Program-made: the position numbers and the translations under genes | Origin: Selenomonadaceae bacterium | GTDB taxonomy: Bacteria > Bacillota > Negativicutes > Selenomonadales > Selenomonadaceae | Assembly (NCBI GenBank): GCA_017634675.1 | Contig: JAGBMX010000033.1 | Span: 1 to 64,000, forward strand | Direction of reading: 5' to 3' | Length of the DNA: 64,000 nt | In this document: positions 1 to 64,000 of the stretch, in pieces | Layout of the letters: each line of letters begins with the position of its first letter | How positions within the stretch are numbered: position 1 is the first letter of the stretch | The notes under the pieces: model-generated | The model's database searches: none | What the model saw: only the letters and a program-made list of their open reading frames with translations | What the model was told of the DNA's origin: nothing

Positions 1-62
1 CTTTGCTTCTTTCTCTCTCTCTCTCTTTTTTACAAAAAAGAGAGAGAGAAAGAAAGAAGAAA
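1..62 (+). repeat. Polypyrimidine/polypurine palindrome, copy 1
   Basis: A pyrimidine-only arm rich in CT dinucleotides is followed by the centre TTTTTT-AC-AAAAAA and then by the complementary purine arm, which ends in AAAGAAAGAAG. It lies 28 bases before fliE. This is the first of nine related palindromes in the window. The left side is cut by the window edge, so the usual pyrimidine leader before the palindrome is only partly visible. This copy is rich in CTCTCT/GAGAGA where others carry TTTTCT/AGAAAA, and pairing is kept. Confidence 0.75.
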
Positions 63-89
63 CTTTGAAATTGGCGCAGAGGTGATACG

Positions 90-401
90 ATGGAGATGGA
101 GCGATTGGCGATGACGCCGGTGCGGCAGGTGACGTTGCATGCGGAGAGTCATCTTGGAGAGACGGAAGTAAAGGCTCCCGTTAAGACTTTCGGTGAATAT
201 TTGACGGATTCGTTAAAAAAGACGAACGAACTTATACATGAATCGGATAAATGGAATGCGGCTCTTGCCGCAGGTAAGGTTGAGGATTTGTCTCAAGTAA
301 TTGTTGCGGGACAAAAGGCGGAAATTGCCACGCAGTTGACGCTTCAAATTAGAAACCGCGCGGTTTCTGCGTATCAGGAAATCATGCGTATGCAGGTGTA
401 A
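90..401 (+). CDS. fliE: Flagellar hook-basal body protein FliE
   Basis: FliE is a small rod/MS-ring junction protein of the flagellar basal body, exported through the flagellar type III system. The 103-residue length fits the family. The C-terminal half carries the typical 'LTLQIRNRAVSAYQEIMRMQV' region (here from about residue 83), with the conserved RN...AYQEIMRM ending. A ribosome site GAGGTGAT lies 4-5 bases before the ATG; a second in-frame ATG two codons later is possible. It is first in the fliE-fliF-fliG-fliH-fliI order seen in many bacteria, 51 bases before fliF. Confidence 0.93.
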   Translation: MEMERLAMTPVRQVTLHAESHLGETEVKAPVKTFGEYLTDSLKKTNELIHESDKWNAALAAGKVEDLSQVIVAGQKAEIATQLTLQIRNRAVSAYQEIMRMQV

Positions 402-452
402 TTCGGTGAAACTTCGTAAAATCATGTCGTAGTATGTGAAGGGATGGAGTTT

Positions 453-2045
453 ATGCCGGATTGGAAAGAGCGGTACCTAGCCCTATGGAACAGATTTAGC
501 AAACAGCAGCGCTATATCTTCATAGGAGCTATGGTTGCCCTTCTGCTTGCAATTATCGTCGGCGGTCTTTGGTTTGGTAGTAAACCCGACATGGTACCGC
601 TATATACCAATCTTGAAGCTAAAGATGCCGGTGAAGTAACGGCGAAGTTGCAAGAAGCTAATGTTAAGTATGAAATAGAAGAAACAAAACGCGGGACTAC
701 TATTTTCGTTCCGTCGGGAGTCGTGCATAATACTCGTCTCAGCCTTGCAGTGGAAGGACTTCCTAGAGGTACGAAAGGGTTTGAGATTTTTGACGACAGC
801 AAACTCGGCGTAACGGAATTTCAAAATAAAGTTAATTATCTTCAAGCTCTTCAAGGCGAGCTTACAAGAACCATCGAACAGATAGAGGCCGTTCAAAAAG
901 CAAGGGTGCATATAGTATTACCCGAGGACAGCTTGTACAAAAAGAACGAAAAACCGGCTACGGCATCAATCATGCTTATGTTTATGCCCAATCAAGAGCT
1001 GTCTAAGAAGGAAATAAAAGGCATTGTAAATTTGGTAGCTCATAGCGTGCAGACCTTGCAACCGGAAAACATCACGGTGGTTGATGAGACGGGGCGCATA
1101 TTAAACGACCCGGACGAGGACGAAGAAGCGAGCGTCACGGCGAAAACCATGACGCAGCTTGAGATGACGAAAAAAGTGCAGGAGCGTTTGCAGAAAAATG
1201 TCCAAACCTTGCTCGACCAAAGTTTGGGCGAGGGACGCGCTTTTGTGCGTGTAAGCGTCGAACTTGATTTTGACGATCGTCATACTGATAAGCAGATATT
1301 TACCCCCGTTGTGGATGATGCGGGTATCATAAGAAGTCAGCAGGAGATTTCCGAGACTTATAGCGGCTCATCAACGGTTCCAGGCGGCGCAGCGGGTATT
1401 CAATCCAATGTGCCAGGGTATGTTGAAGCCGAGAATAATTCTAATGCAGATTACGAGCGTAAAGAAGCGACAAGGAACTATGAGATAAACGAAGAAAAGC
1501 AAAAGATTGTCGCGGCGCCGGGGTCTATTCGTCGCTTGACGGTTGCGGTTCTGGTAAACGACGATGTAACTCCCGCTCAACAAGACAGTATTTTGCGTTC
1601 TGTTAGTTCGGCTGCGGGTATAAATACGGAACGCGGCGATACTATTTCGGTAGAGCCTTTGCCGTTTAGCACCGAAGCTGCCGATAGACGCGCCGCGCTT
1701 GAGAGAGCGGAACAGGAACGTCAGGATCGTATCTTCTACGCTATTATTGGCGGCATACTCCTTATCCTTGCGCTTGTGGGACTCTATTTCTACTTGAAGA
1801 GAAGAAAGCGTCTTGCCGCGGAAGCTGCAGAGAGAGAGCGTATTCGTCTCGAGCAAGAAGCGGAGGAGCGTCGTTTGGCGGAAGAGAGAGCGGCTCTTAT
1901 CGAAGCCGGTCAGGTGGAAGAAGAAGAGCTTACCGAAGAAGAGCAGAGGGCGCTCACCGAGAAACAACGTCTCATGGAACTCATCGACGCCAGACCTGCA
2001 GAAGTTGCTATGCTTATTAAGACTTGGCTTGCGGAGGACGATTAG
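453..2045 (+). CDS. fliF: Flagellar MS-ring protein FliF
   Basis: FliF forms the MS ring in the cytoplasmic membrane, on which the rotor and export gate are built. The protein has about 530 residues, the normal size. A membrane helix lies at about residues 22-42 and a second at about 426-447, bracketing the large periplasmic ring-building region. The C-terminal tail (AEVAMLIKTWLAEDD) is the FliG-binding end. I chose the ATG at 453 because AAGGGA lies 8 bases before it. An in-frame ATG at 444 sits on top of that ribosome site. The stop is two bases before fliG. Confidence 0.95.
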   Translation: MPDWKERYLALWNRFSKQQRYIFIGAMVALLLAIIVGGLWFGSKPDMVPLYTNLEAKDAGEVTAKLQEANVKYEIEETKRGTTIFVPSGVVHNTRLSLAVEGLPRGTKGFEIFDDSKLGVTEFQNKVNYLQALQGELTRTIEQIEAVQKARVHIVLPEDSLYKKNEKPATASIMLMFMPNQELSKKEIKGIVNLVAHSVQTLQPENITVVDETGRILNDPDEDEEASVTAKTMTQLEMTKKVQERLQKNVQTLLDQSLGEGRAFVRVSVELDFDDRHTDKQIFTPVVDDAGIIRSQQEISETYSGSSTVPGGAAGIQSNVPGYVEAENNSNADYERKEATRNYEINEEKQKIVAAPGSIRRLTVAVLVNDDVTPAQQDSILRSVSSAAGINTERGDTISVEPLPFSTEAADRRAALERAEQERQDRIFYAIIGGILLILALVGLYFYLKRRKRLAAEAAERERIRLEQEAEERRLAEERAALIEAGQVEEEELTEEEQRALTEKQRLMELIDARPAEVAMLIKTWLAEDD

Positions 2046-2047
2046 TT

Positions 2048-3076
2048 ATGGCCAGAAGTATGTATGACGACGATGACGGCGAACTCAGTAATCAGGAGAA
2101 AGCGGCGATATTATTTATCGCCCTTGGACCTGAGTATTCGGCAAAACTCTTTAAACACATGGACGATGACGAGATAGAGCGCATCACCCTTGAAATAGCC
2201 AGCCATAAGCAGGTAAGCGCCGAGCAAAAAGCCGAGATTATAAGCGAATTTTACCAGATGGCAATGGCAAAGGATTATATTTCCACTGGCGGTCTGGAAT
2301 ACGCTCAGAATGTTTTGGAGAAAGCTCTGGGCGCAGAGAAGGCGATGGATATTATCAATCGCCTTACCACAAGCCTTCAGGTGCGTCCTTTCGATTTTCT
2401 CAGAAAGACGGATCCAAGCCAGTTGCTTACCTTTATACAGAACGAACATCCCCAGACAATCGCGCTTATCATTGCCTATTTGGAACCGGATCAGGCGGCG
2501 ACCGTTTTGGGATCGCTGCCTACCGATACCCAAGCGGACGTTGCAAGGCGTATCGCCATAATGGACAGAACTTCGCCGGATATGATAAGAGAGATTGAAC
2601 GAGTGCTTGAAAGAAAACTTTCGACGCTTGTCAATCAGGACTTTACGACAGCCGGCGGCGTTGAAGCGGTTGTCGAAGTGTTGAACCGCGTTGACCGCAC
2701 GACAGAAAAATCCATTATGGAAGCTTTGGAAGCGGATAATCCCGAACTTGCCGAAGATATTAAACGGCGTATGTTCGTATTTGAAGATATTGTCAACCTC
2801 GACGACCGTTCCATACAGCGGGTGCTTAGAGATGTCGATAACAAGGACTTGTCGCTTGCGCTTAAAGCTACGCCGCAGGAAGTTTCCGACAAGGTTTATA
2901 AGAATATGTCCAAACGCGCGGCGGATATGCTTCGTGAAGAAATCGAGTTTATGGGTCCCGTGAAGATAAGGGACGTTGAAGAAGCGCAGGTTAAGATAGT
3001 GGGCGTTATTAGAGTCTTGGAAGAAAAAGGCGAGATCGTAGTAGCCCGCGGGGGAGGGGACGAGATGTTTGTCTAA
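2048..3076 (+). CDS. fliG: Flagellar motor switch protein FliG
   Basis: FliG is the rotor protein that binds FliF, FliM and the stator. The 342 residues match the family. The middle domain shows the EHPQT motif near residue 132 (NEHPQTIALIIAYL). The C-terminal domain carries the charged torque helix region (RSIQRVLRDVDNKDLSLALK). The start is ATG 2048, ten bases after GGAGG inside the end of fliF; an upstream in-frame start at 2024 would overlap fliF and lacks support. Its end overlaps fliH by eight bases, so the genes are probably translationally coupled. Confidence 0.95.
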   Translation: MARSMYDDDDGELSNQEKAAILFIALGPEYSAKLFKHMDDDEIERITLEIASHKQVSAEQKAEIISEFYQMAMAKDYISTGGLEYAQNVLEKALGAEKAMDIINRLTTSLQVRPFDFLRKTDPSQLLTFIQNEHPQTIALIIAYLEPDQAATVLGSLPTDTQADVARRIAIMDRTSPDMIREIERVLERKLSTLVNQDFTTAGGVEAVVEVLNRVDRTTEKSIMEALEADNPELAEDIKRRMFVFEDIVNLDDRSIQRVLRDVDNKDLSLALKATPQEVSDKVYKNMSKRAADMLREEIEFMGPVKIRDVEEAQVKIVGVIRVLEEKGEIVVARGGGDEMFV

Positions 3077-3860
3077 AGTCATCAGAGTTCCCGTGTGGAA
3101 GGACGGAGTTCCCGTCATTGATTTTAAACCGGATAATTACGGTAAAGACGATGGCGCCGAGGACGATGTTTTCACTAAAGAACGCGAAGCGGAATTTTTG
3201 GCTGAGATTGAAAAGAGAGAAGCGGAACTTGACAGGTTGACGGCGGAAGCCCAGACTGCTCTCAAAATTGCCAAAGAAGAAGCGGAGCGGGAAAAAGCCA
3301 AAATCATGGAAGACGCTAAGGCGGAAATAAAGGCTTTAAAAGAAGAGTCAAGACAAAAAGGTTACGAGGAAGGCCTAGCAGAAGGCAGAAAAAAAGGCAA
3401 GGACGAAGCGAAGGCCGAAATGCAAAGCGCTATAAACGACGCTAACCAAAAGGCGATGAAAACCTTGGAGGACGCTAAAACGGCGGCGCTTGATTATATG
3501 GACAAAGCCGAAAACGATATGGCGGAAATTATTCTTGACGTTGCGGAGAAGATTATACCGCAGCATTTTTTGGATGTGCCGCAGGTTGTACTTCCCGCCG
3601 TAAGAGAAGCATTGCTCCGCATAAAAGATCAAAAGGAAATATCCGTTCATGTGCCGCCTGATAGCTATGACTTAGTTTTAATGGCAAGAGATGAGTTTCG
3701 CTCGCTTTTAACCGGCGGCAACGCCTCGCTTGAAATAGTCGCAGACGAGAGTTTAAAACCGGGCGATACGTTGATTGAAACCGAAAGCGGAGCTTTAGAC
3801 GCAAGGCTTTCGACACAACTTGAACTAATACGAAACGCTGTGCGGGAAGTGATGGGATGA
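3069..3860 (+). CDS. fliH: Flagellar assembly protein FliH
   Basis: FliH is the cytoplasmic stator-like regulator of the export ATPase FliI. The protein has 263 residues. A long charged coiled coil (about residues 30-130, rich in EAE/KAK heptads) leads into the C-terminal FliH/V-ATPase-E-like domain (MAEIILDVAEKIIP...LPAVREALLRI). It starts at TTG, 11 bases after a GGGGAGGGG ribosome site inside fliG. The stop overlaps the fliI start as ATGA. Family assignment rests on the C-terminal domain and on position between fliG and fliI. Confidence 0.9.
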   Translation: MSKVIRVPVWKDGVPVIDFKPDNYGKDDGAEDDVFTKEREAEFLAEIEKREAELDRLTAEAQTALKIAKEEAEREKAKIMEDAKAEIKALKEESRQKGYEEGLAEGRKKGKDEAKAEMQSAINDANQKAMKTLEDAKTAALDYMDKAENDMAEIILDVAEKIIPQHFLDVPQVVLPAVREALLRIKDQKEISVHVPPDSYDLVLMARDEFRSLLTGGNASLEIVADESLKPGDTLIETESGALDARLSTQLELIRNAVREVMG

Positions 3861-5170
3861 TAGCGGAACTCCAAAAGGTTCAAGACGCTGTTAGAAACTG
3901 CATTTCGATAAAACTTACGGGCAAGGTGACGCAAGTTATTGGACTTGTCATCGAATCTAAAGGTCCCGTGGTGAGCGTAGGCGAACTCTGTTACATACAT
4001 TCGCATACCGAGGGCGTACCTCCCGTTCCTGCGGAAGTCGTGGGATTTAGAGAAGGTTATGTTATGCTTATGCCCGTAGGCGAAATGCAGGGCATAGGTC
4101 CGGGTTGCGAAGTTGTGTCTGCGCAGAAGATGTTGCAGGTTAAAGTCGGCGATATGCTTTTGGGGCGCGTGCTTGACGGTTTGGGAAATCCCATGGATGA
4201 TAAAGGGCCGATATTATCCGATGTGGAATATCCGTTGCAGGCTCCGCCGCCTCCGCCGCTTACCCGCCCTCGAATACATGAGTCCCTTTACGTCGGAGTT
4301 CGCGCTATAGACGGGCTTATTACAATGGGGGACGGGCAGCGTATCGGAATAATGGCGGGTTCGGGTGTTGGAAAATCCACACTGCTTTCGATGATTGCCA
4401 GAAATACCGAAGCCGATATTAGCGTTATAGCCTTAATCGGCGAACGCGGTCGCGAGGTGCGAGATTTCATTGAAAGAGATTTGGGCGAAGAAGGATTAAA
4501 ACGAGCTGTTGTTGTGGTAGCGACAAGCGATCAACCGGCGCTCGTTCGCATAAAAGGCGCTATGACGGCGACAGCCATAGCCGAATATTTTAGGGATCAG
4601 GGTCATAAAGTTATCTTAATGATGGATTCCGTTACTCGTTTTGCTATGGCGCAGCGCGAGGTGGGATTAACTATCGGCGAGCCGCCAGCAACGAGGGGGT
4701 ATACGCCTTCGGTTTTTGCTTTGTTGCCAAGGCTTTTGGAGAGAGCGGGAACAAGCGAAAACGGTTCTATAACCGGCATATATACGGTGCTTGTGGACGG
4801 CGACGATATGAACGAGCCTATAGCGGACGCAGTGCGTTCCATTTTGGACGGGCATATAGTTTTATCGAGAGCGATAGCGGCGCAGAATCATTTTCCGGCT
4901 ATAGACATACTTCCAAGCGTCAGCCGCGTTATGAACGAGGTTGTAACTAAAGAGCATTTAAAAGCGGCGCAGCAAATGCGTTCACTTATGGCGGTGTATA
5001 AAGATGCGGAAGATTTAATACATATAGGAGCTTATGTGAAGGGATCAAGTAAAAAGATTGACGAGGCGATAGAAAAAATCGATTCGATAAACGATTTTTT
5101 GTGTCAGGATATTTTTGAAGTTGACAGTTACGATACGACGGAGAAAAAATTGTTGGGAATTACGGGTTGA
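3857..5170 (+). CDS. fliI: Flagellum-specific export ATPase FliI
   Basis: FliI is the hexameric ATPase that powers flagellar type III export at the cytoplasmic face. It has 437 residues. Walker A GSGVGKST lies at about residues 168-175 and Walker B (VILMMDS) at about 252-258. An ALIGERGREVRDF motif and the proline-rich PPPPPLTR stretch before the nucleotide domain are typical of this group. The start ATG overlaps the fliH stop (ATGA). The similarity to F1 beta subunits and the context make this secure. Confidence 0.97.
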   Translation: MIAELQKVQDAVRNCISIKLTGKVTQVIGLVIESKGPVVSVGELCYIHSHTEGVPPVPAEVVGFREGYVMLMPVGEMQGIGPGCEVVSAQKMLQVKVGDMLLGRVLDGLGNPMDDKGPILSDVEYPLQAPPPPPLTRPRIHESLYVGVRAIDGLITMGDGQRIGIMAGSGVGKSTLLSMIARNTEADISVIALIGERGREVRDFIERDLGEEGLKRAVVVVATSDQPALVRIKGAMTATAIAEYFRDQGHKVILMMDSVTRFAMAQREVGLTIGEPPATRGYTPSVFALLPRLLERAGTSENGSITGIYTVLVDGDDMNEPIADAVRSILDGHIVLSRAIAAQNHFPAIDILPSVSRVMNEVVTKEHLKAAQQMRSLMAVYKDAEDLIHIGAYVKGSSKKIDEAIEKIDSINDFLCQDIFEVDSYDTTEKKLLGITG

Positions 5171-5217
5171 AGCTTAAAAATAAAGAAAAAAAGTTAAAGA
5201 GCGTATTAAAACCAATT

Positions 5218-5303
5218 GTTAAAATTTTTTCTTTCTCTTTTCTTTGTTACTTTCTTTTCTCTTTCTTTTTTATAAAAAAGAAAGAGAAAAGAAAGTAAAG
5301 AAA
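5218..5303 (+). repeat. Polypyrimidine/polypurine palindrome, copy 2
   Basis: A pyrimidine leader (TTAAAATTTTTTCTTTCTC...CTTTG) is followed by a perfect 25-bp arm pair, 5247-5271 and 5274-5298, around the centre AT. Arm ends are TTAC/GTAA instead of the CTTC/GAAG seen in other copies, so both arms changed together. It sits between fliI and fliJ inside what otherwise looks like one operon, so it is likely transcribed within the mRNA. Confidence 0.85.
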
Positions 5304-5327
5304 CTAATTTTTAAACGAGAAAAAACC

Positions 5328-5780
5328 ATGAAAAAGTTTAAATTTCAGTTGGAAACGCTTTTAAAAGTTACTAGGATGAAGAAAGAAGACGCTGAGGTTA
5401 AGTTTGCGGAAAGTTCCAGAAAACTTGAGGATCAAAAGGCGCATCTTCAAATTTTATTAGAGGAAATGCAAAAAGGTCAAAGAGATTATGAGAGCATCTC
5501 TAAGGAAGGCAAAAAAGTCACCGTAGGCGCTTTGATGACATTTAACAGTTTTTTTGCTTGGAAACGCGAGCAGATAGAAATGCAACAGCAAATTATTTTG
5601 CAGTCGAAGGGCGAAAAGCAGAAGCGATTGAAGGAACTTATGGAAGTTATGAGTTATTTAAAGAGTATAGAGCAACTGAAAGAAAAGCGATTGCAGGAAT
5701 ATAAGGAAGAAATGCTCTTAGAAGAGCAAAAGATGTTGGATGAATTAGGGACGCAGCTTGTGATGCGCGCTCGCGCTTAG
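5328..5780 (+). CDS. fliJ: Flagellar export chaperone FliJ
   Basis: FliJ is a coiled-coil protein of the flagellar export apparatus that docks on FliI. From the ATG at 5328 it has 150 residues, matching the family's size of about 147. It begins MKKFKFQLETLLKVTRMKKE, the usual FliJ opening, and is helical and coiled-coil throughout. The reading frame stays open upstream into the palindrome, but that extension is low-complexity and is not taken as coding. The ribosome site before the ATG is weak (ACGAGA). It is followed 11 bases later by the transglycosylase gene. Confidence 0.9.
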   Translation: MKKFKFQLETLLKVTRMKKEDAEVKFAESSRKLEDQKAHLQILLEEMQKGQRDYESISKEGKKVTVGALMTFNSFFAWKREQIEMQQQIILQSKGEKQKRLKELMEVMSYLKSIEQLKEKRLQEYKEEMLLEEQKMLDELGTQLVMRARA

Positions 5781-5791
5781 GAGGTTAAATC

Positions 5792-6454
5792 ATGATAAAT
5801 CCCGTTGATATGTCAAGTATTGCAAACGTGAAAGAGCGTATTTCGGCTATTCAGGAGCGTATGGGGCTTGGACCTAACGTTCCGGGGATGGATTTTGACC
5901 GTACTTTAAGGAAAGAATTAAGTAAATTAAAAGGTACGACGGAAGCTGTCGCTACCGTGCCGGGAGCCATTCGCGATACCGTTGCCGAGACAAAGAAAAA
6001 CGTTGAGGCAAGTTTGAAGAATGACGCAAACACGTTGAAGAACACGGCTAAAGGTATTTTAAGCGCGCATGAGAATACCGCAAGCGGCACATTGCAAAGT
6101 TTTATGGAGGATGCGGCGAAAAAATATAATATCGATCAGAGATTGCTTAACGCCGTGGCGGAAGTGGAATCGGGTCTAAATCCCGACGCAATTTCTGAAG
6201 CCGGAGCTATAGGCGTTATGCAGCTAATGCCTGAAACTGCCGCCGCCTTAGGGGTTAATCCCAACAATGTAGCGGAAAATATTGAAGGCGGCGCAAAGTA
6301 TTTAAGACAGATGCTCGATACTTTCGGTGGAGATGTAAAAAAAGCTTTGGCGGCATATAATGCGGGGCCTAATGCGGTTAGAAGCTATAACGGAGTTCCC
6401 CCCTATAAGGAAACTCAAAATTATGTAAATAGCGTCCTTGATATTTATCGTTGA
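5792..6454 (+). CDS. Lytic transglycosylase (SLT domain), flagellar-locus type
   Basis: It probably cleaves peptidoglycan to let the flagellar rod through the wall. The 220 residues comprise an N-terminal region resembling those encoded in flagellar operons and a C-terminal SLT (lysozyme-like) domain from about residue 105. The catalytic Glu sits in EVESGLNP near residue 127, followed by GAIGVMQLMPETA and the AYNAGPNAV motif. There is no clear signal peptide, so export by the flagellar system is possible but unproven. AGGAGG precedes the ATG. It lies directly after fliJ. Confidence 0.9.
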   Translation: MINPVDMSSIANVKERISAIQERMGLGPNVPGMDFDRTLRKELSKLKGTTEAVATVPGAIRDTVAETKKNVEASLKNDANTLKNTAKGILSAHENTASGTLQSFMEDAAKKYNIDQRLLNAVAEVESGLNPDAISEAGAIGVMQLMPETAAALGVNPNNVAENIEGGAKYLRQMLDTFGGDVKKALAAYNAGPNAVRSYNGVPPYKETQNYVNSVLDIYR

Positions 6455-6477
6455 TAAAGCGTCGATTGAGGTATAAT
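6451..6477 (+). promoter_or_regulatory. Possible promoter before the MotE-like gene
   Basis: TTGATA (6451-6456) and a perfect TATAAT (6472-6477) are separated by 15 bases, which is shorter than ideal. The -35 hexamer overlaps the end of the transglycosylase gene. The -10 box is convincing, the spacing less so. Confidence 0.3.
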
Positions 6478-6491
6478 CTGCGGGTGATTTG

Positions 6492-7088
6492 ATGGCGAAG
6501 AAGAAGAAAAAGCGTACATTCCTGAAAATTTTTATATTTCTCTTTTTGTTGCTTGCGCTTGTAATAGGCAGTTTTGTCCTCGGAATTTATTACGGACTTA
6601 TAGATACAGAGGAATTTAACGAAAAATACGCTTTGTATGAATATCCAGTCATAGGGCAGTATTTTGTAAAACCCGAAAAGACCGAAGAAAAAGCGGAACC
6701 GCAGGAAGAAAAGAAGCCTGAAACGGAAGAAAAGGATAAGGAGCAGGACAAAAATAAAGAAAAGGAAAAACCGCCTGAACCGAAGAAAGTTGTGCTGACT
6801 AAAGAGGAACTTGCAAAGCAAACGGCAGAGAGAGAAGCCGCAGAGAAAAAGCGAGTGTCCAAACTTGCAAGGCTGTATGGGCAAATGAAACCTCAAGAAG
6901 CGGCGGATGCCATGCAGAATTTAGACAACGATTTGACGGTGGCGATTTTGCAGCGGATGGATGAGAGCCAAGCGGCAAAAGTTCTTGCAAAGTTTGACGC
7001 AGCAAAAGCGGCTACGCTGACGGAAATTATTTATGCAGGTAAACAGAGCAAGGTAACTATACCAGAAGAATTTAGCTCTCCTCACTAA
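6492..7088 (+). CDS. MotE-like membrane protein with MgtE-N-type helical domain
   Basis: The 198-residue protein has a lysine-rich N-terminus, one membrane helix (about residues 10-32), a Lys/Glu/Pro-rich linker (about 55-105) and a C-terminal helical domain. That domain (ARLYGQMKPQEAADAMQNL...AVILQRMD-like) resembles the MgtE N-terminal/MotE fold. MotE proteins are flagellar stator or motility accessory factors in Bacillota, and position after the flagellar genes agrees with this. The start is ATG 6492, with GGGTGAT upstream; a TTG one codon earlier is less likely. No fliK follows, which is unusual for this order. Confidence 0.75.
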   Translation: MAKKKKKRTFLKIFIFLFLLLALVIGSFVLGIYYGLIDTEEFNEKYALYEYPVIGQYFVKPEKTEEKAEPQEEKKPETEEKDKEQDKNKEKEKPPEPKKVVLTKEELAKQTAEREAAEKKRVSKLARLYGQMKPQEAADAMQNLDNDLTVAILQRMDESQAAKVLAKFDAAKAATLTEIIYAGKQSKVTIPEEFSSPH

Positions 7089-7112
7089 AAAACGCCCAAT
7101 CGGGCGTTTTTT
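7087..7112 (+). terminator. Intrinsic terminator after the flagellar genes
   Basis: An AACGCCC/GGGCGTT stem with an AATC loop is flanked by an A-run and a T-run (six T). The hairpin begins at the stop codon of the MotE-like gene. Because of the A-run it could also work in the reverse direction. Confidence 0.88.
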
Positions 7113-7165
7113 AATAGAATTTTTCATTTTTTAAACATAAATTTAACATTACAAGGGTGTTGTTT

Positions 7166-9397
7166 ATGAAAGAAAAGGTAAGGAAGTTGCTAAATATTGT
7201 GTTGGGGCGCAGTATCAATATTAGGCAACGGCTGTCGCGGTTGGTGGTTATGATAATTTTTGCATCATTTGCTTCGATAGCGCTTCTTTCTTTTTGCGGG
7301 GTTAATTTTTTTCGGCAAAACATGTACGAAATGCAAGACGAATTTGCCACGTCGAATTCGGAATACACTAAAAGCGTGATTGAAAAAACCAGTATGGCAA
7401 CTATGTCAAAACTTGCGATTGCCGACGCTTGGCATATCAACCGCGAACTTGATTTGATGCGCCATGACGCTACGGTTTTGGCGCAATCGCTGACCTTTAT
7501 AATGACTCACCCGGGAAGTTATTTGCCGCAAACGGTGATGGATCCTTATAAGGGCAAGGTTCCGCCTGCGGAGCCTTATATAATATACAGTCCGGATTTG
7601 CGTAAGCGCGGCATTGACAAAGTGTCTCGCGAAGTTGCGCTGACGGCGAACGTTAAGGGAACCTTGGTTTCAATGGAAAAATCTCAAGGGGATCAGTATG
7701 CGGCGTGTTATTTTGGTTCTAAGAACGGTTATTTGATTTGCAGCAGTATTTTTCCAGGGGATGAATACAGCCCAATTTCTGATGATGCGGATTACGATTA
7801 TGACCCAAGAATTCGCCCCTGGTACATAAATGCGGTAGAGGTGGGAAAGCCCGTTTTTTCATTGCCGTATCTCACTATTTTGACTAAAGAGCATACTGAC
7901 GTAGAAGTTATAAGCTGTTCCACTCCTTATTTTGACAGCGATGGTATAGCGGGGGTGGCAAGCATTGATTTGTCTACAGAAGAAATTCGTCGCTTTGTTT
8001 CCGATACTTCTGATAATGCGGGGGAAATCCGTTTCGTTATGACGGAGAGGGGCGATATTGTTTTTTCTTCGGCAGAGTATGGGGTTCTGTCCGAATCCGC
8101 CGAATTGAAGGATATTAGAAAATTGACGGAGGGCGATTTTGCCGAAACAATTTCTCAAATGACAAAGGGCGAATCGGGTATACGACTTGTAGAGCTTAAC
8201 AAAACGCCGTATTATCTCGCTTATGCGCCTATTCCTGCGGTAGATTGGAGTTTCGGCATTTTGACCTTGGAAGAAAATCTTTCTCCTTCCATAAAGGAAA
8301 GTCGCGCGTATTATTTAGGGTTGATGGATAAGTTTCACAAAGAATTTCAAAATACTTACGATTCCATGCAGCATATTTCGATTGTAATAGCTCTGCTTCT
8401 TATAAGCTTGTTTGCGTTTTTTTCAGATAAACTTTCGGTTCGATTTGCCCGTCCGATTTTAGAATTGAGAGAAGGCGTAAGGGAGATTGCGAAAGGAAAA
8501 TTCGATCATAGAATGAACATAAAAACGGGGGACGAGATAGAGGAATTAGCCGATACCGTCAACGCCATGAGTTTGGATTTAAAGAGTTATATGAATAACC
8601 TCTCTAGGGTAACGGCGGAAAAGGAGCGAATTTCAACGGAGCTTAGTCTTGCCGCTAATATTCAAGAAGGCATGATACCTCATATTTTCCCGCCATTTCC
8701 CGATTGCAAAAAAATGGATATATACGCAAGCATGGAAGCGGCTAAGGAAGTAGGCGGCGATTTTTACGATTTTTACATGGTTGACGATCATCGCCTTGCC
8801 ATTACAATTGCGGACGTTTCCGGTAAAGGGATAGGCGCATCCCTCTTTATGGTTATTTCCAAAACCGTTTTGAAAAATTTTGTGATGGCGTCTAATTATA
8901 CCGATCTTGGAGAATTGATTTCCCGCGTAAACGATCAACTTGAAGAGAATAACACCGCTTGTATGTTTGTAACCGTTTTTATCGGCGTACTGGATTTAAA
9001 TACCGGCAAATTTGAATATGTAAACGGCGGTCATAACCCTCCGATGATATACAGAAAGAATGAAAATAAATTTAGTTATTTGGATACGCCGCGCAATTTT
9101 GTTTTAGGCGGTACGCCGGGATTAAAATTTAAAAGTCGGGAATTAGTGCTCTCGCCAAACGACGCATTGTTTTTTTATACGGACGGCGTAACTGAAGCGT
9201 TAAACGAAAAAGTCGAGATGTTCGGCGAAGAACGCCTGATAGAAGCCTTGAATAAATTTGCGGAATTGACGAGTAAGCCTAAAGAATTTTTGGCTAAAAT
9301 TCGCTCTACGCTTGCAGAATATGTAGGAAGCGCAGAGCAATCCGACGATATAACCATGATGTCGGTGGTGTATAAGGGTGATGTCCTTGAGGAGTAG
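7166..9397 (+). CDS. Membrane sensor serine phosphatase: dCache-HAMP-SpoIIE/PP2C
   Basis: The 743-residue sensor protein has a first membrane helix at about residues 24-46. An extracytoplasmic Cache-type domain follows (YDPRIRPWY motif, then a VASIDLS strand), with a second helix at about 398-415. A HAMP linker (FARPILELREGVREIAKGKF) leads to a SpoIIE-type PP2C phosphatase domain from about 490 (AKEVGGDFYDF, ADVSGKGIGASL, C-terminal SDDITM). It probably dephosphorylates an anti-sigma-factor antagonist, but no such partner is in the window. The ATG at 7166 follows AAGGGTG by six bases; the upstream GTG at 7157 is part of that ribosome site. Confidence 0.9.
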   Translation: MKEKVRKLLNIVLGRSINIRQRLSRLVVMIIFASFASIALLSFCGVNFFRQNMYEMQDEFATSNSEYTKSVIEKTSMATMSKLAIADAWHINRELDLMRHDATVLAQSLTFIMTHPGSYLPQTVMDPYKGKVPPAEPYIIYSPDLRKRGIDKVSREVALTANVKGTLVSMEKSQGDQYAACYFGSKNGYLICSSIFPGDEYSPISDDADYDYDPRIRPWYINAVEVGKPVFSLPYLTILTKEHTDVEVISCSTPYFDSDGIAGVASIDLSTEEIRRFVSDTSDNAGEIRFVMTERGDIVFSSAEYGVLSESAELKDIRKLTEGDFAETISQMTKGESGIRLVELNKTPYYLAYAPIPAVDWSFGILTLEENLSPSIKESRAYYLGLMDKFHKEFQNTYDSMQHISIVIALLLISLFAFFSDKLSVRFARPILELREGVREIAKGKFDHRMNIKTGDEIEELADTVNAMSLDLKSYMNNLSRVTAEKERISTELSLAANIQEGMIPHIFPPFPDCKKMDIYASMEAAKEVGGDFYDFYMVDDHRLAITIADVSGKGIGASLFMVISKTVLKNFVMASNYTDLGELISRVNDQLEENNTACMFVTVFIGVLDLNTGKFEYVNGGHNPPMIYRKNENKFSYLDTPRNFVLGGTPGLKFKSRELVLSPNDALFFYTDGVTEALNEKVEMFGEERLIEALNKFAELTSKPKEFLAKIRSTLAEYVGSAEQSDDITMMSVVYKGDVLEE

Positions 9398-9412
9398 GGA
9401 AGGAGGACGTTG

Positions 9413-10054
9413 ATGCGTAATCTGTTAAATATACTTATGTTTGCGATATTTCTTTTAACGATAAGTTTTCATCATTTGCCTAAAATGCTCCATGAAGTTT
9501 TGGGAATTTTGTTGCTCATTGCTGTTCTGGTTCATTTATATTTAAATCGCAAATGGTTTTTATCTATAAAAAAAGGACGCAGGACGACGAGCAGGAATAT
9601 TTCCGATTTTGTTGATTTTACGCTTTTGGTATTGATGTTAATTGTTATCGTAACCGGCGTTTTTATGTCTAATTATCTGTTTAAAGGAATGTTTGGCATC
9701 GAGTTGGCAAGAAATATAACCGTGCATCAGCTTCATGTGTCACTTTCGTATTTGATGTTGATATTGTTGGGAATACATTTGGGGCTACATTGGGAAGGAC
9801 TGTGGCTGCGATTTTTAAATTGGCGACAATTGGATAAAAATTCTAAAAGCGTTCGTATTTTATCCCGTGTTGCCCCCATAATTTTGTTGATTATAGGCAT
9901 ATACGGCTCATTTTTAAATCGTATTGGGGATCGTTTGCTTATGAAGCATATTTTCGCTACGGAGGCAACAAATCTTCCTTTGGCGGTATTTTTGCCGCTT
10001 ACTATAGGAGTAGTAGGAATGTATGCTGTATTTGGTTATAAATTGCGAAAATAA
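9413..10054 (+). CDS. DUF4405-type haem membrane protein
   Basis: The 213-residue integral membrane protein has about six helices. Paired histidines in the helices (VLVHLYLNRKW, ITVHQLHVSLS, LGIHLGLHWEG) fit a cytochrome b561/DUF4405-like four-helix haem core. DUF4405 proteins are linked to membrane electron transfer and flavinylation systems in anaerobes; the exact role here is unknown. AAGGAGG lies six bases before the ATG. It starts 15 bases after the phosphatase gene, so the two are probably cotranscribed. Confidence 0.65.
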   Translation: MRNLLNILMFAIFLLTISFHHLPKMLHEVLGILLLIAVLVHLYLNRKWFLSIKKGRRTTSRNISDFVDFTLLVLMLIVIVTGVFMSNYLFKGMFGIELARNITVHQLHVSLSYLMLILLGIHLGLHWEGLWLRFLNWRQLDKNSKSVRILSRVAPIILLIIGIYGSFLNRIGDRLLMKHIFATEATNLPLAVFLPLTIGVVGMYAVFGYKLRK

Positions 10055-10124
10055 TTAGCTTAATTTGCCAATAAAGGCAAGTCAAGTTAATAAAATCATC
10101 TACTCTAAGGTATTATAAATTTTT

Positions 10125-10299
10125 TTTACTATTCACGGGTAATACAACATAGTGGTGCGAAAGGTGAATTAGTGCCGTTCATGGTCGACCTCTCCACCGC
10201 TTCGCGGTCCCCATCCCCTGAAAGGGGAGGTGCCCGAAGGGCAGAGGGGTTGACCATGAAGAGCAATATTTTTCTTTTTTTACTACCCGTGAATAGTAA
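10125..10299 (+). mobile_element. MITE copy A (short form, about 175 bp)
   Basis: The terminal inverted repeat TTACTATTCACGGGTA (10126-10141) matches TACCCGTGAATAGTAA (10284-10299) exactly. The flanks carry an 8-bp A/T direct repeat (AAATTTTT at 10117-10124 and 10300-10307; one base of slippage is possible), consistent with a target duplication. The interior lacks any gene and contains GC-rich small hairpins. Apart from one 72-bp block it is nearly identical to the copy at 50105-50351. Confidence 0.88.
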
Positions 10300-10340
10300 A
10301 AATTTTTTATGAAACGGCCGTGGTCAGCGATTGTTTATTC

Positions 10341-10369
10341 TTTACAACGAATAATAATTTTGTTAAAAT
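10341..10369 (+). promoter_or_regulatory. Promoter of the rubrerythrin gene
   Basis: TTTACA (10341-10346) and TAAAAT (10364-10369) are 17 bases apart, a good sigma-A-type match. It lies just outside the MITE and 42 bases before the rubrerythrin start. Confidence 0.7.
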
Positions 10370-10410
10370 ATGATTGTGTATGAAGTTTATATGTTAGGAG
10401 GACGTTAATT

Positions 10411-10953
10411 ATGAAGAAATTCGTTTGCACCGTTTGTGGATATGTCCATGAGGGTGATTCTGCCCCTGAGGCTTGCCCCATCTGCAAAGCTCCCGCTTCG
10501 AAATTTGTCGAGCAGGCAGGCGATTTGGTATTTGCTGACGAACATCGCATAGGAGTTGCGAAAGATGTTGATTCTCGCATTATCGACGGACTTAAGATGA
10601 ACTTTACCGGCGAATGTTGCGAAGTTGGCATGTACCTTGCCATGAGTCGTCAAGCGGATCGCGAAGGATATCCCGAAATTGCGGAAGCTTTCAAGCGTTA
10701 CGCTTTTGAGGAAGCGGAACATGCGGCAAAGTTTGCGGAACTTTTAGGCGATGTCTTGACGGACAGCACTAAGAAAAATCTTGAAATGAGAATTGACGCA
10801 GAGCATGGCGCCTGCGCCGGGAAAAAAGAACTTGCGGTTCTTGCGAAACAGCTTAATCTTGACGCTGTACACGATACCGTACACGAAATGGCAAAAGATG
10901 AGGCTCGTCACGGTTGCGGTTTCAAAGGTCTTTACGATCGTTTCTTTAAATAA
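10411..10953 (+). CDS. Reverse rubrerythrin (N-terminal rubredoxin domain)
   Basis: A diiron peroxidase of anaerobes that reduces H2O2 and O2. The rubredoxin-like Fe(SCys)4 site is N-terminal (CTVCGY near residues 6-11, CPICKAP near 25-31). The ferritin-like diiron domain with its Glu/His ligands follows ([26 protein letters not shown]). This inverted domain order is known from clostridial 'reverse rubrerythrins'. It has 180 residues and an AGGAGG ribosome site. It has its own promoter and a hairpin downstream. Confidence 0.93.
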
Positions 10954-10961
10954 TGCGATAA

Positions 10962-10993
10962 AAAACGGGGCTGTGAAACCACAGTCCCGTTTA
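10962..10993 (+). terminator. Probable terminator after rubrerythrin
   Basis: A strong stem AAACGGGGCTGTG/CACAGTCCCGTTT with an AAAC loop starts a few bases after the stop codon. The trailing T-run is only three bases, so termination may be partial and the next gene may be read through. Confidence 0.6.
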
Positions 10994-11011
10994 AAGTGTT
11001 GAGGCTACATA

Positions 11012-12280
11012 ATGAATAAACTTTCGACCAAACAAATTATAGCGGTGGATTTTGCCCTTGCCGCAATAATCTCGATTTACTGGCTAACAACTGGAATTAC
11101 CGCAGAACATGGACTTTTTATATTTTTTGCCATACTTATAGCCGGTTCTCCGTTTTCATATATGCTCGCTCGAACTTTACCTTATTGGCGAGCGGCAAAT
11201 GTTATTGAGGGCGAAGATATTTCCGTGCAATCGGCAAAAATCATGCGGGAATTGTCCTATCTTGACACATTGTTGTTCGCAAAGAACGGCACTTTAACCG
11301 TCGGAAATCCTTATATATCGGATATTGTCCCCGAAGGCATCACTAAATCTTCCTTACTCGCTCTTGCGGCTTCCATTGAAAAAGACGCAAAACATATAGT
11401 GGGACGCGCTCTTTATAACGCCGCGATTTCCAGAGGACTTAGGTTGCAACACTCGTCTGCAACCAACGAAATCGACGGTAAGGGTATGGAGGGAATGGTA
11501 GGAGGCACTGCGATTCGCGTAGGTAAAATGAATTGGCTGAAAGAAGAAGGCGTTGAAATTAGCGCAGAACTTTTGACTAAACACGATCAGCTTGCTTTTC
11601 ACGGAAAAAATCCTATTTTTGTCGCCAATGGCAAACGAGCCAGAGGTATTATTGCCCTTCTTGACGAAATACCGCCGGGATTTATGACCGCAATCCGTCG
11701 CATAAAAAAACTTGGTATAAATACAACTGTAATTACAACGGATAGCCAACGCACGGCAAATGCCGTTAAAAAAGAACTTTCGCTAGATGAAGCTAAAGGC
11801 GGGTTATCAAGGGAAGAAAAGCTTAGGGAAATAAAGCTCTTAAAAGTAGCCGGAAAAACCGTCGGCATGATAGGCGATTTATATCGTGATCAAAGCATAT
11901 TGGAAACTGCCGATATCGGCATCGAACTTATACCTAAAAAAGTTGAACCTTTTAATATTCATAAAGTTGAGGTAGCCGGAATTGAAGAAGACAACAAGGA
12001 ATCCACAAAAATCGATTCCCTCTTTCCTCCGTTTATACCGAATTTAATTTTAAAAGGCGGGCTTGCCTCCTTAATTCCCGCAGTAGAAATAGCAAGAAGG
12101 GCAAAGGAAATAACGAGGCAAAATTTAATTCTCTCGTATCTTTCGTGGCTTTTGTTGCTGCCATACGCCATGGGTTTTTTTGTTGCCTTTGGCGGGGACT
12201 TTCTAAACGTAGATTCTGCTGCTGTCGGAGTAGGCGTAACCATGCTGTTAATATTTTTTAATTCGCTCAGAGTACATTGA
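11012..12280 (+). CDS. Catalytically degenerate P-type ATPase-like protein
   Basis: The 422 residues align by eye with the second half of P1B metal ATPases: two membrane helices (about 9-30 and 33-55), a P/N-domain core and two C-terminal helices. The key residues are lost. The CPC motif is SPF (46-48), the DKTGT phosphorylation site is AKNGT (Asp to Ala at 90), TGD is TTD, and GDGxND is GDLYRD (289-294). The N-terminal helices and the actuator domain are absent. The frame is open throughout and GAGG precedes the ATG, so it looks like a maintained pseudoenzyme rather than recent decay. Its function is unknown; metal binding or regulation of another pump is speculation. Confidence 0.75.
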   Translation: MNKLSTKQIIAVDFALAAIISIYWLTTGITAEHGLFIFFAILIAGSPFSYMLARTLPYWRAANVIEGEDISVQSAKIMRELSYLDTLLFAKNGTLTVGNPYISDIVPEGITKSSLLALAASIEKDAKHIVGRALYNAAISRGLRLQHSSATNEIDGKGMEGMVGGTAIRVGKMNWLKEEGVEISAELLTKHDQLAFHGKNPIFVANGKRARGIIALLDEIPPGFMTAIRRIKKLGINTTVITTDSQRTANAVKKELSLDEAKGGLSREEKLREIKLLKVAGKTVGMIGDLYRDQSILETADIGIELIPKKVEPFNIHKVEVAGIEEDNKESTKIDSLFPPFIPNLILKGGLASLIPAVEIARRAKEITRQNLILSYLSWLLLLPYAMGFFVAFGGDFLNVDSAAVGVGVTMLLIFFNSLRVH

Positions 12281-12305
12281 CATAAGTTGTTTTATATGAT
12301 AGTAT
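12277..12305 (+). promoter_or_regulatory. Promoter of ssrA
   Basis: A perfect TTGACA (12277-12282) overlaps the stop codon of the preceding gene. At 17 bases' spacing lies TAGTAT (12300-12305), predicting a start just before the mature tmRNA end. TATAAA at 12303 is an alternative -10 with longer spacing. Confidence 0.6.
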
Positions 12306-12317
12306 AAAATTGTCCTT

Positions 12318-12665
12318 GGGGATGTAATGGTTTCGACGGGGATAGATGGGTTTTGATAAGCGAGCCGGGGAGCATGAACCCGTTAAAAATATGCAACTCT
12401 TTTATTAAATATAAAAGCAGATTACGATTACGCTGTGGCGGCTTAAGCCACCCTCTTTTAAGTCTTCTCCCGCGAGATTTAAAAAGAGGCCGACAGCGGG
12501 ATACCCGAACGCTTTGTTTTTAGGTCTAAGGGGAAATTTTTAAAAACTCGGAGAAGTTGTCCTGTTTGTGGGGTAGGTTTTCTTAAAAATAAACGCAAAC
12601 TGCGCTCGGAGAAATTTGAAGCACAATATTTTCGGACAGGAGTTCGATTCTCCTCATCTCCACCA
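12318..12665 (+). ncRNA. ssrA: Transfer-messenger RNA (tmRNA)
   Basis: tmRNA rescues stalled ribosomes and tags the unfinished protein. The 5' end GGGGATGTAATGG... pairs with CATCTCC before the encoded ACCA 3' end, forming the tRNA-like acceptor. A T-arm GGAGTTCGATTCTCC is visible. The likely tag frame starts at GCA 12417 and reads A-DYDYAVAA then TAA (12444-12446), close to clostridial tags such as ADDNFAIAA. An earlier GCA in the same frame would give a longer tag but fits less well. Confidence 0.96.
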
Positions 12666-12677
12666 AAATCGAATTTT

Positions 12678-12702
12678 ACCCGCTTTAACGGCGGGTTTTT
12701 TT
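12678..12702 (+). terminator. Terminator of ssrA
   Basis: An ACCCGC/GCGGGT stem with a seven-base loop is followed by seven T, 12 bases after the tmRNA 3' end. Confidence 0.88.
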
Positions 12703-12748
12703 GCCTTAGTTATAGGGCAGTGAAAAAATTAAAATGCCTTAATTCAAG

Positions 12749-12882
12749 TTTTTTCTTCGCCAGAAGAAAAAAATACATACGTCAGCATTTCAACAAGACG
12801 TCCGAGAGGCGGGAGATTTAAACTCCCGCCTTTCTTCTGATATAGACCCCCACCTAAGAGGTGGGGGACATCTAGTCTTGTT
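12749..12882. other. Compound hairpin region (possible IS200/IS605-like remnant or ncRNA)
   Basis: There is no gene here, but the region is dense in perfect inverted repeats. TTTTTTCTTC/GAAGAAAAAA occupies 12749-12772. An outer stem AACAAGAC (12792-12799)/GTCTTGTT (12875-12882) encloses two hairpins: AGGCGGGAG/CTCCCGCCT (12807-12831) and CCCCCACCT/AGGTGGGGG with an AAG loop (12847-12867). Two GC-rich subterminal hairpins resemble the ends of IS200/IS605-type or palindrome-associated elements, and also a branched small RNA. Which of these is correct cannot be decided from one copy. Confidence 0.5.
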
Positions 12883-12898
12883 ATATAAAGAGATTTAA

Positions 12899-12941
12899 TA
12901 ATGAAAAAAATCCGCTCGAAACGAACGGATTTTTTTCATTA
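12899..12941 (-). terminator. Terminator of the isochorismatase-like gene
   Basis: A 16-bp stem TAATGAAAAAAATCCG/CGGATTTTTTTCATTA encloses an 11-base loop. On the minus strand the U-run follows the stem, 13 bases after the stop codon at 12954. It could work in both directions. Confidence 0.8.
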
Positions 12942-12953
12942 GTCATCATAAAC

Positions 12954-13463
12954 CTAAGAATTAATATCTACTTGACATAACTTCATGATTTCTATAGCGC
13001 TTTTATGACTTTCAGGGGTCACTCCCGCGCAACATGCAGGGTCAACCGAAATTTTCTTTTCCGGGAAGAAAGCTTTTAACAAAAGCGCATTTGAAATCAC
13101 GCATATGTCTGTGCATAAACCTACTAACTCTATTTCATCGTACTCAGCCACAACGGAAGGCAGTCTTGTAGAGCCAAAAGATTTTTTTTCTATTATTTTG
13201 GCATCGTCTAAAAACTCTGAAAGCGCCGGCGCTATCTGCCAACCTTCGGTATTTTTTATACAATGCCTTACGGGCAAATGTTTGCCTTCATTGGTATCAA
13301 GATAATTATCCTTGTGGGTATCTTGAGTAAAAACCAGGGAGGCATTTTTTTCGTTTTGAAGTTTTTCAACAAGCCTCGGCAGCATTTCAACAGCCTCTTT
13401 TGTACCAAGCGCGCCATTTACAAAATCATTTTGTACGTCTATTACCAAAATACATTTACGCAT
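12954..13463 (-). CDS. Isochorismatase-family cysteine hydrolase (nicotinamidase-like)
   Basis: The 169-residue alpha/beta hydrolase has the family's Asp-Lys-Cys triad: Asp in VIDVQNDF near residue 9, Lys in EKKSFGS near 93, and Cys in LVGLCTDICV near 117. The HxPxHC-like metal segment (KHLPVRHC) and the final layout fit nicotinamidase/pyrazinamidase-type enzymes better than true isochorismatases. pncB at 56 kb would use the nicotinate such an enzyme makes, but the genes are far apart and the substrate is not provable here. The ATG is preceded by AAAGGCGG on the minus strand. Confidence 0.82.
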   Translation of the reverse strand: MRKCILVIDVQNDFVNGALGTKEAVEMLPRLVEKLQNEKNASLVFTQDTHKDNYLDTNEGKHLPVRHCIKNTEGWQIAPALSEFLDDAKIIEKKSFGSTRLPSVVAEYDEIELVGLCTDICVISNALLLKAFFPEKKISVDPACCAGVTPESHKSAIEIMKLCQVDINS

Positions 13464-13550
13464 ATTGTTAAACCGCCTTTAATATTTGCTAAATTTTGAA
13501 GTACAGCGCCCATTTTGAGGCGCAAAATAATATTTGTTTACACCATTGTT

Positions 13551-13575
13551 AAAAAAACCACGCAAAATGCGTGGC
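13551..13575 (-). terminator. Terminator of rpsT
   Basis: On the minus strand a CCACGCA/TGCGTGG stem is followed by seven T. It begins six bases after the rpsT stop. Confidence 0.88.
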
Positions 13576-13580
13576 TTTCC

Positions 13581-13844
13581 TTATCCAAGAGCATTAACCT
13601 TTCTCGCAAGCCTAGACTTTTTGCGAGCAGCGGTGTTTTTATGATAAACATGATTAGCCGCAGCCTGATCGATGGTTTTGCAAGCGACTCGGAGGAGAGA
13701 TTTTGCCTCCTCGGCGTTACCTGCGGAAACAGCGTCCAAAACCTTACGAGAAGCAGTTCTGACGCGGGACTTTTCTGCAGCGTTCTTTGCTCTTTTCTTG
13801 TTATCGCGTTTAACGCTAAGGATAGAAGCTTTTATATTCGGCAA
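13581..13844 (-). CDS. rpsT: 30S ribosomal protein S20
   Basis: The 87 residues match the family length. The protein starts (M)PNIKASILSVKRDNKKRAKN, the S20 opening, and is Lys/Arg/Ala-rich and helical. It begins with TTG at 13844, eight bases after GGAGG; longer in-frame starts upstream would add residues not found in S20. TTG starts on rpsT recall the poor start codon of enterobacterial rpsT, where S20 represses its own translation; the same is possible here. Confidence 0.95.
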   Translation of the reverse strand: MPNIKASILSVKRDNKKRAKNAAEKSRVRTASRKVLDAVSAGNAEEAKSLLRVACKTIDQAAANHVYHKNTAARKKSRLARKVNALG

Positions 13845-13912
13845 TCCATTCACCTCCTTGATTAAAACGATGCGCAACCCTACTTACGCACACAAAAAAA
13901 TTTCGCTTTCAA

Positions 13913-13941
13913 ATCATAGCACAAAGGTGAAAAAAAAGCAA
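13913..13941 (-). promoter_or_regulatory. Promoter of rpsT
   Basis: On the minus strand TTGCTT (13936-13941) and TATGAT (13913-13918) are 17 bases apart, about 69 bases before the TTG start. This leaves a leader of about 60 bases. Confidence 0.65.
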
Positions 13942-13953
13942 ATTTTTCTTTTA

Positions 13954-13982
13954 TAGACTTTGAAAAATTTTTATGATATGAT
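13954..13982 (+). promoter_or_regulatory. Promoter of the mannose-6-phosphate isomerase gene
   Basis: TAGACT (13954-13959) and TATGAT (13977-13982) are 17 bases apart, 30 bases before the ATG. It is divergent from the rpsT promoter; the two -35 boxes are 12 bases apart. Confidence 0.55.
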
Positions 13983-14012
13983 ACATGAAAAAATTTAACG
14001 AGGGTGTTGTAT

Positions 14013-14999
14013 ATGTATTATCCAATGAAGCTTTTGCCTGCCTTGAAGGAATATATTTGGGGGGGCAGACGCCTCATAGACGAGTGTCATAAGAAAACTG
14101 ATTTGGACAACGTGGCTGAAAGTTGGGAATTAGCCTCTCGAAAAGAGGGAGAAAGTTTTATATCCAACGGAAGATTTAAAGGGCTTTCTATGTCGGAATA
14201 TGTGGAAAAAGTTGGAAAGGATGCGCTTGGTAGTAGAGCAAAGCGTTTTTCGACATTTCCTCTTATGGTAAAACTTCTTGATGCGAAAGAAACCCTTTCG
14301 GTACAGGTGCATCCAAGTGATGAGAACGCAAAAAAATTTCCGTTGGCAGAAGGTAAAACTGAGTTATGGTATATAATAGATGCCGCGCCTGATTCAAAAC
14401 TGCTATACGGTTTAAAAGAAGCAATGACTAAGGAAGAATTTGCAAATCATATAAAGAACGGCACATTGCTTGAAGTTTGCAATTATGTAAACCCTAAAAA
14501 AGGCGACGTTATGTTGGTATCTCCCGGAACGTTGCACGCTATAGGCGCAGGTGTTTTTCTGTTGGAAGTGCAACAAAATTCCAATACAACTTACAGAGTA
14601 TACGATTATGAAAGAAGGGGGAAAGACGGGAAACTTCGTCAACTTCATGTAAACGAAGCGCTTCAAGTGACGAATTTAAATCCACCGAAACGAAATATGG
14701 AAATTTTAACATCTCTTCCGCAAATAGGTGATGCAATAAGAAAAGAAATCGGCCACAATGAACATTTTCGATCCGAATACATATCGTTGAATGGATATGC
14801 GGAATTTTTTGTAGGTGATAAAAGTTTCCAAACATTTACCGTGATATCCGGAAATCTTAAGCTGAATTTATTGGAATCATTTGATGTAGAAGACGAAGGC
14901 ACATTGGATTTATCTCTGGGAGACACGGTTTTTTTGCCGGCCAATATGGGAAGATTTACTATTGAAGGCAGAGCCGAAATTATACTCAGTGAAATTTGA
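14013..14999 (+). CDS. manA: Mannose-6-phosphate isomerase, class I
   Basis: It interconverts fructose-6-phosphate and mannose-6-phosphate with a zinc ion. The 328 residues match the short Bacillus-type enzymes. Zinc-site motifs are visible: VQVHPSDENA (near residue 96), GKTELWYII (near 115) and GTLHAIGAGVFLLEVQQNS (near 172). The ATG at 14013 follows GAGGGTG by six bases; the GTG at 14004 lies inside that ribosome site. No sugar uptake gene is adjacent. The stop codon overlaps the -35 box used for thrS. Confidence 0.92.
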   Translation: MYYPMKLLPALKEYIWGGRRLIDECHKKTDLDNVAESWELASRKEGESFISNGRFKGLSMSEYVEKVGKDALGSRAKRFSTFPLMVKLLDAKETLSVQVHPSDENAKKFPLAEGKTELWYIIDAAPDSKLLYGLKEAMTKEEFANHIKNGTLLEVCNYVNPKKGDVMLVSPGTLHAIGAGVFLLEVQQNSNTTYRVYDYERRGKDGKLRQLHVNEALQVTNLNPPKRNMEILTSLPQIGDAIRKEIGHNEHFRSEYISLNGYAEFFVGDKSFQTFTVISGNLKLNLLESFDVEDEGTLDLSLGDTVFLPANMGRFTIEGRAEIILSEI

Positions 15000-15025
15000 C
15001 AGAAACCGTTTGTCTATGATAGAAT
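14996..15025 (+). promoter_or_regulatory. Promoter of thrS
   Basis: TTGACA (14996-15001) and TAGAAT (15020-15025) are 18 bases apart. The predicted start near 15032 gives a leader of about 78 bases that contains the hairpin at 15049-15087. Confidence 0.65.
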
Positions 15026-15048
15026 ATCGTGAGACTTTGAATGAAGAA

Positions 15049-15087
15049 AAAGCCTTGTCCCTTATGCGGATGGGGCTTTGATTTTTA
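15049..15087 (+). terminator. Terminator-like hairpin in the thrS leader
   Basis: A 12-bp stem AAAGCCTTGTCC/GGATGGGGCTTT (three G-U pairs) with a seven-base loop is followed by GATTTTT. It lies downstream of the thrS promoter and 22 bases before the thrS start. It may end transcripts from manA or act as an attenuator. The leader is too short for a T-box. Confidence 0.55.
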
Positions 15088-15108
15088 GATAAACAGGGGG
15101 CGCAAACA

Positions 15109-17031
15109 GTGATTAAAGTTACGATGAAAGACGGCGCAGTACGAGAAGCGCAAGAGGGGATTACGATTCAGGAATTTGTAAAGAATTTTAGCAACAGCTT
15201 GGCGAAAAAAGCGCTAGCGGCAAAATTAGACGGCGAAACACGCGATCTTACAGCGCCCATTACAAAAGATGCGAAACTTGAAATTTTAACATTTGAGGAC
15301 GAGGACGGCAGATGGGCGCTTCGTCACACCGCTTCTCATATTTTGGCGCAAGCCGTAAAGCGTTTGTATAAAGACGCTAACGTAATGCTCGCTATCGGGC
15401 CCGCTATTCAAAACGGGTTTTATTACGACATAGACATGGAAAAACAGCTGACAGACAGCGATCTTCTTGATATTGAGAAAGAAATGAAGAAAATCGTAAA
15501 AGAGAACCTTCCCCTCGTAAGAAGCGAAGTCAGCCGAGCGGACGCCATACAAATGTTTAAAGACAAGGGCGAAAAATATAAGGTTGAGCTTATCGAAGAT
15601 TTGCCGGAGGACGCAACGATTTCTCTATATACTCAAGGCGAATTTGTGGATTTATGCGCAGGGCCTCATGTCGTTTCAACGGGGAAAGTAAAGGCGTTAA
15701 AACTTCAAAGCGTAAACGGCGCATATTGGCGCGGCAGCGAAAAAAATAAAATGCTCCAGCGTATTTACGGCACGGCTTTTGAGAAAGAAGAAGATTTAAA
15801 GAATTACCTCCATATGCTTGAAGAAGCCGCAAAGCGCGATCACAGAAAGCTGGGAAAAGAACTTGACCTCTTTAGCTTACACGAAGAAGGTCCGGGATTC
15901 CCGTTTTTCCATCCGAACGGCATGATTATAAGAAACGAGCTTATAAATTATTGGAGAGAAGTCCATCGCCGTTACGGGTATCAGGAAATAAAGACTCCGC
16001 TCATATTAAATCGCGCTCTTTGGGAGCAATCCGGGCATTGGGCGCATTATAAGGAAAATATGTACTTTACCCAAATCGACGATGAAGATTATGCAGTAAA
16101 ACCAATGAACTGCCCGGGAGGAATGCTTGTATATAAGAGCCATCCTCATAGTTATCGCGAACTTCCTCTCCGTATGTGCGAACTTGGCGTGGTGCATCGC
16201 CACGAGTTATCGGGGGCGCTTCACGGCTTGTTTAGGGTTCGCAATTTTACACAGGACGATGCTCATTTGTTTATAACTCCCGAACAGATTGAGGGGGAAA
16301 TTCAGCGCACGATAGACCTTTTTGACGAAGTTTACAATACCTTCCATTTAAAATATACGGCGGAACTTTCAACGAGACCCGAAGATTCAATGGGTTCCGA
16401 CGAAATGTGGGAAAAATCGACAAAAGCGCTGCAAAACGCTCTTGAAAATCGCGGTTTAAAGTATATCATAAACGAAGGCGACGGCGCGTTTTACGGACCT
16501 AAGATTGATTTCCATTTGGAAGATTCCATCGGGCGTACTTGGCAATGCGGCACAATCCAGCTTGATATGCAAATGCCGGAAAAATTCGACCTCACCTATG
16601 TTGGCGAAGACGGCGAAAAACACCGTCCCGTCATGCTTCATCGAGTGGTTTACGGCAGTATCGAACGCTTTATAGGCATACTTACCGAAAACTACGCAGG
16701 CGCTTTCCCCACTTGGCTTGCGCCTGTGCAGGTTCGCATACTTCCCATTACGGATAAACACGCAGATTACGCCTACGAATTAAAGAAAAAGATGTTTGAC
16801 GCAAACATTAGAGTAGAAGTTGACGACCGCAACGAAAAAACCGGCTATAAAATTCGCGAAGCGCAAGTCAAAAAAATCCCATACGCCATTGTAGTCGGCG
16901 ATCAGGAAGTAGCAAACAACACGGTAAACGTTCGCCGCTACGGTGAAAAAGACTCCAACACCATGAACTCTCAAGATTTCATCGAAAAAGTCTTAAAGGA
17001 AATTGAACTTAAAGAAGATCGGTTGGGGTAA
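15109..17031 (+). CDS. thrS: Threonine-tRNA ligase
   Basis: ThrRS charges tRNA-Thr and edits Ser-tRNA. The 640 residues cover an N-terminal TGS domain (about 1-60), the editing domain (HTASHILAQAVKRL, with a later CAGPHV segment near residue 183), the class II catalytic core (MNCPGGML near 331, RNFTQDDAHLF) and a C-terminal anticodon-binding domain. The GTG start has AGGGGG eight bases upstream. Expression may be tuned by the leader hairpin. Two long palindromes separate it from def. Confidence 0.97.
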   Translation: MIKVTMKDGAVREAQEGITIQEFVKNFSNSLAKKALAAKLDGETRDLTAPITKDAKLEILTFEDEDGRWALRHTASHILAQAVKRLYKDANVMLAIGPAIQNGFYYDIDMEKQLTDSDLLDIEKEMKKIVKENLPLVRSEVSRADAIQMFKDKGEKYKVELIEDLPEDATISLYTQGEFVDLCAGPHVVSTGKVKALKLQSVNGAYWRGSEKNKMLQRIYGTAFEKEEDLKNYLHMLEEAAKRDHRKLGKELDLFSLHEEGPGFPFFHPNGMIIRNELINYWREVHRRYGYQEIKTPLILNRALWEQSGHWAHYKENMYFTQIDDEDYAVKPMNCPGGMLVYKSHPHSYRELPLRMCELGVVHRHELSGALHGLFRVRNFTQDDAHLFITPEQIEGEIQRTIDLFDEVYNTFHLKYTAELSTRPEDSMGSDEMWEKSTKALQNALENRGLKYIINEGDGAFYGPKIDFHLEDSIGRTWQCGTIQLDMQMPEKFDLTYVGEDGEKHRPVMLHRVVYGSIERFIGILTENYAGAFPTWLAPVQVRILPITDKHADYAYELKKKMFDANIRVEVDDRNEKTGYKIREAQVKKIPYAIVVGDQEVANNTVNVRRYGEKDSNTMNSQDFIEKVLKEIELKEDRLG

Positions 17032-17041
17032 AGGCGAGTTC

Positions 17042-17091
17042 TTTCTTTTCTTTTTCTCTTTTTTTGTAAAAAAAGAGAAAAAGAAAAGAAA
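17042..17091 (+). repeat. Polypyrimidine/polypurine palindrome, copy 3 (after thrS)
   Basis: Perfect 24-bp arms (17042-17065 and 17068-17091) flank the centre GT. It starts 10 bases after the thrS stop and lacks the pyrimidine leader found before the other copies. No T-run follows, so it is not a standard terminator. It is the only copy that is not directly ahead of a gene start. Confidence 0.8.
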
Positions 17092-17171
17092 CAATCGAAA
17101 AAGAGAAAAAAACTTTAATAATGGGTTTAGTGAATATTAAATATTCCTGCCAAAATTGAAAGTTAGAGTCT

Positions 17172-17252
17172 GTTAAAGTTTTTTCTTTTTTCTTTGTTAC
17201 TTTCTTTTTTCTTTTTCTTTTTTACAAAAAAGAAAAAGAAAAAAGAAAGTAA
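17172..17252 (+). repeat. Polypyrimidine/polypurine palindrome, copy 4
   Basis: A leader (TTAAAGTTTTTTCTTTTTTC...TTTG) is followed by perfect 27-bp arms, 17197-17223 and 17226-17252, around AC. Arm ends are TTAC/GTAA as in copy 2. It lies 32 bases before the def start. Confidence 0.87.
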
Positions 17253-17284
17253 GAAGCTGAAACGAAGAAAAAGGAGCGTCGCTT

Positions 17285-17752
17285 GTGGCTATATTGGAGA
17301 TAAAGAAAGCGGGAGATCCTGTTTTAAAGAAGGTCTGCGAACCCGTGGGGCATATTGATAAAGCTTTGAGGAAAATGCTTGACGATATGGCGGAGACTAT
17401 GAAAAAGGCTGATGGAGTGGGGCTTGCCGCGCCGCAGGTGGGAAAACCTATTCGAGCCGTTGTTATAGACGCAGGCGAAGGGCTTCACGAGCTTATAAAT
17501 CCCGAGATAACTTTTAAGGAAGGCACGGTTAAAGATACGGAAGGATGCCTTTCGGTACCGGAATATTATGGCGAAGTACAGAGATTTGCGAGGGTGAAGG
17601 TAAAGTTTTTGAATAGATGGGGAAAAAAGCAGCATTTGACGGCTGAAGGGCTTTTGGCGCGTTGTATTCAGCATGAGCTGGATCATTTGGAAGGAAAACT
17701 TTTTATAGACGTTGCGGAAAATTTGAGATTGCGGGAGGAGAACTCGAAATGA
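17285..17752 (+). CDS. def: Peptide deformylase
   Basis: It removes the formyl group from N-terminal Met of new proteins with a bound metal. The 155 residues carry the three family motifs: GVGLAAPQVG (about 43-52), EGCLS (about 88-92) and QHELDHLEG (about 130-138), with Cys and two His as metal ligands. The GTG start follows AAGGAGCG. It overlaps fmt by four bases (ATGA), the classic def-fmt pair. Confidence 0.97.
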   Translation: MAILEIKKAGDPVLKKVCEPVGHIDKALRKMLDDMAETMKKADGVGLAAPQVGKPIRAVVIDAGEGLHELINPEITFKEGTVKDTEGCLSVPEYYGEVQRFARVKVKFLNRWGKKQHLTAEGLLARCIQHELDHLEGKLFIDVAENLRLREENSK

Positions 17753-18699
17753 AAGAGCTTCGAGTGCTTTTTATGGGTACTCCCGATTTTGCCTTGCCGT
17801 CTTTAAAAATGCTTACCGAAGAAACAAACGTGGTTGCGGTTGTGACTCAGCCTGATAAACCAAAAGGCAGAGGGCATAAGCTTATGCCGCCGCCTGTAAA
17901 GGTTTTTGCCGACGAAAAAAATATTCCGGTGTATCAACCTAAAAAGGTGAGAGAGCCGGAATTTGTGAAAAAATTAAAAGAACTCGCGCCGGATGTTATA
18001 ATAGTGGTGGCGTTCGGACAGATTTTACCCGAAGAAATTTTGAATTTCCCAAAATACGGCTGCATTAACGTGCATGGTTCGTTGCTTCCCGCATATCGCG
18101 GCGCAGCGCCGATTGAATGGAGCATTATAAACGGCGAGAAAAATACCGGCGTTACTACAATGTTTATGGCGGCTGGACTTGATACCGGCGATATGCTTTT
18201 AAAAGAGGAAGTTGCAATATCCGAGGACGAAACGGCGGATGAATTGAGGGCTGTTTTAAGTGAAATCGGGGCAAAGGTGTTAAAGCAAACTTTGCTGAAA
18301 ATGTTGTCCGGCGAATTAAAAAGGGAAGTTCAAGACGATTCAAAGTCAAGTTATGCGAGTAGAATTGTAAAAGAAACGGGTTTGATTGATTGGACTAAAA
18401 GCGCAAGAGATATTCATAATCTTGTTAGAGGATTAAACTCGACTTCTGTTGCGTATACCAATTTCAACGGTGAAGTGTTTAAAATTTGGCGGACAAAATT
18501 GCTTGCGTGTGGAATCGATGTACCTTCGGGCGATTTTGAAGTCGGAAGCATACTAAAAACTGATAATGACGGGATTTATGTTAAAACCGGCGATGGCGTT
18601 TTGCTGATAACGGAGGTGCAAACCCCCGGAAAGAAAAAAATGTCCGCAAAAGACTACCTACGAGGTCATAGTATAAAATTACCGTCGAGATTTACATAA
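17749..18699 (+). CDS. fmt: Methionyl-tRNA formyltransferase
   Basis: It formylates initiator Met-tRNA using 10-formyltetrahydrofolate. The 316 residues include the catalytic segment with Asn/His (INVHGSLLPAYRGAAPIEW, near residues 105-123), the AGLDTGDML motif (near 143) and the C-terminal OB-like tRNA-binding domain. It is translationally coupled to def. Confidence 0.97.
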   Translation: MKELRVLFMGTPDFALPSLKMLTEETNVVAVVTQPDKPKGRGHKLMPPPVKVFADEKNIPVYQPKKVREPEFVKKLKELAPDVIIVVAFGQILPEEILNFPKYGCINVHGSLLPAYRGAAPIEWSIINGEKNTGVTTMFMAAGLDTGDMLLKEEVAISEDETADELRAVLSEIGAKVLKQTLLKMLSGELKREVQDDSKSSYASRIVKETGLIDWTKSARDIHNLVRGLNSTSVAYTNFNGEVFKIWRTKLLACGIDVPSGDFEVGSILKTDNDGIYVKTGDGVLLITEVQTPGKKKMSAKDYLRGHSIKLPSRFT

Positions 18700-18703
18700 A
18701 TTT

Positions 18704-18786
18704 ATTAAATTTTTTTCTCTTTTTTTCTTTGCTTCGTTCTTTTTCTCTCTATTTTTTTCAAAAAAGAAAGAGAAAAAGAACGAAGG
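18704..18786 (+). repeat. Polypyrimidine/polypurine palindrome, copy 5 (imperfect)
   Basis: The leader is followed by arms of about 26 bp (18733-18758 and 18760-18785). Outer arm ends are CTTCGTTC/GAACGAAG, a paired change relative to CTTCTTTC/GAAAGAAG in other copies. The inner part (CTCTCTA against GAAAGAG) has a few mismatches. It lies upstream of the DUF116 gene; its purine arm runs into AAGGA. Confidence 0.8.
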
Positions 18787-18823
18787 AATTTTAATGTTAC
18801 CACAAACTAAGGAGTGTGCGTTC

Positions 18824-19588
18824 ATGGGAAAGAAGCGTCTTTTGTTGGGGCTTAATCTCTTGAGCGTAATTTTTTTATCTGTAATATTATATCTGGTTTG
18901 GAAGATAAGTTATTTGGGATTGTCGGAAATACATTCCGGTTTGCCGAATGTTTTGGGGATGATATTTGCTGCTCTGTCGCTTGGGTCGGTTGGGCTGATT
19001 TTGCTTTTGTGCTTGGCAGTTAAGGGAATAACGCCAATTTTTTTCGAGAAACAGATTTATTTTTTAATGAATGTGTTGTTTCCCGTCTCAAGAAAAATCG
19101 GAAAACTTTTCGGGGTGTCGAGGAGAAAGCTTGAAGGCTCTTTTATCGCGATAAGCAACGTTATTTTCTCTCGCCATAGGTTTAAGGCAACGGGAAGAGA
19201 TTTACTCGTAATAACCCCGCATTGTTTGCAGCTTGCGTCATGCCCTAGGAAGATAACGAGAGACCCCAATAATTGTAAACGTTGCGGCGGTTGCAACATA
19301 GGCGATTTAATGAATATGGCGGACGAGTTTGGATTTACCTTTTTCGTTGCGACGGGAGGTACGCTTGCAAGGCAAATTATAGTAGAAAAACGACCAAAGA
19401 TTGTGCTTGCGATCGCTTGCGAACGCGATTTAATGAGCGGGATTCAAGACGTTTATCCGCTTCCTGCGGTGGGGATTTTGAATATAAGACCAAACGGACC
19501 TTGTTATAATACGAAGGTGGATTTAGACGAGGTGCGAAACGCCATAAATGATATAGTTTCTGATGATGATAGCGCAAAACATCATTAA
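18824..19588 (+). CDS. DUF116 family membrane protein with Cys-rich domain
   Basis: The 254-residue protein has two N-terminal membrane helices (about 5-27 and 37-62). A cytoplasmic domain follows with conserved cysteines (HCLQLASCPRKIT, CKRCGGCNIGDL, IACERDL, NGPCYNT). The cysteine pattern suggests a metal or Fe-S site; the biochemical role of DUF116 is not established. It is commonly found beside fmt and rsmB in Bacillota, as here. The ATG at 18824 follows AAGGAG by nine bases; ATG 18794, right after the palindrome, is an alternative start. Confidence 0.85.
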   Translation: MGKKRLLLGLNLLSVIFLSVILYLVWKISYLGLSEIHSGLPNVLGMIFAALSLGSVGLILLLCLAVKGITPIFFEKQIYFLMNVLFPVSRKIGKLFGVSRRKLEGSFIAISNVIFSRHRFKATGRDLLVITPHCLQLASCPRKITRDPNNCKRCGGCNIGDLMNMADEFGFTFFVATGGTLARQIIVEKRPKIVLAIACERDLMSGIQDVYPLPAVGILNIRPNGPCYNTKVDLDEVRNAINDIVSDDDSAKHH

Positions 19589-19593
19589 TTTTT

Positions 19594-19680
19594 ATTAAAG
19601 TTTTTTCTTTCTCTTTTTTCTTTGCTTCTTTCTTTTTTCTCTTTCTTTTTTACAAAAAAGAAAGAGAAAAAAGAAAGAAG
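19594..19680 (+). repeat. Polypyrimidine/polypurine palindrome, copy 6
   Basis: A leader is followed by perfect 27-bp arms (19625-19651 and 19654-19680) around AC. The purine arm ends in GAAAGAAGGAG, resembling a ribosome site. It is almost identical to the uninterrupted form of copy 8 and serves as its reference. It lies 36 bases before rsmB. Confidence 0.88.
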
Positions 19681-19716
19681 GAGTTGGTCATTTACCGAAG
19701 AAAGAGGCGAATAAGC

Positions 19717-21045
19717 GTGAGTAATCCTAGGGAGAGCGCGGCTAAGATTGTTTGCGCAGTTTTTGAAAAGGATGCTTACGCAAATATCGCTTTGGCGAGT
19801 GAAATAAGGAAAAACAAGTATGACGATTTAGACAGAAGATTTTTAACGGAAATTGTCTATGGTTCCGTTAAAATGGGCATAACTTTGGATTGGATTTTGA
19901 AAAAATATGTAAATCGTCCGATGAAGAAAATTCCACCCATGATTCGCGCTATTTTACGCATATCCGCATATCAGGTTTTCTTTATGGATAAAGTGCCGAT
20001 TTCGGCGATTTGTAACGAGGCGGTTAAGCTCACAAAAAAATATGCGCATCAAGGTACCGCAGGCTTTGTCAACGCTGTAGTTCGCGCTATGGATAGGGAA
20101 AGAGATAAAGCGAAATTTCCAGATGAGGATAAAGCTCAATCGCTTTCGCTTTCAACAGGGCATCCTCTATGGATAATAAAGAGATGGACGGAACTTTACG
20201 GATTTGAAGAAACTAAAAAGCTTGCGGAATTTGACAACACCGAACCGATACTTTCCGTAAGAACGAATACGCTTAAAATCACGAGAAACGAGCTTTTGCG
20301 GAAAATGAGAAATGCGGGTATAGATGCGGAAAAATCTAATATTACGCCCGAGGGAATCTTGATAACAAAACACGGCGCGCTTGACGATACGGAAGCCATT
20401 CAAAAGGGAGAAGCGCAGGTTCAAGACGAAAGTTCGATGCTTGTTGCTCATGTATTGTCGCCTAAAGAGGGAGAGTTTATTATAGATTTATGCGCCGCTC
20501 CGGGAGGCAAAACCACTCATATTGCGGCTTTAATGAATAATAACGGTAGGATTTTAGCTACGGATGTTTATTCTCACAAACTCATTCGTATAGAGGAGAA
20601 CGCAAAACGTCTTGGAATTGACATAATAAAGACGAAAGAAATTGACGGGCGAGAAATTGGTAAATTGCATGAGGGTGCGGCGGACAAAGTTTTGGTTGAC
20701 GCTCCGTGTTCAGGCTTGGGTGTGCTTAGGAGACGACCTGACGCAAGATTAAAGAAAAATCCCGAGATGATAAAGGAACTTCCAAAATTGCAATTAGATC
20801 TTTTGGAAAGCGGCGCAAGAGCCGTAAAAAATGGCGGGGTTTTGGTATATAGCACCTGCACAATAGAACCTAAAGAAAACGACGAAGTGATCGAAAAATT
20901 CTTGTCCGTCCACGATGATTTTTATTTGGACGATACGGGAAGTTTTTTCCCTGTTGCAAAGCGAAGCGAAAAGCAAGTGCAATTACTGCCGACAAGAGAC
21001 GGTACTGACGGATTTTTCATAGCGAGACTTGTTAGGAAGGGATAA
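19717..21045 (+). CDS. rsmB: 16S rRNA (cytosine(967)-C5)-methyltransferase
   Basis: The 442-residue protein has an N-terminal NusB-like RNA-binding domain (about 1-140) and a C-terminal SAM-dependent Rossmann domain. Visible motifs are the LCAAPGGKTTHIA SAM loop, VDAPCSGLGVLRRRPD and the catalytic YSTCTIEPKEN cysteine segment. The GTG at 19717 follows AGAGGCG by eight bases and gives the usual start (SNPRESAAKIV); an upstream TTG is closer to the palindrome but has no properly spaced ribosome site. It is followed one base later by rlmN. Confidence 0.95.
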   Translation: MSNPRESAAKIVCAVFEKDAYANIALASEIRKNKYDDLDRRFLTEIVYGSVKMGITLDWILKKYVNRPMKKIPPMIRAILRISAYQVFFMDKVPISAICNEAVKLTKKYAHQGTAGFVNAVVRAMDRERDKAKFPDEDKAQSLSLSTGHPLWIIKRWTELYGFEETKKLAEFDNTEPILSVRTNTLKITRNELLRKMRNAGIDAEKSNITPEGILITKHGALDDTEAIQKGEAQVQDESSMLVAHVLSPKEGEFIIDLCAAPGGKTTHIAALMNNNGRILATDVYSHKLIRIEENAKRLGIDIIKTKEIDGREIGKLHEGAADKVLVDAPCSGLGVLRRRPDARLKKNPEMIKELPKLQLDLLESGARAVKNGGVLVYSTCTIEPKENDEVIEKFLSVHDDFYLDDTGSFFPVAKRSEKQVQLLPTRDGTDGFFIARLVRKG

Positions 21046-21046
21046 T

Positions 21047-22090
21047 TTGGTAAATATTTTCGGGCTAGATATCGAAGAAATAAAAGAGGCGATTTCAAAA
21101 CTGAATATTCCCTCGTACAGAAGCAAACAAATCGCAGATTGGATGTATAAAAAAGGAAAAAATTCGTTTTACGATATGACGAATTTGCCTAAAAATTTAC
21201 AGTCAACGCTTGCAACGGAATTTGAAATTTCTCCGCCGACTTTAACACAACGACTTGATTCAAAATACGGTGACACTTCTAAATTTTTGCTTTCCTTTGA
21301 TGAAAACACAGCGGTTGAAACCGTGCTTATGCGGAAAAAATATGGAAACAGCGTCTGCGTATCGACACAAGCGGGTTGCAATATGGGATGCGCCTTTTGC
21401 GCTTCGACTCTTTTGGGATTGTCGAGAAATTTAACCGCTACGGAAATGTTTGGCGAGGTTTATTATGTCGAAAATGAACTCAGAAAAGAAGGAATCAGCG
21501 TAACAAATCTCGTGCTTATGGGTTCGGGCGAGCCACTGATGAATTACGATGAGGTTATTAAATTTTTGCGACTCATACACGATGAAAACATTATGGGTAT
21601 AGGTTATAGAAATATAACGCTTTCAACGTCCGGTATTGTCCCGAATATATATCGCTTAATTGAAGAAAACCTGCCCATCACTCTTTCCATATCCCTTCAC
21701 GCGCCAAACGACGAACTTAGAACAAAACTTATGCCGATAAACAAAAAATATCCTCTAAAAGATGTTGTCGAAGCGGGGCAACTCTACGCAGAGCGCACCA
21801 AACGAAGGTTGACATACGAATATATATTGATAGACGGTATAAACGATGAAAAAAATCATGCCGTCGAACTTTCCGAATTGCTTAGAGGGCAGCTTGCAAA
21901 TGTAAATTTAATTCCGATAAATCCCGTAAAAGAAAGGAACTTTTATCGTCCTTCAAAGGAAAAAATCGCAGCTTTTTTAAATTATCTTTTAAAATCAAAT
22001 ATTTCTGCTACTGTTAGAAAAGAGATGGGCAAAGATGTAAACGCCGCTTGCGGGCAACTTCGAAACAGATACTTGGAGGAGGGAAATTGA
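21047..22090 (+). CDS. rlmN: Dual-specificity 23S rRNA A2503/tRNA A37 C2-methyltransferase
   Basis: A radical-SAM enzyme that methylates C2 of A2503 in 23S rRNA and A37 in some tRNAs. It has 347 residues. The CxxxCxxC cluster is visible in AGCNMGCAFCAST (near residues 109-121). The SGEPLMNYD segment and a C-terminal catalytic Cys (AACGQLRNR) are also present. The start is TTG 21047, six bases after AGGAAGG. The end overlaps the fhaA ATG by one base. Confidence 0.95.
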   Translation: MVNIFGLDIEEIKEAISKLNIPSYRSKQIADWMYKKGKNSFYDMTNLPKNLQSTLATEFEISPPTLTQRLDSKYGDTSKFLLSFDENTAVETVLMRKKYGNSVCVSTQAGCNMGCAFCASTLLGLSRNLTATEMFGEVYYVENELRKEGISVTNLVLMGSGEPLMNYDEVIKFLRLIHDENIMGIGYRNITLSTSGIVPNIYRLIEENLPITLSISLHAPNDELRTKLMPINKKYPLKDVVEAGQLYAERTKRRLTYEYILIDGINDEKNHAVELSELLRGQLANVNLIPINPVKERNFYRPSKEKIAAFLNYLLKSNISATVRKEMGKDVNAACGQLRNRYLEEGN

Positions 22091-22830
22091 TGGGCATTGC
22101 AAAAATCGAATCTTTCCTGACAAACAGAATCGAAGGTTTTTTCAACAATCGCTTTCATGGAGATTTGGAGCCGGTGGAGCTGTTTCAATCCCTTGAAAGG
22201 GAGATTTTATTAAAATCAAAAAAAGTAACCGGCGAGCTCATTGCGCCTAACGATTTTACCTTTTTCTTAGAAGAAAGCGATTACGGCAGGCTTTCTTCTA
22301 AACGCGTGATAGACGCTCTTTATGAAATAGCGGAGCGAAAAGTTATAAAAAACGATTCTTTTATGGATAAGGATTTAAAAATACGCCTTCAAAAGGATAA
22401 AACCCTTGAAGCGGGGGAATTTAAGCTTCAAGCCTGTTTTACGGAGAATAACGATGTTGAGTCGGATGCCGAGGAACCACATACCATTGTATTGGAACGG
22501 TCAAAATTCGATGTTCCGCTAAATCTCCCGAATAATCCCTCATTGGCGAGTCTTATAGTAACCGAAGGCAACAATGAAGGCGCAACTTTTGAACTTACCG
22601 ATAAAATGCTCTACATAGGAAGACGGGAAAAAAGCGATATTACGTTAAGCGACGATAAGATTTCAAGACTGCACGCTTATATCACATACGAGCGGCACCG
22701 TCACTATTTGATAGACGCTGGAAGTTTAAACGGCTCGTATGTAAACGACGACAGAATTGACAAAGCTTACATCAAAGATGGAGATGTGATTCGATTGGGC
22801 GAAACACTCTTGCTCTACGAGGTGATGTGA
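22090..22830 (+). CDS. FhaA-like protein (DUF3662 + FHA domain)
   Basis: The 246-residue cytoplasmic protein has an N-terminal DUF3662 domain (IESFLTNRIEGFFNNRF...LFQSLEREI) and a C-terminal FHA phosphothreonine-binding domain from about residue 155. The FHA core has YIGRREKSDITLSDDKISRLHA and a GSLNGSYVND turn. In Actinobacteria and Bacillota, FhaA links Ser/Thr kinases to cell-wall assembly. Position upstream of stp, ftsW/rodA, pbpA and pknB agrees. GGAGG precedes the ATG. Confidence 0.9.
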   Translation: MGIAKIESFLTNRIEGFFNNRFHGDLEPVELFQSLEREILLKSKKVTGELIAPNDFTFFLEESDYGRLSSKRVIDALYEIAERKVIKNDSFMDKDLKIRLQKDKTLEAGEFKLQACFTENNDVESDAEEPHTIVLERSKFDVPLNLPNNPSLASLIVTEGNNEGATFELTDKMLYIGRREKSDITLSDDKISRLHAYITYERHRHYLIDAGSLNGSYVNDDRIDKAYIKDGDVIRLGETLLLYEVM

Positions 22831-22834
22831 GCTT

Positions 22835-23002
22835 ATGACGTTGTTTATAAAAATTTTAAGCGTTGTTTTGGAATATGGGATGTTGCTGTGTTTGCTTTTT
22901 TTTGCGGTCAGGAGCGCCAACTATCTTTTTAGGGACATCAGAAAAAAATCTAAAGATTTAAAGATAAGGGAAACGCAGTTAAACGAAAAAATCGTAAGAT
23001 GA
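22835..23002 (+). CDS. 55-aa membrane protein, probable FhaB remnant
   Basis: A short gene with a good GAGGTGATG ribosome site overlapping the fhaA end, seven bases before the ATG. It codes for 55 residues. An N-terminal membrane helix (about 9-26, LEYGMLLCLLFFAV) is followed by RSANYLFRDIRKK and a charged tail. FhaB proteins usually sit at this spot and have one N-terminal helix followed by an FHA domain. Here the helix part looks FhaB-like but the stop comes before any FHA domain, and only 40 bases remain before stp. It may be a truncated FhaB or a separate small protein. Confidence 0.65.
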   Translation: MTLFIKILSVVLEYGMLLCLLFFAVRSANYLFRDIRKKSKDLKIRETQLNEKIVR

Positions 23003-23042
23003 AATCAACGACTAAGACGTTTAAATACTAGGGGAGATGATT

Positions 23043-23741
23043 ATGCGGGTTTTTCAAAGTACGGACGCAGGTTCCGTCCGAAGTACAAACGAAGATGCTC
23101 TTTTTGTATCGAAAGATACTCTGTTAGTGGCTGACGGCATGGGCGGTCATGCTGCGGGAGAAGTCGCAAGCTCTCTTTTGACCGAAACGGTAAAGAGATA
23201 TTTGAATGACAAAGATTTTATAGATGAATTGGTTTTAAAGGATGCCATTTTGTTGGCAAATGAGGCAATACTCCATAAAGCGAACGAAAAACCTGAATAT
23301 TACGGTATGGGAACCACGGCTACCCTTGCTTATACGAATAATAATATACTTTATTACGCTCATGTGGGAGATAGCAGGCTTTATGTTTTTAGAAACGGAG
23401 AGTTAAATCAGATAACCGAAGACCATTCCTATGTGGCTAATCTTGTGAAGGAAGGAGTCATTACAGAAGAAGAAGCGCTTCATCATCCCAAAAAAAATTA
23501 TATATTAAGAGCCGTTGGAATTGAAAAAAAGCTCGAAGTTGATACCGGAAAGTTTGCGTTGTCAAAAGGCGATAAACTTCTTCTTACTACAGACGGGATT
23601 ACCAATGTTCTCGACAAAGAAAATATCATAAAGATACTTTCAAACGATGATATTGATCCTGCGGATATGATGATAAAACTTGCGTTAAAGATGATTGCTA
23701 GGGATAATATTACGGCTGTAGTGGCGATTTACGATGAATAG
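23043..23741 (+). CDS. stp: PP2C-family protein serine/threonine phosphatase
   Basis: It counteracts the PASTA kinase PknB. The 232 residues carry the PP2C metal-binding and core motifs: STNEDAL (near 16), VADGMGGHAAGE (near 31-42), GMGTTATL, HVGDSRLYVF, LLLTTDGITN and a final DNITAVV. The ATG at 23043 follows GGGGAG by six bases; an ATG two codons earlier overlaps that site. It overlaps the next gene by eight bases. Confidence 0.94.
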   Translation: MRVFQSTDAGSVRSTNEDALFVSKDTLLVADGMGGHAAGEVASSLLTETVKRYLNDKDFIDELVLKDAILLANEAILHKANEKPEYYGMGTTATLAYTNNNILYYAHVGDSRLYVFRNGELNQITEDHSYVANLVKEGVITEEEALHHPKKNYILRAVGIEKKLEVDTGKFALSKGDKLLLTTDGITNVLDKENIIKILSNDDIDPADMMIKLALKMIARDNITAVVAIYDE

Positions 23742-25008
23742 GACGCATTTTAAGTTTTTTTTGTCAACCGTTTTAATGCTGTTTTGCGGATTTTCGCTTA
23801 TTTTCATACATAGAAATCCTACGATAAGCAATGTGAATTATGCAGATTTTAAATATCTGCCATGGATAGCGTCTGCGCTTATTATGGCGATTATCATTGA
23901 AATAGTGGTGGTTAGGATAAAGTCTAGGCGCTGTGCTTGGATGTTTTCTTGCGCTTGTTTTTTATCTTGTCTTGGTATTTTAGCGATAGCAAGGCTTGAT
24001 TACGCTTTGACGATACCTCAAATTCGTTGGTTTATTGTAGGAATGGCGGCGTTTATCGTTGCAGTTCGCTCTGAAAAAATTTTAAGGCAAATGCTAAACT
24101 ACGAATATATTTTAGGCATTTCGTGTATAATTTTGCTTATAATTCCCCTTATTTTTGGAGTGGACATAGGCGGTAATAAAAATTGGCTGATTTTGGGTAA
24201 CTTTCGAATACAACCTTCGGAATTTGCCAAAATATTGCTGGTGTTTTTTCTTGCCGCATACTTAAGCGAGCACAGAAAAACTTTAGATTTAAGAGAAAAA
24301 CGGCTTTTGTTTTTCAAACTGCCGCCGATTCGTTTCTTAGCCCCGCTTATTGCAATTTGGGGCGCATCCCTTCTTATGTTCGTGGTGGCTAGGGATTTGG
24401 GGGCGGCTCTTATCTTTTTCGCCGTTGCGGTAGTTATGACCTACGCTGCTACGGGGAATAAATCTTACTTTATATTTGCGCTCGTTTTCTTTGTTACAGG
24501 CGCAATTATAAGTTATTACGCTTTTAATCATGTGCAAATTCGTTTCAATATTTGGCTTAACCCATGGAGCGACCCGAGGGGCGCGGCTTATCAAATAGTA
24601 GAATCCCTTTTTGCAATCGAAAATGGAAATGTGTGGGGCGCAGGATTTACCAAAGGATATCCCACATTCATCCCTGAAGTGCATACGGATTTCATATTTT
24701 CCGCAATAGCTGAAGAATTGGGGCTGGTAGGTTCAATTTCCCTCATTCTTATTTATTCTCTTTTCTTTTATCAAAGCGTTGTAATATCCTTAGCAAGCGT
24801 AAAAGAGGAGGAAATGCTCTTAATATTTGGCGCAGGAATTATGTTTTTTTTGCAGACTTTTATTATAATGGGAGGGGTTACAAAATTTTTCCCATTAACA
24901 GGGGTTACTCTTCCCTTTATGAGTTACGGCGGAAGTTCAATGGTTTCCTGTTTTATATTGCTTGGTGTGATCGTCGCTCTTTCCCGAAAGGAAAATGTCA
25001 ATGTATAA
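23734..25008 (+). CDS. SEDS-family peptidoglycan polymerase (FtsW/RodA type)
   Basis: The 424-residue integral membrane protein has about ten helices. SEDS motifs are present: GGNKNWL.LGNFRIQPSEFAK near residues 149-168, ARDLGAALIFF, and the C-terminal GVTLPFMSYGGSS. SEDS proteins polymerise glycan strands together with a class B PBP, here encoded by the overlapping next gene. FtsW and RodA cannot be separated safely from sequence alone, so no symbol is given. Confidence 0.92.
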   Translation: MNRTHFKFFLSTVLMLFCGFSLIFIHRNPTISNVNYADFKYLPWIASALIMAIIIEIVVVRIKSRRCAWMFSCACFLSCLGILAIARLDYALTIPQIRWFIVGMAAFIVAVRSEKILRQMLNYEYILGISCIILLIIPLIFGVDIGGNKNWLILGNFRIQPSEFAKILLVFFLAAYLSEHRKTLDLREKRLLFFKLPPIRFLAPLIAIWGASLLMFVVARDLGAALIFFAVAVVMTYAATGNKSYFIFALVFFVTGAIISYYAFNHVQIRFNIWLNPWSDPRGAAYQIVESLFAIENGNVWGAGFTKGYPTFIPEVHTDFIFSAIAEELGLVGSISLILIYSLFFYQSVVISLASVKEEEMLLIFGAGIMFFLQTFIIMGGVTKFFPLTGVTLPFMSYGGSSMVSCFILLGVIVALSRKENVNV

Positions 25009-26392
25009 TATCAAGCGAAATATCTTGAAGCTAACTGCGATTTTCTTTATTTTATTCGCCTTTTTTACGGCGTATGTCATATATTTGCAATTGATACAGT
25101 CTGCTTCTCACGCTCATAATCCTCTTGATTCCAGAAATTCCGTGCTGAATGACAATATTGTAAGAGGCGCAATTTATGATAATAGAGGACGAATTCTCGC
25201 AAAAAACGGCGACGATGGGGCGAGATATTATCCGTTTGGAGAGGCGATGGCTTTTGTTACGGGGTATGCAGACAAAAAAATAGGTACTGGCGGTGCGGAA
25301 AGTTATTTTAATCAGGAACTTTCGGGAAAAACAAAAGAATTGACGATGATGGGTCCTATAGGCGAACTTTTGCGGAATAATCAAGGGAATGATTTAATTC
25401 TCACCGTGGATTCTGAATGTCAACAAGCCGCATTCGATGCTCTTGAAGGCAGGAGAGGTGCCGTTGTCGCGCTTGACGCAACCACCGGTGCAATACTTGC
25501 ATTGGTTTCGTCCCCTGCATATAATCCAAACCGCATTGTAGAAGAATGGAGCGCATTAAACGAAGGAGAAGACCATCCGCTTTTAAACAGAGCAATCAAC
25601 GGGCTTTATCCGCCCGGTTCCATCATTAAACCGATGATTGTGGATATGGCTCTTGAAAACGCGGTAACAGACGAGCATGAACTATTTACTTGCGGAGGTT
25701 TTCTTGACGTAGGCGGCGGTTTTAGCATAAAGGAAGCGCATGACGGCGTTCATGGCAACTTACATTTAAAAGACGCTTTGGTAGAATCCTGCAACGTCAC
25801 TTTTGGCACTCTTGCTATTCGTCTGGGAGCGGATAATTTAGAAAAAGGTTTTAAACGTTACGGATTTTACGAACCTATAAGGGGCGAAATCTTTGAAAGC
25901 GCTTCTCATATACCCGAATTTAAAACTCTTGACAAGGGAGATATAGCTCAAATCGGTATAGGACAGAGTATGCTTTTGGTAACGCCTATAAGAATGGCGC
26001 TTATAGCTTCATCAATAGCGAACGATGGAGTTATGACGGAGCCTTATCTGTTGGAAAAAATAATTTCGTCTAAAGGAATAATTTTAAATGAACATAAAAA
26101 GAAGGAATTATCGAGAGTAATGACGAAAGAACGAGCAGGGCTTTTAAAAAATTGGATGGAAGAAGTTGTGCTTTCAGGCACAGGCAAAGCCGCAAAAGTT
26201 AGCGGCATTAGAGTCGCTGGCAAAACCGGCACCGCCGAAAACAGTTCCGACAAAGAACATTCATGGTTTATTGGTTTTGCAGAACTGGAAAAGCGAAAAA
26301 TCGCTTTCGCCATCTTAATAGAAAACGGTGGCAGCGGCGCAGATACAGCCGCTCCAATAGCTAGAAAATTAATTTTGAGTTTTGAAAAATAG
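25001..26392 (+). CDS. Class B penicillin-binding protein (transpeptidase)
   Basis: The roughly 463-residue protein has one N-terminal membrane anchor (about 8-30) and a periplasmic transpeptidase domain. The motifs are S-I-I-K in PPGSIIKPM (near residue 205), SCN (near 264) and KTGTAE (near 407). It is shorter than PBP2/PBP3 of E. coli and resembles PbpA of the ftsW-pbpA-pknB clusters. ATG 25001 lies nine bases after AAAGG; ATG 24995 is possible. It partners the SEDS protein encoded just upstream. Confidence 0.92.
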   Translation: MYNIKRNILKLTAIFFILFAFFTAYVIYLQLIQSASHAHNPLDSRNSVLNDNIVRGAIYDNRGRILAKNGDDGARYYPFGEAMAFVTGYADKKIGTGGAESYFNQELSGKTKELTMMGPIGELLRNNQGNDLILTVDSECQQAAFDALEGRRGAVVALDATTGAILALVSSPAYNPNRIVEEWSALNEGEDHPLLNRAINGLYPPGSIIKPMIVDMALENAVTDEHELFTCGGFLDVGGGFSIKEAHDGVHGNLHLKDALVESCNVTFGTLAIRLGADNLEKGFKRYGFYEPIRGEIFESASHIPEFKTLDKGDIAQIGIGQSMLLVTPIRMALIASSIANDGVMTEPYLLEKIISSKGIILNEHKKKELSRVMTKERAGLLKNWMEEVVLSGTGKAAKVSGIRVAGKTGTAENSSDKEHSWFIGFAELEKRKIAFAILIENGGSGADTAAPIARKLILSFEK

Positions 26393-26433
26393 TTGGGGCT
26401 TAGTGTGTAGTTTAAAAATAGTGTCTAAACCAG

Positions 26434-26519
26434 TTAATAAAGTTTTTTCTTTTCTCTTTTTCTTTGTTGCTTTCTTTTTCTCACTTCTTTTTTACAAAAA
26501 AGAAATGAGAAAAAGAAAG
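26434..26519 (+). repeat. Polypyrimidine/polypurine palindrome, copy 7
   Basis: A leader is followed by 24-bp arms with one mismatch (26470-26493 and 26496-26519) around AC. The arms carry TCAC/ATGA-type changes not seen in other copies, mostly compensated on the other arm. It lies just upstream of the AAGGAGGTG ribosome site of pknB. Confidence 0.83.
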
Positions 26520-26544
26520 TAAAGAACTGACAAGGAGGTGCCGC

Positions 26545-28323
26545 GTGACTAATCAAGTTTTAAAGAACAGATATTTGTTGGAGGAAAAGATAGGCAGCGG
26601 CGGGATGGCCGATGTGTATCTTGCGGAAGATAAGCTGCTTCATAGGAAGGTCGCCGTAAAGATACTGCATGAGGAGTATTGGAAAGACGCAGAGTTTGTG
26701 GGTAAATTCCACAAGGAAGCCGAGGCGGCGGCGCGGCTTTCGCATCCGAATATCGTAAATATTTACGATGTAGGTAAGGAAAATGATGCGCATTATATAG
26801 TAATGGAATATGTGGCGGGCAATACGCTTAAATCTCTTATAAAAGAGAAAGGTCGGCTCTCTGTAGCTGAAGCGGTGCATATTGCAAGAGAAATTGCCGA
26901 AGCCCTGTCGCAAGCGCATTCGGAGGGTATTGTACATTGTGATATAAAGCCGCATAACATCTTAATGATGGAAAACGGTCACGCAAAGATAGCTGATTTT
27001 GGAATTGCAAGAGCCGTAACGGAATCAACGCTGACTTACGGTGGAAATATAGTGGGTTCGGTGCATTATTTTTCGCCGGAACAGGCGAAAGGGACTTATA
27101 TAACGCCAAAATCGGATATTTATTCCCTTGGGATTATCATGTATGAGATGATAACGGGAACTTTGCCTTTTACGGGGGATACTCCGGTAGCTATCGCCAT
27201 GAAACATCTTTCCGATTCTCCTCAGCCTTTAAGGTCTTTTGATAAGGATATACCGCCCATTGTGGAAAAAATTGTGATGCGGGCTATAGAAAAAGACCCA
27301 AATATGCGCCCCACAAGCGCAGAGCTAATGAGGGAACTTCAGGAAGCTGAACACATTTTGCATGGAGGTATTTCCGGTGGTATAGTTGATCCTTACGCCA
27401 CAAGGATTATGCCTAAGTTTGATGATTTAGATAATACTTACGGCGGACGAGATATTAAGAAAAATAAAAAAGACACGGATTCGATTTTTCATTCTAAACT
27501 TTTTATCGCCGTGCTTGTAGCAATACTTGCCATGGGTTTTTTCGTAGGTGCGTTTATATCTTACGGTAAATTTTGGAGCGCAGAGGAAGTAAATGTGCCA
27601 AATGTGGTGGGTAAACAGATGACTTTAGCCAGACAGATATTGGAGGATGCTCATCTAAGGGTGAATGTGGCGGAAACTTACGACGCATCTGTTCCGGCGG
27701 GGGAAGTGGTATCTCAATCGCCGGAAGCGGGCGCTAGGGTAAAAAGTGATCGACTTGTCAGTATTTATGTAAGCAAGGGTGGCGAATCTTTGGAACTTCC
27801 GGATTTAAAAGGGTTAAGTCGCACCGCTGCAGAAAATAGATTGAAGAAAATGGGGCTTTCTGTAGGGGTTATTGACGAAAAAGTTTCCAAAGAGGAAGCG
27901 GGAACTGTTTTGCTTACCGACCCGCCTGCGCGTACTAAGATACAAAAAGGCATGGTAATAGATTTAGTTATCTCAAAGGGAGAACAGAAAAAAAGAGTAA
28001 CTGTGCCAAACGTCACAGGCGCAACTTTGGAAGCTGCGACTGAAAGCATTAAAAATAAAGGATTGTCGGTAGGACGAGTTACAAAAGAAAAGAGTAAGGA
28101 ACGAGCGGGTACGGTAATCGCTCAAACTCCGGCGCAAGGCGAGGTTGAAGAAGGTTCTTCGGTTGATTTAACAATAGCGGAAAAAGATTCAGGCGCTTCG
28201 ACGGATTCCAATGAAACGAAGAATTCCAACGAATCAAAACCTGCTGCGGATGAGAAGAAAGAAAACGATACCCCCGTAAAAATACCGCCCGCTAAAGGAA
28301 GCGACGAAGGTAAGAGTCAATGA
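26545..28323 (+). CDS. pknB: Serine/threonine protein kinase with PASTA repeats
   Basis: PknB-type kinases sense muropeptides or lipid II and control wall growth. The 592 residues contain a kinase domain (about 8-270; GSGGMADVYLAED glycine loop, catalytic Asp in VHCDIKPHNIL near 134, DFGIARA near 152). One membrane helix follows (about 319-341), then three PASTA repeats (about 351-411, 412-478, 484-550), each with a VPNV/LPDL start and a VI(D)LxIS-type end. The tail is low-complexity Ser/Asn/Lys-rich. HCD replaces the usual HRD. The GTG start has AAGGAGGTG six bases upstream. Confidence 0.96.
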   Translation: MTNQVLKNRYLLEEKIGSGGMADVYLAEDKLLHRKVAVKILHEEYWKDAEFVGKFHKEAEAAARLSHPNIVNIYDVGKENDAHYIVMEYVAGNTLKSLIKEKGRLSVAEAVHIAREIAEALSQAHSEGIVHCDIKPHNILMMENGHAKIADFGIARAVTESTLTYGGNIVGSVHYFSPEQAKGTYITPKSDIYSLGIIMYEMITGTLPFTGDTPVAIAMKHLSDSPQPLRSFDKDIPPIVEKIVMRAIEKDPNMRPTSAELMRELQEAEHILHGGISGGIVDPYATRIMPKFDDLDNTYGGRDIKKNKKDTDSIFHSKLFIAVLVAILAMGFFVGAFISYGKFWSAEEVNVPNVVGKQMTLARQILEDAHLRVNVAETYDASVPAGEVVSQSPEAGARVKSDRLVSIYVSKGGESLELPDLKGLSRTAAENRLKKMGLSVGVIDEKVSKEEAGTVLLTDPPARTKIQKGMVIDLVISKGEQKKRVTVPNVTGATLEAATESIKNKGLSVGRVTKEKSKERAGTVIAQTPAQGEVEEGSSVDLTIAEKDSGASTDSNETKNSNESKPAADEKKENDTPVKIPPAKGSDEGKSQ

Positions 28324-29162
28324 AGGGCAGGATTATCCGCGCTCAAAACAGTTTTTTCTATGTAAAAACCGATGATGGGGTTTTTGAAACAAAACTTCGG
28401 GGGAAGATGAAACAATCCGACGAAGTTTTGATGGGGGATTATGTAGAATTTACGCCCTTATCGAAAGATAGTGGCGTAATAGAAAATGTTGAAACGAGAA
28501 AAAATTATTTGATGCGCCCGAAGGTGGCAAACGTTGACGCATTTTGCGTTGTTTTCGCCGTAAAATCCCCCGATCCTCATCCTCTTTTGATTACAAGGTT
28601 TTTAGTGTTGGGGGAATTTTCCCGTATACCCGAAATTTTTATATGCGCAAACAAATCTGATTTAGCAACGTGTGAAATGTTTCTTCCGTTTATAAAAGCA
28701 GGGTATGAGGTGGTTTTTACTTCTGCTGAAAATAAAGAAGGAATAGAAGCATTACGAAAAAAGTTGCGAAATAAAACCACGGTATTTGCAGGGTCGTCGG
28801 GAGTCGGCAAGTCTTCCTTGTTAAACGCCGTTGACGAAACTTTTAAGAGAACGACGGGAAACGTAAGCGAGAAGATAAAAAGGGGAAAGCATACCACAAG
28901 ATACGCCGAGTTTTTACCGTTTGAAAACGGATATATAGTCGATACCCCGGGGTTTAGTTCCGTTGATTTGAATTTTATAAAAAATGTTGAGCTGGATACA
29001 TATTTTAAGGAATTCATACCATTTTTGGGGAAATGCTATTTTTCGCCTTGCAGTCACAGTCACGAGCCGAAATGCGCCGTAAAAGAAGCTGTTAAAGAGG
29101 GTAAAATTCAAGGCGAGCGATACGACGCTTATTTAAAATTATTGGAGGAGATTGATTCATGA
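28320..29162 (+). CDS. rsgA: Small ribosomal subunit biogenesis GTPase RsgA
   Basis: A circularly permuted GTPase acting late in 30S assembly. The 280 residues comprise an N-terminal OB fold, a permuted GTPase (CANKSDL, then GSSGVGKSSLLN near 160, then DTPGF near 204) and a C-terminal zinc finger (CYFSPCSHSHEPKC). It overlaps pknB and rpe by four bases each (ATGA), the usual pknB-rsgA-rpe order in Bacillota. Confidence 0.96.
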   Translation: MKGRIIRAQNSFFYVKTDDGVFETKLRGKMKQSDEVLMGDYVEFTPLSKDSGVIENVETRKNYLMRPKVANVDAFCVVFAVKSPDPHPLLITRFLVLGEFSRIPEIFICANKSDLATCEMFLPFIKAGYEVVFTSAENKEGIEALRKKLRNKTTVFAGSSGVGKSSLLNAVDETFKRTTGNVSEKIKRGKHTTRYAEFLPFENGYIVDTPGFSSVDLNFIKNVELDTYFKEFIPFLGKCYFSPCSHSHEPKCAVKEAVKEGKIQGERYDAYLKLLEEIDS

Positions 29163-29806
29163 TAAAAATTGCGCCTTCGATATTGTCTGCGGATTTTTCA
29201 ATGCTTGCAGACGAGATAAAAAGGGTGGAGGATGCGGGAGCGGATTATATCCATATCGACGTTATGGACGGGACGTTCGTGCCCAATATCACCTTAGGTT
29301 CTCCCGTGGTAAAGAGTCTTAGGAAAACGAGCAAGTCAATTTTTGACGTTCATCTTATGGTAGAACATCCAGAGACGCAAATCGACGCTTTCGCGAAGGC
29401 GGGAGCGGATATAATCACCTTTCATATCGAAGCCGCCAAACACGCTCACAGAATAATTCAGCAAATTCAATCTTACGGCATAAAAGCGGGGGTTGCGCTT
29501 AATCCTGCGACTCCTTTGGTTATGCTTGAGGAAATTTTGTCTGATATTGATATGGCGCTCTTAATGACGGTTAATCCGGGTTTTGGCGGGCAAAAATTTA
29601 TCGACTCCATGCTTGAAAAAATCGCTATCTTGCGTCATACCATTGAAGATAACGAATTTGAATTCGATATAGAAGTAGACGGCGGTATAAACGATAAAAC
29701 CGCGCCACTTGTCATTGAAGCGGGAGCGAATGTTTTAGTAGCGGGGTCATACGTTTATAGCGCAGATGATGTAAATGAAGCAGTAAAACTTTTGAGAAAG
29801 GAATAG
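29159..29806 (+). CDS. rpe: Ribulose-phosphate 3-epimerase
   Basis: A pentose phosphate pathway TIM-barrel epimerase (ribulose-5-P to xylulose-5-P). The 215 residues begin with the typical IKIAPSILSADF. The catalytic Asp residues lie in HIDVMDGTFVPN (near 34-45) and EVDGGIN (near 174). Other signatures are DVHLMVEHP and MTVNPGFGGQ. Confidence 0.97.
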   Translation: MIKIAPSILSADFSMLADEIKRVEDAGADYIHIDVMDGTFVPNITLGSPVVKSLRKTSKSIFDVHLMVEHPETQIDAFAKAGADIITFHIEAAKHAHRIIQQIQSYGIKAGVALNPATPLVMLEEILSDIDMALLMTVNPGFGGQKFIDSMLEKIAILRHTIEDNEFEFDIEVDGGINDKTAPLVIEAGANVLVAGSYVYSADDVNEAVKLLRKE

Positions 29807-29813
29807 AATTTAA

Positions 29814-30491
29814 ATGGAAAAAGCGGTTGTGCTGTTATCGGGCGGGCTTGATTCGGCTACTTGTTTAGCCATCGCCAAATCCGAAGGTTTTGAGGTTTAT
29901 CCCATAAGTTTCGATTATAACCAAAGGCATAATATTGAACTTGAGTCGGCAAAAAAAATAGCCGAGTTTTTCGGCGTAAAGAAACATACCATCATTAAAA
30001 CAAACATGGATGCAATCGGCGGTTCGGCTTTAACCGACAACAACATAGCCGTTCCCGAAGGCGTGTTAAACCATGATGAAAACGATGTGCCTATAACTTA
30101 TGTGCCCGCAAGAAATCTTATTTTCTTAAGCCACGCTTTAGCTCTTGCGGAAGTAATAGGCGCAGGGCATATTTATATTGGGGTAAACGCCGTTGACTAT
30201 TCTGGCTATCCCGATTGCAGGCCCGAGTTTATCGGAAAATTTGAAGCGTTGGCGAACGTAGCCACCAAAGCTACGGCTGCGGAGCATAAAAAAATAGCAA
30301 TCGAAACTCCCCTTCAACATCTCTCCAAAAAAGAAATTATCCTGCTCGCAAAAAAACTAAACGTACCCCTTGAACTGACTCGCAGTTGTTACGCCGGCAA
30401 AGAAAAGGCCTGCGGCGTGTGCGAGAGTTGTAAATTAAGACTAAAGGGCTTCAAAGAAGCAGGTTTAGTCGACCCTATCGAATACGCTTAG
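29814..30491 (+). CDS. queC: 7-cyano-7-deazaguanine synthase
   Basis: It converts 7-carboxy-7-deazaguanine to preQ0 with ATP and ammonia, for queuosine. The 225 residues start with the PP-loop LSGGLDSATCLA (near 8-19). The C-terminal zinc site has four Cys in CYAGKEKACGVCESCK. folE2, 300 bases downstream, makes the first intermediate of the same route; queD and queE are not in the window. Confidence 0.95.
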   Translation: MEKAVVLLSGGLDSATCLAIAKSEGFEVYPISFDYNQRHNIELESAKKIAEFFGVKKHTIIKTNMDAIGGSALTDNNIAVPEGVLNHDENDVPITYVPARNLIFLSHALALAEVIGAGHIYIGVNAVDYSGYPDCRPEFIGKFEALANVATKATAAEHKKIAIETPLQHLSKKEIILLAKKLNVPLELTRSCYAGKEKACGVCESCKLRLKGFKEAGLVDPIEYA

Positions 30492-30533
30492 TTGGGGCTT
30501 CGCCCCAAACCCCACAAGGGGCGCTGCCCCTTG
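30492..30533. repeat. Paired GC-rich hairpins after queC
   Basis: Two perfect small hairpins stand in tandem, TTGGGGC/GCCCCAA (30492-30508, TTC loop) and CAAGGGGC/GCCCCTTG (30515-30533, GCT loop). No T-run follows, so this is not a normal intrinsic terminator. The GC-rich pattern differs from the surrounding AT-rich spacer and looks like a small interspersed repeat. Between here and the palindrome at 30613 nothing else is seen. Confidence 0.55.
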
Positions 30534-30612
30534 ACCCCGCCAAAGAAGCTTCGCCCCTCGCTCCCATTTTATGGGGTTAGGAGTAAAATTTTTATATTGA
30601 GCCAAAACCAGT

Positions 30613-30761
30613 TATTAAAGTTTTTTCTTTCTCTTTTTTCTTTGCTTCTTTCTTTTTTCTCTTAGCTACGCTTCGCTACGCATATAAAATTCGCTAAGTG
30701 CTAAAGCACAAAGCGAATCTAATATCTTTTTTACAAAAAAGAAAGAGAAAAAAGAAAGAAG
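30613..30761 (+). repeat. Polypyrimidine/polypurine palindrome, copy 8, interrupted by 61 bp
   Basis: The leader and the left arm match copy 6 up to CTCTT (30663). The sequence then breaks into 61 unrelated bases (30664-30724) and resumes with TCTTTTTTAC and the complete purine arm (to 30761). The insert has its own stem, TTCGCT..GTGC/GCAC..AGCGAA. Removing the insert restores a perfect palindrome like copy 6. Confidence 0.85.
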
Positions 30762-30789
30762 GAAACTGAGAATTTATGAGGTAGTTAAA

Positions 30790-31581
30790 GTGAAAGATGT
30801 TCAAAGCGAGAGGGACGAGAGGGGAATAGACATTCAGCGGGTTGGTGTTAATCATGTTGCGCTGCCTTTTTTGATAAAGGAAAAGGGCGAAGGGTTTCAG
30901 CAGGTATTGGCTGATATTTGCTTTGCAGTGTCGTTGCCGAAGGAATATAAAGGAACACATATGAGCAGGTTCTTGGAGATATTGGAACCTTGGAGTAAGA
31001 AGCCTATCGCGGAAGAAGAAATGGAAAAGATGCTTGGTAACGCTATGGAGTATTTGCAGGCAGAATCGGCAAGCATAAGAATTTCGTTTACTTATTTCGT
31101 GGAGAAAATCGCGCCGATTAGCTTGTCTCATTCGCTTTTAAATTACGATGTTTTTTTCGAAGGTGAAAAGAAAATAGCGGAACCTATGGATTTTACGCTT
31201 GGTTTAAGCGTCCCTTTTACGTCGCTTTGTCCATGCAGTAAAGAGATTTCAAGATACGGCGCGCATAATCAACGCTCCGTATGTCATGTGACAATTAGGT
31301 TTAAACGGGGTTATCCCTGCATATGGATAGAGGATTTGGCGGATATTTTAGAAAAAAACGCTTCGGCTCCTATTTATCCTCTTTTAAAACGGGAAGACGA
31401 AAAGTTTGTAACGGAAAAAGCTTATGAAAACCCAAAGTTTGTTGAAGATATTTTGAGGGATAATGTTATAGAACTGAGAAAACTTGAAGGCGTGCATTAT
31501 TTTTCTATTGAATGTGAAAATTTCGAATCAATACATAATCATAATGCTTATGCTGCTCACGAGGAATGGGTGAATGAATAA
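30790..31581 (+). CDS. folE2: GTP cyclohydrolase FolE2 (type IB)
   Basis: A metal-dependent enzyme that turns GTP into 7,8-dihydroneopterin triphosphate for folate and queuosine. The 263 residues begin with the family's DERGIDIQRVGV segment. They contain the SLCPCSKEISRYGAHNQRS active-site region with its Cys (near 145) and the FSIECENFESIHNHNAYA end. The GTG start follows GAGGT by seven bases. It probably supplies the same pathway as queC. It overlaps the next gene by eight bases. Confidence 0.94.
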   Translation: MKDVQSERDERGIDIQRVGVNHVALPFLIKEKGEGFQQVLADICFAVSLPKEYKGTHMSRFLEILEPWSKKPIAEEEMEKMLGNAMEYLQAESASIRISFTYFVEKIAPISLSHSLLNYDVFFEGEKKIAEPMDFTLGLSVPFTSLCPCSKEISRYGAHNQRSVCHVTIRFKRGYPCIWIEDLADILEKNASAPIYPLLKREDEKFVTEKAYENPKFVEDILRDNVIELRKLEGVHYFSIECENFESIHNHNAYAAHEEWVNE

Positions 31582-32587
31582 ATTTTATCGAAAACTTATT
31601 CTTTTGGTTCTGTTTGTATTTGCCATATCTTTTGCCGTAATTTATACGACTGTTGATATTCATACATTGTCAAATCTCACACAATTTCATACATGGTCGC
31701 TTTTTCTGGCGATTTTTGCCGCGCTTCTCGGGATGTTTTTCGATGGAAGTCGGCTTATGCACTTGGTGAAAATTTCGGGTGAAAAAATCACTCTTTATCA
31801 AGCTGTACAGGTCATATTCGGAAATTATTTTTTGGCGCTTTTAACGCCGGGCGCAACAGGGGGCGCAGTGGCGCAGCTTATGTTTTTGCGTCGCGCGGGG
31901 GTGTCTACGGGGAAAGCGGCGGTTTTAGTCGTGGTCAGAATGTTGGGCTCGATTTTTTTTCTTGCTCTTTGCTTGCCTTTTTTGTTTTTGCACGATACGG
32001 GAATAATCCCCGGCATACAAAACGAAGTTTTGATGAGCGTGACTTTTGCGGGAATTTTAGCTATTGTGTGGTGTATATGGGGAGTAAAAAGGGGCTATTT
32101 GGATTATACGATAATACGAATTTCTAAATTCTTTAACATAAAGAGAAGACGGCGCATTTTTGCGTTTTACCGCGAGACGAAACGCGCTATAGACCTTTTA
32201 TTTCACGCGCCTAAAGCTATGTTTGTGTTTTTTATAGAGTCAGGCTTAAATCTTCTGTGCCTATACGCCATAGTTCCTGCGCTTTTGTTGGGATTAGGAG
32301 TAACCGATGCGGATTGGTACACGGTTATGGGGCGTATGATATTTTTAAATTTCATACTGTATTTTACGCCGACCCCCGGGGGATCTGGCGTTGCGGAGGG
32401 CGGATTTGTATTTCTGTTTTCCGATTTTGTCCCATTGGGAATGGTTGGCATAATAGCGGTTACTTGGCGGCTTATTGCCGAGTATCTGCCTTTTTTCATA
32501 GGTTTTTACTTTACGATAAAAATCTTCGGACACGACTTTTTGGCAAAACATTCCGAGACTGCGAAGGAATTTGAAGAGTCAAATTAA
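31574..32587 (+). CDS. Flippase-like membrane protein (UPF0104/LPG synthase TM domain)
   Basis: The 337-residue protein has about eight membrane helices and the lysylphosphatidylglycerol-synthase transmembrane family signature. Features are GNYFLALLTPGATGGAVAQ near residue 88 and a second TPTPGGSGVAEGG near 265. The C-terminal aminoacyl-transferase domain of MprF is absent, so it is likely a lipid-handling flippase-type protein, not an aminoacylating enzyme. The substrate is unknown. It overlaps folE2, but a functional link is not evident. Confidence 0.8.
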   Translation: MNKFYRKLILLVLFVFAISFAVIYTTVDIHTLSNLTQFHTWSLFLAIFAALLGMFFDGSRLMHLVKISGEKITLYQAVQVIFGNYFLALLTPGATGGAVAQLMFLRRAGVSTGKAAVLVVVRMLGSIFFLALCLPFLFLHDTGIIPGIQNEVLMSVTFAGILAIVWCIWGVKRGYLDYTIIRISKFFNIKRRRRIFAFYRETKRAIDLLFHAPKAMFVFFIESGLNLLCLYAIVPALLLGLGVTDADWYTVMGRMIFLNFILYFTPTPGGSGVAEGGFVFLFSDFVPLGMVGIIAVTWRLIAEYLPFFIGFYFTIKIFGHDFLAKHSETAKEFEESN

Positions 32588-32642
32588 AAAATTCTTTCTT
32601 TCCTCAATTACTTTATTAAAAGAGTGAAAGAAAGAATTTTTT
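32586..32642. terminator. Bidirectional terminator
   Basis: A 17-bp stem AAAAAATTCTTTCTTTC/GAAAGAAAGAATTTTTT encloses a 23-base loop, between the convergent flippase-like gene and the DUF445 gene. The A-run and T-run make it usable on both strands. Confidence 0.8.
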
Positions 32643-33844
32643 TATTTAAAAGCAAGACCTATAATAAAAATCGTTGCGCCTACGATACTACCTACGATGG
32701 AGCCGTTCATTCGTATCCAAATTAGATCGCTTTCAACTTTTTCATATACCATTTTGTTTAGTTCGTCGTCTGTAAGAGCGCTTATAGCATCGTTTACAAC
32801 ATCCGCCACTTTTGTATGAGCGTAAAGAGCGCTTCTTGCCATTACATCGTAGATTAAATGCTCTAAAATTCCATATAAATGGGCGTCGGATTCGATTAGA
32901 GTGAGAAGTCTGCCGTACTCTTCTGAAACGAAATCGTCGGCATTTTCGTAAGTTGCCTTTTCGATAATTTCTTCTAATGCGCTTTCAATGTTAAGCGCAG
33001 AAAAAATTGCATTTCTCAATTCTTCGCGATTAGTTGCATAGTCTTTGGCGGTTAGATACTTATATAATCTTTCGCGCATAAGAGAAAGAACAGTATCTTG
33101 CAACGCTTCATTGCTTGCAAATTCTTCGAAAAATGAGGCAAGCTTATTTTGAAAAATTTCGGATGCTTCGTCAAAATTTACTGCGTCAACCGCTTTGGCT
33201 ATCATGTTAAGGAAAAATGCAGATACTTCCTGAAGTTTTTCTTCCTCATATTTTACAAAGGCTTCATAGATTATTTGACGACTCTTTTCTTCCATAATCT
33301 TGGACTTTGCATATAAGGCGATTTCTTTTATCAATAGCCTGTCTTTACCGCTATTTTTTAATTCGTCTAAAATTTTTAAGATTATATTGTAAAAATTTTC
33401 TCTCAAATAGGAAATGGCATATTTTTTTCCGTTAATTTTTAAATTTTCAACTTCGCTAAGGATTTTTTCCGTTATCTCTATCTTTAAATCTTTGCTTTTG
33501 AAAAAATTTAATATAAAGGAAAAAATTTCAAATTGTTTTAAATGAGTTATCAACTTTCTTTCGGAAAAAAACTCCTGTTCCAACATAGTCGTAGTGGCTT
33601 CGATAAACTCTGCTCTGCGGCGTGGAAGTAAAGCGGTATGGTATGGAAAACCCAGAGGTTTTCTAAAAATAGCGGTAACGGCAAACCAATCGGCTATTCC
33701 GCCTACCAAAGCGGCTTCAGCAACAAATAGCAAACCGTCTGCCAAAAGATTGTCTTTAAACTCTATATGCAGCGCAAGAAAAAACAAAAAAAGGGCGGCG
33801 GCAAGGAGCAGAGTTTTATCTGCATTATTCATACCCTTCGTCAT
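32642..33844 (-). CDS. DUF445 family membrane protein (copy 2 of pair)
   Basis: The 400-residue protein has an N-terminal membrane region (about 9-55) containing GGIADWFAVTAIFRKPLG and a long helical middle. A C-terminal helix with the glycine motif NGSIVGSIVGATIFIIG ends it. DUF445 (YheB-like) proteins have no firm function. It directly follows a paralogue with the same layout (start codon next to the upstream stop), so the pair arose by duplication and is cotranscribed. AAAGGATG lies upstream of the ATG. Confidence 0.85.
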   Translation of the reverse strand: MTKGMNNADKTLLLAAALFLFFLALHIEFKDNLLADGLLFVAEAALVGGIADWFAVTAIFRKPLGFPYHTALLPRRRAEFIEATTTMLEQEFFSERKLITHLKQFEIFSFILNFFKSKDLKIEITEKILSEVENLKINGKKYAISYLRENFYNIILKILDELKNSGKDRLLIKEIALYAKSKIMEEKSRQIIYEAFVKYEEEKLQEVSAFFLNMIAKAVDAVNFDEASEIFQNKLASFFEEFASNEALQDTVLSLMRERLYKYLTAKDYATNREELRNAIFSALNIESALEEIIEKATYENADDFVSEEYGRLLTLIESDAHLYGILEHLIYDVMARSALYAHTKVADVVNDAISALTDDELNKMVYEKVESDLIWIRMNGSIVGSIVGATIFIIGLAFK

Positions 33845-35065
33845 TTAAAACATCCTTTCCGCTGCGTACGTTAAAAGGTAAAGTATCATACCCACAACGC
33901 CGCCGACAAATCCGCCGTTCACCCTAATCATCTGCAAATCGTCAGAAACTTTTTCTTCGACAAAATCCGTAAATTTTTCATCGCTAAGCTCTTCAAGCCG
34001 TTCTTTCACTATATTTTCTATTATTTCTTGCCTTTTTTCAATCTCGCCGGCTATAAATTTTTTGAGCCAAGCGTCAAATTTTTGCCGTAGTTCTTCGTTG
34101 GCTTCAAATTCATCGAGTTTTGTCCCTAAAAAGTTTTTTACAGACTCTTTTAACGAGTCGTTGTCAATAGATTTTTCAAAAATATCGCGAATTTTTTCTT
34201 CGGTTAAAAGATTATTTTTAATGTATTTTTTTACTGAAGAAAATTTTTCGGATAAATGTTCGTCTTCTGCAAAATTTCTCAAAGAATTTGCAAACGCTGC
34301 CCGTATATTTTCGTATTCTTCGCCTTGGCCGTTCTTTATTTCGGCAAGTTTCTTGGACATTGCGGAGTTTATTTGATTTAACAGCGTATCCTCGTCTAAA
34401 TTCAAAAATTCCACAAGAGCGTTGCGACCAAAAGAATCTCCCGTATATTCTTCAATTCCTTCTTTTAATTTTGCCTTCAAAGTTTCATTAACTTCAGGGA
34501 GATTTAACAAGTCCTCCAAAAATGAGGCGATGACGTACAAGGCGTCCTTGTCGCGTTCTATTATGACATTTGCAAGATTTGCCACGTTGTCTTTATCGAG
34601 CAGATGAAAAATACTGTCATAAAAATACGGCGCTAATTTTACCGTTAATTTTTTTCTGTCAACAGATTTTAGCCAAGCGGTTAAAATCTCGTCCAATGCC
34701 GCCATTATACGGGATTTACCGCCGCGCTCCTTTAAATATCCCAAAAAGAGAGCGGCCATATCTTCTTTATTCAAAACCCGCATAATATTTTTTGAACTTA
34801 AAATATCATGAACCACAAAATTCACAATTTCATTCATGATACGCTGTTTGTTGCGTTTTAAAATTTCCGTACGATAACTTATTCCCAAAGGTTTTCGAAA
34901 AAGCGCCACCACCGCAAACCAATCCGCCAGACCGCCTATTAACGACGCCAAAAATCCGTGATGAATGAGCGTTCCTAAAAATCCCCCGGAAAAGTAGGTT
35001 GCCCCTGCGCCAAAAAAACTTATCGCAAGGGCAGTAGTCGCTATTTTTTGTTTTGTAAAATTCAT
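33845..35065 (-). CDS. DUF445 family membrane protein (copy 1 of pair)
   Basis: The 406-residue paralogue of the downstream gene has the same plan: N-terminal helices with GGLADWFAVVALFRKPLG (near 42-59), a long charged helical domain (about 80-370), and a C-terminal helix with NGGFVGGVVGMILYLL. It is likely an inner-membrane protein with a coiled cytoplasmic or periplasmic stalk. The function is unknown. It lies 50 bases downstream of leuA on the same strand and may share its transcript. Confidence 0.85.
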   Translation of the reverse strand: MNFTKQKIATTALAISFFGAGATYFSGGFLGTLIHHGFLASLIGGLADWFAVVALFRKPLGISYRTEILKRNKQRIMNEIVNFVVHDILSSKNIMRVLNKEDMAALFLGYLKERGGKSRIMAALDEILTAWLKSVDRKKLTVKLAPYFYDSIFHLLDKDNVANLANVIIERDKDALYVIASFLEDLLNLPEVNETLKAKLKEGIEEYTGDSFGRNALVEFLNLDEDTLLNQINSAMSKKLAEIKNGQGEEYENIRAAFANSLRNFAEDEHLSEKFSSVKKYIKNNLLTEEKIRDIFEKSIDNDSLKESVKNFLGTKLDEFEANEELRQKFDAWLKKFIAGEIEKRQEIIENIVKERLEELSDEKFTDFVEEKVSDDLQMIRVNGGFVGGVVGMILYLLTYAAERMF

Positions 35066-35114
35066 TGAAGTTTACCTACCGGGATTAATCCCCAAAATCG
35101 TTTCTTTTGTACTC

Positions 35115-36794
35115 TTAAACATTTTGCTTTTCTGTTTTCATTCGATTTATTGCGCTAAAGAGCGCCGCTATTGAAGCCGTTATAATATCCGTGTCCATAC
35201 CTGCGCCCCAAGTTACGTTTTTGTCTTCCCCGGTGATGCCGATATAAGCGATTGCGCGTGAGGATTGCCCAATTTCAAGAGCATGTTCGCTATATGTCAA
35301 ATTGGTATATTTGAGGCCTAAATTTTCCTGCAACGCATTGCTTATAGCGTCAAGACGACCGTTGCCTCTAGCGTTAAACACTTTCTTTGCGCCGTTTATC
35401 ATAAGTTCTACAGTACCGCTTCTTATGCCGTCAGGCTCCTTCTTCAACGTAAAGTCCACAAGTTCGTAGGGCGTGGTCACATTTACATATTCGTCTATAA
35501 AAATTTGATAAACCTCGTCCGGCAAAAGTTCCTTATGCTTTTGGTCGGAAACTCTTTTTACGGCGTAACCAAAATTCTCTCGCATTTTCTTTGGCATTTC
35601 TATACCGTACTGATGCTCCATAATAAAGCCCACGCCACCTTTGCCGGATTGGCTGTTTATGCGAATGACGCTGCCTTCGTATTCTCTGCCAACGTCTTGG
35701 GGATCGATAGGAAGATATGGCACCGTCCAACGACTGGGATCGTTTTCTTCTCTATAGCGCATTCCCTTTGCGATAGCGTCTTGGTGTGAACCTGAGAAAG
35801 CGGCGAATACCAAATTTCCAGCGTAGGGCTGACGGTCGTGAACATGCATCCTAGTGACGCGTTCATACATCTCAACAAGTTTCGGCATATTGGAAAAATC
35901 CAGTTTGGGATCTACGCCAAGCGTGTACATATTCATGGCGATAGTAACGATATCCACGTTGCCGGTGCGTTCGCCGTTGCCGAATAATGTGCCTTCAATG
36001 CGATCTGCGCCGGCAAGAAGTCCCATCTCCGCATCCGCAACGCCGCAACCCCTGTCGTTATGAGGATGAAGCGAAAGCACCACATTATCACGATATTTTA
36101 AGTTGTCGGAAATGTAGGCTACCTGCGTAGCATAAATATGCGGCATAGACATTTCAACCGTTACGGGAATGTTTATAATTGCTTTTTTATCCGCCGTAGG
36201 TTGCCATACGTCAAGCACTTCGTTACAAACTTCCAGAGCGTATTCGGGTTCCGTACCCGTGAAACTTTCGGGAGAGTATTCAAAGCGATAATTTGCGCCG
36301 GCCTCTTCTGTTAATGTTTTTAAAAGTTTTGCGCCGTCTACGGCTATTTTCTTTATTTCTTCCTTATCCATGCGGAAAACCTGTTCGCGTTGGGCAACGG
36401 AAGTAGAGTTGTAAACATGAACAATGGCGTTTTTTACGCCCTTTAAGGCTTCAAAAGTCTTTCTTATTATATGTTCTCTCGCTTGAGTCAGAACTTGAAT
36501 TGTTACGTCATCCGGTATAAGTTTATCGTCAACGAGACGGCGGAGAAGAGCGTATTCCGTGTCGCTTGCCGCAGGAAAACCGACTTCGATTTCTTTAAAT
36601 CCGATTTCAATCAGCATTTTATAAAATTCGAGTTTCTCATCCAGACTCATGGGAATGACAAGCGATTGATTGCCGTCCCGAAGATCTACGCTACACCATA
36701 TAGGGGCTTTATCGGGGTGTTCCTTCTTTGCCCAATCCATATTCATAACGGGAGGGAGATAATATCCCTTTTTATATTTCGTAAAATTTTTCAT
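35115..36794 (-). CDS. leuA: 2-isopropylmalate synthase (LeuA type 2)
   Basis: The first committed step of leucine synthesis, condensing acetyl-CoA with 2-oxoisovalerate. The 559 residues and the opening (KYKKGYYLPPVMNMDWAKKE) match the longer LeuA2 subgroup. The HMG-CoA-lyase-like barrel has WCSVDLRDGNQSL (near 33-45) and metal-binding SLHPHNDRGCGVADAE. The C-terminal regulatory LeuA dimer domain follows. ATG 36794 has GGAGG six bases upstream; the TTG four codons earlier is part of that site. No other leu genes are nearby. Confidence 0.95.
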   Translation of the reverse strand: MKNFTKYKKGYYLPPVMNMDWAKKEHPDKAPIWCSVDLRDGNQSLVIPMSLDEKLEFYKMLIEIGFKEIEVGFPAASDTEYALLRRLVDDKLIPDDVTIQVLTQAREHIIRKTFEALKGVKNAIVHVYNSTSVAQREQVFRMDKEEIKKIAVDGAKLLKTLTEEAGANYRFEYSPESFTGTEPEYALEVCNEVLDVWQPTADKKAIINIPVTVEMSMPHIYATQVAYISDNLKYRDNVVLSLHPHNDRGCGVADAEMGLLAGADRIEGTLFGNGERTGNVDIVTIAMNMYTLGVDPKLDFSNMPKLVEMYERVTRMHVHDRQPYAGNLVFAAFSGSHQDAIAKGMRYREENDPSRWTVPYLPIDPQDVGREYEGSVIRINSQSGKGGVGFIMEHQYGIEMPKKMRENFGYAVKRVSDQKHKELLPDEVYQIFIDEYVNVTTPYELVDFTLKKEPDGIRSGTVELMINGAKKVFNARGNGRLDAISNALQENLGLKYTNLTYSEHALEIGQSSRAIAYIGITGEDKNVTWGAGMDTDIITASIAALFSAINRMKTEKQNV

Positions 36795-36876
36795 AATGAC
36801 CTCCAAGAAAATATATTGTTTCTAAACTTTACCAAAAAAAAAGGGGTTTGTCTATGAAAAACTGAGTATTTCTTTT

Positions 36877-36925
36877 AATTTTGTTGGAAGGTAAATTTTG
36901 TTGGAACATTTTTCGAACATTTTTC
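36877..36925. promoter_or_regulatory. Tandem short repeats in the leuA/solute-binding-protein spacer
   Basis: AATTTTGTTGGAA occurs twice (36877-36889 and 36894-36906). Overlapping the second copy, GAACATTTTTC is repeated head to tail (36904-36914 and 36915-36925). The stretch lies between divergent leuA and the binding-protein gene and may be an operator, but no regulator is identified. Confidence 0.4.
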
Positions 36926-36991
36926 TTCGTTCGTTGAAATAATAGTGGTTTTTTGACTGTTACTGTGTTATGATAAACAGGGGGTGATTGT

Positions 36992-38005
36992 GTGAGGCGT
37001 TTTGCAATTGTGTTTTGTGTGGCTTTGGTTGTTGCGGCAATTATTCTTTTCCCGTATATATCTATTTCAAAGGAAAGCGAACGCCCTATGCGCGAGATTA
37101 CAGCGCTTACCACGCTCCCTCCTTCGGTCGTTGAAATACTTTCCGATGAATACGAGAGAACCCGTAAAATTCGGGTTCATTTTGTGCCACTGACCAAAGA
37201 GGAAATTTTTAACAATCTGGAAAATAATACGGAAGCTTCTCTTGTTGTGGCGGATCAGGAAACATTGCGATTATCGACAAGCTGTTTTTCGCCGACCATA
37301 ACTCCTCAATGGGACTTTGTGCCGGAACATTTAAAGGATAAAGATGGATTATGGACTGGAATTTGGTATGACCCTATAGTTTTTTGCGAAAACTTAGACT
37401 ATTTAAAAACTCATAAAATCGCTCCCTTGTCGTGGCAAAATTTAGCCGCTACTAATAATATACGAATTGGAATGACGGATTTTCTCGCTGCAGAGGCTAT
37501 GGAGAATCTGTTGTTCTCCATGATTGCCCAGTATGGCGATGCGGCGGCGTATAGTATTTGGCGAGGAATTCACTCAAATGTGGTGAGTTATGCAAAATTT
37601 TTAAATAATCCGGCCCGTCAAGCCGGTATGGGAGAAGTGGATATTGCTGTTGTGGTGCAAAGCGAGGCTATTAGATATTTAAACGATGATTATCCGTTAA
37701 AGATAATATATCCTAGGGATGGCACGTCATATATGCTTGTCGGCACAGGTATTATCAGGGGTAAAGAAAACGTTGACGAAGGTACGGCGCGTGAATTTGC
37801 CGATTGGTTGCAAACTGACGAAGCGCATCAGATACTTCAAAAAAACGGTTTTTATTTTATTCCTGCAAATCCCGCCACTCTCACATATAAAAGTTTTGGC
37901 GGTAAGGAGCTTTTTTTGTATACGGCGCCAATTAATTTTTCAAAGGAACAAAAGCATGATTTTGTGGATAGATGGGTAAAATACATACGTTTGGGGGGTA
38001 ATTAA
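36992..38005 (+). CDS. Periplasmic/extracellular solute-binding protein
   Basis: The 337-residue protein has an N-terminal signal or anchor helix (about 4-26) followed by a type 2 periplasmic-binding fold resembling the Fe3+/putrescine/sulfate-binding group (WTGIWYDPIVFCENLDYLK, TDEAHQILQKNGFYFIP). The ligand is not clear. No permease or ATPase is adjacent, so it either works with a distant transporter or is an orphan. The GTG start follows AGGGGGTGA. It ends next to the rimO start. Confidence 0.8.
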   Translation: MRRFAIVFCVALVVAAIILFPYISISKESERPMREITALTTLPPSVVEILSDEYERTRKIRVHFVPLTKEEIFNNLENNTEASLVVADQETLRLSTSCFSPTITPQWDFVPEHLKDKDGLWTGIWYDPIVFCENLDYLKTHKIAPLSWQNLAATNNIRIGMTDFLAAEAMENLLFSMIAQYGDAAAYSIWRGIHSNVVSYAKFLNNPARQAGMGEVDIAVVVQSEAIRYLNDDYPLKIIYPRDGTSYMLVGTGIIRGKENVDEGTAREFADWLQTDEAHQILQKNGFYFIPANPATLTYKSFGGKELFLYTAPINFSKEQKHDFVDRWVKYIRLGGN

Positions 38006-39340
38006 GTGAAACTCGGCATGATAAGTTTGGGTTGCGCAAAAAATCTCGTAGACACGGAAACAATGTTGGGTATCTTATCCGAAGATGGATGGGAGCTTAC
38101 TGCCGATCCTGCCACGGCGGATGTTTTGATAGTGAATACTTGCGCGTTTATAGAATCGGCTAAAGAAGAATCTATCACCACCGTTATCGAAATGGCTGAT
38201 TATAAAGACAGCGGCAGGTGTCGCGCTCTTATTTTGGCGGGTTGTCTTGCGGAGCGTTACGGTAAGGAGCTTTTAGATGAACTTCCCGAAGTAGACGCTA
38301 TCGTTGGCGCAGGTTCTTGGCATCGTATAAAAGAAGGTATTTCCGCTGCGCTTCGAGGCAATCGCGCGGTTATAACAGGAGACGGCAAAATTCTTTACGA
38401 TGCGCATTCCCCGAGAGTTCGTACAACTCCCCAATATACGGCATACATAAAAATTGCCGAAGGTTGCAATCACGCCTGCGCTTTTTGCGCCATACCTCTT
38501 ATTCGCGGACATTATCGCAGTCGTAAAATAGAGGATATCGTAGAAGAAGCCGAAAAACTTGCAAATGACGGTGTCCGTGAGATTAATCTTATCGCTCAAG
38601 ATACCACCTATTATGGGACAGATATTTATGGCAAGGCGAATTTGGCGCAGCTTTTAAAGGAACTGGTTAAAATAGATAAGATTAGCTGGATTCGAGTTCT
38701 TTATTCTTATCCTAAAAATTTCACAGATGAACTGATAGAGATGTTTAAAACCGAGCCGAAAATTTTAAAGTATGTGGATCTTCCATTGCAGCACGCAGAT
38801 AACGACATATTAAAAAAGATGGGACGACCCGATACAAAAGAGAGTGTTGCAACTCTTTTAAGTAAAATTAGGAGAGAAATTCCGGATGTAACGATAAGAA
38901 CTACGTTTCTGGTAGGATTTCCGGGAGAAACTGAAGCAGCCTTTGAAAATCTCGTAGATTTTGTGAAAAATCAGAAGTTTGATAAAGCCGGGGTTTTTTC
39001 TTTTTCTAAGGAAGAAGGTACCAGAGCGGCAAAAATGTCAGATGAGGTGCCAGACGAGGTTAAAGAAGAACGATATCATAAACTCATGAGTGTACAGGGT
39101 AAGATTTCCGAGACCGTAAACGAATCTATAGAGGGAAAAATTTTTGACGTATTGGTAGAAGGAATAAACACATCGGAAAATGTAGCTGTAGGTCGTTCGT
39201 ATAGAGAAGCCCCGGAAGTTGACGGAAACGTATACATTGAAAACGCCGGCAATCTTTCTGAGGGCGAAATAGTAAAAGTGCGTGTATTGCAAGGTTTTGC
39301 TTATGATGTGGTTGGAGAACTTCTAAAGGAGGATGTGTGA
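38006..39340 (+). CDS. rimO: Ribosomal protein S12 methylthiotransferase RimO
   Basis: A radical-SAM enzyme that methylthiolates Asp of ribosomal protein S12. The 444 residues comprise an N-terminal MTTase domain with three cluster Cys (LGCAKNLVDTE, NTCAFIESAK, AGCLAERYG). A radical-SAM domain follows with CNHACAFCAIP (near 150-160), then a C-terminal TRAM domain. The GTG start follows GGGGGG by about eight bases, immediately after the binding-protein stop. Confidence 0.95.
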   Translation: MKLGMISLGCAKNLVDTETMLGILSEDGWELTADPATADVLIVNTCAFIESAKEESITTVIEMADYKDSGRCRALILAGCLAERYGKELLDELPEVDAIVGAGSWHRIKEGISAALRGNRAVITGDGKILYDAHSPRVRTTPQYTAYIKIAEGCNHACAFCAIPLIRGHYRSRKIEDIVEEAEKLANDGVREINLIAQDTTYYGTDIYGKANLAQLLKELVKIDKISWIRVLYSYPKNFTDELIEMFKTEPKILKYVDLPLQHADNDILKKMGRPDTKESVATLLSKIRREIPDVTIRTTFLVGFPGETEAAFENLVDFVKNQKFDKAGVFSFSKEEGTRAAKMSDEVPDEVKEERYHKLMSVQGKISETVNESIEGKIFDVLVEGINTSENVAVGRSYREAPEVDGNVYIENAGNLSEGEIVKVRVLQGFAYDVVGELLKEDV

Positions 39341-39927
39341 TGAAAAAAATTCTATTGGCGTTTATGCTGTTTATTATGAGCGGAACTTTTGCATTTGCGG
39401 CAGAGGATAACGGTAACATGGCGTCGGCTGTTTTATATACCAGTCTTGATTACGGATATACGATTCCTTGTCCTAAAAAACCCAATATAATTCCGGCAAG
39501 CGCTCTTTATGAGGGAGCTAAAGGTGAAGTGCTTATTTTTGAAAATGAGGAGTATTTTATAAAACACGCGTGGGTAATACGAGTGGACGCTTTTAACGAT
39601 ACCGATGTGCCGAATTTTAACGAATTGACAGGCGAAACCGGCGCCGAATATCTTAAAAAAATGAAAAAAAACTATGAAGACGTAGGTCTTGCGCCGATAG
39701 CTGATGATAATGTGGCATTTTTCGGTGTTACTGCAAAGGAAATTGAAATAGACAGTAACGGTGACGGTAAACCGGATACGGTAGCTCATACCGATCAACA
39801 AACTATGGAAGTATTTTTCCGTACCAAAAAAGGAGGACGCTACCACATTCAACTCATTGACAATCCCATCCTTCGAGCGGAGTCTATGCGCGATTGCCGC
39901 TTAGCCGTAACATTATTTAAGGATTAA
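39340..39927 (+). CDS. Exported protein of unknown function
   Basis: The 195-residue protein has a clear signal peptide (KKILLAFMLFIMSGTFAFAAED, cleavage likely after AFA near residue 21). The mature part is a small alpha/beta-looking domain with a DSNGDGKPDT segment (near 144) that resembles a calcium-binding loop, and one late Cys. I do not recognise the family. AAAGGAGG lies seven bases before the ATG; the ATG overlaps the rimO stop. Confidence 0.75.
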   Translation: MKKILLAFMLFIMSGTFAFAAEDNGNMASAVLYTSLDYGYTIPCPKKPNIIPASALYEGAKGEVLIFENEEYFIKHAWVIRVDAFNDTDVPNFNELTGETGAEYLKKMKKNYEDVGLAPIADDNVAFFGVTAKEIEIDSNGDGKPDTVAHTDQQTMEVFFRTKKGGRYHIQLIDNPILRAESMRDCRLAVTLFKD

Positions 39928-39961
39928 AAAAATGACGAGGCAATTCACCTCGTCATTTTTT
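39927..39961. terminator. Bidirectional terminator between the exported-protein gene and prs
   Basis: An AAAAAATGACGAGG/CCTCGTCATTTTTT stem with a seven-base loop lies between convergent genes. Confidence 0.88.
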
Positions 39962-40016
39962 ATTACAACATCAAGATGGTACACTATATAATGATGTTTC
40001 TTACATTCTTAAAACA

Positions 40017-40973
40017 TCATCCTCTTTTTTCAAATAATCTGCTGACAGATTCATGGGATTGAATGCACTCAATAACCTCGGCGATAGGTTCTGCCATTGA
40101 TAGCACTACTATCTTGTCTATTTTTTTATCTTCCGGTAGCGCAATTGTGTCGGTTATAACTAATTTTTCTAATGGCGAACTTTCGATTCGATCTTTTGCA
40201 GGCCCGCTTAAAATTGCATGGGAACAACAGGCAAGCACTCGTTTTACTTTTAAATCTACGAGAGCCTTTGTGCCCTCGATTAAAGAACCGGCGGAATCTA
40301 CCATGTCGTCTATTATGATGGCGGTTTTGCCCTCAACATCGCCGATTAAGTTCATAACTTCAGCAACGCCGGGTTTGGGACGACGCTTTTCTATTATGGC
40401 TATGGGAGCGCGCAAATAATCCGCCAGTATGCGGGCTCTGGTGACTCCTCCTAAATCCGGTGAGACTACAACAATATCTTCATAATTTTGTTCTCTTAAA
40501 TACTTGGCTATAACGGGCGCAGCCGCTATGTGATCTACAGGAATATCGAAAAATCCCTGTATTTGTCCGGCGTGAAGATCCACGGTAATTACGCGATCGC
40601 AACCTGCCGTTTCGATGAGATTTGCAACAAGCTTAGCCGAAATAGGCTCGCGGCCTCTTGTCTTTCTGTCTTGTCTTGCGTAAGCGTAGTAAGGCACTAT
40701 CGCCGTTACGCTGTTGGCGGAAGCTCTTCTGCAAGCATCCACCATTATGAGGAGTTCCATTAGGTTGTCGTTTACCGGTTGACTTGTTGGCTGGATAATG
40801 TAAATATCCTTGCCGCGAATGCTTTCTTCAATCACGACCTGAATTTCACCGTTGTTGAAATGACCAACGATGACATCAATAAGGTTTACGCCCAGAAAAT
40901 CCGCAATTTTTCGAGCAAGCGCCGGATTAGCGTTCCCTGTCATTATGCGAAGATTATCTCTTTTAAACTCCAT
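40017..40973 (-). CDS. prs: Ribose-phosphate pyrophosphokinase
   Basis: It makes PRPP from ribose-5-phosphate and ATP for nucleotide, NAD, His and Trp synthesis. The 318 residues are typical. Motifs seen are the flexible loop YARQDRKTRGREPIS (near 98-112), VDLHAGQIQGFFDIP, and the PRPP loop IIDDMVDSAGSL (near 219-230). AAGGAG lies nine bases before the ATG. It has its own promoter and a leader with a perfect inverted repeat. Confidence 0.97.
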   Translation of the reverse strand: MEFKRDNLRIMTGNANPALARKIADFLGVNLIDVIVGHFNNGEIQVVIEESIRGKDIYIIQPTSQPVNDNLMELLIMVDACRRASANSVTAIVPYYAYARQDRKTRGREPISAKLVANLIETAGCDRVITVDLHAGQIQGFFDIPVDHIAAAPVIAKYLREQNYEDIVVVSPDLGGVTRARILADYLRAPIAIIEKRRPKPGVAEVMNLIGDVEGKTAIIIDDMVDSAGSLIEGTKALVDLKVKRVLACCSHAILSGPAKDRIESSPLEKLVITDTIALPEDKKIDKIVVLSMAEPIAEVIECIQSHESVSRLFEKRG

Positions 40974-40993
40974 TTAAAAAACTCCTTCATACT

Positions 40994-41012
40994 CTTGCGT
41001 TAATAACGCAAG
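40994..41012. promoter_or_regulatory. Perfect inverted repeat in the prs leader
   Basis: CTTGCGTT-AAT-AACGCAAG, eight-base arms with a three-base centre, lies between the prs promoter and its ribosome site. It may be an operator or an RNA hairpin; no regulator is known. Confidence 0.5.
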
Positions 41013-41035
41013 GACGACACAAAACTCACACTCTG

Positions 41036-41064
41036 ATTATTGCATAAAGTTTTACTATATGCAA
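41036..41064 (-). promoter_or_regulatory. Promoter of prs
   Basis: On the minus strand TTGCAT (41059-41064) and AATAAT (41036-41041) are 17 bases apart, about 60 bases before the prs ATG. From here to the tRNA terminator (about 130 AT-rich bases) I see no gene. Confidence 0.6.
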
Positions 41065-41195
41065 GTGCTATTTTTATCCTAAATTTTTTTTAATGTCGTA
41101 ATATTATGTTTTTTGGCAAACGATAAAAATATTTTTCTTACATTTACTTCTATGGTCAAACGGCGAGAAAACAAAGTAAAAAATTGTTATTTAAA

Positions 41196-41225
41196 ATAAA
41201 AAGAGCTTTCCAAATGGAAAGCCCT
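41196..41225 (-). terminator. Terminator of the tRNA-Pro gene
   Basis: On the minus strand a GGGCTTTCC/GGAAAGCTC stem with an ATTT loop is followed by five T, 13 bases after the tRNA CCA end. Confidence 0.85.
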
Positions 41226-41237
41226 ACCTGCTTCAAA

Positions 41238-41314
41238 TGGTCGGAACGACAAGATTTGAACTTGCGACCTCTTCCACCCCAAGAAAGCGCTCTACCAAGC
41301 TGAGCTACGTCCCG
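41238..41314 (-). tRNA. tRNA-Pro (anticodon GGG)
   Basis: A 77-base cloverleaf with encoded CCA. The acceptor CGGGACG pairs with CGTTCCG (one G-U). The anticodon stem CTTTC/GGAAG (one G-U) holds the loop TTGGGGT, giving anticodon GGG. The T arm contains GTTCAAATC. The strong promoter TTGACA lies upstream and a terminator directly downstream, so it is a single-gene unit. Confidence 0.95.
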
Positions 41315-41325
41315 ACTACCTGTGT

Positions 41326-41355
41326 AGTCTATCACATTTTTCGCTATACTGTCAA
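41326..41355 (-). promoter_or_regulatory. Promoter of tRNA-Pro
   Basis: On the minus strand a perfect TTGACA (41350-41355) and TAGACT (41326-41331) are 18 bases apart, 11 bases before the tRNA 5' end. Confidence 0.65.
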
Positions 41356-41409
41356 GCAAAATCTTATAATTTTGGTAATTTTATTGTATTCTGTGAACAT
41401 AAATCGAAG

Positions 41410-41438
41410 TTGCAAGCGAATAACGATTATGATAAAAT
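41410..41438 (+). promoter_or_regulatory. Promoter of the cobalamin gene block
   Basis: TTGCAA (41410-41415) and TAAAAT (41433-41438) are 17 bases apart, 41 bases before the cobM ATG. The leader is too short for a cobalamin riboswitch and no B12-box-like sequence is seen. Confidence 0.65.
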
Positions 41439-41479
41439 ATCTTAAAATATACTAAGACGTTACAAGCGAGGCGAATGTG

Positions 41480-42235
41480 ATGGTTCATTTTGTAGGGGCA
41501 GGCCCCGGCGACCCGGAGCTTATTACAAAAAAGGGCGCAAGATTTCTCGAAGAAGCGGACGTTGTCATATACGCAGGTTCGCTTGTAAATCCGCGGTTGC
41601 TTGATTTATGCAAGAACGACGCTAAAATTTACAATTCGGCTTCAATGACTCTTGACGAAGTGCTTGAAGTTATATATGATGCAGAAGCGCATAATTTTAT
41701 GACGGTTAGACTTCATACCGGCGATCCTTCTTTATATGGAGCAATAGGGGAGCAAATGGACGCTTTGGAAAAAAAAGGTATTTCCTATGACGTAATTCCC
41801 GGAGTCAGTTCCTTCTTAGCGGCGGCGGCATCACTAAAGAAAGAATATACCCTTCCCGGAGTTTCCCAAACGGTTATAATTACACGACAGGGAAAAAGGA
41901 CAGCCGTTCCTGAGGAAGAAAGCTTAAAATCCTTGGCGGCGCATAAATCCACCATGTGCATTTTCCTTTCCGTACACATGATTGATGATGTCGTAAGGGA
42001 ATTGACGGTGGGAGGTTACGACGAGGACACCCCCGTTGCGGTGGTTGAAAAAGCGTCGTGGGAAGATGAAAAAATAATTCGAGGAACACTTAAAACAATC
42101 GGCAAAGAGATAAAAGAAGCGGGGATAACCAAAACCGCCATGATAGTCGTAAGTCCGTGCTTGGAATCGGAATATGAGCTCTCGCGCCTTTATGCGGCGG
42201 ATTTTTCCCACGGATTCCGCGAGGCGAAAAAATGA
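41480..42235 (+). CDS. cobM: Precorrin-4/cobalt-precorrin-4 C11-methyltransferase
   Basis: A SAM-dependent methyltransferase of corrin-ring synthesis (CbiF in the anaerobic route). The 251 residues of the tetrapyrrole methylase fold start VHFVGAGPGDPELITKKG. They include HTGDPSLYGAIGEQ (near 80) and IPGVSSFLAAAA (near 110), typical of CobM/CbiF. ATG 41480 follows GAGGCG by six bases. It is first of seven tightly packed cob genes; the next gene overlaps by four bases. Confidence 0.93.
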   Translation: MVHFVGAGPGDPELITKKGARFLEEADVVIYAGSLVNPRLLDLCKNDAKIYNSASMTLDEVLEVIYDAEAHNFMTVRLHTGDPSLYGAIGEQMDALEKKGISYDVIPGVSSFLAAAASLKKEYTLPGVSQTVIITRQGKRTAVPEEESLKSLAAHKSTMCIFLSVHMIDDVVRELTVGGYDEDTPVAVVEKASWEDEKIIRGTLKTIGKEIKEAGITKTAMIVVSPCLESEYELSRLYAADFSHGFREAKK

Positions 42236-43293
42236 GATGCGCCGTTATTGCCCTTTCGAAAAACGGAGTCGAATTAGCGGGAAGGATAAAGAAATTTTTT
42301 GATTGCGACGTATATGTAAAATCTAACTATGAAGATAATGTTTCTTTCAAGGCGTTATTTTACGATAAACTGTCACTATTAACCGCAGAAATTTTTGCCG
42401 GTTACGATGCAATTATATTTGTATGCGCTGCGGGAATAGCGGTCAGGATGATTGCGCCGCATATAAAAAACAAACTTGAAGACCCTGCCGTTATCGTTAT
42501 CGACGAAACTGGAAAATATGCGGTAAGTTTGCTTTCAGGGCATATAGGCGGCGCAAATTTGCTTTCGAAACGTTTGGCTGAAATTATAAGCGCAGAAGCG
42601 GTAATAACAACAGCAACGGACTCTCATGAGATTGCTGCGCCGGATTTGGTCGCGTCTGTTTTAGCTTTAACGCCCTATCCCAAAAGTGAAATTTTGAATT
42701 TTAACTCTTTATTATTAAAAAATGGGAAAATTTCTTATTTTATCGACTCGAATTTAACTCATAAGGATTTTTATAAAAGGAAATTGAAGGATTTTAACAT
42801 AGAGGCTAAGGTCGTAGACGAGTTAAATCCCCAAAATAACGAGCATAGCGTGTTCATAACGGATAATCCCCGGGAGAAAAAGAACGCGCTGTATTTATCG
42901 CCGCAAAAATTGGTTGCGGGAGTAGGTTGCCGCAAAGGAGTCGCAAAGGAAACAATACTTAACGCCATATCGGACGCAACGAAAAAAATAGGCAGGGATA
43001 TATCCTTTATAGATTTAATCGCAAGCGTTGAGGCAAAAAAAGACGAGGCGGGAATTTTGGGAGCCGCAGCGTCGCTTAATATAGACGCTGAGTTTTTTTC
43101 CAACGAGATATTGCGGGAAAAAATCGAACAGTATAAATTAAAGGAATCGGCGTTTGTAAAGGAGCATATCGGCGTTGGAAACGCATCTGAGGCGGCGGCG
43201 CTCGCCGCTGTGAAAAAAGGCAAGTTTGCCCTTGAAAAGACTGTATATGAGAAAGTGACGGTGGCGCTTGTATGGGAAAAATTACCGTTGTAG
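42232..43293 (+). CDS. cbiG: Cobalt-precorrin-5A hydrolase
   Basis: It opens the lactone ring of cobalt-precorrin-5A and releases acetaldehyde, a step specific to the anaerobic pathway. The 353 residues cover the N-terminal domain (CAAGIAVRMIAPHI near 64-77 and SGHIGGANLLSKRLA), a linker, and a C-terminal domain starting VAGVGCRKGVAKETI and ending in a NASEAAALAA motif. Its presence marks the anaerobic route. It overlaps cobJ by 22 bases. Confidence 0.93.
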   Translation: MRCAVIALSKNGVELAGRIKKFFDCDVYVKSNYEDNVSFKALFYDKLSLLTAEIFAGYDAIIFVCAAGIAVRMIAPHIKNKLEDPAVIVIDETGKYAVSLLSGHIGGANLLSKRLAEIISAEAVITTATDSHEIAAPDLVASVLALTPYPKSEILNFNSLLLKNGKISYFIDSNLTHKDFYKRKLKDFNIEAKVVDELNPQNNEHSVFITDNPREKKNALYLSPQKLVAGVGCRKGVAKETILNAISDATKKIGRDISFIDLIASVEAKKDEAGILGAAASLNIDAEFFSNEILREKIEQYKLKESAFVKEHIGVGNASEAAALAAVKKGKFALEKTVYEKVTVALVWEKLPL

Positions 43294-44024
43294 GCATGGG
43301 TCCCGGGAGCGATCTTGAGATGACACCTCGAGTGAAAAACGCAATACTTACCGCCGATATAATCGTTGGGTATAAGACGTATTTATCCATTATAAAAGAG
43401 ATTGTAGGAGATAAGGAAACGGTAGGCACGGGTATGACCGGCGAGGTGGAACGGTGCAAAAAGGCGATTGAGCTTGCTTCTAGCGGGAAAAACGTCGCTG
43501 TGGTGTCTAGCGGCGATGCAGGAGTTTACGGCATGGCGGGACTTGTGTTGGAACTTTTGCTTGAGGTTGGTAAGGAAAATCGTCCAGAAATTGAAATCGT
43601 TTCGGGCATATCTTCGGTTTTCACGGCCGCCGCCGTTTTGGGCGCACCGCTTATGAACGATTTTGCCGTTATAAGTTTAAGCGACTTGCTTACTCCTTGG
43701 GAAGTCGTGGAAAAACGACTTAACGCTGCGGCTGCAGGGGATTTTGTTATCGCTCTTTATAATCCCAAAAGTAAGAGCAGGAAAAACAATATAGAGATTG
43801 CAAGGGACATAATTTTAAATCAGAGAAGCGGCAAAACCCCGGTCGGCATAGTCTGGAACGCAGGAAGAAACGGAGAAAAAAAGGTTATAACAACGCTTGA
43901 AAATTTTACAGTGGAAGATATATCCATGTTTTCCCTTGTGATAATCGGAAACAGCGCAACTTATGAACAAGACGGGTTTATGATAACGCCAAGGGGATAC
44001 CGTCAAAAGGGGATGTTTGATTGA
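43272..44024 (+). CDS. cobJ: Precorrin-3B/cobalt-precorrin-3 C17-methyltransferase
   Basis: A ring-contracting methyltransferase (CbiH in the anaerobic pathway). The 250 residues begin GKITVVGMGPGSDLEMTP. They contain the VVSSGDAGVYGMAGL motif (near 75-90), a PLMNDFAVISLSDLLTPW segment and the C-terminal IIGNSATY region. It starts inside cbiG and overlaps cobK by four bases. Confidence 0.94.
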   Translation: MGKITVVGMGPGSDLEMTPRVKNAILTADIIVGYKTYLSIIKEIVGDKETVGTGMTGEVERCKKAIELASSGKNVAVVSSGDAGVYGMAGLVLELLLEVGKENRPEIEIVSGISSVFTAAAVLGAPLMNDFAVISLSDLLTPWEVVEKRLNAAAAGDFVIALYNPKSKSRKNNIEIARDIILNQRSGKTPVGIVWNAGRNGEKKVITTLENFTVEDISMFSLVIIGNSATYEQDGFMITPRGYRQKGMFD

Positions 44025-44785
44025 TATTGCTCTTAGCGGGTACAAAGGACGGCAGGGAATTGGGAGAAGCTCTTTCAAATCAGAATTATCGGCTTGCGAT
44101 TTCGGTGACAAGCGATTACGGGAAAAAACTGATAAAAGAGAACGAAAACCTTATTATAAACGATAAGCCAATGGATTTAGACAAACTTATCGCATATATT
44201 AAGGCAAACGAGATAAAACTCCTGATAGACGCAAGCCACCCTTACGCAGAAATCGCATCGAAAAACGCCATAACCGCCGCAGAGAAGCTTGGCATTCCAT
44301 ATATCCGTTACGAAAGGGAAATGGCGACAACAGACTACGATAAAATATATTTGGCTAAAGATTATGAAGAAGCGGCAAAAATAGCTTCGGATTTTGGCGA
44401 TAACATCTTTTTTGCCACAGGCTCAAAAAGCGCAAAATTCTTCTTTGATTCGCCTTTTTTAAAGAATAAGCGGCTGATTTTCAGGGTACTTCCGTCTGCA
44501 AACGTCTTAGCAAAATTAAACGAAGTGGGAATTTTAGCCAAAAACATAGTGGCGCTTGAAGGTCCTTTTACGGAGGAATTGAACCGGGCGTTGTTTAGAG
44601 CCTACGAAGCCGACGCAATAGTAACGAAGGACGGCGGAACCGTTGGGGGCGCAGACACAAAGATAGAGGCGGCGAAAAGTTTGGATTTGCCCGTGGTGAT
44701 TATAGAGCGACCTAAGATAAATTATCCCAATATAGCGTATAAATTTGACGATGTTTATAAGTTTATACAAAATTATATTGTGTAG
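44021..44785 (+). CDS. cobK: Precorrin-6A/cobalt-precorrin-6A reductase
   Basis: An NADPH- or NADH-dependent ring reductase (CbiJ). The 254 residues begin ILLLAGTKDGRELGEAL, include DASHPYAEIASKNA (near 71-84) and YIRYERE, and end with KDGGTVGGADTKIEAA. It starts at TTG with AAGGGGA seven bases upstream. The stop is followed by a 41-base gap before cbiC. Confidence 0.92.
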   Translation: MILLLAGTKDGRELGEALSNQNYRLAISVTSDYGKKLIKENENLIINDKPMDLDKLIAYIKANEIKLLIDASHPYAEIASKNAITAAEKLGIPYIRYEREMATTDYDKIYLAKDYEEAAKIASDFGDNIFFATGSKSAKFFFDSPFLKNKRLIFRVLPSANVLAKLNEVGILAKNIVALEGPFTEELNRALFRAYEADAIVTKDGGTVGGADTKIEAAKSLDLPVVIIERPKINYPNIAYKFDDVYKFIQNYIV

Positions 44786-44826
44786 ATAGATGAGAAAGAA
44801 ATCTTTGAAAAATGAGGCGATTGTCG

Positions 44827-45450
44827 GTGGAAATCACGAAGAATCCTATGGAAATAGAAAAAAAAAGCATGGAAATAATACGCCCGTACGTTAAAGATGT
44901 GTTTACGGACGAAGCGGAGTTAAAAGTCGCTTCAAGGATAATTCATGCGGCGGGAGATACGGATTACGCAAAAGTTATCCGTATACATAAAGCCGCTGTT
45001 AAATCCGCAAAAAATGCGATTTTTTTGGGGAAAAACGTGTATACTGATGTGGAAATGGTGCGCACGGGGATAAACAAGAAAAAACTCGCAGCTTACGGCG
45101 GGGAGGTTTTATGTAAAATCGCCGACGAAGAAGTCGCAAAAGAAGCCAAAGAGTGCGAAATAACCCGTTCTATGGCAGCAATGAGGAATTTCAAAGGAGA
45201 ACTTGCGGGCGCCATAGTCGCTATAGGCAATGCGCCGACGGCTCTTTTTGAGATGTTGCGGTTAGTAGAGGAAGAAAACATTTTGCCCGCAGTTATAATA
45301 GGCGTTCCCGTAGGTTTTGTGGGAGCGGCGGAGTCTAAAGCCCTGTTGATGAAAAACAAAAAAGTTCCGTATATAACGGTTGAAGGAACAAAAGGCGGCA
45401 GTTCCATTGCAGTTGCGGCTTTTAACGCTATTTTGTATCAGATGAACTAA
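44827..45450 (+). CDS. cbiC: Precorrin-8X/cobalt-precorrin-8 methylmutase
   Basis: It moves the C11 methyl group to C12 (CobH/CbiC). It has 207 residues. Motifs seen are IIHAAGDTDYAK (near 40-52), TDVEMVRTGI and a GNAPTALFEMLRL segment, with VPVGFVGAAESK. I chose GTG 44827 (EITKNPMEIEKKS, the usual opening), nine bases after GAGG. An in-frame ATG five codons upstream lies on top of that ribosome site. Confidence 0.93.
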   Translation: MEITKNPMEIEKKSMEIIRPYVKDVFTDEAELKVASRIIHAAGDTDYAKVIRIHKAAVKSAKNAIFLGKNVYTDVEMVRTGINKKKLAAYGGEVLCKIADEEVAKEAKECEITRSMAAMRNFKGELAGAIVAIGNAPTALFEMLRLVEEENILPAVIIGVPVGFVGAAESKALLMKNKKVPYITVEGTKGGSSIAVAAFNAILYQMN

Positions 45451-45480
45451 ACCTTAAACCAAACAAGGAGAGAGAAGAAG

Positions 45481-46842
45481 TTGCAAAATGCGCCTAGAGT
45501 GGTGATAGCGGGAACGGCAAGCGGCGCGGGTAAGACGACCGTGACGGCGGGGATATTGGCGGCGCTTAAAAGAAGGAAGTTTGCCGTCGCATCTTTTAAG
45601 GTGGGTCCTGACTACATAGATCCCGGTTATCACGAGATAATAAGCGGCGGAAGTTGCCATAATTTAGACAGTTGGATAACAGGCAAAGAGGAAATTTCGC
45701 GGCTTTTTTTTAGATCGGCAAAAAATGCGGATATTTCCGTTATCGAAGGAGTTATGGGACTTTACGACGGGGGAAAGCGGGGAATAAGCTCTACGGCGGA
45801 GATTGCAAAATTGATTGATGCGCCGATAATTTTGGCAATAGACGCAAAATCCATGGGAGCTTCGGCAGCGGCGATCGCTTTAGGCTTTCGAGATTATGAC
45901 AAAAATGTGAATTTTGCGGGAGTAATTTTAAACCGCTTGGGTTCTGATAGTCACGAACAGATGATTAGAGAAGCTATGGACAAGGCGGATATAAAAGTTT
46001 TGGGCGCAATAAGGCGAAACGAAAATCTGCGCCTGCCGGAGCGCCATTTGGGATTGGTTCCCGCTAAAGAGACAAAAAGCGAAGTGGATTTGGCGAAAAT
46101 TTTTTCTTCAATCGAAAATCAGATGGACATGGATGAAATTGTCGCCATAGCAAAGAGCGCAAAACCCATAGCAAATTTTAATCTTGCCGAAGGCAAAAAT
46201 TCGGTAAAAGACATAAAGATAGCCGTAGCAAAAGACAACGCTTTTTCTTTTTACTATGAGGACAGTTTGTCGGTGTTGGAAGAATTCGGAGCGGAAATTA
46301 TAAAGTTTAGTCCTATTTATGATGAAAAAATACCCGATTGCCACGGCATAATTTTAGGCGGCGGGTACCCGGAAATGTTCGCTAAAAAGTTGGAAGAAAA
46401 CGCTTCCATGCGAAATTCGATAAAAAAAGCCGCCGCAGAAGGCATCCCTATTTACGCAGAGTGCGGCGGGTTTATGTATCTTATGGAAAGCATTGAGGAC
46501 TTATCGGGGAAAAATTTTGATATGACGGGTGTAATTCCGTCTAAGGCAAAAATGGAGCAAAAATTGCAAACCGTGGGTTATGTGGAAGCCGAGCAGCTTC
46601 AAGATACCATACTTGGAGAAAGGGGATTAAAATTTAGAGGGCATGAGTTCCATTTTTCCGTAGAGGAAGGCGGGGGCAAATCCTTTGGTTTTATGATTGA
46701 GAAAATCCGCACCGGCGCAAAATATCCAGCGGGATTTGCGCAAAAAAACATCTTGGGGTCTTATCTTCATTTGCATTTCAGAGGTTCGAAGGTGGCGGCG
46801 AAAAATTTTGTGAAATCTTGCAGGAAATTTAAAAATAGGTGA
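45481..46842 (+). CDS. cbiA: Cobyrinate a,c-diamide synthase
   Basis: A glutamine-dependent amidase acting on the a and c carboxyls (CobB/CbiA). The 453 residues have an N-terminal ATP-binding domain (GTASGAGKTTVTAGI near 11-25, VGPDYIDPGYHE near 41) and a C-terminal triad-type glutaminase domain with Cys in IYAECGGFMYL (near 325) and His in GSYLHLHF. The TTG start lies 10 bases after AAGGAG. Confidence 0.94.
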   Translation: MQNAPRVVIAGTASGAGKTTVTAGILAALKRRKFAVASFKVGPDYIDPGYHEIISGGSCHNLDSWITGKEEISRLFFRSAKNADISVIEGVMGLYDGGKRGISSTAEIAKLIDAPIILAIDAKSMGASAAAIALGFRDYDKNVNFAGVILNRLGSDSHEQMIREAMDKADIKVLGAIRRNENLRLPERHLGLVPAKETKSEVDLAKIFSSIENQMDMDEIVAIAKSAKPIANFNLAEGKNSVKDIKIAVAKDNAFSFYYEDSLSVLEEFGAEIIKFSPIYDEKIPDCHGIILGGGYPEMFAKKLEENASMRNSIKKAAAEGIPIYAECGGFMYLMESIEDLSGKNFDMTGVIPSKAKMEQKLQTVGYVEAEQLQDTILGERGLKFRGHEFHFSVEEGGGKSFGFMIEKIRTGAKYPAGFAQKNILGSYLHLHFRGSKVAAKNFVKSCRKFKNR

Positions 46843-46845
46843 ATT

Positions 46846-47424
46846 ATGGGAAAAATCGTTTTGGTAACGGGCGGCGCAAGAAGCGGTAAGAGTGAATTTG
46901 CGGAAAAATACGCAAAAAAATACGGAAAAACAGTATCATATATTGCGACTGCGGAAATTTTCGACGATGAGATGAAAAATCGAGTAAAACTTCACCAAAA
47001 ACGCCGTCCGAGTGAATGGAAAACTTATGAGTATCCTAAAAACGCTCATATAGCCATTGAAGAAGCGGGAAAACATTCGGACTTCATTCTCTTTGATTGC
47101 CTTACCGTATATCTCAGCAACTTGATACTCTCCATGGAGGATAATATCGACGACGCAAAAATTGATAACGCATTTGATTTATTGCTGGCGTCGGCAAAAA
47201 AAATCCCCGGCGCAACGGTTTTTGTAACAAACGAGGTTGGCGCAGGAATTGTGCCTGAGAACAAATTGGCGAGACTTTACAGGGATATAGCGGGGAGAAT
47301 GAATCAGAAATTTGCGTCGGAAGCGGACGAGGTTTATTTGGTAGTCAGCGGTTGCGCCGTGAATTTAAAGAACTCTGACAAAACGAGCTTAGAATTCCAC
47401 CATCTCAACCTTCACGATGTCTGA
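46846..47424 (+). CDS. cobU: Adenosylcobinamide kinase/guanylyltransferase
   Basis: It phosphorylates adenosylcobinamide and attaches GMP. The 192 residues contain a P-loop GGARSGKSEFAE (near 9-20), the catalytic-His segment NRVKLHQKRRP (near 45-55) and TNEVGAGIVPENKLARLYRD (near 125-145). Relatives usually end soon after the VVSGxxxxLK motif. Here the frame continues with about 17 extra residues (NSDKTSLEF...). The next gene is an unrelated minus-strand insertion, so the tail may be read-through into inserted DNA. Confidence 0.9.
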   Translation: MGKIVLVTGGARSGKSEFAEKYAKKYGKTVSYIATAEIFDDEMKNRVKLHQKRRPSEWKTYEYPKNAHIAIEEAGKHSDFILFDCLTVYLSNLILSMEDNIDDAKIDNAFDLLLASAKKIPGATVFVTNEVGAGIVPENKLARLYRDIAGRMNQKFASEADEVYLVVSGCAVNLKNSDKTSLEFHHLNLHDV

Positions 47425-47451
47425 ATTGATACTTGCCTTTTCTATGTCCGG

Positions 47452-49980
47452 TTAACCTTTGATATAGGGCACAATCACATCGTAGAACTTTTTCGTCCAG
47501 TTAGCGTGGAAGTTTGCCATCTGGAACCAATCGGTCTCATTTTCGATGCTGACGTTATTCAACTGAACGAATACCTTAGACGACTTAATGTCGTCGCCAC
47601 GGTTCCATTGTAGCGTTATCCCTAGCGCTGATTCGATTTCTGTTTTATGAGTGTAAAGACTATCGAAGGCGTCCTTGTTTTCCTGTTTGTTTCCCCTGCC
47701 AAAGACAACCTCTGCTCTTGCTGCATCATAGTTTGCTACGCAACAGAGATAGAATCCACCAATACCAAAGAATCCATTAATCCAATTGTCCCTCGATGGA
47801 TTAACATTAGAGAAGGAGCCATCCTCCCCATGCGCCTTTTGGATAATTGGAAGCGCATACGTCCAGTATTTTCTCCGAAGCTCATGACGTCTGCTATGAT
47901 CATATGAATTAGATTCATTTTCATCACGCAGGTAAAATACCAAGTCTGTCGGATTTTCACCATATAGTTTGAATAGACGACTCAGAACGGACAGCTTACC
48001 CTGTGTACTGGTATTTGTCCACACATAGATACCATCGCCGATTTCCAACCGCTTTGTGAACGTATCCGGATTAATACTGAAATGAAGTGCAATATTTTCA
48101 TCATCAGACATAGCAAGCTTTGTAATGATGGCCTTGTCCTCTGCATACAGAATTTGTATAACCTTCTGGAACATTTCAACCCAGCTCGTTACCGGCTGTT
48201 CTGTATTTTTAAAGGTAAATTTTGCAATCAGACGTCCGGTTAGTTCGCCCTCGTCCTCAAGAGTATAAGTTTCAAGCTGTTTTCCTTCCGGTTTATATTG
48301 TGTGACAGGCGCTGCCCAGATAGTCAGCGCTCTGCCCATAAGATATTCGCTGCGCTCTTTAAGCTCAGCTAGTGTCCATTTGTCTTTCTTGGCAATCCAA
48401 GTGTTCATGCGAATACCGCTGTCATCAAAACCCTTCGTCATGGTTTTCTTTTCGGTGAAAGATATATTGCTGTATTTTGAGTTATATGCCGTCAGCGTAA
48501 GATTAGCTATTCTGTGCAGCCAGTTTTCGTGGATCTGTTCGTAATCGTCTCCCAATTCCTTCTGCCATACTGGTGTTAGATGCTGAGGCATTATATGTTC
48601 AATCGAATAAGTGCCGTCATCGTAGTGACGGTACACATCTTTGTCTTCTAAAGTGTCGAAGTTTTCAAAACGCTCAAGAATGTAAATCTTATTCTTGCTG
48701 TTCATCAAGTAGACAGGACGGTTTTCAAATGCCGTCTTAAACTCCGCATCATCCGGGAAGCGGGCGCGTTCTTTCTTTGACAACAGTGCATATTTGAACT
48801 TCTCAACATAATTATCCTCTGTGCCATCGTATCGGACGATATCACGATGTAGCATAAGGAAGATTTTATTCAAGGAATTTGTAGGCAAGTCACATATTGT
48901 CCTGCGGAACAGGTAGTTCTCTGTAATTAGAAAAATCTCTGCGATTTCTGCCAGCGTCAGTTTATTTTCATTATAGAGGCGCAACACCTCAAGGAAGAAT
49001 GGCCTTGTAACCGTAGTCTCCAAACGGTTTAGCCTGTCGATGCACGCATCGAGTGCAGAACTACCGGAATTTCCGTCGAGAAGAATCTGATAGCGTTTTG
49101 CATAGGCCAGTATATCTGCTAGCAGCGGTTCCGTCTCAATCTTTCCGAGCTCCACAAAATTCTTAAAATTGATATAGACTTTCTGCTGCTGCGGAATGGT
49201 TTGTTGCTTTACGCTTAGGTAATCCCTAATGAAAGCGCTGACATCATATTTTGTACAAACCTCAATCTTGTTCCAATATTTGTCGTAATATTTCTCCTGC
49301 TCCTTAGATGGCAAGCCCATTAGAATAAAATTTCGAATCTTATCACCTTCGCTAAGATCGAGGCCGGTAGAGTTCAAACTTTCGAAAATAAGCTGTGGAT
49401 TGTCGTCCGTATCCAGCCTGATATTTATGATTTCCAGACAACAGATTGCGTCATAGAGTTGGTCAATTGTGATTTCCTGCTTTTGAATCCGCTCATGGAA
49501 GTAATTGTAATTCACCGTCAAATTAGATTCGCGAATGTACTCCGTCGGATCGGAGAACAACTTCCCGAAAGCCGTCTGATCATTCTTGACCGGCTTTAAC
49601 TTAATCCTAGTATCCTCCGGCTTCCACTTATCAACGAGATACTCCTCTAAAATCCGCTGCTTAAGGTTAGAGGTCTTCGGCACAATTATACCTTTATCAA
49701 TCAGGTTATACATTGCAAGGAACAGCAAAGATACTGTAGTCAAGCGTTGCTGACCGTCAATGATTTGGAACTCCTCATTATGGCCATCCGGGTTATATAC
49801 TGAAACAAGACTCCCGAAAAAATGGCTCTTTTGATGTCCCTTGATTATTTTTACAAGATCATCATACAGTTGCTTGCAGTTCTCGGTCTTCCAGTCATAA
49901 TTCCTCTGATAAACCGGAATGACAAACCGCTTATCTGAACCCTCCATATATTTAACAAATTTACATTCTGAACCTTTCAT
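47452..49980 (-). CDS. GmrSD-like DUF262/DUF1524 protein (putative defence nuclease)
   Basis: The 842-residue single-chain protein has an N-terminal DUF262 domain with IPVYQRNYDW (near 21-30) and the DGQQRLTT nucleotide motif (near 76-83). A DUF1524 HNH-like domain has YSIEHIMPQH (near 456-465) and an Asn-rich segment. The C-terminal region resembles DUF4268-type tails. Relatives (GmrSD, BrxU, SspE) are NTP-dependent, often modification-specific nucleases in phage defence; that role here is inference. Codon use looks richer in G/C-ending codons than in the cob genes. It points against the cob block and separates cobU from cbiP, so it is probably acquired. AAGGAGG lies 11 bases before the ATG. 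Confidence 0.82.
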   Translation of the reverse strand: MKGSECKFVKYMEGSDKRFVIPVYQRNYDWKTENCKQLYDDLVKIIKGHQKSHFFGSLVSVYNPDGHNEEFQIIDGQQRLTTVSLLFLAMYNLIDKGIIVPKTSNLKQRILEEYLVDKWKPEDTRIKLKPVKNDQTAFGKLFSDPTEYIRESNLTVNYNYFHERIQKQEITIDQLYDAICCLEIINIRLDTDDNPQLIFESLNSTGLDLSEGDKIRNFILMGLPSKEQEKYYDKYWNKIEVCTKYDVSAFIRDYLSVKQQTIPQQQKVYINFKNFVELGKIETEPLLADILAYAKRYQILLDGNSGSSALDACIDRLNRLETTVTRPFFLEVLRLYNENKLTLAEIAEIFLITENYLFRRTICDLPTNSLNKIFLMLHRDIVRYDGTEDNYVEKFKYALLSKKERARFPDDAEFKTAFENRPVYLMNSKNKIYILERFENFDTLEDKDVYRHYDDGTYSIEHIMPQHLTPVWQKELGDDYEQIHENWLHRIANLTLTAYNSKYSNISFTEKKTMTKGFDDSGIRMNTWIAKKDKWTLAELKERSEYLMGRALTIWAAPVTQYKPEGKQLETYTLEDEGELTGRLIAKFTFKNTEQPVTSWVEMFQKVIQILYAEDKAIITKLAMSDDENIALHFSINPDTFTKRLEIGDGIYVWTNTSTQGKLSVLSRLFKLYGENPTDLVFYLRDENESNSYDHSRRHELRRKYWTYALPIIQKAHGEDGSFSNVNPSRDNWINGFFGIGGFYLCCVANYDAARAEVVFGRGNKQENKDAFDSLYTHKTEIESALGITLQWNRGDDIKSSKVFVQLNNVSIENETDWFQMANFHANWTKKFYDVIVPYIKG

Positions 49981-50104
49981 CTATCATAAGTCCTCCTTCA
50001 CCCTCAGATGTTATTATTATAAGCTCTTCGCACAATGATACACGATAGGGATAAAATTATCAAGTACTTTGCTTTCATACGTGTTAGGGAAAACATACTT
50101 TTTG

Positions 50105-50351
50105 GTTACTATTCATGGGTAGTACAACATAGTGGTGCGAAAGGTGAATTAGTGCCGTTCATGGTCGACCTCTCCACCGCTTCGCGGTCCCCCTCCCCTT
50201 TCAGGGGAGGCAACGTGAAGGTGACTTTTCTATTATATATCCGTAAAATGAGAAATCAGAGAGCCTCCCCTGAAAGGGGAGGTGCCCGAAGGGCAGAGGG
50301 GTTGACCATGAAGAGCAATATTTTTCTTTTTTTCTACCCGTGAATAGTAAC
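50105..50351 (+). mobile_element. MITE copy B (long form, 247 bp)
   Basis: The terminal inverted repeats GTTACTATTCA and TGAATAGTAAC sit inside an exact 8-bp direct repeat ACTTTTTG (50097-50104 and 50352-50359), a target duplication. There is no gene. The interior holds inverted CTCCCCTTTC/GAAAGGGGAG blocks. It is the same element as at 10125-10299 but contains 72 more bases, lying between two CTCCCCT repeats (50193-50199 and 50265-50271). The flanking spacers (49981-50104 and 50360-50452) show nothing else. Confidence 0.92.
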
Positions 50352-50452
50352 ACTTTTTGATTTTCTAAATGTGATTGAGCAGGAATTTTCTTGAAAAAAG
50401 AGAATTTGTATGTCAGAAAACGATGTAAGAATTTACGAGGCGGGCGAATTTT

Positions 50453-51958
50453 GTGGCGAAATATCTTATGATGATGGGGACAAGTTCCCATGTGGGAAAA
50501 AGCGTATTGGCGGCGGCTTTTTGCCGTATTTTTTTTCAGGACGGAAAAAAGGTTGCGCCTTTTAAAGCGCAGAATATGGCGCTTAATTCTTATGTAACCA
50601 AAACGGGAGATGAAATGGGACGAGCGCAGGTTATGCAGGCTGAGGCGGCAAAAATCGAACCGTCCGCAAATATGAATCCAGTGCTTCTAAAACCTACGGG
50701 GAACGCTTCGTCGCAGGTTATTGTAATGGGCAAACCCATAGGCACATATTCCGCTCTGGATTATCATAAAAAAATAGCGAAAGACGCTTGGGAATCGGTA
50801 AAAAAAGCTGTCAAAGAAATAGAGCGAGAATACGATACTATTGTTATTGAAGGAGCAGGTAGTCCCGCTGAAATAAATCTTAAGGCTAACGACATTGTAA
50901 ATATGAAAGTAGCAAAATACTTAAACGCTCCCGTACTGCTTATCGCAGACATTGACAGAGGCGGGGCGATAGCTTCGTTGGTGGGAACTCTTGAACTTTT
51001 GGACGAGGACGAACGGGCCCTTGTTAAAGGTTTGGTGATAAATAAGTTTCGGGGAGACGTAACGTTGCTTCAGCCCGCCGTTGATTTTTTGGAGAAAAAA
51101 ACCAAAAAGCCGGTGCTTGGAATTTTGCCATATATGGAAAATCTTTTAATAGACGACGAGGATTCCGTTTCGCTCAAAGATAAAAGGAATAACGATAATG
51201 CGTCCGTTAAAATTGCCGTGGTAAAACTCCCTAAAATCTCCAACTTTACGGATTTTGATGCGCTTTACGAATCAAAAGACGTGAATTTGATATATGCAGA
51301 AACAAAAGAACAGCTTGATGATGCGGATTTGATAATTTTGCCGGGAAGCAAGAATACCGTTGCAGATTTGTTGCATATACGAAAGAGCGGTGTTGAAGCT
51401 AAGATTTTGGAGAGAATGAAAGCGGGTATTCCACTTGTGGCGATCTGCGGCGGTTATCAGATGATAGGAAAGAAAATTGAAGACCCGTATCATATGGAAA
51501 GCGAATTGGATGAAGTTGAAGGTATTGGTATTGTGGATATGAAAACGGTTTACAGTACAAAAAAGCGTACCTTACAGGTATTCGCAAATGCGGAAAATAT
51601 GGATTTTTTAGGTATAAACAAATCATACAAAAATCTTTCCGGCTACGAAATTCACATGGGAAAAACGGAATTTTACGAAAATGTAAAACACCCTTTTATA
51701 ATCAATACGAAAGACAGTCAACGAGATGGAATTTCCAAGGAATTGATTTTAGGCACATACATTCACGGCATATTTGACAACGATGAATTTCGAGGGGATA
51801 TGTTAAACAATTTGAGAAAAAGAAAGGGATTATCGCCTATTGAATATGGCGAATCGCTAATGGCGCGTAAGGAAAAAAGTTACGATGAATTGGCAAAAGT
51901 AGTAAGGAAGAATTTGGACATGGAGAAGATAACGGAGATTATGGAATCATGTGTTTGA
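50453..51958 (+). CDS. cbiP: Cobyric acid synthase
   Basis: It amidates the b, d, e and g carboxyls of adenosylcobyrinate diamide (CobQ/CbiP). The 501 residues comprise an ATP-binding N-terminus (GTSSHVGKSVLAAAFCRIF near 9-27, KAQNMALNSYVT near 39) and a glutaminase domain (AICGGYQMIG near 327, catalytic Cys; GTYIHGIFDN near 436, His). The GTG start follows GAGGCGG. It probably once followed cobU directly; a DUF262 gene and a MITE now intervene. Confidence 0.95.
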   Translation: MAKYLMMMGTSSHVGKSVLAAAFCRIFFQDGKKVAPFKAQNMALNSYVTKTGDEMGRAQVMQAEAAKIEPSANMNPVLLKPTGNASSQVIVMGKPIGTYSALDYHKKIAKDAWESVKKAVKEIEREYDTIVIEGAGSPAEINLKANDIVNMKVAKYLNAPVLLIADIDRGGAIASLVGTLELLDEDERALVKGLVINKFRGDVTLLQPAVDFLEKKTKKPVLGILPYMENLLIDDEDSVSLKDKRNNDNASVKIAVVKLPKISNFTDFDALYESKDVNLIYAETKEQLDDADLIILPGSKNTVADLLHIRKSGVEAKILERMKAGIPLVAICGGYQMIGKKIEDPYHMESELDEVEGIGIVDMKTVYSTKKRTLQVFANAENMDFLGINKSYKNLSGYEIHMGKTEFYENVKHPFIINTKDSQRDGISKELILGTYIHGIFDNDEFRGDMLNNLRKRKGLSPIEYGESLMARKEKSYDELAKVVRKNLDMEKITEIMESCV

Positions 51959-51983
51959 GTCAAATTTTTCGCTGAGCTTGTTA

Positions 51984-52012
51984 TTGACAGGTTTATGACG
52001 ATATGTTAAGAT
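51984..52012 (+). promoter_or_regulatory. Promoter of the SRP RNA gene
   Basis: A perfect TTGACA (51984-51989) and TAAGAT (52007-52012) are 17 bases apart. The predicted start near 52019 lies about 50 bases before the closing stem of the SRP RNA, so a 5' leader or longer RNA is possible. Confidence 0.65.
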
Positions 52013-52070
52013 TGCCATGTGAGAGGCTGATAAGGGAAGATTTTGTATACCGATTGGATTTCTTTTTTGG

Positions 52071-52193
52071 GTCGGGTCATAGCGTTGGGTCTTTCGCAAT
52101 GGAGCCTTGTGAACCCCGTCAGGTCCGGAAGGAAGCAGCGGTAAGCAAATCCCTTCATGTGCCGAAAGGGTGCCTGATATGCTATGACCCGAC
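52071..52193 (+). ncRNA. ffs: Signal recognition particle RNA (small bacterial type)
   Basis: The closing stem GTCGGGTCATAGC pairs with GCTATGACCCGAC. The conserved tip GTCAGGTCCGGAAGGAAGCAGC is the Ffh-binding domain (positions about 52119-52140). The length of about 123 bases fits the short form without an Alu domain, not the roughly 270-base Bacillus form. The exact 5' end is uncertain because the promoter lies further upstream. It is directly followed by a terminator and dnaX, a common neighbour. Confidence 0.93.
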
Positions 52194-52202
52194 GTGAAAA
52201 AG

Positions 52203-52228
52203 AAAAGTCGCCTGTGGGCGGCTTTTTT
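52203..52228 (+). terminator. Terminator of the SRP RNA gene
   Basis: An AAAGTCGCC/GGCGGCTTT stem with a TGTG loop is followed by six T. It lies between the RNA and the dnaX ribosome site. Confidence 0.85.
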
Positions 52229-52249
52229 ATTTGTAAAGCGAGGGAAATT

Positions 52250-54184
52250 ATGGCGTACTTGGCGTTATATAGAAGATGGAGACCCACTTCATTAAGCGAA
52301 TTAAAAGGACAATCCCATGTGCGACGCACTCTTTCTCTCGCCATAAAAAACGGGAAAATCGGTCACGCTTACCTTTTTACGGGGCCTAGGGGCACGGGAA
52401 AAACCAGTACTGCAAAAATTTTGGCAAAAGCCTTAAATTGCCTTAATCCAAAAGACGGAGAGCCATGCGGCGTTTGCGAGTCATGCAAGAAAATAGATAG
52501 CAACGCTTCAATGGATGTGTTTGAAATAGACGCGGCATCCAACAGAGGTATCGACGAAATAAAAAATTTGCGTGAAACCGTAAAGTTTGCGCCTGTTGAC
52601 GGGAAATATAAGGTATATATCATAGATGAAGTGCATATGCTGACAACTGAGGCTTTTAATGCGCTGTTAAAGACGATAGAGGAACCGCCAGCTTTTGTGA
52701 TATTTATTCTCGCTACCACAGAGGCGCATAAGGTTCCGGCTACCATTCAATCTCGCTGCCAAAGATACGATTTTCGTCCCATTGCGGCAAATGAAATTGT
52801 GGAACGGCTCCAATTTGTGGCTAAAGAGATGAATTTTGAGGTTGAAGAAGACGCTTTTTGGCTCATAGCAAACCATGCGGACGGCGGACTTCGCGATGCG
52901 CTTTCCATTCTTGACCAATGCGCCGCAAACGCTTCGGGAAATATAAAAAAGGAAGACGTTGAAGAAGTATTGGGATTAGTTGGCGGCGTATGGATAAGAA
53001 AATTGGCGGAGGCGATTGGCAGACGCGATACTAATGAGGTTTTGACCATTGTGGATGAAATCGTAAAAAAGGGTAAGGAACTGAATCAGTTGGTTGCGGA
53101 AGTTTCCTTATTTTTACGAGGTGTGCTTATTTATCAATCGGTAGGGAGTTTTAGCGATATAAATCTGTATAGGACAAAGGAAGAAGATTTAACGACAAGC
53201 GCCGAACTTTTCACAAGCGAACGAATAATTAACGCTTTAAAAAAGTTGAACGAGCTCATTTACGCCTTGAAATGGACAGGCGCAAGGCGCATTATGACGG
53301 AAGTGCAGTTTATTTCCCTATGTACGGAAGAAAGCGCAAATGTAACGGGTAATGAAGCAAATAACGCTTATAACGACGAAAGAATAAAGCGACTTGAAGC
53401 CACCGTTGCAGCCCTTAGCGCCAAACTTGCTAATGTTTCTGCTAATAATACAGCTTCAACCGTAGCGGTAGAAAGAAAAGCTGAAAGGCGACAAACCGCA
53501 GATGAACCAAAAAAAATTATCGATAAGCCCCAAAAAGAGACTTTATCAACCACAGTAATAAAAAATACAGAAAATAAAGATACCGTTGCCAAGAAAAAAA
53601 CTGATGGTGAAAAAATTACGCCGATTAACGCAGAAAGCGGTCAAAAACTATGGGAGCAGGTTCTTGATAAGTTTGTTGAAAACGGTAAGAAAAACGTGGT
53701 TGCCTGCTTAAAGCAGGGTATTCCCGTTAGTTTGACGGAAAACAGCATTGCCGTTGGCTTTAAAAGCGTGATGATGGCTAATCTTGCGAATAAACTCTAC
53801 AAAAAACAAGTGGAAACTATTCTTTCCGAGCTTACGGGTAGAAATATCGCTTTAACGACTGAAACTGTTCAAGCGGGAGCATCAACGCCCAGTGTTAAAA
53901 CCGTTGCAGAAAAATCTGCGCCGAAAACGCAAAAAAGCGAAGAATTAACAGGCGAAGGATCAGATAATTTGAAACTGGCGACAAAAGTATTTGGCAGTAA
54001 TTTTATTGACGCGCCGAATAAAAAACTGAAACAAATAACGATTTCGCCCGAAACAAGTCCTGATAATATGTCGGAAAATGTTCGGGCGAATGCGTCGAAA
54101 AACATTCCTGTCACCGACGAATTTGACGATTTTGATGCGCCGCCTCCGCCGGGGGACGAAGATTTTGTGGATTTTGAAATGTAA
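52250..54184 (+). CDS. dnaX: DNA polymerase III subunit gamma/tau
   Basis: The clamp-loader ATPase. The 644 residues start MAYLALYRRWRP. The AAA+ domain has GPRGTGKTSTAKILAKALNC (near 44-63), a zinc site with Cys in CGVCESC, VYIIDEVHML, and an ATTEAHKVPATIQSRCQRY sensor region. Domain III and a variable, low-complexity tau region (about 390-640) with an acidic, Pro-rich end (PPPPGDEDFVDFEM) follow. No A-rich frameshift slippery site is obvious. The start has AGGGAAATT upstream. Confidence 0.95.
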   Translation: MAYLALYRRWRPTSLSELKGQSHVRRTLSLAIKNGKIGHAYLFTGPRGTGKTSTAKILAKALNCLNPKDGEPCGVCESCKKIDSNASMDVFEIDAASNRGIDEIKNLRETVKFAPVDGKYKVYIIDEVHMLTTEAFNALLKTIEEPPAFVIFILATTEAHKVPATIQSRCQRYDFRPIAANEIVERLQFVAKEMNFEVEEDAFWLIANHADGGLRDALSILDQCAANASGNIKKEDVEEVLGLVGGVWIRKLAEAIGRRDTNEVLTIVDEIVKKGKELNQLVAEVSLFLRGVLIYQSVGSFSDINLYRTKEEDLTTSAELFTSERIINALKKLNELIYALKWTGARRIMTEVQFISLCTEESANVTGNEANNAYNDERIKRLEATVAALSAKLANVSANNTASTVAVERKAERRQTADEPKKIIDKPQKETLSTTVIKNTENKDTVAKKKTDGEKITPINAESGQKLWEQVLDKFVENGKKNVVACLKQGIPVSLTENSIAVGFKSVMMANLANKLYKKQVETILSELTGRNIALTTETVQAGASTPSVKTVAEKSAPKTQKSEELTGEGSDNLKLATKVFGSNFIDAPNKKLKQITISPETSPDNMSENVRANASKNIPVTDEFDDFDAPPPPGDEDFVDFEM

Positions 54185-54205
54185 TCAGCGATATAGGAGG
54201 AAGTT

Positions 54206-55915
54206 ATGAGAGCAACTAATTTATATGCGCCGACACTTCGCGAGATGCCGGCAGACGCGGAACTTATAAGCCATAAACTTATGCTTAGAGGCGGCATGAT
54301 GAGGAAATCCGCCAACGGTATGTATACTTTTTTACCGCTGGGATGGCGGGTTATTAAGAAAATTGAAGCTATTATAAGAGAGGAAATGGATAAAGCCGGC
54401 GGACAGGAAATTATGATGCCTATTTTGCAACCTTCCGAACTCTGGGAAGAAAGCGGTCGGTGGGCGGCTTACGGCAAGGAAATGATGCGAGTCAAGGATC
54501 GACACGATCACTCCTATTCGCTTGGTCCCACTCATGAAGAGATGATGACTGCCCTTGTTAGAAATGAGGTGCGCTCGTACAAACAGCTTCCTCTGATGCT
54601 TTATCAAATTCAGGACAAATTCAGAGACGAGCGTCGTCCCCGTTTTGGACTCATGCGCAGCCGCGAATTTATCATGAAAGATTTGTATTCTTTCGATAAA
54701 GATGTTGACGGTATGAATATATCATACGATAAAATGTATAAGGCGTACCAAAACATTTTTACCCGTATGGGGCTTACATTTAGGCCAGTGGAAGCGGACA
54801 ACGGCGCTATAGGCGGCGGTCATTCTCACGAATTTACCGCGCTGACGGAAGCCGGAGAATCGGTTATCGCTTGTTGTTCTAAATGCGACTTTGCCGCAAG
54901 CGATGAAAAGGCTGAATTAAAAGCGATTGTCGCGGCCGACGAAGTTGAGGAAGAACTAAAAAAAGTATCCACGCCGGACGCTCATACAATCGACCTTTTG
55001 GTTAAATATTTAAATATTCCAATCGAAAAAACCATTAAAGCCGTGGCTTATCAAACCGAAACAGACGAACTTGTCCTCGTTTTTGTACGCGGCGATCATG
55101 ACGTAAACGAAGCAAAAGTATTGCATTTCTTGGAAAACGCCAGGGAACTTCGTATGGCGGACGAAGAAGCAATCACAAACGCCGGAGGTTGCCCCGGTTT
55201 TATGAGTCCTATCGGTATAAAAAAAGGTACGAAGATTTTGGTTGATTTGACCGCTATGGAGATGAAAAACGCCGTTTCCGGCGCAAATGAGGTTGATACT
55301 CATTATACCGGCGTTAATCCGAAGCGAGATTTTAAAGATGTAATAGTGGCGGACATCCGCATGGTTAAAGAAGGAGATCCTTGCCCCCGTTGCGGCGCGC
55401 CCCTTTCTCTTACCAGAGGTATTGAAGTCGGGCAGGTTTTTACCTTGGGCGAAAAATACAGCGCATCTATGAACGCAACATTCTTAGATGAAAACGGCAA
55501 GGAAAAACCGCTTGTAATGGGTTCTTACGGCATAGGCGTAGGACGCACCATGGCGGCGATTATAGAGCAGCTTCACGATGACAACGGCATTATCTGGCCC
55601 GTAAGCGTTGCGCCTTTTGAAGTTGCGGTGGTGCCTGTAAACGCAAAAAATGCGGAGCAACTAAAGACCGCCGAAAACATATATAAAGAATTAAAATCGA
55701 AGCATATCGACGTTCTTTTAGACGATAGAATCGAACGCGCCGGCGTAAAGTTCAAGGATGCGGATTTAATCGGATATCCTCTTCGCATTACGGTAGGGCC
55801 TAAAGCAGTAGAAGAAGGAATTGTGGAAATAAAAATCAGAAAGAACGGCGAAATAAAGTTGTTAAAGCAGGACAAATACGTAGACGAAATTATTAACTTG
55901 TTGAAAGAATTGTGA
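54206..55915 (+). CDS. proS: Proline-tRNA ligase
   Basis: The 569-residue bacterial-type ProRS is a class II core with the INS editing domain inserted (about residues 225-390, with the FVRGDHDVNEAK segment). RYADLRPR-like motifs (FRDERRPRFGLMRSREFIMKD near 137-157) and TLGEKYSASMNATFLDENG before motif 3 (GSYGIGVGRT) are seen. AGGAGG lies before the ATG. It does not share a pathway with dnaX, only position. Confidence 0.97.
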   Translation: MRATNLYAPTLREMPADAELISHKLMLRGGMMRKSANGMYTFLPLGWRVIKKIEAIIREEMDKAGGQEIMMPILQPSELWEESGRWAAYGKEMMRVKDRHDHSYSLGPTHEEMMTALVRNEVRSYKQLPLMLYQIQDKFRDERRPRFGLMRSREFIMKDLYSFDKDVDGMNISYDKMYKAYQNIFTRMGLTFRPVEADNGAIGGGHSHEFTALTEAGESVIACCSKCDFAASDEKAELKAIVAADEVEEELKKVSTPDAHTIDLLVKYLNIPIEKTIKAVAYQTETDELVLVFVRGDHDVNEAKVLHFLENARELRMADEEAITNAGGCPGFMSPIGIKKGTKILVDLTAMEMKNAVSGANEVDTHYTGVNPKRDFKDVIVADIRMVKEGDPCPRCGAPLSLTRGIEVGQVFTLGEKYSASMNATFLDENGKEKPLVMGSYGIGVGRTMAAIIEQLHDDNGIIWPVSVAPFEVAVVPVNAKNAEQLKTAENIYKELKSKHIDVLLDDRIERAGVKFKDADLIGYPLRITVGPKAVEEGIVEIKIRKNGEIKLLKQDKYVDEIINLLKEL

Positions 55916-55949
55916 TTTAAAAGACAAATTAATAACGTTATAGTACGAG

Positions 55950-56039
55950 ATTATTAAAATTTTTTCTTTTCTCTTTTTCTTTGCTTCTTTCTTTTTCTCT
56001 TTTCTTTTTTATAAAAAAGAAAAGAGAAAAAGAAAGAAG
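55950..56039 (+). repeat. Polypyrimidine/polypurine palindrome, copy 9
   Basis: A leader is followed by perfect 27-bp arms (55984-56010 and 56013-56039) around AT. The outer ends CTTC/GAAG match copies 6 and 8, but the inner part (CTCTTTTC/GAAAAGAG) differs on both arms. It lies 28 bases before the nicotinate phosphoribosyltransferase start. Confidence 0.87.
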
Positions 56040-56067
56040 GGGTTTTAGGCAGAAAGCGAGGCGGATT

Positions 56068-57528
56068 ATGACACAGTTTGACAAGCGAAATTTAAGCATG
56101 ATGATGGATTTTTACGAAATGACCATGGCGAACGGTTATTTTGTTGACGGGCGGCAGGATATGGAAGTGGTGTTCGACGTGTTTTACCGTTCCAATCCCG
56201 ATAATGGCGGATTTGCAATATTTGCAGGGTTGGAACAGGTTGTAGAATATGTGGAAAATCTGCGCTTTCTGCCTGAAGATATAGAATTTTTTAGGAAACA
56301 GAATATTTTCTCGGAAAATTTTTTGGAATATTTGAGGGATTTTAGATTTAAGGGCGATATAACGGCTTTTCCCGAAGGTACCATTATGTACCCAAACGAG
56401 CCTATACTGACGGTAGAAGCGCCGGTTATTGATGCGCAGTTAATAGAAACGGCGATTTTGGCGCAGATAAATCACCAGTCATTGATAGCGACGAAGGCGA
56501 GACGCATTGTAAAGGCGGCGGACGGAAGAGCCGTAAGCGATTTTGGAGCAAGGCGCGCCCACAATATGGATGCGGCGACTTACGGCGCAAGAGCCGCTTA
56601 TATAGGCGGGGTCGTAGGGACGGCGACCGTAACTGCGGGGCAGATATTTGACATTCCCGTAAACGGAACTATGGCGCACAGCTGGGTTATGCTCTACGGT
56701 GACGAATACGAAGCGTTTAAGAGTTACGCTGAAATTTATCCGCACGCTTCGGTTTTTTTGGTGGATACTTATGATGTGATTGATTCCGGCATACCAAACG
56801 CCATTCGCGTGGCGAAAGAAGTTTTGGAGCCGATGGGGGAGAGGTTAAAAGGTATTCGCATAGATTCCGGGGACTTGGCGTATTTATCGAAAAAAGTTCG
56901 GGTAATGTTGGATAAAGCCGGACTTAACGACTGCAAAATCGTTGTGTCCAACAGTTTGGACGAATTTACGATCTCTTCGCTTTTACATCAGGGCGCTGCA
57001 ATCGATAGCTTTGGAGTAGGGGAGAGGCTTATAACAGCAAAGTCACAGCCTGTTTTTGGGGGAGTGTATAAACTTGCCGCCGTAAAAACGAACGGCGAAT
57101 ATTCGCCCCGTATGAAAGTTTCCGAAAATGTTGAAAAAATCACAAATCCCGGTAGGAAAGACGTATACAGAATTTATGATGCGTCCAATCACGCCGTTGC
57201 GGATTTGTTGGCAATATCCGGCGAAGTTGTTGACATGGACTCGCCATATCGCTATGTTGATCCTAAAAAACCTTGGAAGAACAGATTTTTTGAAAACGCT
57301 AAAGCTAAAAATCTTCGCAAAGTGTATGTAAAAAACGGCAAAAGGGTCGCTCAATTACCATCATTAAATGAGATAAGGGAGTATGTAAAAACACAACTTG
57401 CGGATGAAATATGGGAAGAGGAGCAACGATTTGAAAATCCCCATATCCATTACCTTGACATGACTCCTTCGTATTATGATTTAAAAATGAGTTTGTTGCA
57501 CGAAACAAAAAAACAGCGTGAGGACTGA
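56068..57528 (+). CDS. pncB: Nicotinate phosphoribosyltransferase
   Basis: It forms nicotinate mononucleotide from nicotinate and PRPP in NAD salvage. The 486 residues fit the long Bacillota type. Motifs seen are LSMMMDFYEMTMANGYF at the start, SDFGARRAHNMDAATYGARAAY (near 165-186), the NGTMAHSWVM segment and SGDLAYLSKK (near 271). The frame stays open upstream through the palindrome, but ATG 56068 with AGGCGG just before it is the right start. aroE follows within seven bases. Confidence 0.94.
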   Translation: MTQFDKRNLSMMMDFYEMTMANGYFVDGRQDMEVVFDVFYRSNPDNGGFAIFAGLEQVVEYVENLRFLPEDIEFFRKQNIFSENFLEYLRDFRFKGDITAFPEGTIMYPNEPILTVEAPVIDAQLIETAILAQINHQSLIATKARRIVKAADGRAVSDFGARRAHNMDAATYGARAAYIGGVVGTATVTAGQIFDIPVNGTMAHSWVMLYGDEYEAFKSYAEIYPHASVFLVDTYDVIDSGIPNAIRVAKEVLEPMGERLKGIRIDSGDLAYLSKKVRVMLDKAGLNDCKIVVSNSLDEFTISSLLHQGAAIDSFGVGERLITAKSQPVFGGVYKLAAVKTNGEYSPRMKVSENVEKITNPGRKDVYRIYDASNHAVADLLAISGEVVDMDSPYRYVDPKKPWKNRFFENAKAKNLRKVYVKNGKRVAQLPSLNEIREYVKTQLADEIWEEEQRFENPHIHYLDMTPSYYDLKMSLLHETKKQRED

Positions 57529-57534
57529 TTATTG

Positions 57535-58395
57535 ATGATTAACGGAGCTACAAAATTATTGGGGATAATAGGCTGTCCCGTCGCTCATTCCATGTCGCCC
57601 GTAATGCAAAATGCGGCTTTAGAAGATGCCAATTTGAATTATGTTTATGTGCCGCTTGAAGTTTCACGCGACTCATTAAAGGAAGCGGTAACGGGACTTC
57701 GAGCCGCAAATTTTCGAGGATGGAACGTGACTATTCCGCATAAGAGCGCCATTATGCCGCTTTTAGACAAAATCAGCGACGACGCAAAAATGTTGGGCGC
57801 AGTCAATACTGTTGTAAACGATAACGGAAAACTTTTCGGCTATAACACCGATGTTACGGGATTTTTAGCGGGGCTTCAAGAGGCAAATTTTAACGCCGCA
57901 GGAAAAAAAGTCTGTGTTATAGGCGCAGGCGGCGCGGCGCGAGCTGTGTTGTGGGGGCTTTTAAAGGAGAAAGCCGGAAATATCGTAGTTGCGGTGAGGG
58001 ATAAAGCCAAGGGGTTATCGTTTATTGGAGGATTTACGGCTTATAAAAATCTTTCAGTATGCGATTTCTCAGAGGACGAATACAAAAACGCGCTGAAAAC
58101 TGCCGATTTAATAGTAAATACAACTCCTTTAGGTATGTACCCGAATGTTGACGAAATGCCTTGCGTTGATTTTTCTCTATTGAGAGATGACGCTTTGGTT
58201 TACGACGTAATCTATACTCCCGCTGAAACCAAACTTTTAAGGACAGCGAAAGAGCATAACCTTAAAACGCAAAACGGCGAAACAATGCTTGTAATGCAGG
58301 GAGTCGCTGCTTTTTCGTTATTAACGGGGAGTGAACCCAATGAAAAGCTTATGAAACAGGTAATAAAAAAGTATTTGGAGGAAAAAATCAAATGA
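57535..58395 (+). CDS. aroE: Shikimate dehydrogenase
   Basis: It reduces 3-dehydroshikimate with NADPH in aromatic amino-acid synthesis. The 286 residues include the substrate-binding AHSMSPVMQNAAL (near 18-30), the catalytic Lys in NVTIPHKSAI (near 66), NTVVND, NTDVTGF with the catalytic Asp (near 106), and the Rossmann loop VIGAGGAARAV (near 129). ATG 57535 follows GAGGA by 10 bases; a TTG one codon upstream is possible. It overlaps mtnN by four bases. Confidence 0.95.
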   Translation: MINGATKLLGIIGCPVAHSMSPVMQNAALEDANLNYVYVPLEVSRDSLKEAVTGLRAANFRGWNVTIPHKSAIMPLLDKISDDAKMLGAVNTVVNDNGKLFGYNTDVTGFLAGLQEANFNAAGKKVCVIGAGGAARAVLWGLLKEKAGNIVVAVRDKAKGLSFIGGFTAYKNLSVCDFSEDEYKNALKTADLIVNTTPLGMYPNVDEMPCVDFSLLRDDALVYDVIYTPAETKLLRTAKEHNLKTQNGETMLVMQGVAAFSLLTGSEPNEKLMKQVIKKYLEEKIK

Positions 58396-59090
58396 AATTT
58401 GGAATAATAGGCGCAATGGATATGGAAGTTGACCTCTTAAAAGAAAACATGGAAAACGTTGAAGTAGTTGAAACTGCCAGAATGAAGTTTTACGACGGGA
58501 CATTGTCAGGGCAAAAGGCAACTCTCGTCCGCTCGGGTATCGGAAAAGTCAATGCCGCTCTTGCAGCCGAAATTATAATTTCTCGTTTTAACGCCGATGT
58601 CATTATAAACACGGGTTGCGCCGGCGCGCTTGATAAGGAGCTTTCAATAGGAGATACGGTTATATCCAAAGATGCGGTTGAACATGATTTAGACACTTCC
58701 GCCATTGGTTTTAAAAAGGGCGAACATCCTTTTATGAACATTCGATTCTTTGAAGCTGACGAAAATCTGATAAAACGCGCCGAAGCCGCCGTTAAAGCCA
58801 TTGCGCCTGATGTGAAAATTAAACTTGGACGCATTTGCACGGGGGATCAGTTTATTTCTTCCAAAGAAAAAAAAGCGGAGCTTGTAGAAGAATTTCAAGG
58901 TTCTTGCGCAGAAATGGAAGGCGCATCCATCGCTCACGTTTGCTATATGTATGATGCTCCATTCGTGATTATAAGGGCAATCAGCGATCAGGCGGATGAT
59001 AAGGGGCAAATGTCTTTTGAGGAATTTGCGCCAATAGCGTCTAAGAGAAGCGCAGCGATTACGAAGTACATGATTGAAAGTTGGAAGTAA
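58392..59090 (+). CDS. mtnN: 5'-methylthioadenosine/S-adenosylhomocysteine nucleosidase
   Basis: It cleaves MTA and SAH to adenine and a thioribose, recycling SAM by-products. The 232 residues begin MKFGIIGAMDMEVDLL with the catalytic Glu near 12. They contain the INTGCAGALD segment (near 75), EMEGASIAHVCY (near 175, nucleoside binding) and AISDQADD with the catalytic Asp (near 199). The gene is translationally coupled to aroE and ends at a strong terminator. Confidence 0.96.
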   Translation: MKFGIIGAMDMEVDLLKENMENVEVVETARMKFYDGTLSGQKATLVRSGIGKVNAALAAEIIISRFNADVIINTGCAGALDKELSIGDTVISKDAVEHDLDTSAIGFKKGEHPFMNIRFFEADENLIKRAEAAVKAIAPDVKIKLGRICTGDQFISSKEKKAELVEEFQGSCAEMEGASIAHVCYMYDAPFVIIRAISDQADDKGQMSFEEFAPIASKRSAAITKYMIESWK

Positions 59091-59132
59091 AAAAAGCCGT
59101 AACGCTTATGATTTAAGCGTTACGGCTTTTTT
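59089..59132. terminator. Bidirectional terminator between mtnN and the feo operon
   Basis: A 19-bp stem with a short loop (AAAAAAGCCGTAACGCTTA against TAAGCGTTACGGCTTTTTT) starts at the mtnN stop. On the minus strand it begins nine bases after the small Cys-rich gene, so it can end both convergent units. Confidence 0.93.
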
Positions 59133-59140
59133 GCGCTCTG

Positions 59141-59296
59141 TTACACTTTGCAGTGCGGGCAAGAACCGCCGCAGGAGCAAGTTTCGGAAGTTTCTGTCCC
59201 GCAAGAGCAGCTGCCGGATTTAAAGTGATAATATATGTGCCTAAAAGCAAACCCTAGGGCGATAAAGAATACGCCGCCGACTATCACGTCCGCCAT
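59141..59296 (-). CDS. FeoB-associated Cys-rich membrane protein
   Basis: A 51-residue protein encoded right behind feoB on the same strand. It opens MADVIVGGVFFIALGFAF (one membrane helix), then has HIYYHFKSGSCSCG and a tail with seven Cys, ending SCPHCKV. This is the pattern of the small Cys-rich protein that accompanies FeoB in Bacillota, possibly binding Fe2+ or Fe-S at the transporter exit. GGAGGCGG lies a few bases before the ATG, within 15 bases of the feoB stop. Confidence 0.85.
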   Translation of the reverse strand: MADVIVGGVFFIALGFAFRHIYYHFKSGSCSCGTETSETCSCGGSCPHCKV

Positions 59297-59309
59297 GATA
59301 CCGCCTCCG

Positions 59310-61214
59310 TCAAAATCCTAAAAGTCGTCCGATTTGGTACACGAGAAGAGAGACAACCCAAGCCAAGAAGAACATATAGACAGCGGAGAACGCCATCCAT
59401 TTAAAGCCGCCCGCTTCTTTCTTTATTGTGCCGAGCGCCGTGACGCAAGGTGTGTAAAGTTGAGAGAAAACCATAAATGTGAAAGCGGAAAGCGAGGTAA
59501 ACGCCGCGCCCATGCCGCTGTTTAAGAAGATTTCAGCTTCTTCTGCCGCAGTATCGGGATCGATTTCACCGGCAACGCCGTACAAAATACCCATGGTGGA
59601 AACAACGGTTTCTTTTGCCAAAATACCGTTGATAACGGCCGCGCCCGCTTCCCATGTGTTAAACCCGTGGAAGTAGAAGAGCGGAGCTATGATGCCTCCA
59701 AGACCGGCTAAGAAGCTTTCGCTCATCTCCTCGGTTTGACCGGAGAAATTGAAGTTTGCCAAGAACCATACTATAACGCTTGCGGCAAAGATAATGGTAC
59801 CCGCTTTAATCAAATATCCCTTGCCCTTGTCCCATGTCTCAAGAAGCACGGTTTTAATGTCCGGGATACGATACGGAGGAAGTTCTAAGAGGAAAGTGGA
59901 GCCTTCGTCTTTAAGCACCGTCGCGCCTAAAATTTTTGCAGCCACGATCGCCATGACAACGCCTATGATATACATAAGGAACACCACGTTTGCGGCGTTA
60001 TCGGGGAAGAACATCGCGGCAAAGAGAGCCATAATGGGAAGTTTTGCGCCGCAGGTTAAAAAGGGCGTAACCATGATTGCAGTCAAGCGATCCTTCTCGG
60101 AATCAAGGGCTCTTGCGCCCATGATGGCGGGAACGGCGCACCCAAAAGACATCATCATGGGCATAATGCCTTTGCCCGTAAGACCAACGCGGCGCATCAC
60201 GGGATCGGTCACAAAGGCGACCCTAGCCATATATCCGGTGCCGTCCAAGAAACTCAAGCAGAAGAACAAAATGAAAATCAAAGGCACAAAGGTTAAGACA
60301 GCGCCAACGCCTGCAATTGCGCCGTCAACGATCATGGCTTTCAGCCACTCGGAAACCCCTACGCCCTCCAAAAATGAGGTTGCGCCTTCGGTTATGGGAC
60401 CCGCCACAAGCTCGTCGACCAAATCCGCTATGGGTTGACCTATCCATTCAAAAGTAATTAAGAAAACTACATACATTATTCCCAAGAATAAAAATGGCGC
60501 TAAAATGCCGTTCGCAAGGTATTTATCTATGGTTTCGGATACGGATACGCTTCTTTTATCAATGGTAACAACTTCGCTTACAATGTTGTTTATAAGGGCG
60601 TATCGCGCGTCGATAATCGCTTCTTCAATTTCTTCGGCGGATTTGCCGCTCTCGTTTATGGATTTTACATTTTCAATATGCGATTGAATCATCTCCGAAG
60701 GATGGTATTTCTCCATTACCTCGGTGGTAAACACGCTGAGCAGCGTCTTAACGCCGTCGCTTCTTCTTCCGACGGTCTCAACCACGGGCATACCCAATAT
60801 CTGCGAAAGTTTTTCCTTATTTACGACAAGACCGCGCTTTTTCGCCTCGTCCTGCATATTGAGGTCGATGAGAAGGGGAATTCCCTCTTCCATAAGCTGA
60901 AGGGTAAGGAAGAGATTCCTCTCTAAGTTTGAAGAATCCAAAACGTCAACCACAACGTCCATCTTGTTGTTCTTCAAAAAATCCATAACGATGGCTTCTT
61001 CGGGCGAACGAGCGGAAACGCTGTATGTACCGGGCAAATCAACGACGGTTATGTTTCGACCTTGATAGTTTAAATATCCGATTTTTTTATCAACGGTAAC
61101 GCCGGGCCAATTCCCGATTTTCTGCCTTGCTCCCGTAAGCTGATTGAAAATCGTAGACTTACCCGTATTGGGATTGCCTGTAAGCGCTATAGAAATATCC
61201 GACAACTTTTTCAC
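59310..61214 (-). CDS. feoB: Ferrous iron transport protein B
   Basis: Fe2+ uptake across the cytoplasmic membrane. The 634 residues have an N-terminal G domain: G1 GNPNTGKST (near 13-21), G2 around NWPGVTVDKK, G3 DLPGTYS (near 60), G4 NMQD (near 121). A helical spacer follows, then a membrane domain of about eight helices from residue 235 with two Gate-like repeats. Length is short compared with E. coli FeoB (773) but normal for Bacillota. It overlaps feoA by four bases. Confidence 0.95.
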   Translation of the reverse strand: MKKLSDISIALTGNPNTGKSTIFNQLTGARQKIGNWPGVTVDKKIGYLNYQGRNITVVDLPGTYSVSARSPEEAIVMDFLKNNKMDVVVDVLDSSNLERNLFLTLQLMEEGIPLLIDLNMQDEAKKRGLVVNKEKLSQILGMPVVETVGRRSDGVKTLLSVFTTEVMEKYHPSEMIQSHIENVKSINESGKSAEEIEEAIIDARYALINNIVSEVVTIDKRSVSVSETIDKYLANGILAPFLFLGIMYVVFLITFEWIGQPIADLVDELVAGPITEGATSFLEGVGVSEWLKAMIVDGAIAGVGAVLTFVPLIFILFFCLSFLDGTGYMARVAFVTDPVMRRVGLTGKGIMPMMMSFGCAVPAIMGARALDSEKDRLTAIMVTPFLTCGAKLPIMALFAAMFFPDNAANVVFLMYIIGVVMAIVAAKILGATVLKDEGSTFLLELPPYRIPDIKTVLLETWDKGKGYLIKAGTIIFAASVIVWFLANFNFSGQTEEMSESFLAGLGGIIAPLFYFHGFNTWEAGAAVINGILAKETVVSTMGILYGVAGEIDPDTAAEEAEIFLNSGMGAAFTSLSAFTFMVFSQLYTPCVTALGTIKKEAGGFKWMAFSAVYMFFLAWVVSLLVYQIGRLLGF

Positions 61215-61435
61215 CCTACCTTTTGTACGATTACTTTTTTCGCATCTTCTCGCCTAAGCGCAAGTTTATAAGAACGGATTTTTATAGCCATTGGATCGCC
61301 AAAAGGCGCGCTTGGCATAACCTCGATCTTTGTTCCTTTTGTGAGTCCCATTGTCATAAGCCTACTCTTAAGGGGCGAAGGCTCTATTTTTTCTACGCAA
61401 AAGGTTTCGCCGACCTTTCCTTCTCGAAGCGTCAT
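61211..61435 (-). CDS. feoA: Ferrous iron transport protein A
   Basis: A small SH3-like protein that supports FeoB. The 74 residues show the family pattern: LREGKVGETFCVEKI, RLMTMGLTKGTKIEVM and GDPMAIKIRSYKLALRREDA. AGGAGG lies eight bases before the ATG. It is first gene of the feoA-feoB-small protein unit, driven by the promoter at 61490-61518. Confidence 0.94.
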   Translation of the reverse strand: MTLREGKVGETFCVEKIEPSPLKSRLMTMGLTKGTKIEVMPSAPFGDPMAIKIRSYKLALRREDAKKVIVQKVG

Positions 61436-61455
61436 TTAAATTCCTCCTATACGAG

Positions 61456-61474
61456 ATTGAAAAAATTTTTCAAT
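61456..61474. promoter_or_regulatory. Inverted repeat in the feoA leader
   Basis: ATTGAAAAA-A-TTTTTCAAT, nine-base arms with a one-base centre, lies between the feo promoter and the feoA ribosome site. Position fits an iron-dependent operator, although it is not a clear Fur box. A weaker Fur-like 7-1-7 sequence TGAAAAT-T-ATTTTTA is at 61540-61554, between the two divergent genes. Confidence 0.4.
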
Positions 61475-61489
61475 TGAGAATTTATGTAT

Positions 61490-61518
61490 ATAATAAATGA
61501 AACTTGCTCTCATGTCAA
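61490..61518 (-). promoter_or_regulatory. Promoter of the feo operon
   Basis: On the minus strand a perfect TTGACA (61513-61518) and TATTAT (61490-61495) are 17 bases apart, 55 bases before the feoA start. Confidence 0.75.
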
Positions 61519-61572
61519 TAGTTGATTTTTGTATAATATTGAAAATTATTTTTATATAAAAGAAATTTTTAA

Positions 61573-61601
61573 TTGATAAAATTTCAAAACAGTATTAAAA
61601 T
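61573..61601 (+). promoter_or_regulatory. Promoter of the P1B ATPase gene
   Basis: TTGATA (61573-61578) and TAAAAT (61596-61601) are 17 bases apart, 38 bases before the ATG. It diverges from the feo promoter. Confidence 0.65.
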
Positions 61602-61638
61602 AGTAAAAAATTAAAGCAATTTTAGATTGGAGATACTT

Positions 61639-63678
61639 ATGAATAAAAAGCAACGCACAATGCTTATCAGGATTATTTTGACAACTATTCTTCTGATAAG
61701 CGTATCATTATTAAATTTTACCGGATTGACGCGCATAGTTTTTTTTCTTTTACCTTATTTCATAATCGGTTGGGACATACTTTTAAAAGCGGCAAAAGGC
61801 GTAAAAAACCGTCGATCTATGGATGAAAATTTGCTTATGGCAGTGGCTACAATCGGCGCCATTGCGCTTGCCGTTAACGACGAATTTCATGGTAAAGAAG
61901 GAGATTTTACCGAAGCGGTAGCCGTTATGCTCTTTTATCAAATTGGAGAATGGTTTCAAAGTTACGCCGTAGGCAAGAGCCGTAAAAATATTTCCGAGCT
62001 TATGGATATAAGACCTGACTACGCCAATATTGAAGTTGACGGTAAAATCACGAAACGTGATCCCGATAATATTGAAGTCGGCTCAACAATCGTTGTATTA
62101 CCGGGAGAAAAAATCCCTATCGACGGCGTTGTGGAATCCGGTACTTCTTCTATAAATACTTCCGCTCTAACCGGAGAGAGTTTGCCGCTGGACATAGAAC
62201 CCGGAAGCGAAGTTTTGTCCGGCGCGGTAAATTTAACGAGTCCGATTTACATTAAAACCACAAAGGCATTTGAAGAATCTACGGCGTCTAAAATTATGGA
62301 AATCGTAGAAAACGCAAGCTCGGCAAAGTCCAAAAGTGAAAATTTTATCACCCGTTTCGCAAAGGTTTATACTCCTGCCGTTGTGTTTTCTGCCGTTGCT
62401 CTTGCAGTAATACCTCCGATATTTGAAATCATGGTTGCGGGTGTGCCCCCAGAATGGAGCGTATGGATTTATCGCGCTCTTATATTCTTGGTTATAAGTT
62501 GCCCCTGCGCTCTTGTTATAAGCGTGCCGCTGTCTTTTTTCTCTGGACTTGGCGGAGCAAGCCGCGCAGGCATATTAATCAAAGGTTCGAATTATATGGA
62601 AACGCTGGCGGATGTTAAGACAATGGTAACGGATAAGACAGGCACGTTAACAAAAGGCGTATTCGATGTAGATGCAATTCACCCCAGTAAGATGCTCTGT
62701 TCCTTTTTACATAAGGCCGGAGGCGAATATATTAAAGCAGGCGATGGACTAGAACATTTAAAACAAGATCTCTTGCACGTTGTAGCCCATGTTGAAAAAT
62801 TCAGTCCTCACCCGATAGCAAATTCCCTTAGAGAAGCCTATCCAAATACAAACGACGAATGTGAAGTGACAGACATCCAAGAATTTACCGGAAAAGGAAT
62901 ATCTGCTATAGTAAACGGTAAAAAAATCCATGTAGGCAATGAAAAACTCATGGAGGAGATTGGCGCAAAATGGCAATCGTGCGACAAAGACGGCGCTATA
63001 ATTCATGTTGCCGTATCAGGCGAATACGCGGGACACATAATTATTGCCGACGTAATAAAGCCGACTTCAAAAGAAGCTGTCTCCATTTTACACGCTAACG
63101 GTATCAAGGTAATTATGTTGACGGGTGATACGGAAAGGGTCGCAGAGAAAGTAGCCGCTGAAATTGGTATAAAAGAATACAAGAGCCGCCTGTTGCCTGC
63201 GGATAAAGTGTATTATCTTGAGCAGGTATTGGCTGAGCAGAATAAAGAGAAGTATATCAGTTTCGAAACCTTAATTAATACGGTAAAAGGCAGAATTGTA
63301 ACAGCGCCACATAAAGTTGCTTTTGTGGGCGACGGGATAAACGATGCGCCGTCTCTTGCTCGAGCTGATGTTGGAATAGCCATGGGCGGCGTTGGGTCGG
63401 ATGCGGCAATTCAGGCTGCGGATGTGGTTTTAATGGACGACGATCCTTTAAAAATTCCTCTTGCTGTCAAAATAGCAAAAAAATGTATAAAAATTGTCAA
63501 ACAGAATGTGTATTTTGCCATAGGTGTTAAATTTTTATGTCTAACATTAGGAGCCGTGGGACTTTTTAACATGTGGTTTGCGATTTTTGCAGATGTAGGC
63601 GTTATGGTGATAGCCGTTTTAAACGCCACGCGTGCATTGATAGTGCCTAAAATTGATAAAAAAATTCCCGCCTGCTAA
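61639..63678 (+). CDS. Heavy-metal P1B-type ATPase (Zn/Cd/Pb group)
   Basis: The 679-residue membrane pump has all catalytic motifs: ALTGESLP in the actuator domain, CPC in SCPCALVISVP (288-290), DKTGTLT with the phosphorylated Asp near 332, an HP pair in SPHPIANSL, TGDT, and GDGINDAPSLARAD near 564. The CPCALVIS form and the C-terminal residues point to Zn2+/Cd2+/Pb2+ export (ZntA/CadA-like). No N-terminal HMA (CxxC) domain is present. An extra stretch of about 20 residues precedes the GDGIND motif. ATG 61639 lies seven bases after GGAG. The divergent feo operon suggests shared metal control. Confidence 0.93.
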   Translation: MNKKQRTMLIRIILTTILLISVSLLNFTGLTRIVFFLLPYFIIGWDILLKAAKGVKNRRSMDENLLMAVATIGAIALAVNDEFHGKEGDFTEAVAVMLFYQIGEWFQSYAVGKSRKNISELMDIRPDYANIEVDGKITKRDPDNIEVGSTIVVLPGEKIPIDGVVESGTSSINTSALTGESLPLDIEPGSEVLSGAVNLTSPIYIKTTKAFEESTASKIMEIVENASSAKSKSENFITRFAKVYTPAVVFSAVALAVIPPIFEIMVAGVPPEWSVWIYRALIFLVISCPCALVISVPLSFFSGLGGASRAGILIKGSNYMETLADVKTMVTDKTGTLTKGVFDVDAIHPSKMLCSFLHKAGGEYIKAGDGLEHLKQDLLHVVAHVEKFSPHPIANSLREAYPNTNDECEVTDIQEFTGKGISAIVNGKKIHVGNEKLMEEIGAKWQSCDKDGAIIHVAVSGEYAGHIIIADVIKPTSKEAVSILHANGIKVIMLTGDTERVAEKVAAEIGIKEYKSRLLPADKVYYLEQVLAEQNKEKYISFETLINTVKGRIVTAPHKVAFVGDGINDAPSLARADVGIAMGGVGSDAAIQAADVVLMDDDPLKIPLAVKIAKKCIKIVKQNVYFAIGVKFLCLTLGAVGLFNMWFAIFADVGVMVIAVLNATRALIVPKIDKKIPAC

Positions 63679-63690
63679 GGCGGGAATTTT
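63661..63690 (+). terminator. Terminator of the P1B ATPase gene
   Basis: An AAAATTCCCGCC/GGCGGGAATTTT stem has the stop codon in its six-base loop and ends in four T. The IS-like element starts right after it. Confidence 0.8.
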
Positions 63691-64000
63691 CAGACTGTAG
63701 ACAAATATATTTAAAAATCCTTTCAAATGTGATAAAATACATTTGGAGGGATTTTTATGTATCGTAAACAAAGTAGAGAAAATCAAAATCAAATACAGTT
63801 CGTATGTTTAGACGATTTAGTGCCTAAAGACCATATTTTACGAGAAATAGATAAAGCCATCGATTTTAGCTTCATTTACGATGAAGTAGCTGAACTATAT
63901 TCAGATTACGAAGGCGGTAGACCTGGCATTGATCCGGTGTCGCTTTTTAAGATTGTCTTTATTCAATATCTTTTTGGTATACGCAGTATGCGCCAAACTA
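63691..64000 (+). mobile_element. Left end of an IS1182-like insertion sequence (cut by window edge)
   Basis: It begins about 63691 with CAGACTGTAGACAAA, resembling IS1182-family termini, directly behind the terminator of the ATPase gene. A transposase gene follows in the same orientation and runs off the window. An 18-bp stem (63713-63730/63739-63756, two G-U pairs, loop GATAAAAT) covers the transposase ribosome site. The right end and any target duplication are outside the window. Confidence 0.8.
63757..64000 (+). CDS. IS1182-family transposase (5' part)
   Basis: The first 81 residues are visible: MYRKQSRENQNQIQF, then CLDDLVPKDHILREIDKAIDF, then RPGIDPVSLFKIVFIQYLFGIRSMRQT. The N-terminal dimerisation/DDE-leader region of IS1182 transposases has this pattern. 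GGAGGG lies six bases before the ATG but is buried in a hairpin. The gene continues past the window, so intactness cannot be judged. Confidence 0.92.
   Translation, partial: MYRKQSRENQNQIQFVCLDDLVPKDHILREIDKAIDFSFIYDEVAELYSDYEGGRPGIDPVSLFKIVFIQYLFGIRSMRQT

Follow-up and report, generated by a model that had tools for sequence, protein, structure and literature searches.

The window analysed here, a stretch of 64,000 nucleotides from a rumen Selenomonadaceae genome, carries at 11012..12280 (+) an ORF with an ATG start whose 422-aa product corresponds to the rear half of a P1B-1 (CopA-type) ATPase and is, with little doubt, a maintained pseudoenzyme derived from CopA. The degeneration of the pump has a single origin in the family, and strong selection persists on the phosphorylation and nucleotide-binding (P/N) domain. 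From the retained residues and the predicted fold, the protein may bind ATP or ADP without turnover, and for this pseudo-ATPase we infer a regulatory role.

Gene and domain layout

The ORF was described in an earlier note as the back half of a P1B metal ATPase over 422 open codons, without the actuator domain and front helices and with CPC, DKTGT, TGD and GDGxND replaced by SPF, AKNGT, TTD and GDLYRD. TIGR01525 matches residues 7-306 over profile positions 171-476 (E=1e-47); alignment with intact CopAs agrees that the HMA domain, the actuator domain and M1-M2 are missing, and the PF00122 (actuator) profile finds no match in the window protein. The four substitutions are all read at residues 46-48, 90-94, 242-244 and 288-293, and the layout is as follows.

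11012..12280, + strand: pseudo-P1B-1 ATPase gene, 422 aa, with M3-M4, P/N domain and M5-M6
11027..11209, + strand: front membrane helices, residues 6-26, 31-44 and 48-66, M3-M4 equivalent in the AF2 model
11147..11155, + strand: S46-P47-F48 where CopA has the Cu-binding CPC, central Pro kept
11219..11929, + strand: cytosolic P/N domain (HAD-fold and nucleotide-binding), residues 70-306, the most constrained part
11279..11293, + strand: A90-K-N-G-T (90-94) in place of DKTGT, phosphorylatable Asp missing
11378..11485, + strand: stretch with E123, H128, G156 and G158, ATP-pocket residues that the N-domain retains
11735..11743, + strand: T242-T-D244 in place of TGD
11819..11821, + strand: K270, the P-domain phosphate-binding Lys, retained
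11873..11890, + strand: G288-D-L-Y-R-D293 for GDGxND, each Asp still present in the window protein
11942..12028, + strand: linker, residues 311-339, low-confidence in the AF2 model and fast-evolving by dN/dS
12062..12274, + strand: rear membrane helices, residues 351-387 and 400-421, M5-M6 equivalent, YN and MxSS lost

The HAD superfamily profile PF00702 scores 66.3 bits against a Pfam cut-off of 26.4, which establishes the HAD fold, while the position of the HAD nucleophilic Asp is occupied by A90. Among CopA structures, Legionella CopA 3rfu matches the ORF with the lowest E value (1.8e-30), and residues 346-421 give a second, weak match to the last two helices of these structures. In the AF2 model (pLDDT 82), the P/N domain is surrounded by membrane helices and the linker is probably disordered; the model superposes on CopA 7r0g with a TM of 0.75, and its P/N domain on 3a1c, the P/N domain of Archaeoglobus CopA with AMPPCP, with a TMt of 0.91. 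The structure prediction proposed in the earlier note gives a CopA fold; by alignment, the N-domain pocket residues are kept and the membrane copper ligands are lost.

Residues lost and retained

The title of the earlier note held that every catalytic residue was gone, which is right for the phosphorylated Asp and for all copper ligands and goes too far for K91, D244, D289 and D293, which remain in the window protein. The window protein has SW at the YN position, lacks MxSS and contains no Cys. The N-domain Glu, His and GxG, which line the adenine pocket of P1B N-domains, are present as E123, H128, G156 and G158, with HP reading HI. The three conserved acidic residues left in the protein could allow residual Mg binding.

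Retention was scored in 54 dead members at positions where conservation among 16 intact CopAs is 93% or higher. The phosphorylated Asp is kept in 2% of the dead members, the two Cys of CPC in 20% and 7%, YN in 2% and 13%, and the Met and first Ser of MxSS in 13% and 10%. The N-domain Glu is kept in 94%, the His in 93% and the two GxG glycines in 81% and 100%; the hinge Asp, TGD Thr and phosphate Lys are kept in 81%, 83% and 81%, respectively, and the helix-breaking Pro in 89%. This proline is P47 in the window protein, where it breaks the front helices, and is invariant in 28 aligned sequences. No substitute nucleophile is conserved at the Asp position, where G, S and A occur in 15, 12 and 8 of the 54 dead members. 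Four P/N residues specific to the clade, E160, W175, Q193 and E273, are 87-100% conserved. A longer dead protein of genome G020 (L072) keeps the Asp (DRSGT) with no TGE or GDGxND aligned, a mixed state inside the dead clade.

Distribution and locus history

Matches at E<=1e-40 were found in 156 of the 189 Selenomonadaceae genomes searched and in 26 of their 30 genera, and dead forms are present in most of the genomes read closely. Both sampled genomes of the window genus have orthologues, with 92% and 67% identity, and the homologue search proposed in the earlier note returned over 50 other dead homologues elsewhere in the family, so that the form seen in the window does not reflect chance. 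Members come from the rumen MAGs nearest the window, Selenomonas ruminantium ATCC 12561, S. ruminis, S. noxia, S. infelix, Centipeda and Mitsuokella, as well as Pectinatus, with a full-length dead form; Megamonas records hold an intact form. The hosts of the family are anaerobic bacteria of the gut, rumen and mouth. Genomes of the class outside Selenomonadaceae give only weaker matches, mostly full-length, and the viral contigs searched hold no relative. In several well-sampled genomes (g8, g11 and g22) the gene is missing at the ispE locus and was not found elsewhere at E<=1e-40, and it is therefore dispensable; the G030 copy has an internal stop.

In many genera the gene adjoins ispE (ispE-GntR-glmU-prs, divergent) and lies directly upstream of cydA-cydB-cydD-cydC, with cydA as the next gene on the same strand at 15 dead loci of 8 genera. 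At the same locus, G025 and G048 carry an intact 738-aa CopA upstream of cydA, with HMA, TGES, CPC, DKTGT, GDGIND, YN and MxSS, and in G017 an intact 762-aa CopA adjoins ispE. Other genera have longer dead proteins of about 600-756 aa at the ispE/cyd locus, and most have a half of 377-485 aa. The window genome has cydA on contig C20, ispE on C134 and the pseudo-ATPase gene elsewhere; the gene has moved to new loci while remaining open and constrained. In the window it is flanked as follows.

10411-10953: rubrerythrin gene, upstream flank
12277..12305, + strand: sigma-70-like promoter TTGACA-17-TAGTAT, 10/12 matches, starting in the last codon of the ORF
12318-12665: tmRNA gene, downstream flank

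The position between rubrerythrin and tmRNA, to which the earlier note had drawn attention, is correct, and a meaning drawn from it is not supported: this neighbourhood is incidental, being common to the window genome and G001 and already missing in G002 of the same genus, where a hairpin and no tmRNA follows the gene. Ancestrally, the gene had ispE and cydABDC as its neighbours. The candidate promoter would probably serve the tmRNA gene, in a scan in which promoter-like sites are about as many as in shuffles. A near-perfect hairpin at 10963-10996 lies between the rubrerythrin and pseudo-ATPase genes and suggests that they are transcribed separately. In the genus g7, an NFACT (RqcH-like) gene lies 3' of the dead ATPase gene, either overlapping it by 4 bp or separated from it by 6 bp (L048:6950-8716, L097:8299-10065 and L098:4883-6637); a link to ribosome rescue through tmRNA in the window genus and NFACT/RqcH in g7 was set aside as a probable coincidence. 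In G035, the gene of the dead full-length ATPase is followed after 17 bp by that of a 96-aa HMA-domain protein (L078:6730-7020). We found no conserved partner gene.

Several other features of the window were noted. A second P-type ATPase at 61627-63675 (+), of 683 aa, is catalytically intact (CPC, DKTGT, GDGIND) and groups with non-CopA P1B ATPases of relatives. A SpoIIE-type phosphatase gene with a dCache sensor and HAMP domain (7157-9397, +) is followed by a DUF4405/cytochrome b561-like membrane protein gene (9410-10054). A dispersed intergenic repeat with the core GGTGCCCGAAGGGCAGAGGGG, seen in the window at 10224-10249 and 50276-50301, has 188 copies at <=2 mismatches in the 2.6-Mb genome; the reversed control gave no match.

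Origin and selection

In a tree built from a P/N core alignment of 75 rows and 294 columns, with midpoint rooting for the drawing, the 54 dead sequences form one clade with support of 100/99, and the intact copies of G017/G024, G011/G039 and G025/G048 fall outside it. The nearest neighbours of the dead clade are intact copies of the same clade, with which the locus is also common, and the pseudo-ATPase is thus descended from CopA. Parsimony gives a single intact-to-dead change and two length changes; two origins of the half-length form are favoured by the tree, but the AU test does not reject just one (p-AU 0.074). Catalysis was lost long ago, in one event on the tree. What had been taken for several independent losses is better read as a single loss of catalysis, after which the dead positions drifted freely; an intact HMA-CopA still occupies the ancestral locus in a few relatives.

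Selection was assessed by Nei-Gojobori counting, and pairs with saturated dS were left uninterpreted. Between the window gene and G001, dN is 0.043 and dS 0.91, giving a dN/dS of 0.047, far from the expectation for a pseudogene; by region, dN/dS is 0.027 in the P/N domain and 0.15 in the front helices. Other dead pairs mostly lie at 0.06-0.16, reaching 0.20 in very close pairs, and the rubrerythrin control gives 0.010. Purifying selection on the pseudo-ATPase is strong. Compared with the remainder of the protein, the P/N domain is depleted in nonsynonymous change in six of seven dead pairs (Fisher p between 0.005 and 3e-15; the other pair is too close to tell), whereas two intact pairs show no such depletion (p 0.55 and 0.91); selection was therefore concentrated on the cytosolic domain after pumping was lost. 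Together with the family-wide orthologues and the ancient single loss, these values uphold the earlier proposal of a selected, non-pumping pseudo-P-type ATPase.

Proposed role and alternative explanations

In the preferred reading, an ancestor of Selenomonadaceae encoded a second copper pump between ispE and cydABDC, which lost the phosphorylated Asp, the copper ligands and, in most genera, the HMA domain, the actuator domain and the first membrane helices, while another CopA carried out efflux. Dead-copy genomes examined generally hold another strong intact CopA of about 750-890 aa elsewhere (G002 and G013 being fragmentary), and genomes with an intact copy of the dead gene's clade have no second strong CopA; efflux was therefore probably covered by the other CopA when the locus copy died. 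The remaining N-domain pocket would bind ATP or ADP without hydrolysis, and the membrane-anchored protein, no longer a pump, would respond to nucleotide and serve another protein as a regulator or scaffold. A role as regulator or scaffold is possible, and the proposal as a whole, of an ancient, non-pumping, membrane-anchored, nucleotide-binding pseudoenzyme with such a role, is judged to stand an even chance of being right. A narrower version, in which the protein would be a Selenomonadaceae-wide membrane-tethered ATP/ADP sensor or allosteric partner whose N-to-P closure on nucleotide is the signal, with no transport cycle, is tentative and rather doubtful.

Several other readings were weighed against this proposal. 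A decaying pseudogene of a CopA paralogue would account for the damage to every pump motif, the stepwise truncation, the loss of the gene in some genera and the internal stop in G030, but a dN/dS of 0.047 at a dS of about 0.9, with no stop or frameshift, refutes it for the window lineage, and given strong P/N constraint in many lineages and a single clade across most genera it is hardly credible. The same-strand position immediately before cydA at the 15 dead loci could instead mark a factor for the assembly or regulation of cytochrome bd oxidase, encoded by the first gene of a cluster with cydABDC. The same gene order is found with an intact CopA in G025/G048, however, and the cydA linkage is therefore inherited; the dead gene is kept without a cydA match in G008, G036, G013, G015 and G022 and lost with cydA kept in G009, G037, G012, G040, G057 and G023, the cyd genes are on another contig in the window genome, and constraint is equally strong in the cydA-less genus g7. 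An obligatory role in cytochrome bd is rejected by this co-occurrence, and the broader reading is quite unlikely.

Descent from CopA and the intact CopA generally held by the dead-copy genomes examined would also suit a regulatory or dominant-negative partner paired with CopA in the membrane, for which E160, W175, Q193 and E273 could form an interface. P1B pumps are generally regarded as monomeric, though, genomes that have lost the dead gene still keep the separate CopA, and the two genes are not linked, so this pairing is considered unlikely. For the metal sensor or metal-binding scaffold suggested in the earlier note speak copper-pump descent and the HMA protein gene downstream in the Pectinatus-type genome G035; with no Cys in the window protein, no HMA domain, and CPC, YN and MxSS gone in nearly all members, it is very improbable. 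Set beside these alternatives, the nucleotide-binding pseudoenzyme with a regulatory or scaffold role is the preferred reading.

Relation to known systems and significance

Pseudoenzymes are well known among kinases. The window protein resembles CopA (3rfu, 7r0g, 3a1c) in the fold of M3-M4, P/N and M5-M6, and in the E, H and GxG pocket of the N-domain, and relatives encode an intact CopA orthologous to it at this locus; it differs from CopA in lacking the phosphorylated Asp, CPC/YN/MxSS, HMA, actuator and M1-M2. FixI/CcoI-type P1B ATPases, which are active pumps for copper-containing oxidases, are likewise encoded near a terminal oxidase operon, but here the pump is dead and the oxidase is the bd type, which contains no copper. 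It has been reported that PINA, a splice form of ATP7B, is truncated at its N terminus, so that the metal-binding domains and membrane helices 1-4 are absent, and keeps weak copper transport (PMC3750203). Like PINA, the pseudo-ATPase is a natural N-terminally truncated copper ATPase; unlike PINA, it has a gene of its own and is missing the actuator and the catalytic Asp as well. TMEM94/ERMA has a P-type-ATPase-like architecture without TGES and has been argued not to undergo a phosphorylation cycle (PMC12134183), a non-pump claim disputed by a later paper (PMC13322241); it differs in being eukaryotic, full length, with ten helices and not P1B, and its pumping is disputed. The portions of a 2023 review of P-type ATPases (PMC10654040) reached by keyword search mention no dead prokaryotic family.

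The literature searched, of partial coverage, yielded nothing about this gene or about dead P-type ATPases, nor any account of a conserved one of this kind; its novelty is provisional. Within one bacterial family, and largely at one locus, a path can be followed that begins with the intact pump, passes through dead forms of full length and ends in a dead half, with selection shifting onto the nucleotide-binding domain. What the core of a P-type ATPase can do without pumping is directly testable in cultured species, Selenomonas ruminantium and Mitsuokella among them.

What the first reader, a model, noticed from the sequence alone, without database searches (positions are those of the whole stretch)
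47425..50452. Putative GmrSD-like defence gene and a MITE inserted in the cobalamin block
cobM through cobU run plus-strand with overlaps or tiny gaps, then a minus-strand 842-aa DUF262/DUF1524 protein and a MITE separate cobU from cbiP. The protein has DGQQRLTT and an HNH-like EHIMPQ motif plus a C-terminal extension, as in single-chain GmrSD/BrxU/SspE-type restriction factors. No methylase, BREX or Ssp genes are adjacent, so it would be a solitary defence gene. Such placement in a metabolic operon marks a possible small insertion hotspot.
Basis: partly seen in the sequence, partly recalled or inferred. Interest (0 to 1): 0.5.

Follow-up and report, generated by a model that had tools for sequence, protein, structure and literature searches.

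The report
Transplanted DNA-cutting gene in vitamin operon
A bacterial gene for a probable DNA-cutting defence protein has landed inside a vitamin B12 gene cluster, and the protein carries an unannotated part resembling SeqA, a reader of methyl marks on adenine, which suggests a testable new kind of target for this enzyme family.

Summary
47452-49980(-) encodes an 842-aa GmrSD_N + GmrSD_C + DUF4268 protein; 50105-50351 is a MITE with an 8-bp target duplication; both separate cobU from cbiP. A same-genus genome has cobU and cbiP 17 bp apart (empty site), and 22 of 29 examined cbiP loci keep cobU-cbiP without cargo: a lineage-specific insertion, no sign of a hotspot. The gene is foreign: single copy, unusual codon use, relatives of 66-97% identity at 71 loci, mostly Firmicutes by record title. 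In many of the closest it directly follows hsdR of a type I RM operon or hamB of Hachiman; three loci have a Fic gene after it. The window keeps only a Fic 3' tail, which now encodes the end of CobU. So it is an orphaned module of defence operons. The MITE is an abundant local repeat and a separate event. Not found in the papers I could search: the 'C-terminal extension' holds a SeqA-like DNA-binding domain (residues ~588-684; structure Z 9.6; HHalign 89-96%) before DUF4268. SeqA binds hemimethylated GATC, so I propose an NTP-regulated nuclease that senses adenine methylation rather than cytosine modification. Defence nuclease: likely. Adenine reading: plausible, untested.

The parts
46846..47424 (+). 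cobU; residues from about 176 to 192 are encoded by imported DNA (antisense of a Fic gene tail)
   Evidence: Pfam CobU; homology to relatives mostly stops at residue 175/176; DNA homology to congener ends at 47369
47373..47452 (-). relic of the 3' end of a Fic-family gene (TGHRKGKYQFRHREG*) and the bases just after it
   Evidence: 77-bp match, 76.6%, E 1.8e-10, to L095 9966-10042, across the end of its Fic gene (8907-10010); L086 Fic tail TGHGKGKYRFRQQ; Fic Pfam in L086 and L095
47452..49980 (-). 842-aa GmrSD-like protein gene (DUF262 + DUF1524 + SeqA-like + DUF4268)
49324..49938 (-). GmrSD_N / DUF262 domain, residues 15-219, with D75-G-Q-Q-R79
   Evidence: conservation
48337..48759 (-). GmrSD_C / DUF1524 HNH nuclease domain, residues 408-548, EHIMP 461-465, N493, N500
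   Evidence: conservation
47929..48219 (-). SeqA-like DNA-binding domain, residues about 588-684, loop T655-N656-T-S658-T659-x-x-K662
   Evidence: against:
47461..47880 (-). DUF4268, residues 701-840; model weakly resembles type III secretion chaperone/YbjN folds
   Evidence: Pfam (best Z 8.2, rmsd 4.3 A: weak)
49981..49999 (-). ribosome-binding-site stretch, the upstream limit of DNA similarity to 27 of 71 loci
50105..50351 (.). MITE, 247 bp, terminal inverted repeats GTTACTATTCAyGGGTAG
50097..50104 (.). target-site duplication ACTTTTTG, left copy
50352..50359 (.). target-site duplication ACTTTTTG, right copy
50453..51958 (+). cbiP (cobyric acid synthase), gene beyond the insertion

Best explanation
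The insertion is a fragment of a horizontally moving defence locus: a single-chain GmrSD-type nuclease gene that in many close relatives ends type I RM (hsdMSR) or Hachiman operons, here cut loose with only the tail of a following Fic gene and pasted between cobU and cbiP. A member of an abundant local MITE family lies beside it and came by its own transposition. Proposed action: the DUF262 domain binds and hydrolyses NTP, the SeqA-like domain binds DNA and reads N6-methyladenine or hemimethylation, and the HNH domain then nicks or cuts DNA judged foreign, in the manner of DndI, SspE and GmrSD. Shown here: lineage-specific insertion, foreign origin, orphaning, domain make-up, intact motifs, purifying selection, SeqA-like fold (predicted model) and sequence similarity. 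Inferred: nuclease activity, defence role, adenine-methylation reading, expression.
For: Empty site in same-genus G002; no copy in G001 or G002; 22 of 29 cbiP loci, G002 included, have cobU at -8 to +63 bp and no cargo. 71 loci with relatives; 26 of 71 hold Hsd and/or Ham genes in the stretch held; of 54 loci with a same-strand gene less than 300 bp upstream, 12 have HsdR by clustering (11 by Pfam HSDR_N and PADLOC) and 7 HamB. Fic relic. Codon-usage divergence 0.164 against 0.044-0.097 for 12 neighbours and at most 0.053 in 300 equal-size samples. dN/dS 0.02-0.04 against 13 close copies. Core fold: DndI Z 17.8 (rmsd 9.2 A), SspE 17.6 (19.2 A), BrxU 10.4 (5.9 A). SeqA: four SeqA entries rank 1-4, Z 9.0-9.6, rmsd 2.4-2.5 A over 91-93 residues; HHalign 89.1%, P 2.3e-6; 96.5%, P 8.7e-10 with 15 diverse sequences and 95.5% with 9 divergent ones only; 50 column shuffles each at most 1.4%; Pfam SeqA matched by 12 of 36 members, best E 0.0026. 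At the positions of SeqA N150, T153, K156: N 35/36, T 36/36, K 36/36.
Against: At the SeqA N152 position stands S in 28 of 36 (N in 5, D in 3), and R116-T117-R118 are N629-I630-A631, so SeqA's GATC specificity need not carry over. Of the divergent homologues compared, only L. reuteri keeps the loop whole. The window's own sequence gives no Pfam SeqA match. In the PDB profile search two unrelated proteins score ahead of the first SeqA chain and one ties with it; the profile of the whole C-terminal half finds no SeqA at all; with other settings HHalign gives only 41.3%. No wet evidence of activity. 45 of 71 loci show no Hsd or Ham gene in the stretch held, many of them cut short; among 32 loci with stretches of 14 kb or more, 9 have an Hsd gene. 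GC of the gene equals the window's. dS is near saturation.
Confidence: 0.6

Rival explanations
1. An ordinary type IV enzyme: it restricts DNA with modified cytosine through DUF262, as GmrSD and BrxU do, and the SeqA-like domain only gives general DNA binding without reading methylation.
For: DUF262 and DUF1524 with DGQQR and EHxxP intact; GmrSD and BrxU act on modified cytosine (passages of PMC10952713, and PMC12707154); SeqA R116-T117-R118 not kept.
Against: The SeqA N150 position is N in 35 of 36 and the T153 and K156 positions are invariant in the close family, which a non-specific binder would not obviously need; a frequent partner is an adenine-methylating type I system (the adenine target of HsdM is established knowledge).
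Confidence: 0.3
2. A partner-dependent effector: like DndI with phosphorothioation, it attacks DNA lacking the host mark and is held back by the mark of its type I system; without partner it is silent or relies on other adenine methylases of this genome.
For: In many close relatives it lies 7 bp behind hsdR or hamB or overlaps hsdR; DndI is its best structural match and behaves so (abstract and passages of PMC11662687); the genome has N6_Mtase and HSDR_N genes elsewhere.
Against: It is intact and under purifying selection also where no partner is seen; its partners are several unrelated HsdR types or Hachiman, so no one mark is shared.
Confidence: 0.3
3. A decaying stowaway with no present function: cut off from its operon promoter, inserted by chance and neutral.
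For: Upstream similarity stops 17-19 bp before the start codon, so the operon promoter is probably gone; promoter-like sites in the region are no more than chance (7 found, 6.9 expected).
Against: 842 codons open, motifs kept, dN/dS 0.02-0.04.
Confidence: 0.15

Closest known systems
GmrSD family fusions with DUF4268 (Machnicka et al. 2015, PMC4619093; passages read)
   Same: DUF262 + DUF1524 + DUF4268; co-location with type I RM genes; frequent horizontal transfer
   Different: The passages I saw call DUF4268 a domain of unknown function and name no SeqA-like domain; here a SeqA-like domain lies between DUF1524 and DUF4268, and the gene is isolated in a metabolic operon
RloF of type I RM loci (Miller et al. 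2005, as cited in PMC4619093)
   Same: DUF262 gene linked to hsd genes
   Different: RloF lies between hsdS and hsdR; many relatives here follow hsdR or hamB, and the window copy has no hsd neighbour
DndI (9jfl; PMC11662687, abstract and passages)
   Same: Best whole-core structural match (E 1e-14; Z 17.8, rmsd 9.2 A); DGQQR NTPase and HNH nickase layout
   Different: 596 aa, match covers only residues 8-559 here, so no counterpart of the SeqA-like domain or DUF4268; reads phosphorothioate; no dnd genes beside this gene
BrxU (7p9k) and SspE (6jiv, 7drs)
   Same: Same two-domain core
   Different: Matches end at residue 561; BREX or SspABCD genes not adjacent here
SeqA C-terminal DNA-binding domain (1lrr, 3sk7, 1iu3, 3fmt)
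   Same: Fold, sequence profile and N-x-(N/S/D)-T-x-x-K loop
   Different: R116-T117-R118 not kept; fused to a nuclease. SeqA's N-terminal oligomerisation domain was not looked for
PADLOC Orf5, HEC-06 and PDC-S11 models
   Same: Orf5 E 4e-170 and HEC-06 over residues 14-557; PDC-S11 over DUF4268
   Different: None of the 25 models shown covers the whole protein (33 matched)

Membership tests
GmrSD family | DUF262 (GmrSD_N) with I/V-DGQQR | tested here: met
   Pfam E 1.3e-33; IIDGQQR; D75-Q78 invariant in 51 sequences, R79 at 90% or more
GmrSD family | DUF1524 (GmrSD_C) with E/D-H-N-N | tested here: met
   Pfam E 1.1e-26; N493 invariant, E461, H462 and N500 at 90% or more of 51 sequences; that N493 and N500 are the two N of the motif is by reading
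GmrSD family | Cleavage of DNA with modified (glucosylated) cytosine | not testable with these tools
   Needs purified protein and phage DNA
BrxU / SspE / DndI | Adjacent BREX, sspABCD or dndBCDE genes | tested here: not met
   Neighbours are cobalamin genes and dnaX
Type I RM accessory gene (RloF-like) | Location inside an hsd locus | tested here: not met
   No hsd gene at 41981-55980 (WIN empty); an Hsd gene is near in 24 of 71 relatives' loci
SeqA DNA-binding domain | SeqA-C fold | tested here: met
   Predicted model only: Z 9.6, rmsd 2.4 A, 92 residues to 1lrr
SeqA DNA-binding domain | GATC-contacting Asn150 and Asn152 | tested here: inconclusive
   Asn150 position kept (35/36), Asn152 position mostly Ser (28/36); role from a passage of PMC6225831
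SeqA DNA-binding domain | Arg116-Thr117-Arg118 contacts | tested here: not met
   N629-I630-A631 in the window (alignment, counts)
SeqA DNA-binding domain | Recognised by the Pfam SeqA model | tested here: not met
   Window domain: no family; 12 of 36 members match weakly, best E 0.0026; the curated cut-off is not shown in that table
SeqA protein | N-terminal oligomerisation domain | not tested
   -
MITE | Terminal inverted repeats, target duplication, no transposase, many copies | tested here: met
   11 of 18 copies with both flanks have exact 8-bp duplications, 2 more 7 of 8; a 247-bp element cannot hold a transposase gene

The most novel reading that the evidence does not exclude
A widespread branch of GmrSD nucleases are adenine-methylation readers: a SeqA-like domain senses N6-methyladenine or the hemimethylated state left by type I or other adenine methylases, and gates an NTP-driven HNH nuclease, so that one portable gene can be plugged behind unrelated RM, Hachiman or orphan loci and borrow whichever adenine mark the host makes.
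Probability: 0.35. Interest if true: 0.72.

Novelty: new variant of a known kind. Interest (0 to 1): 0.5.

Why it matters
In the passages I read, enzymes with the DUF262-DUF1524 core are described as readers of modified cytosine (GmrSD, BrxU) or phosphorothioate (SspE, DndI). A SeqA-like module in a common, fast-moving branch offers a concrete, testable reason why these genes often travel with adenine-methylating type I systems, and adds a possible further kind of mark. The locus itself is a clear case of a defence gene cut loose from its operon and parked in a housekeeping operon.

Tried and rejected
Hotspot between cobU and cbiP: no cargo in any of the 22 loci with the two genes together; 7 of the 29 loci had no cobU within the 1.5 kb held and their gene order was not followed. 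The 29 are the best-scoring relatives' loci, of 56 genomes with a match among 60 searched; the rest were not examined. The site in same-genus G001 was not seen, as its only cbiP matches are weak.

MITE as vehicle of the gene: rejected, it has its own target duplication and lies 124 bp from the gene, with the same element at many other places. Phage or plasmid vehicle: 1 locus in viral contigs; the 40 plasmid (E up to 1e-30) and 2 phage (E up to 1e-20) records with a match are all under 60% identity, so no vehicle of the close copies was found.

Splitting from a type I locus in the same genome: the three HsdR genes found are of other kinds; the closest is 75% identical over 703 residues to the HsdR of L109, and none is more than about 26% identical to the L086 type. 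L162-L165, fetched for this, were not analysed further. Origin of 50000-50104 and 50360-50442: no convincing match in the loci held (best E 0.73), none elsewhere in the genome for 49981-50104; the right border of the insertion stays unresolved. A 7-bp repeat GAATTTA near both borders was seen by eye and not tested. DUF4268 as a PD-(D/E)XK nuclease: my guess, not supported; matches are weak and to secretion-chaperone/YbjN folds. No SeqA relative in the phage records.
Full report
What is there. The window is part of contig C16 of a 2.6-Mb, 157-contig genome, 85% complete. Cobalamin genes run on the plus strand from 41477 to cobU (ends 47424), then cbiP starts at 50453. Between them lie a minus-strand ORF of 842 codons and a 247-bp element. 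The ORF has three Pfam domains over their cut-offs: GmrSD_N 15-219, GmrSD_C 408-548 and DUF4268 701-840. PADLOC gives Orf5 (4e-170), HEC-06 and, for the C-terminus, PDC-S11. It is single-copy in its genome as held.

The insertion. In same-genus genome G002, cobU ends and cbiP begins 17 bp later; window DNA matches it up to 47369 and again from 50443. Neither same-genus genome, G001 or G002, has the gene; G001's own site was not seen. Window and G002 are not very close (CbiP 72% identical), so the insertion is lineage-specific rather than shown to be recent. Of 29 cbiP loci looked at, G002 included, 22 have cobU directly before cbiP at -8 to +63 bp and no cargo; the other 7 show no cobU in the 1.5 kb held. 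CobU homology in relatives mostly ends at residue 175 or 176; of two longer alignments one (L059) runs through a stop and one (L066) reaches residue 186. Window CobU has 192 residues. The extra tail is read from imported DNA: 47373-47449 matches, antisense, the DNA across the end of a Fic gene in L095 (77 bp, 76.6%, E 1.8e-10), and in reverse reads TGHRKGKYQFRHREG* beside TGHGKGKYRFRQQ at the end of the Fic protein of L086 (Fic). In L086 and L095 the Fic gene (about 1.1 kb) follows the GmrSD gene, so nearly all of it has been lost here. On the other side, similarity stops at 49997-49999, just above the ribosome-binding site, in 27 of 71 loci; what lies between there and 50443, MITE aside, has no convincing match in what I hold.

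The MITE. Ends GTTACTATTCAyGGGTAG, 50105-50351, flanked by ACTTTTTG on both sides. Of 30 copies fetched (L002-L031), 18 gave both ends and both flanks under my strict end pattern; 11 have exact 8-bp duplications, 2 have 7 of 8, 5 have none. The end sequence occurs 212 times in the genome (up to 2 mismatches) against 0 for the reversed pattern. It is a local, abundant repeat that came by itself.

Where the gene comes from. A scan of one genome for each of 84,980 species gave 71 loci at 66-97% identity (best segment), mostly titled as Firmicutes (Lachnospiraceae, other Clostridia, Anaerococcus, Fenollaria, Veillonellaceae), with a few titled Akkermansia, planctomycete, Anaerolineaceae, Bacteroidota or Fusobacterium (MAG labels may be wrong). 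A member of the same family as the window, G027, has a 90% identical copy at another place in its genome. Codon use differs from 12 neighbours (0.164 against 0.044-0.097; 300 random samples up to 0.053), though GC does not. Against 13 close copies dN is 0.045-0.058 and dN/dS 0.02-0.04, dS being near saturation; a fourteenth pair gave no valid dS.

Partners. In many of the closest copies the gene starts 7 bp behind hsdR of an hsdMSR operon (overlapping in L086), or behind hamB of Hachiman, which in 5 of 7 loci itself has hsdR upstream. Of 70 loci where the gene was placed, 54 have a same-strand gene within 300 bp upstream, 13 have none, 3 lie at a contig edge; of the 54, 12 are HsdR by clustering (11 by Pfam or PADLOC) and 7 HamB. 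Over the stretch held, Hsd genes occur in 24 of 71 loci, Ham genes in 7, either in 26; among 32 loci with 14 kb or more, 9 have an Hsd gene. So the orphan state is common too. The HsdR partners are several unrelated kinds. More distant plasmid homologues lie by methylase genes in Ruegeria, Rhodococcus and Roseicitreum, but not in L. reuteri, Aerococcus, Pediococcus or Planktothrix as annotated, and one phage copy is near a DNA methyltransferase. The type I association of GmrSD genes is known (PMC4619093, passages).

The hidden domain. AlphaFold2 on 51 sequences (mean pLDDT 82, pTM 0.62) gives a core like DndI, SspE and BrxU (large rmsd for the first two) and, at 588-682, a match to SeqA's DNA-binding domain (Z 8.8). 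A separate model of residues 557-842 puts four SeqA entries first, Z 9.0-9.6, rmsd 2.4-2.5 A over 91-93 residues. Sequence agrees, with limits: a profile of 36 family members finds four SeqA chains among 7 hits at E 0.25-0.76, behind two unrelated proteins and level with a third, while a profile of the whole C-terminal half finds none; Pfam SeqA is the most frequent family, 12 of 36 members, best E 0.0026, but not the window's own sequence. Profile against profile, six SeqA sequences score 89.1%, P 2.3e-6, 41.3% with other settings. With 15 diverse sequences it is 96.5%, P 8.7e-10, and with the 9 divergent ones alone 95.5%; 50 column shuffles of each reach 1.4% at most, and segments of the protein outside the domain 1.7%. 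In SeqA, R116, T117, R118, N150 and N152 touch GATC (PMC6225831, passage citing Fujikawa 2004). The close family keeps N at the N150 place (35/36), T at T153 and K at K156 (36/36), has S, N or D at N152 (28, 5, 3) and lacks R116-T117-R118. Of the divergent homologues, L. reuteri keeps the loop whole (TNNNT); Rhodococcus, Roseicitreum and the phage copy keep parts, Aerococcus, Pediococcus and L034 little or none, and Ruegeria and Planktothrix align poorly there.

Novelty. DUF4268 occurs in 2 papers of the library. Papers with SeqA and DUF262, or SeqA and GmrSD: one, PMC12707154, where the passage with SeqA uses it as a fluorescent reporter. A search for SeqA-like domain, SeqA domain or SeqA fold with restriction endonuclease or methyladenine gave 312 papers; none of the 15 listed holds a SeqA phrase. 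Most subscription papers and preprints are not held, so this is not proof of absence.

How it likely works. By analogy to DndI and SspE (PMC11662687, abstract and passages; PMC10952713, passages), DUF262 hydrolyses NTP and governs the HNH domain. The SeqA-like domain would add contact to adenine-methylated or hemimethylated DNA. Whether methylation triggers cutting (type IV) or spares DNA (self mark) cannot be told from sequence; the rivals listed overlap with the main reading and are not exclusive. Expression of the orphan is open: a TTGATA-17-TATCAT site lies at 50063-50035 on the right strand, but such sites are as common as chance.

Noticed in passing
window 10125-10300: Second element with the same MITE ends (2 and 1 mismatches), shorter, about 176 bp.
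   Followed up: no
G000 genome: 212 matches of the MITE end sequence, several at contig ends, so this repeat family may break the assembly; the autonomous transposon was not found (only the first 100 places are listed).
   Followed up: partly
window 52083-52182: Bacterial small SRP RNA between cbiP and dnaX (Rfam, 76.6 bits).
   Followed up: no
L032 / L099 (G027:C5:85065-87557): The close copy in G027 matches only to residue 831 and then runs into a SEC-C motif tail (NDPCPCGSGKKYKNCC), an apparent fusion; genes of the same SEC-C cluster lie in 8 loci, overlapping or following the gene.
   Followed up: partly
L088, L093, L116: A different upstream partner: HsdR, then a gene of cluster c18, then the GmrSD gene 22 bp on; a YgjP-like metallopeptidase domain is found among the upstream genes, its assignment to c18 is by guess.
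   Followed up: no
window 46846-47424: CobU here ends in a foreign tail of about 17 residues; the effect on the enzyme is unknown.
   Followed up: partly
window 50453: cbiP is now separated from its operon by 3 kb with an antisense gene and a MITE; no cobalamin riboswitch reached the Rfam gathering score at 39000-54000.
   Followed up: partly
window 47300-50600: More terminator-like hairpins than chance (9 found, 2.7 expected in shuffles), some within cbiP; not examined.
   Followed up: no
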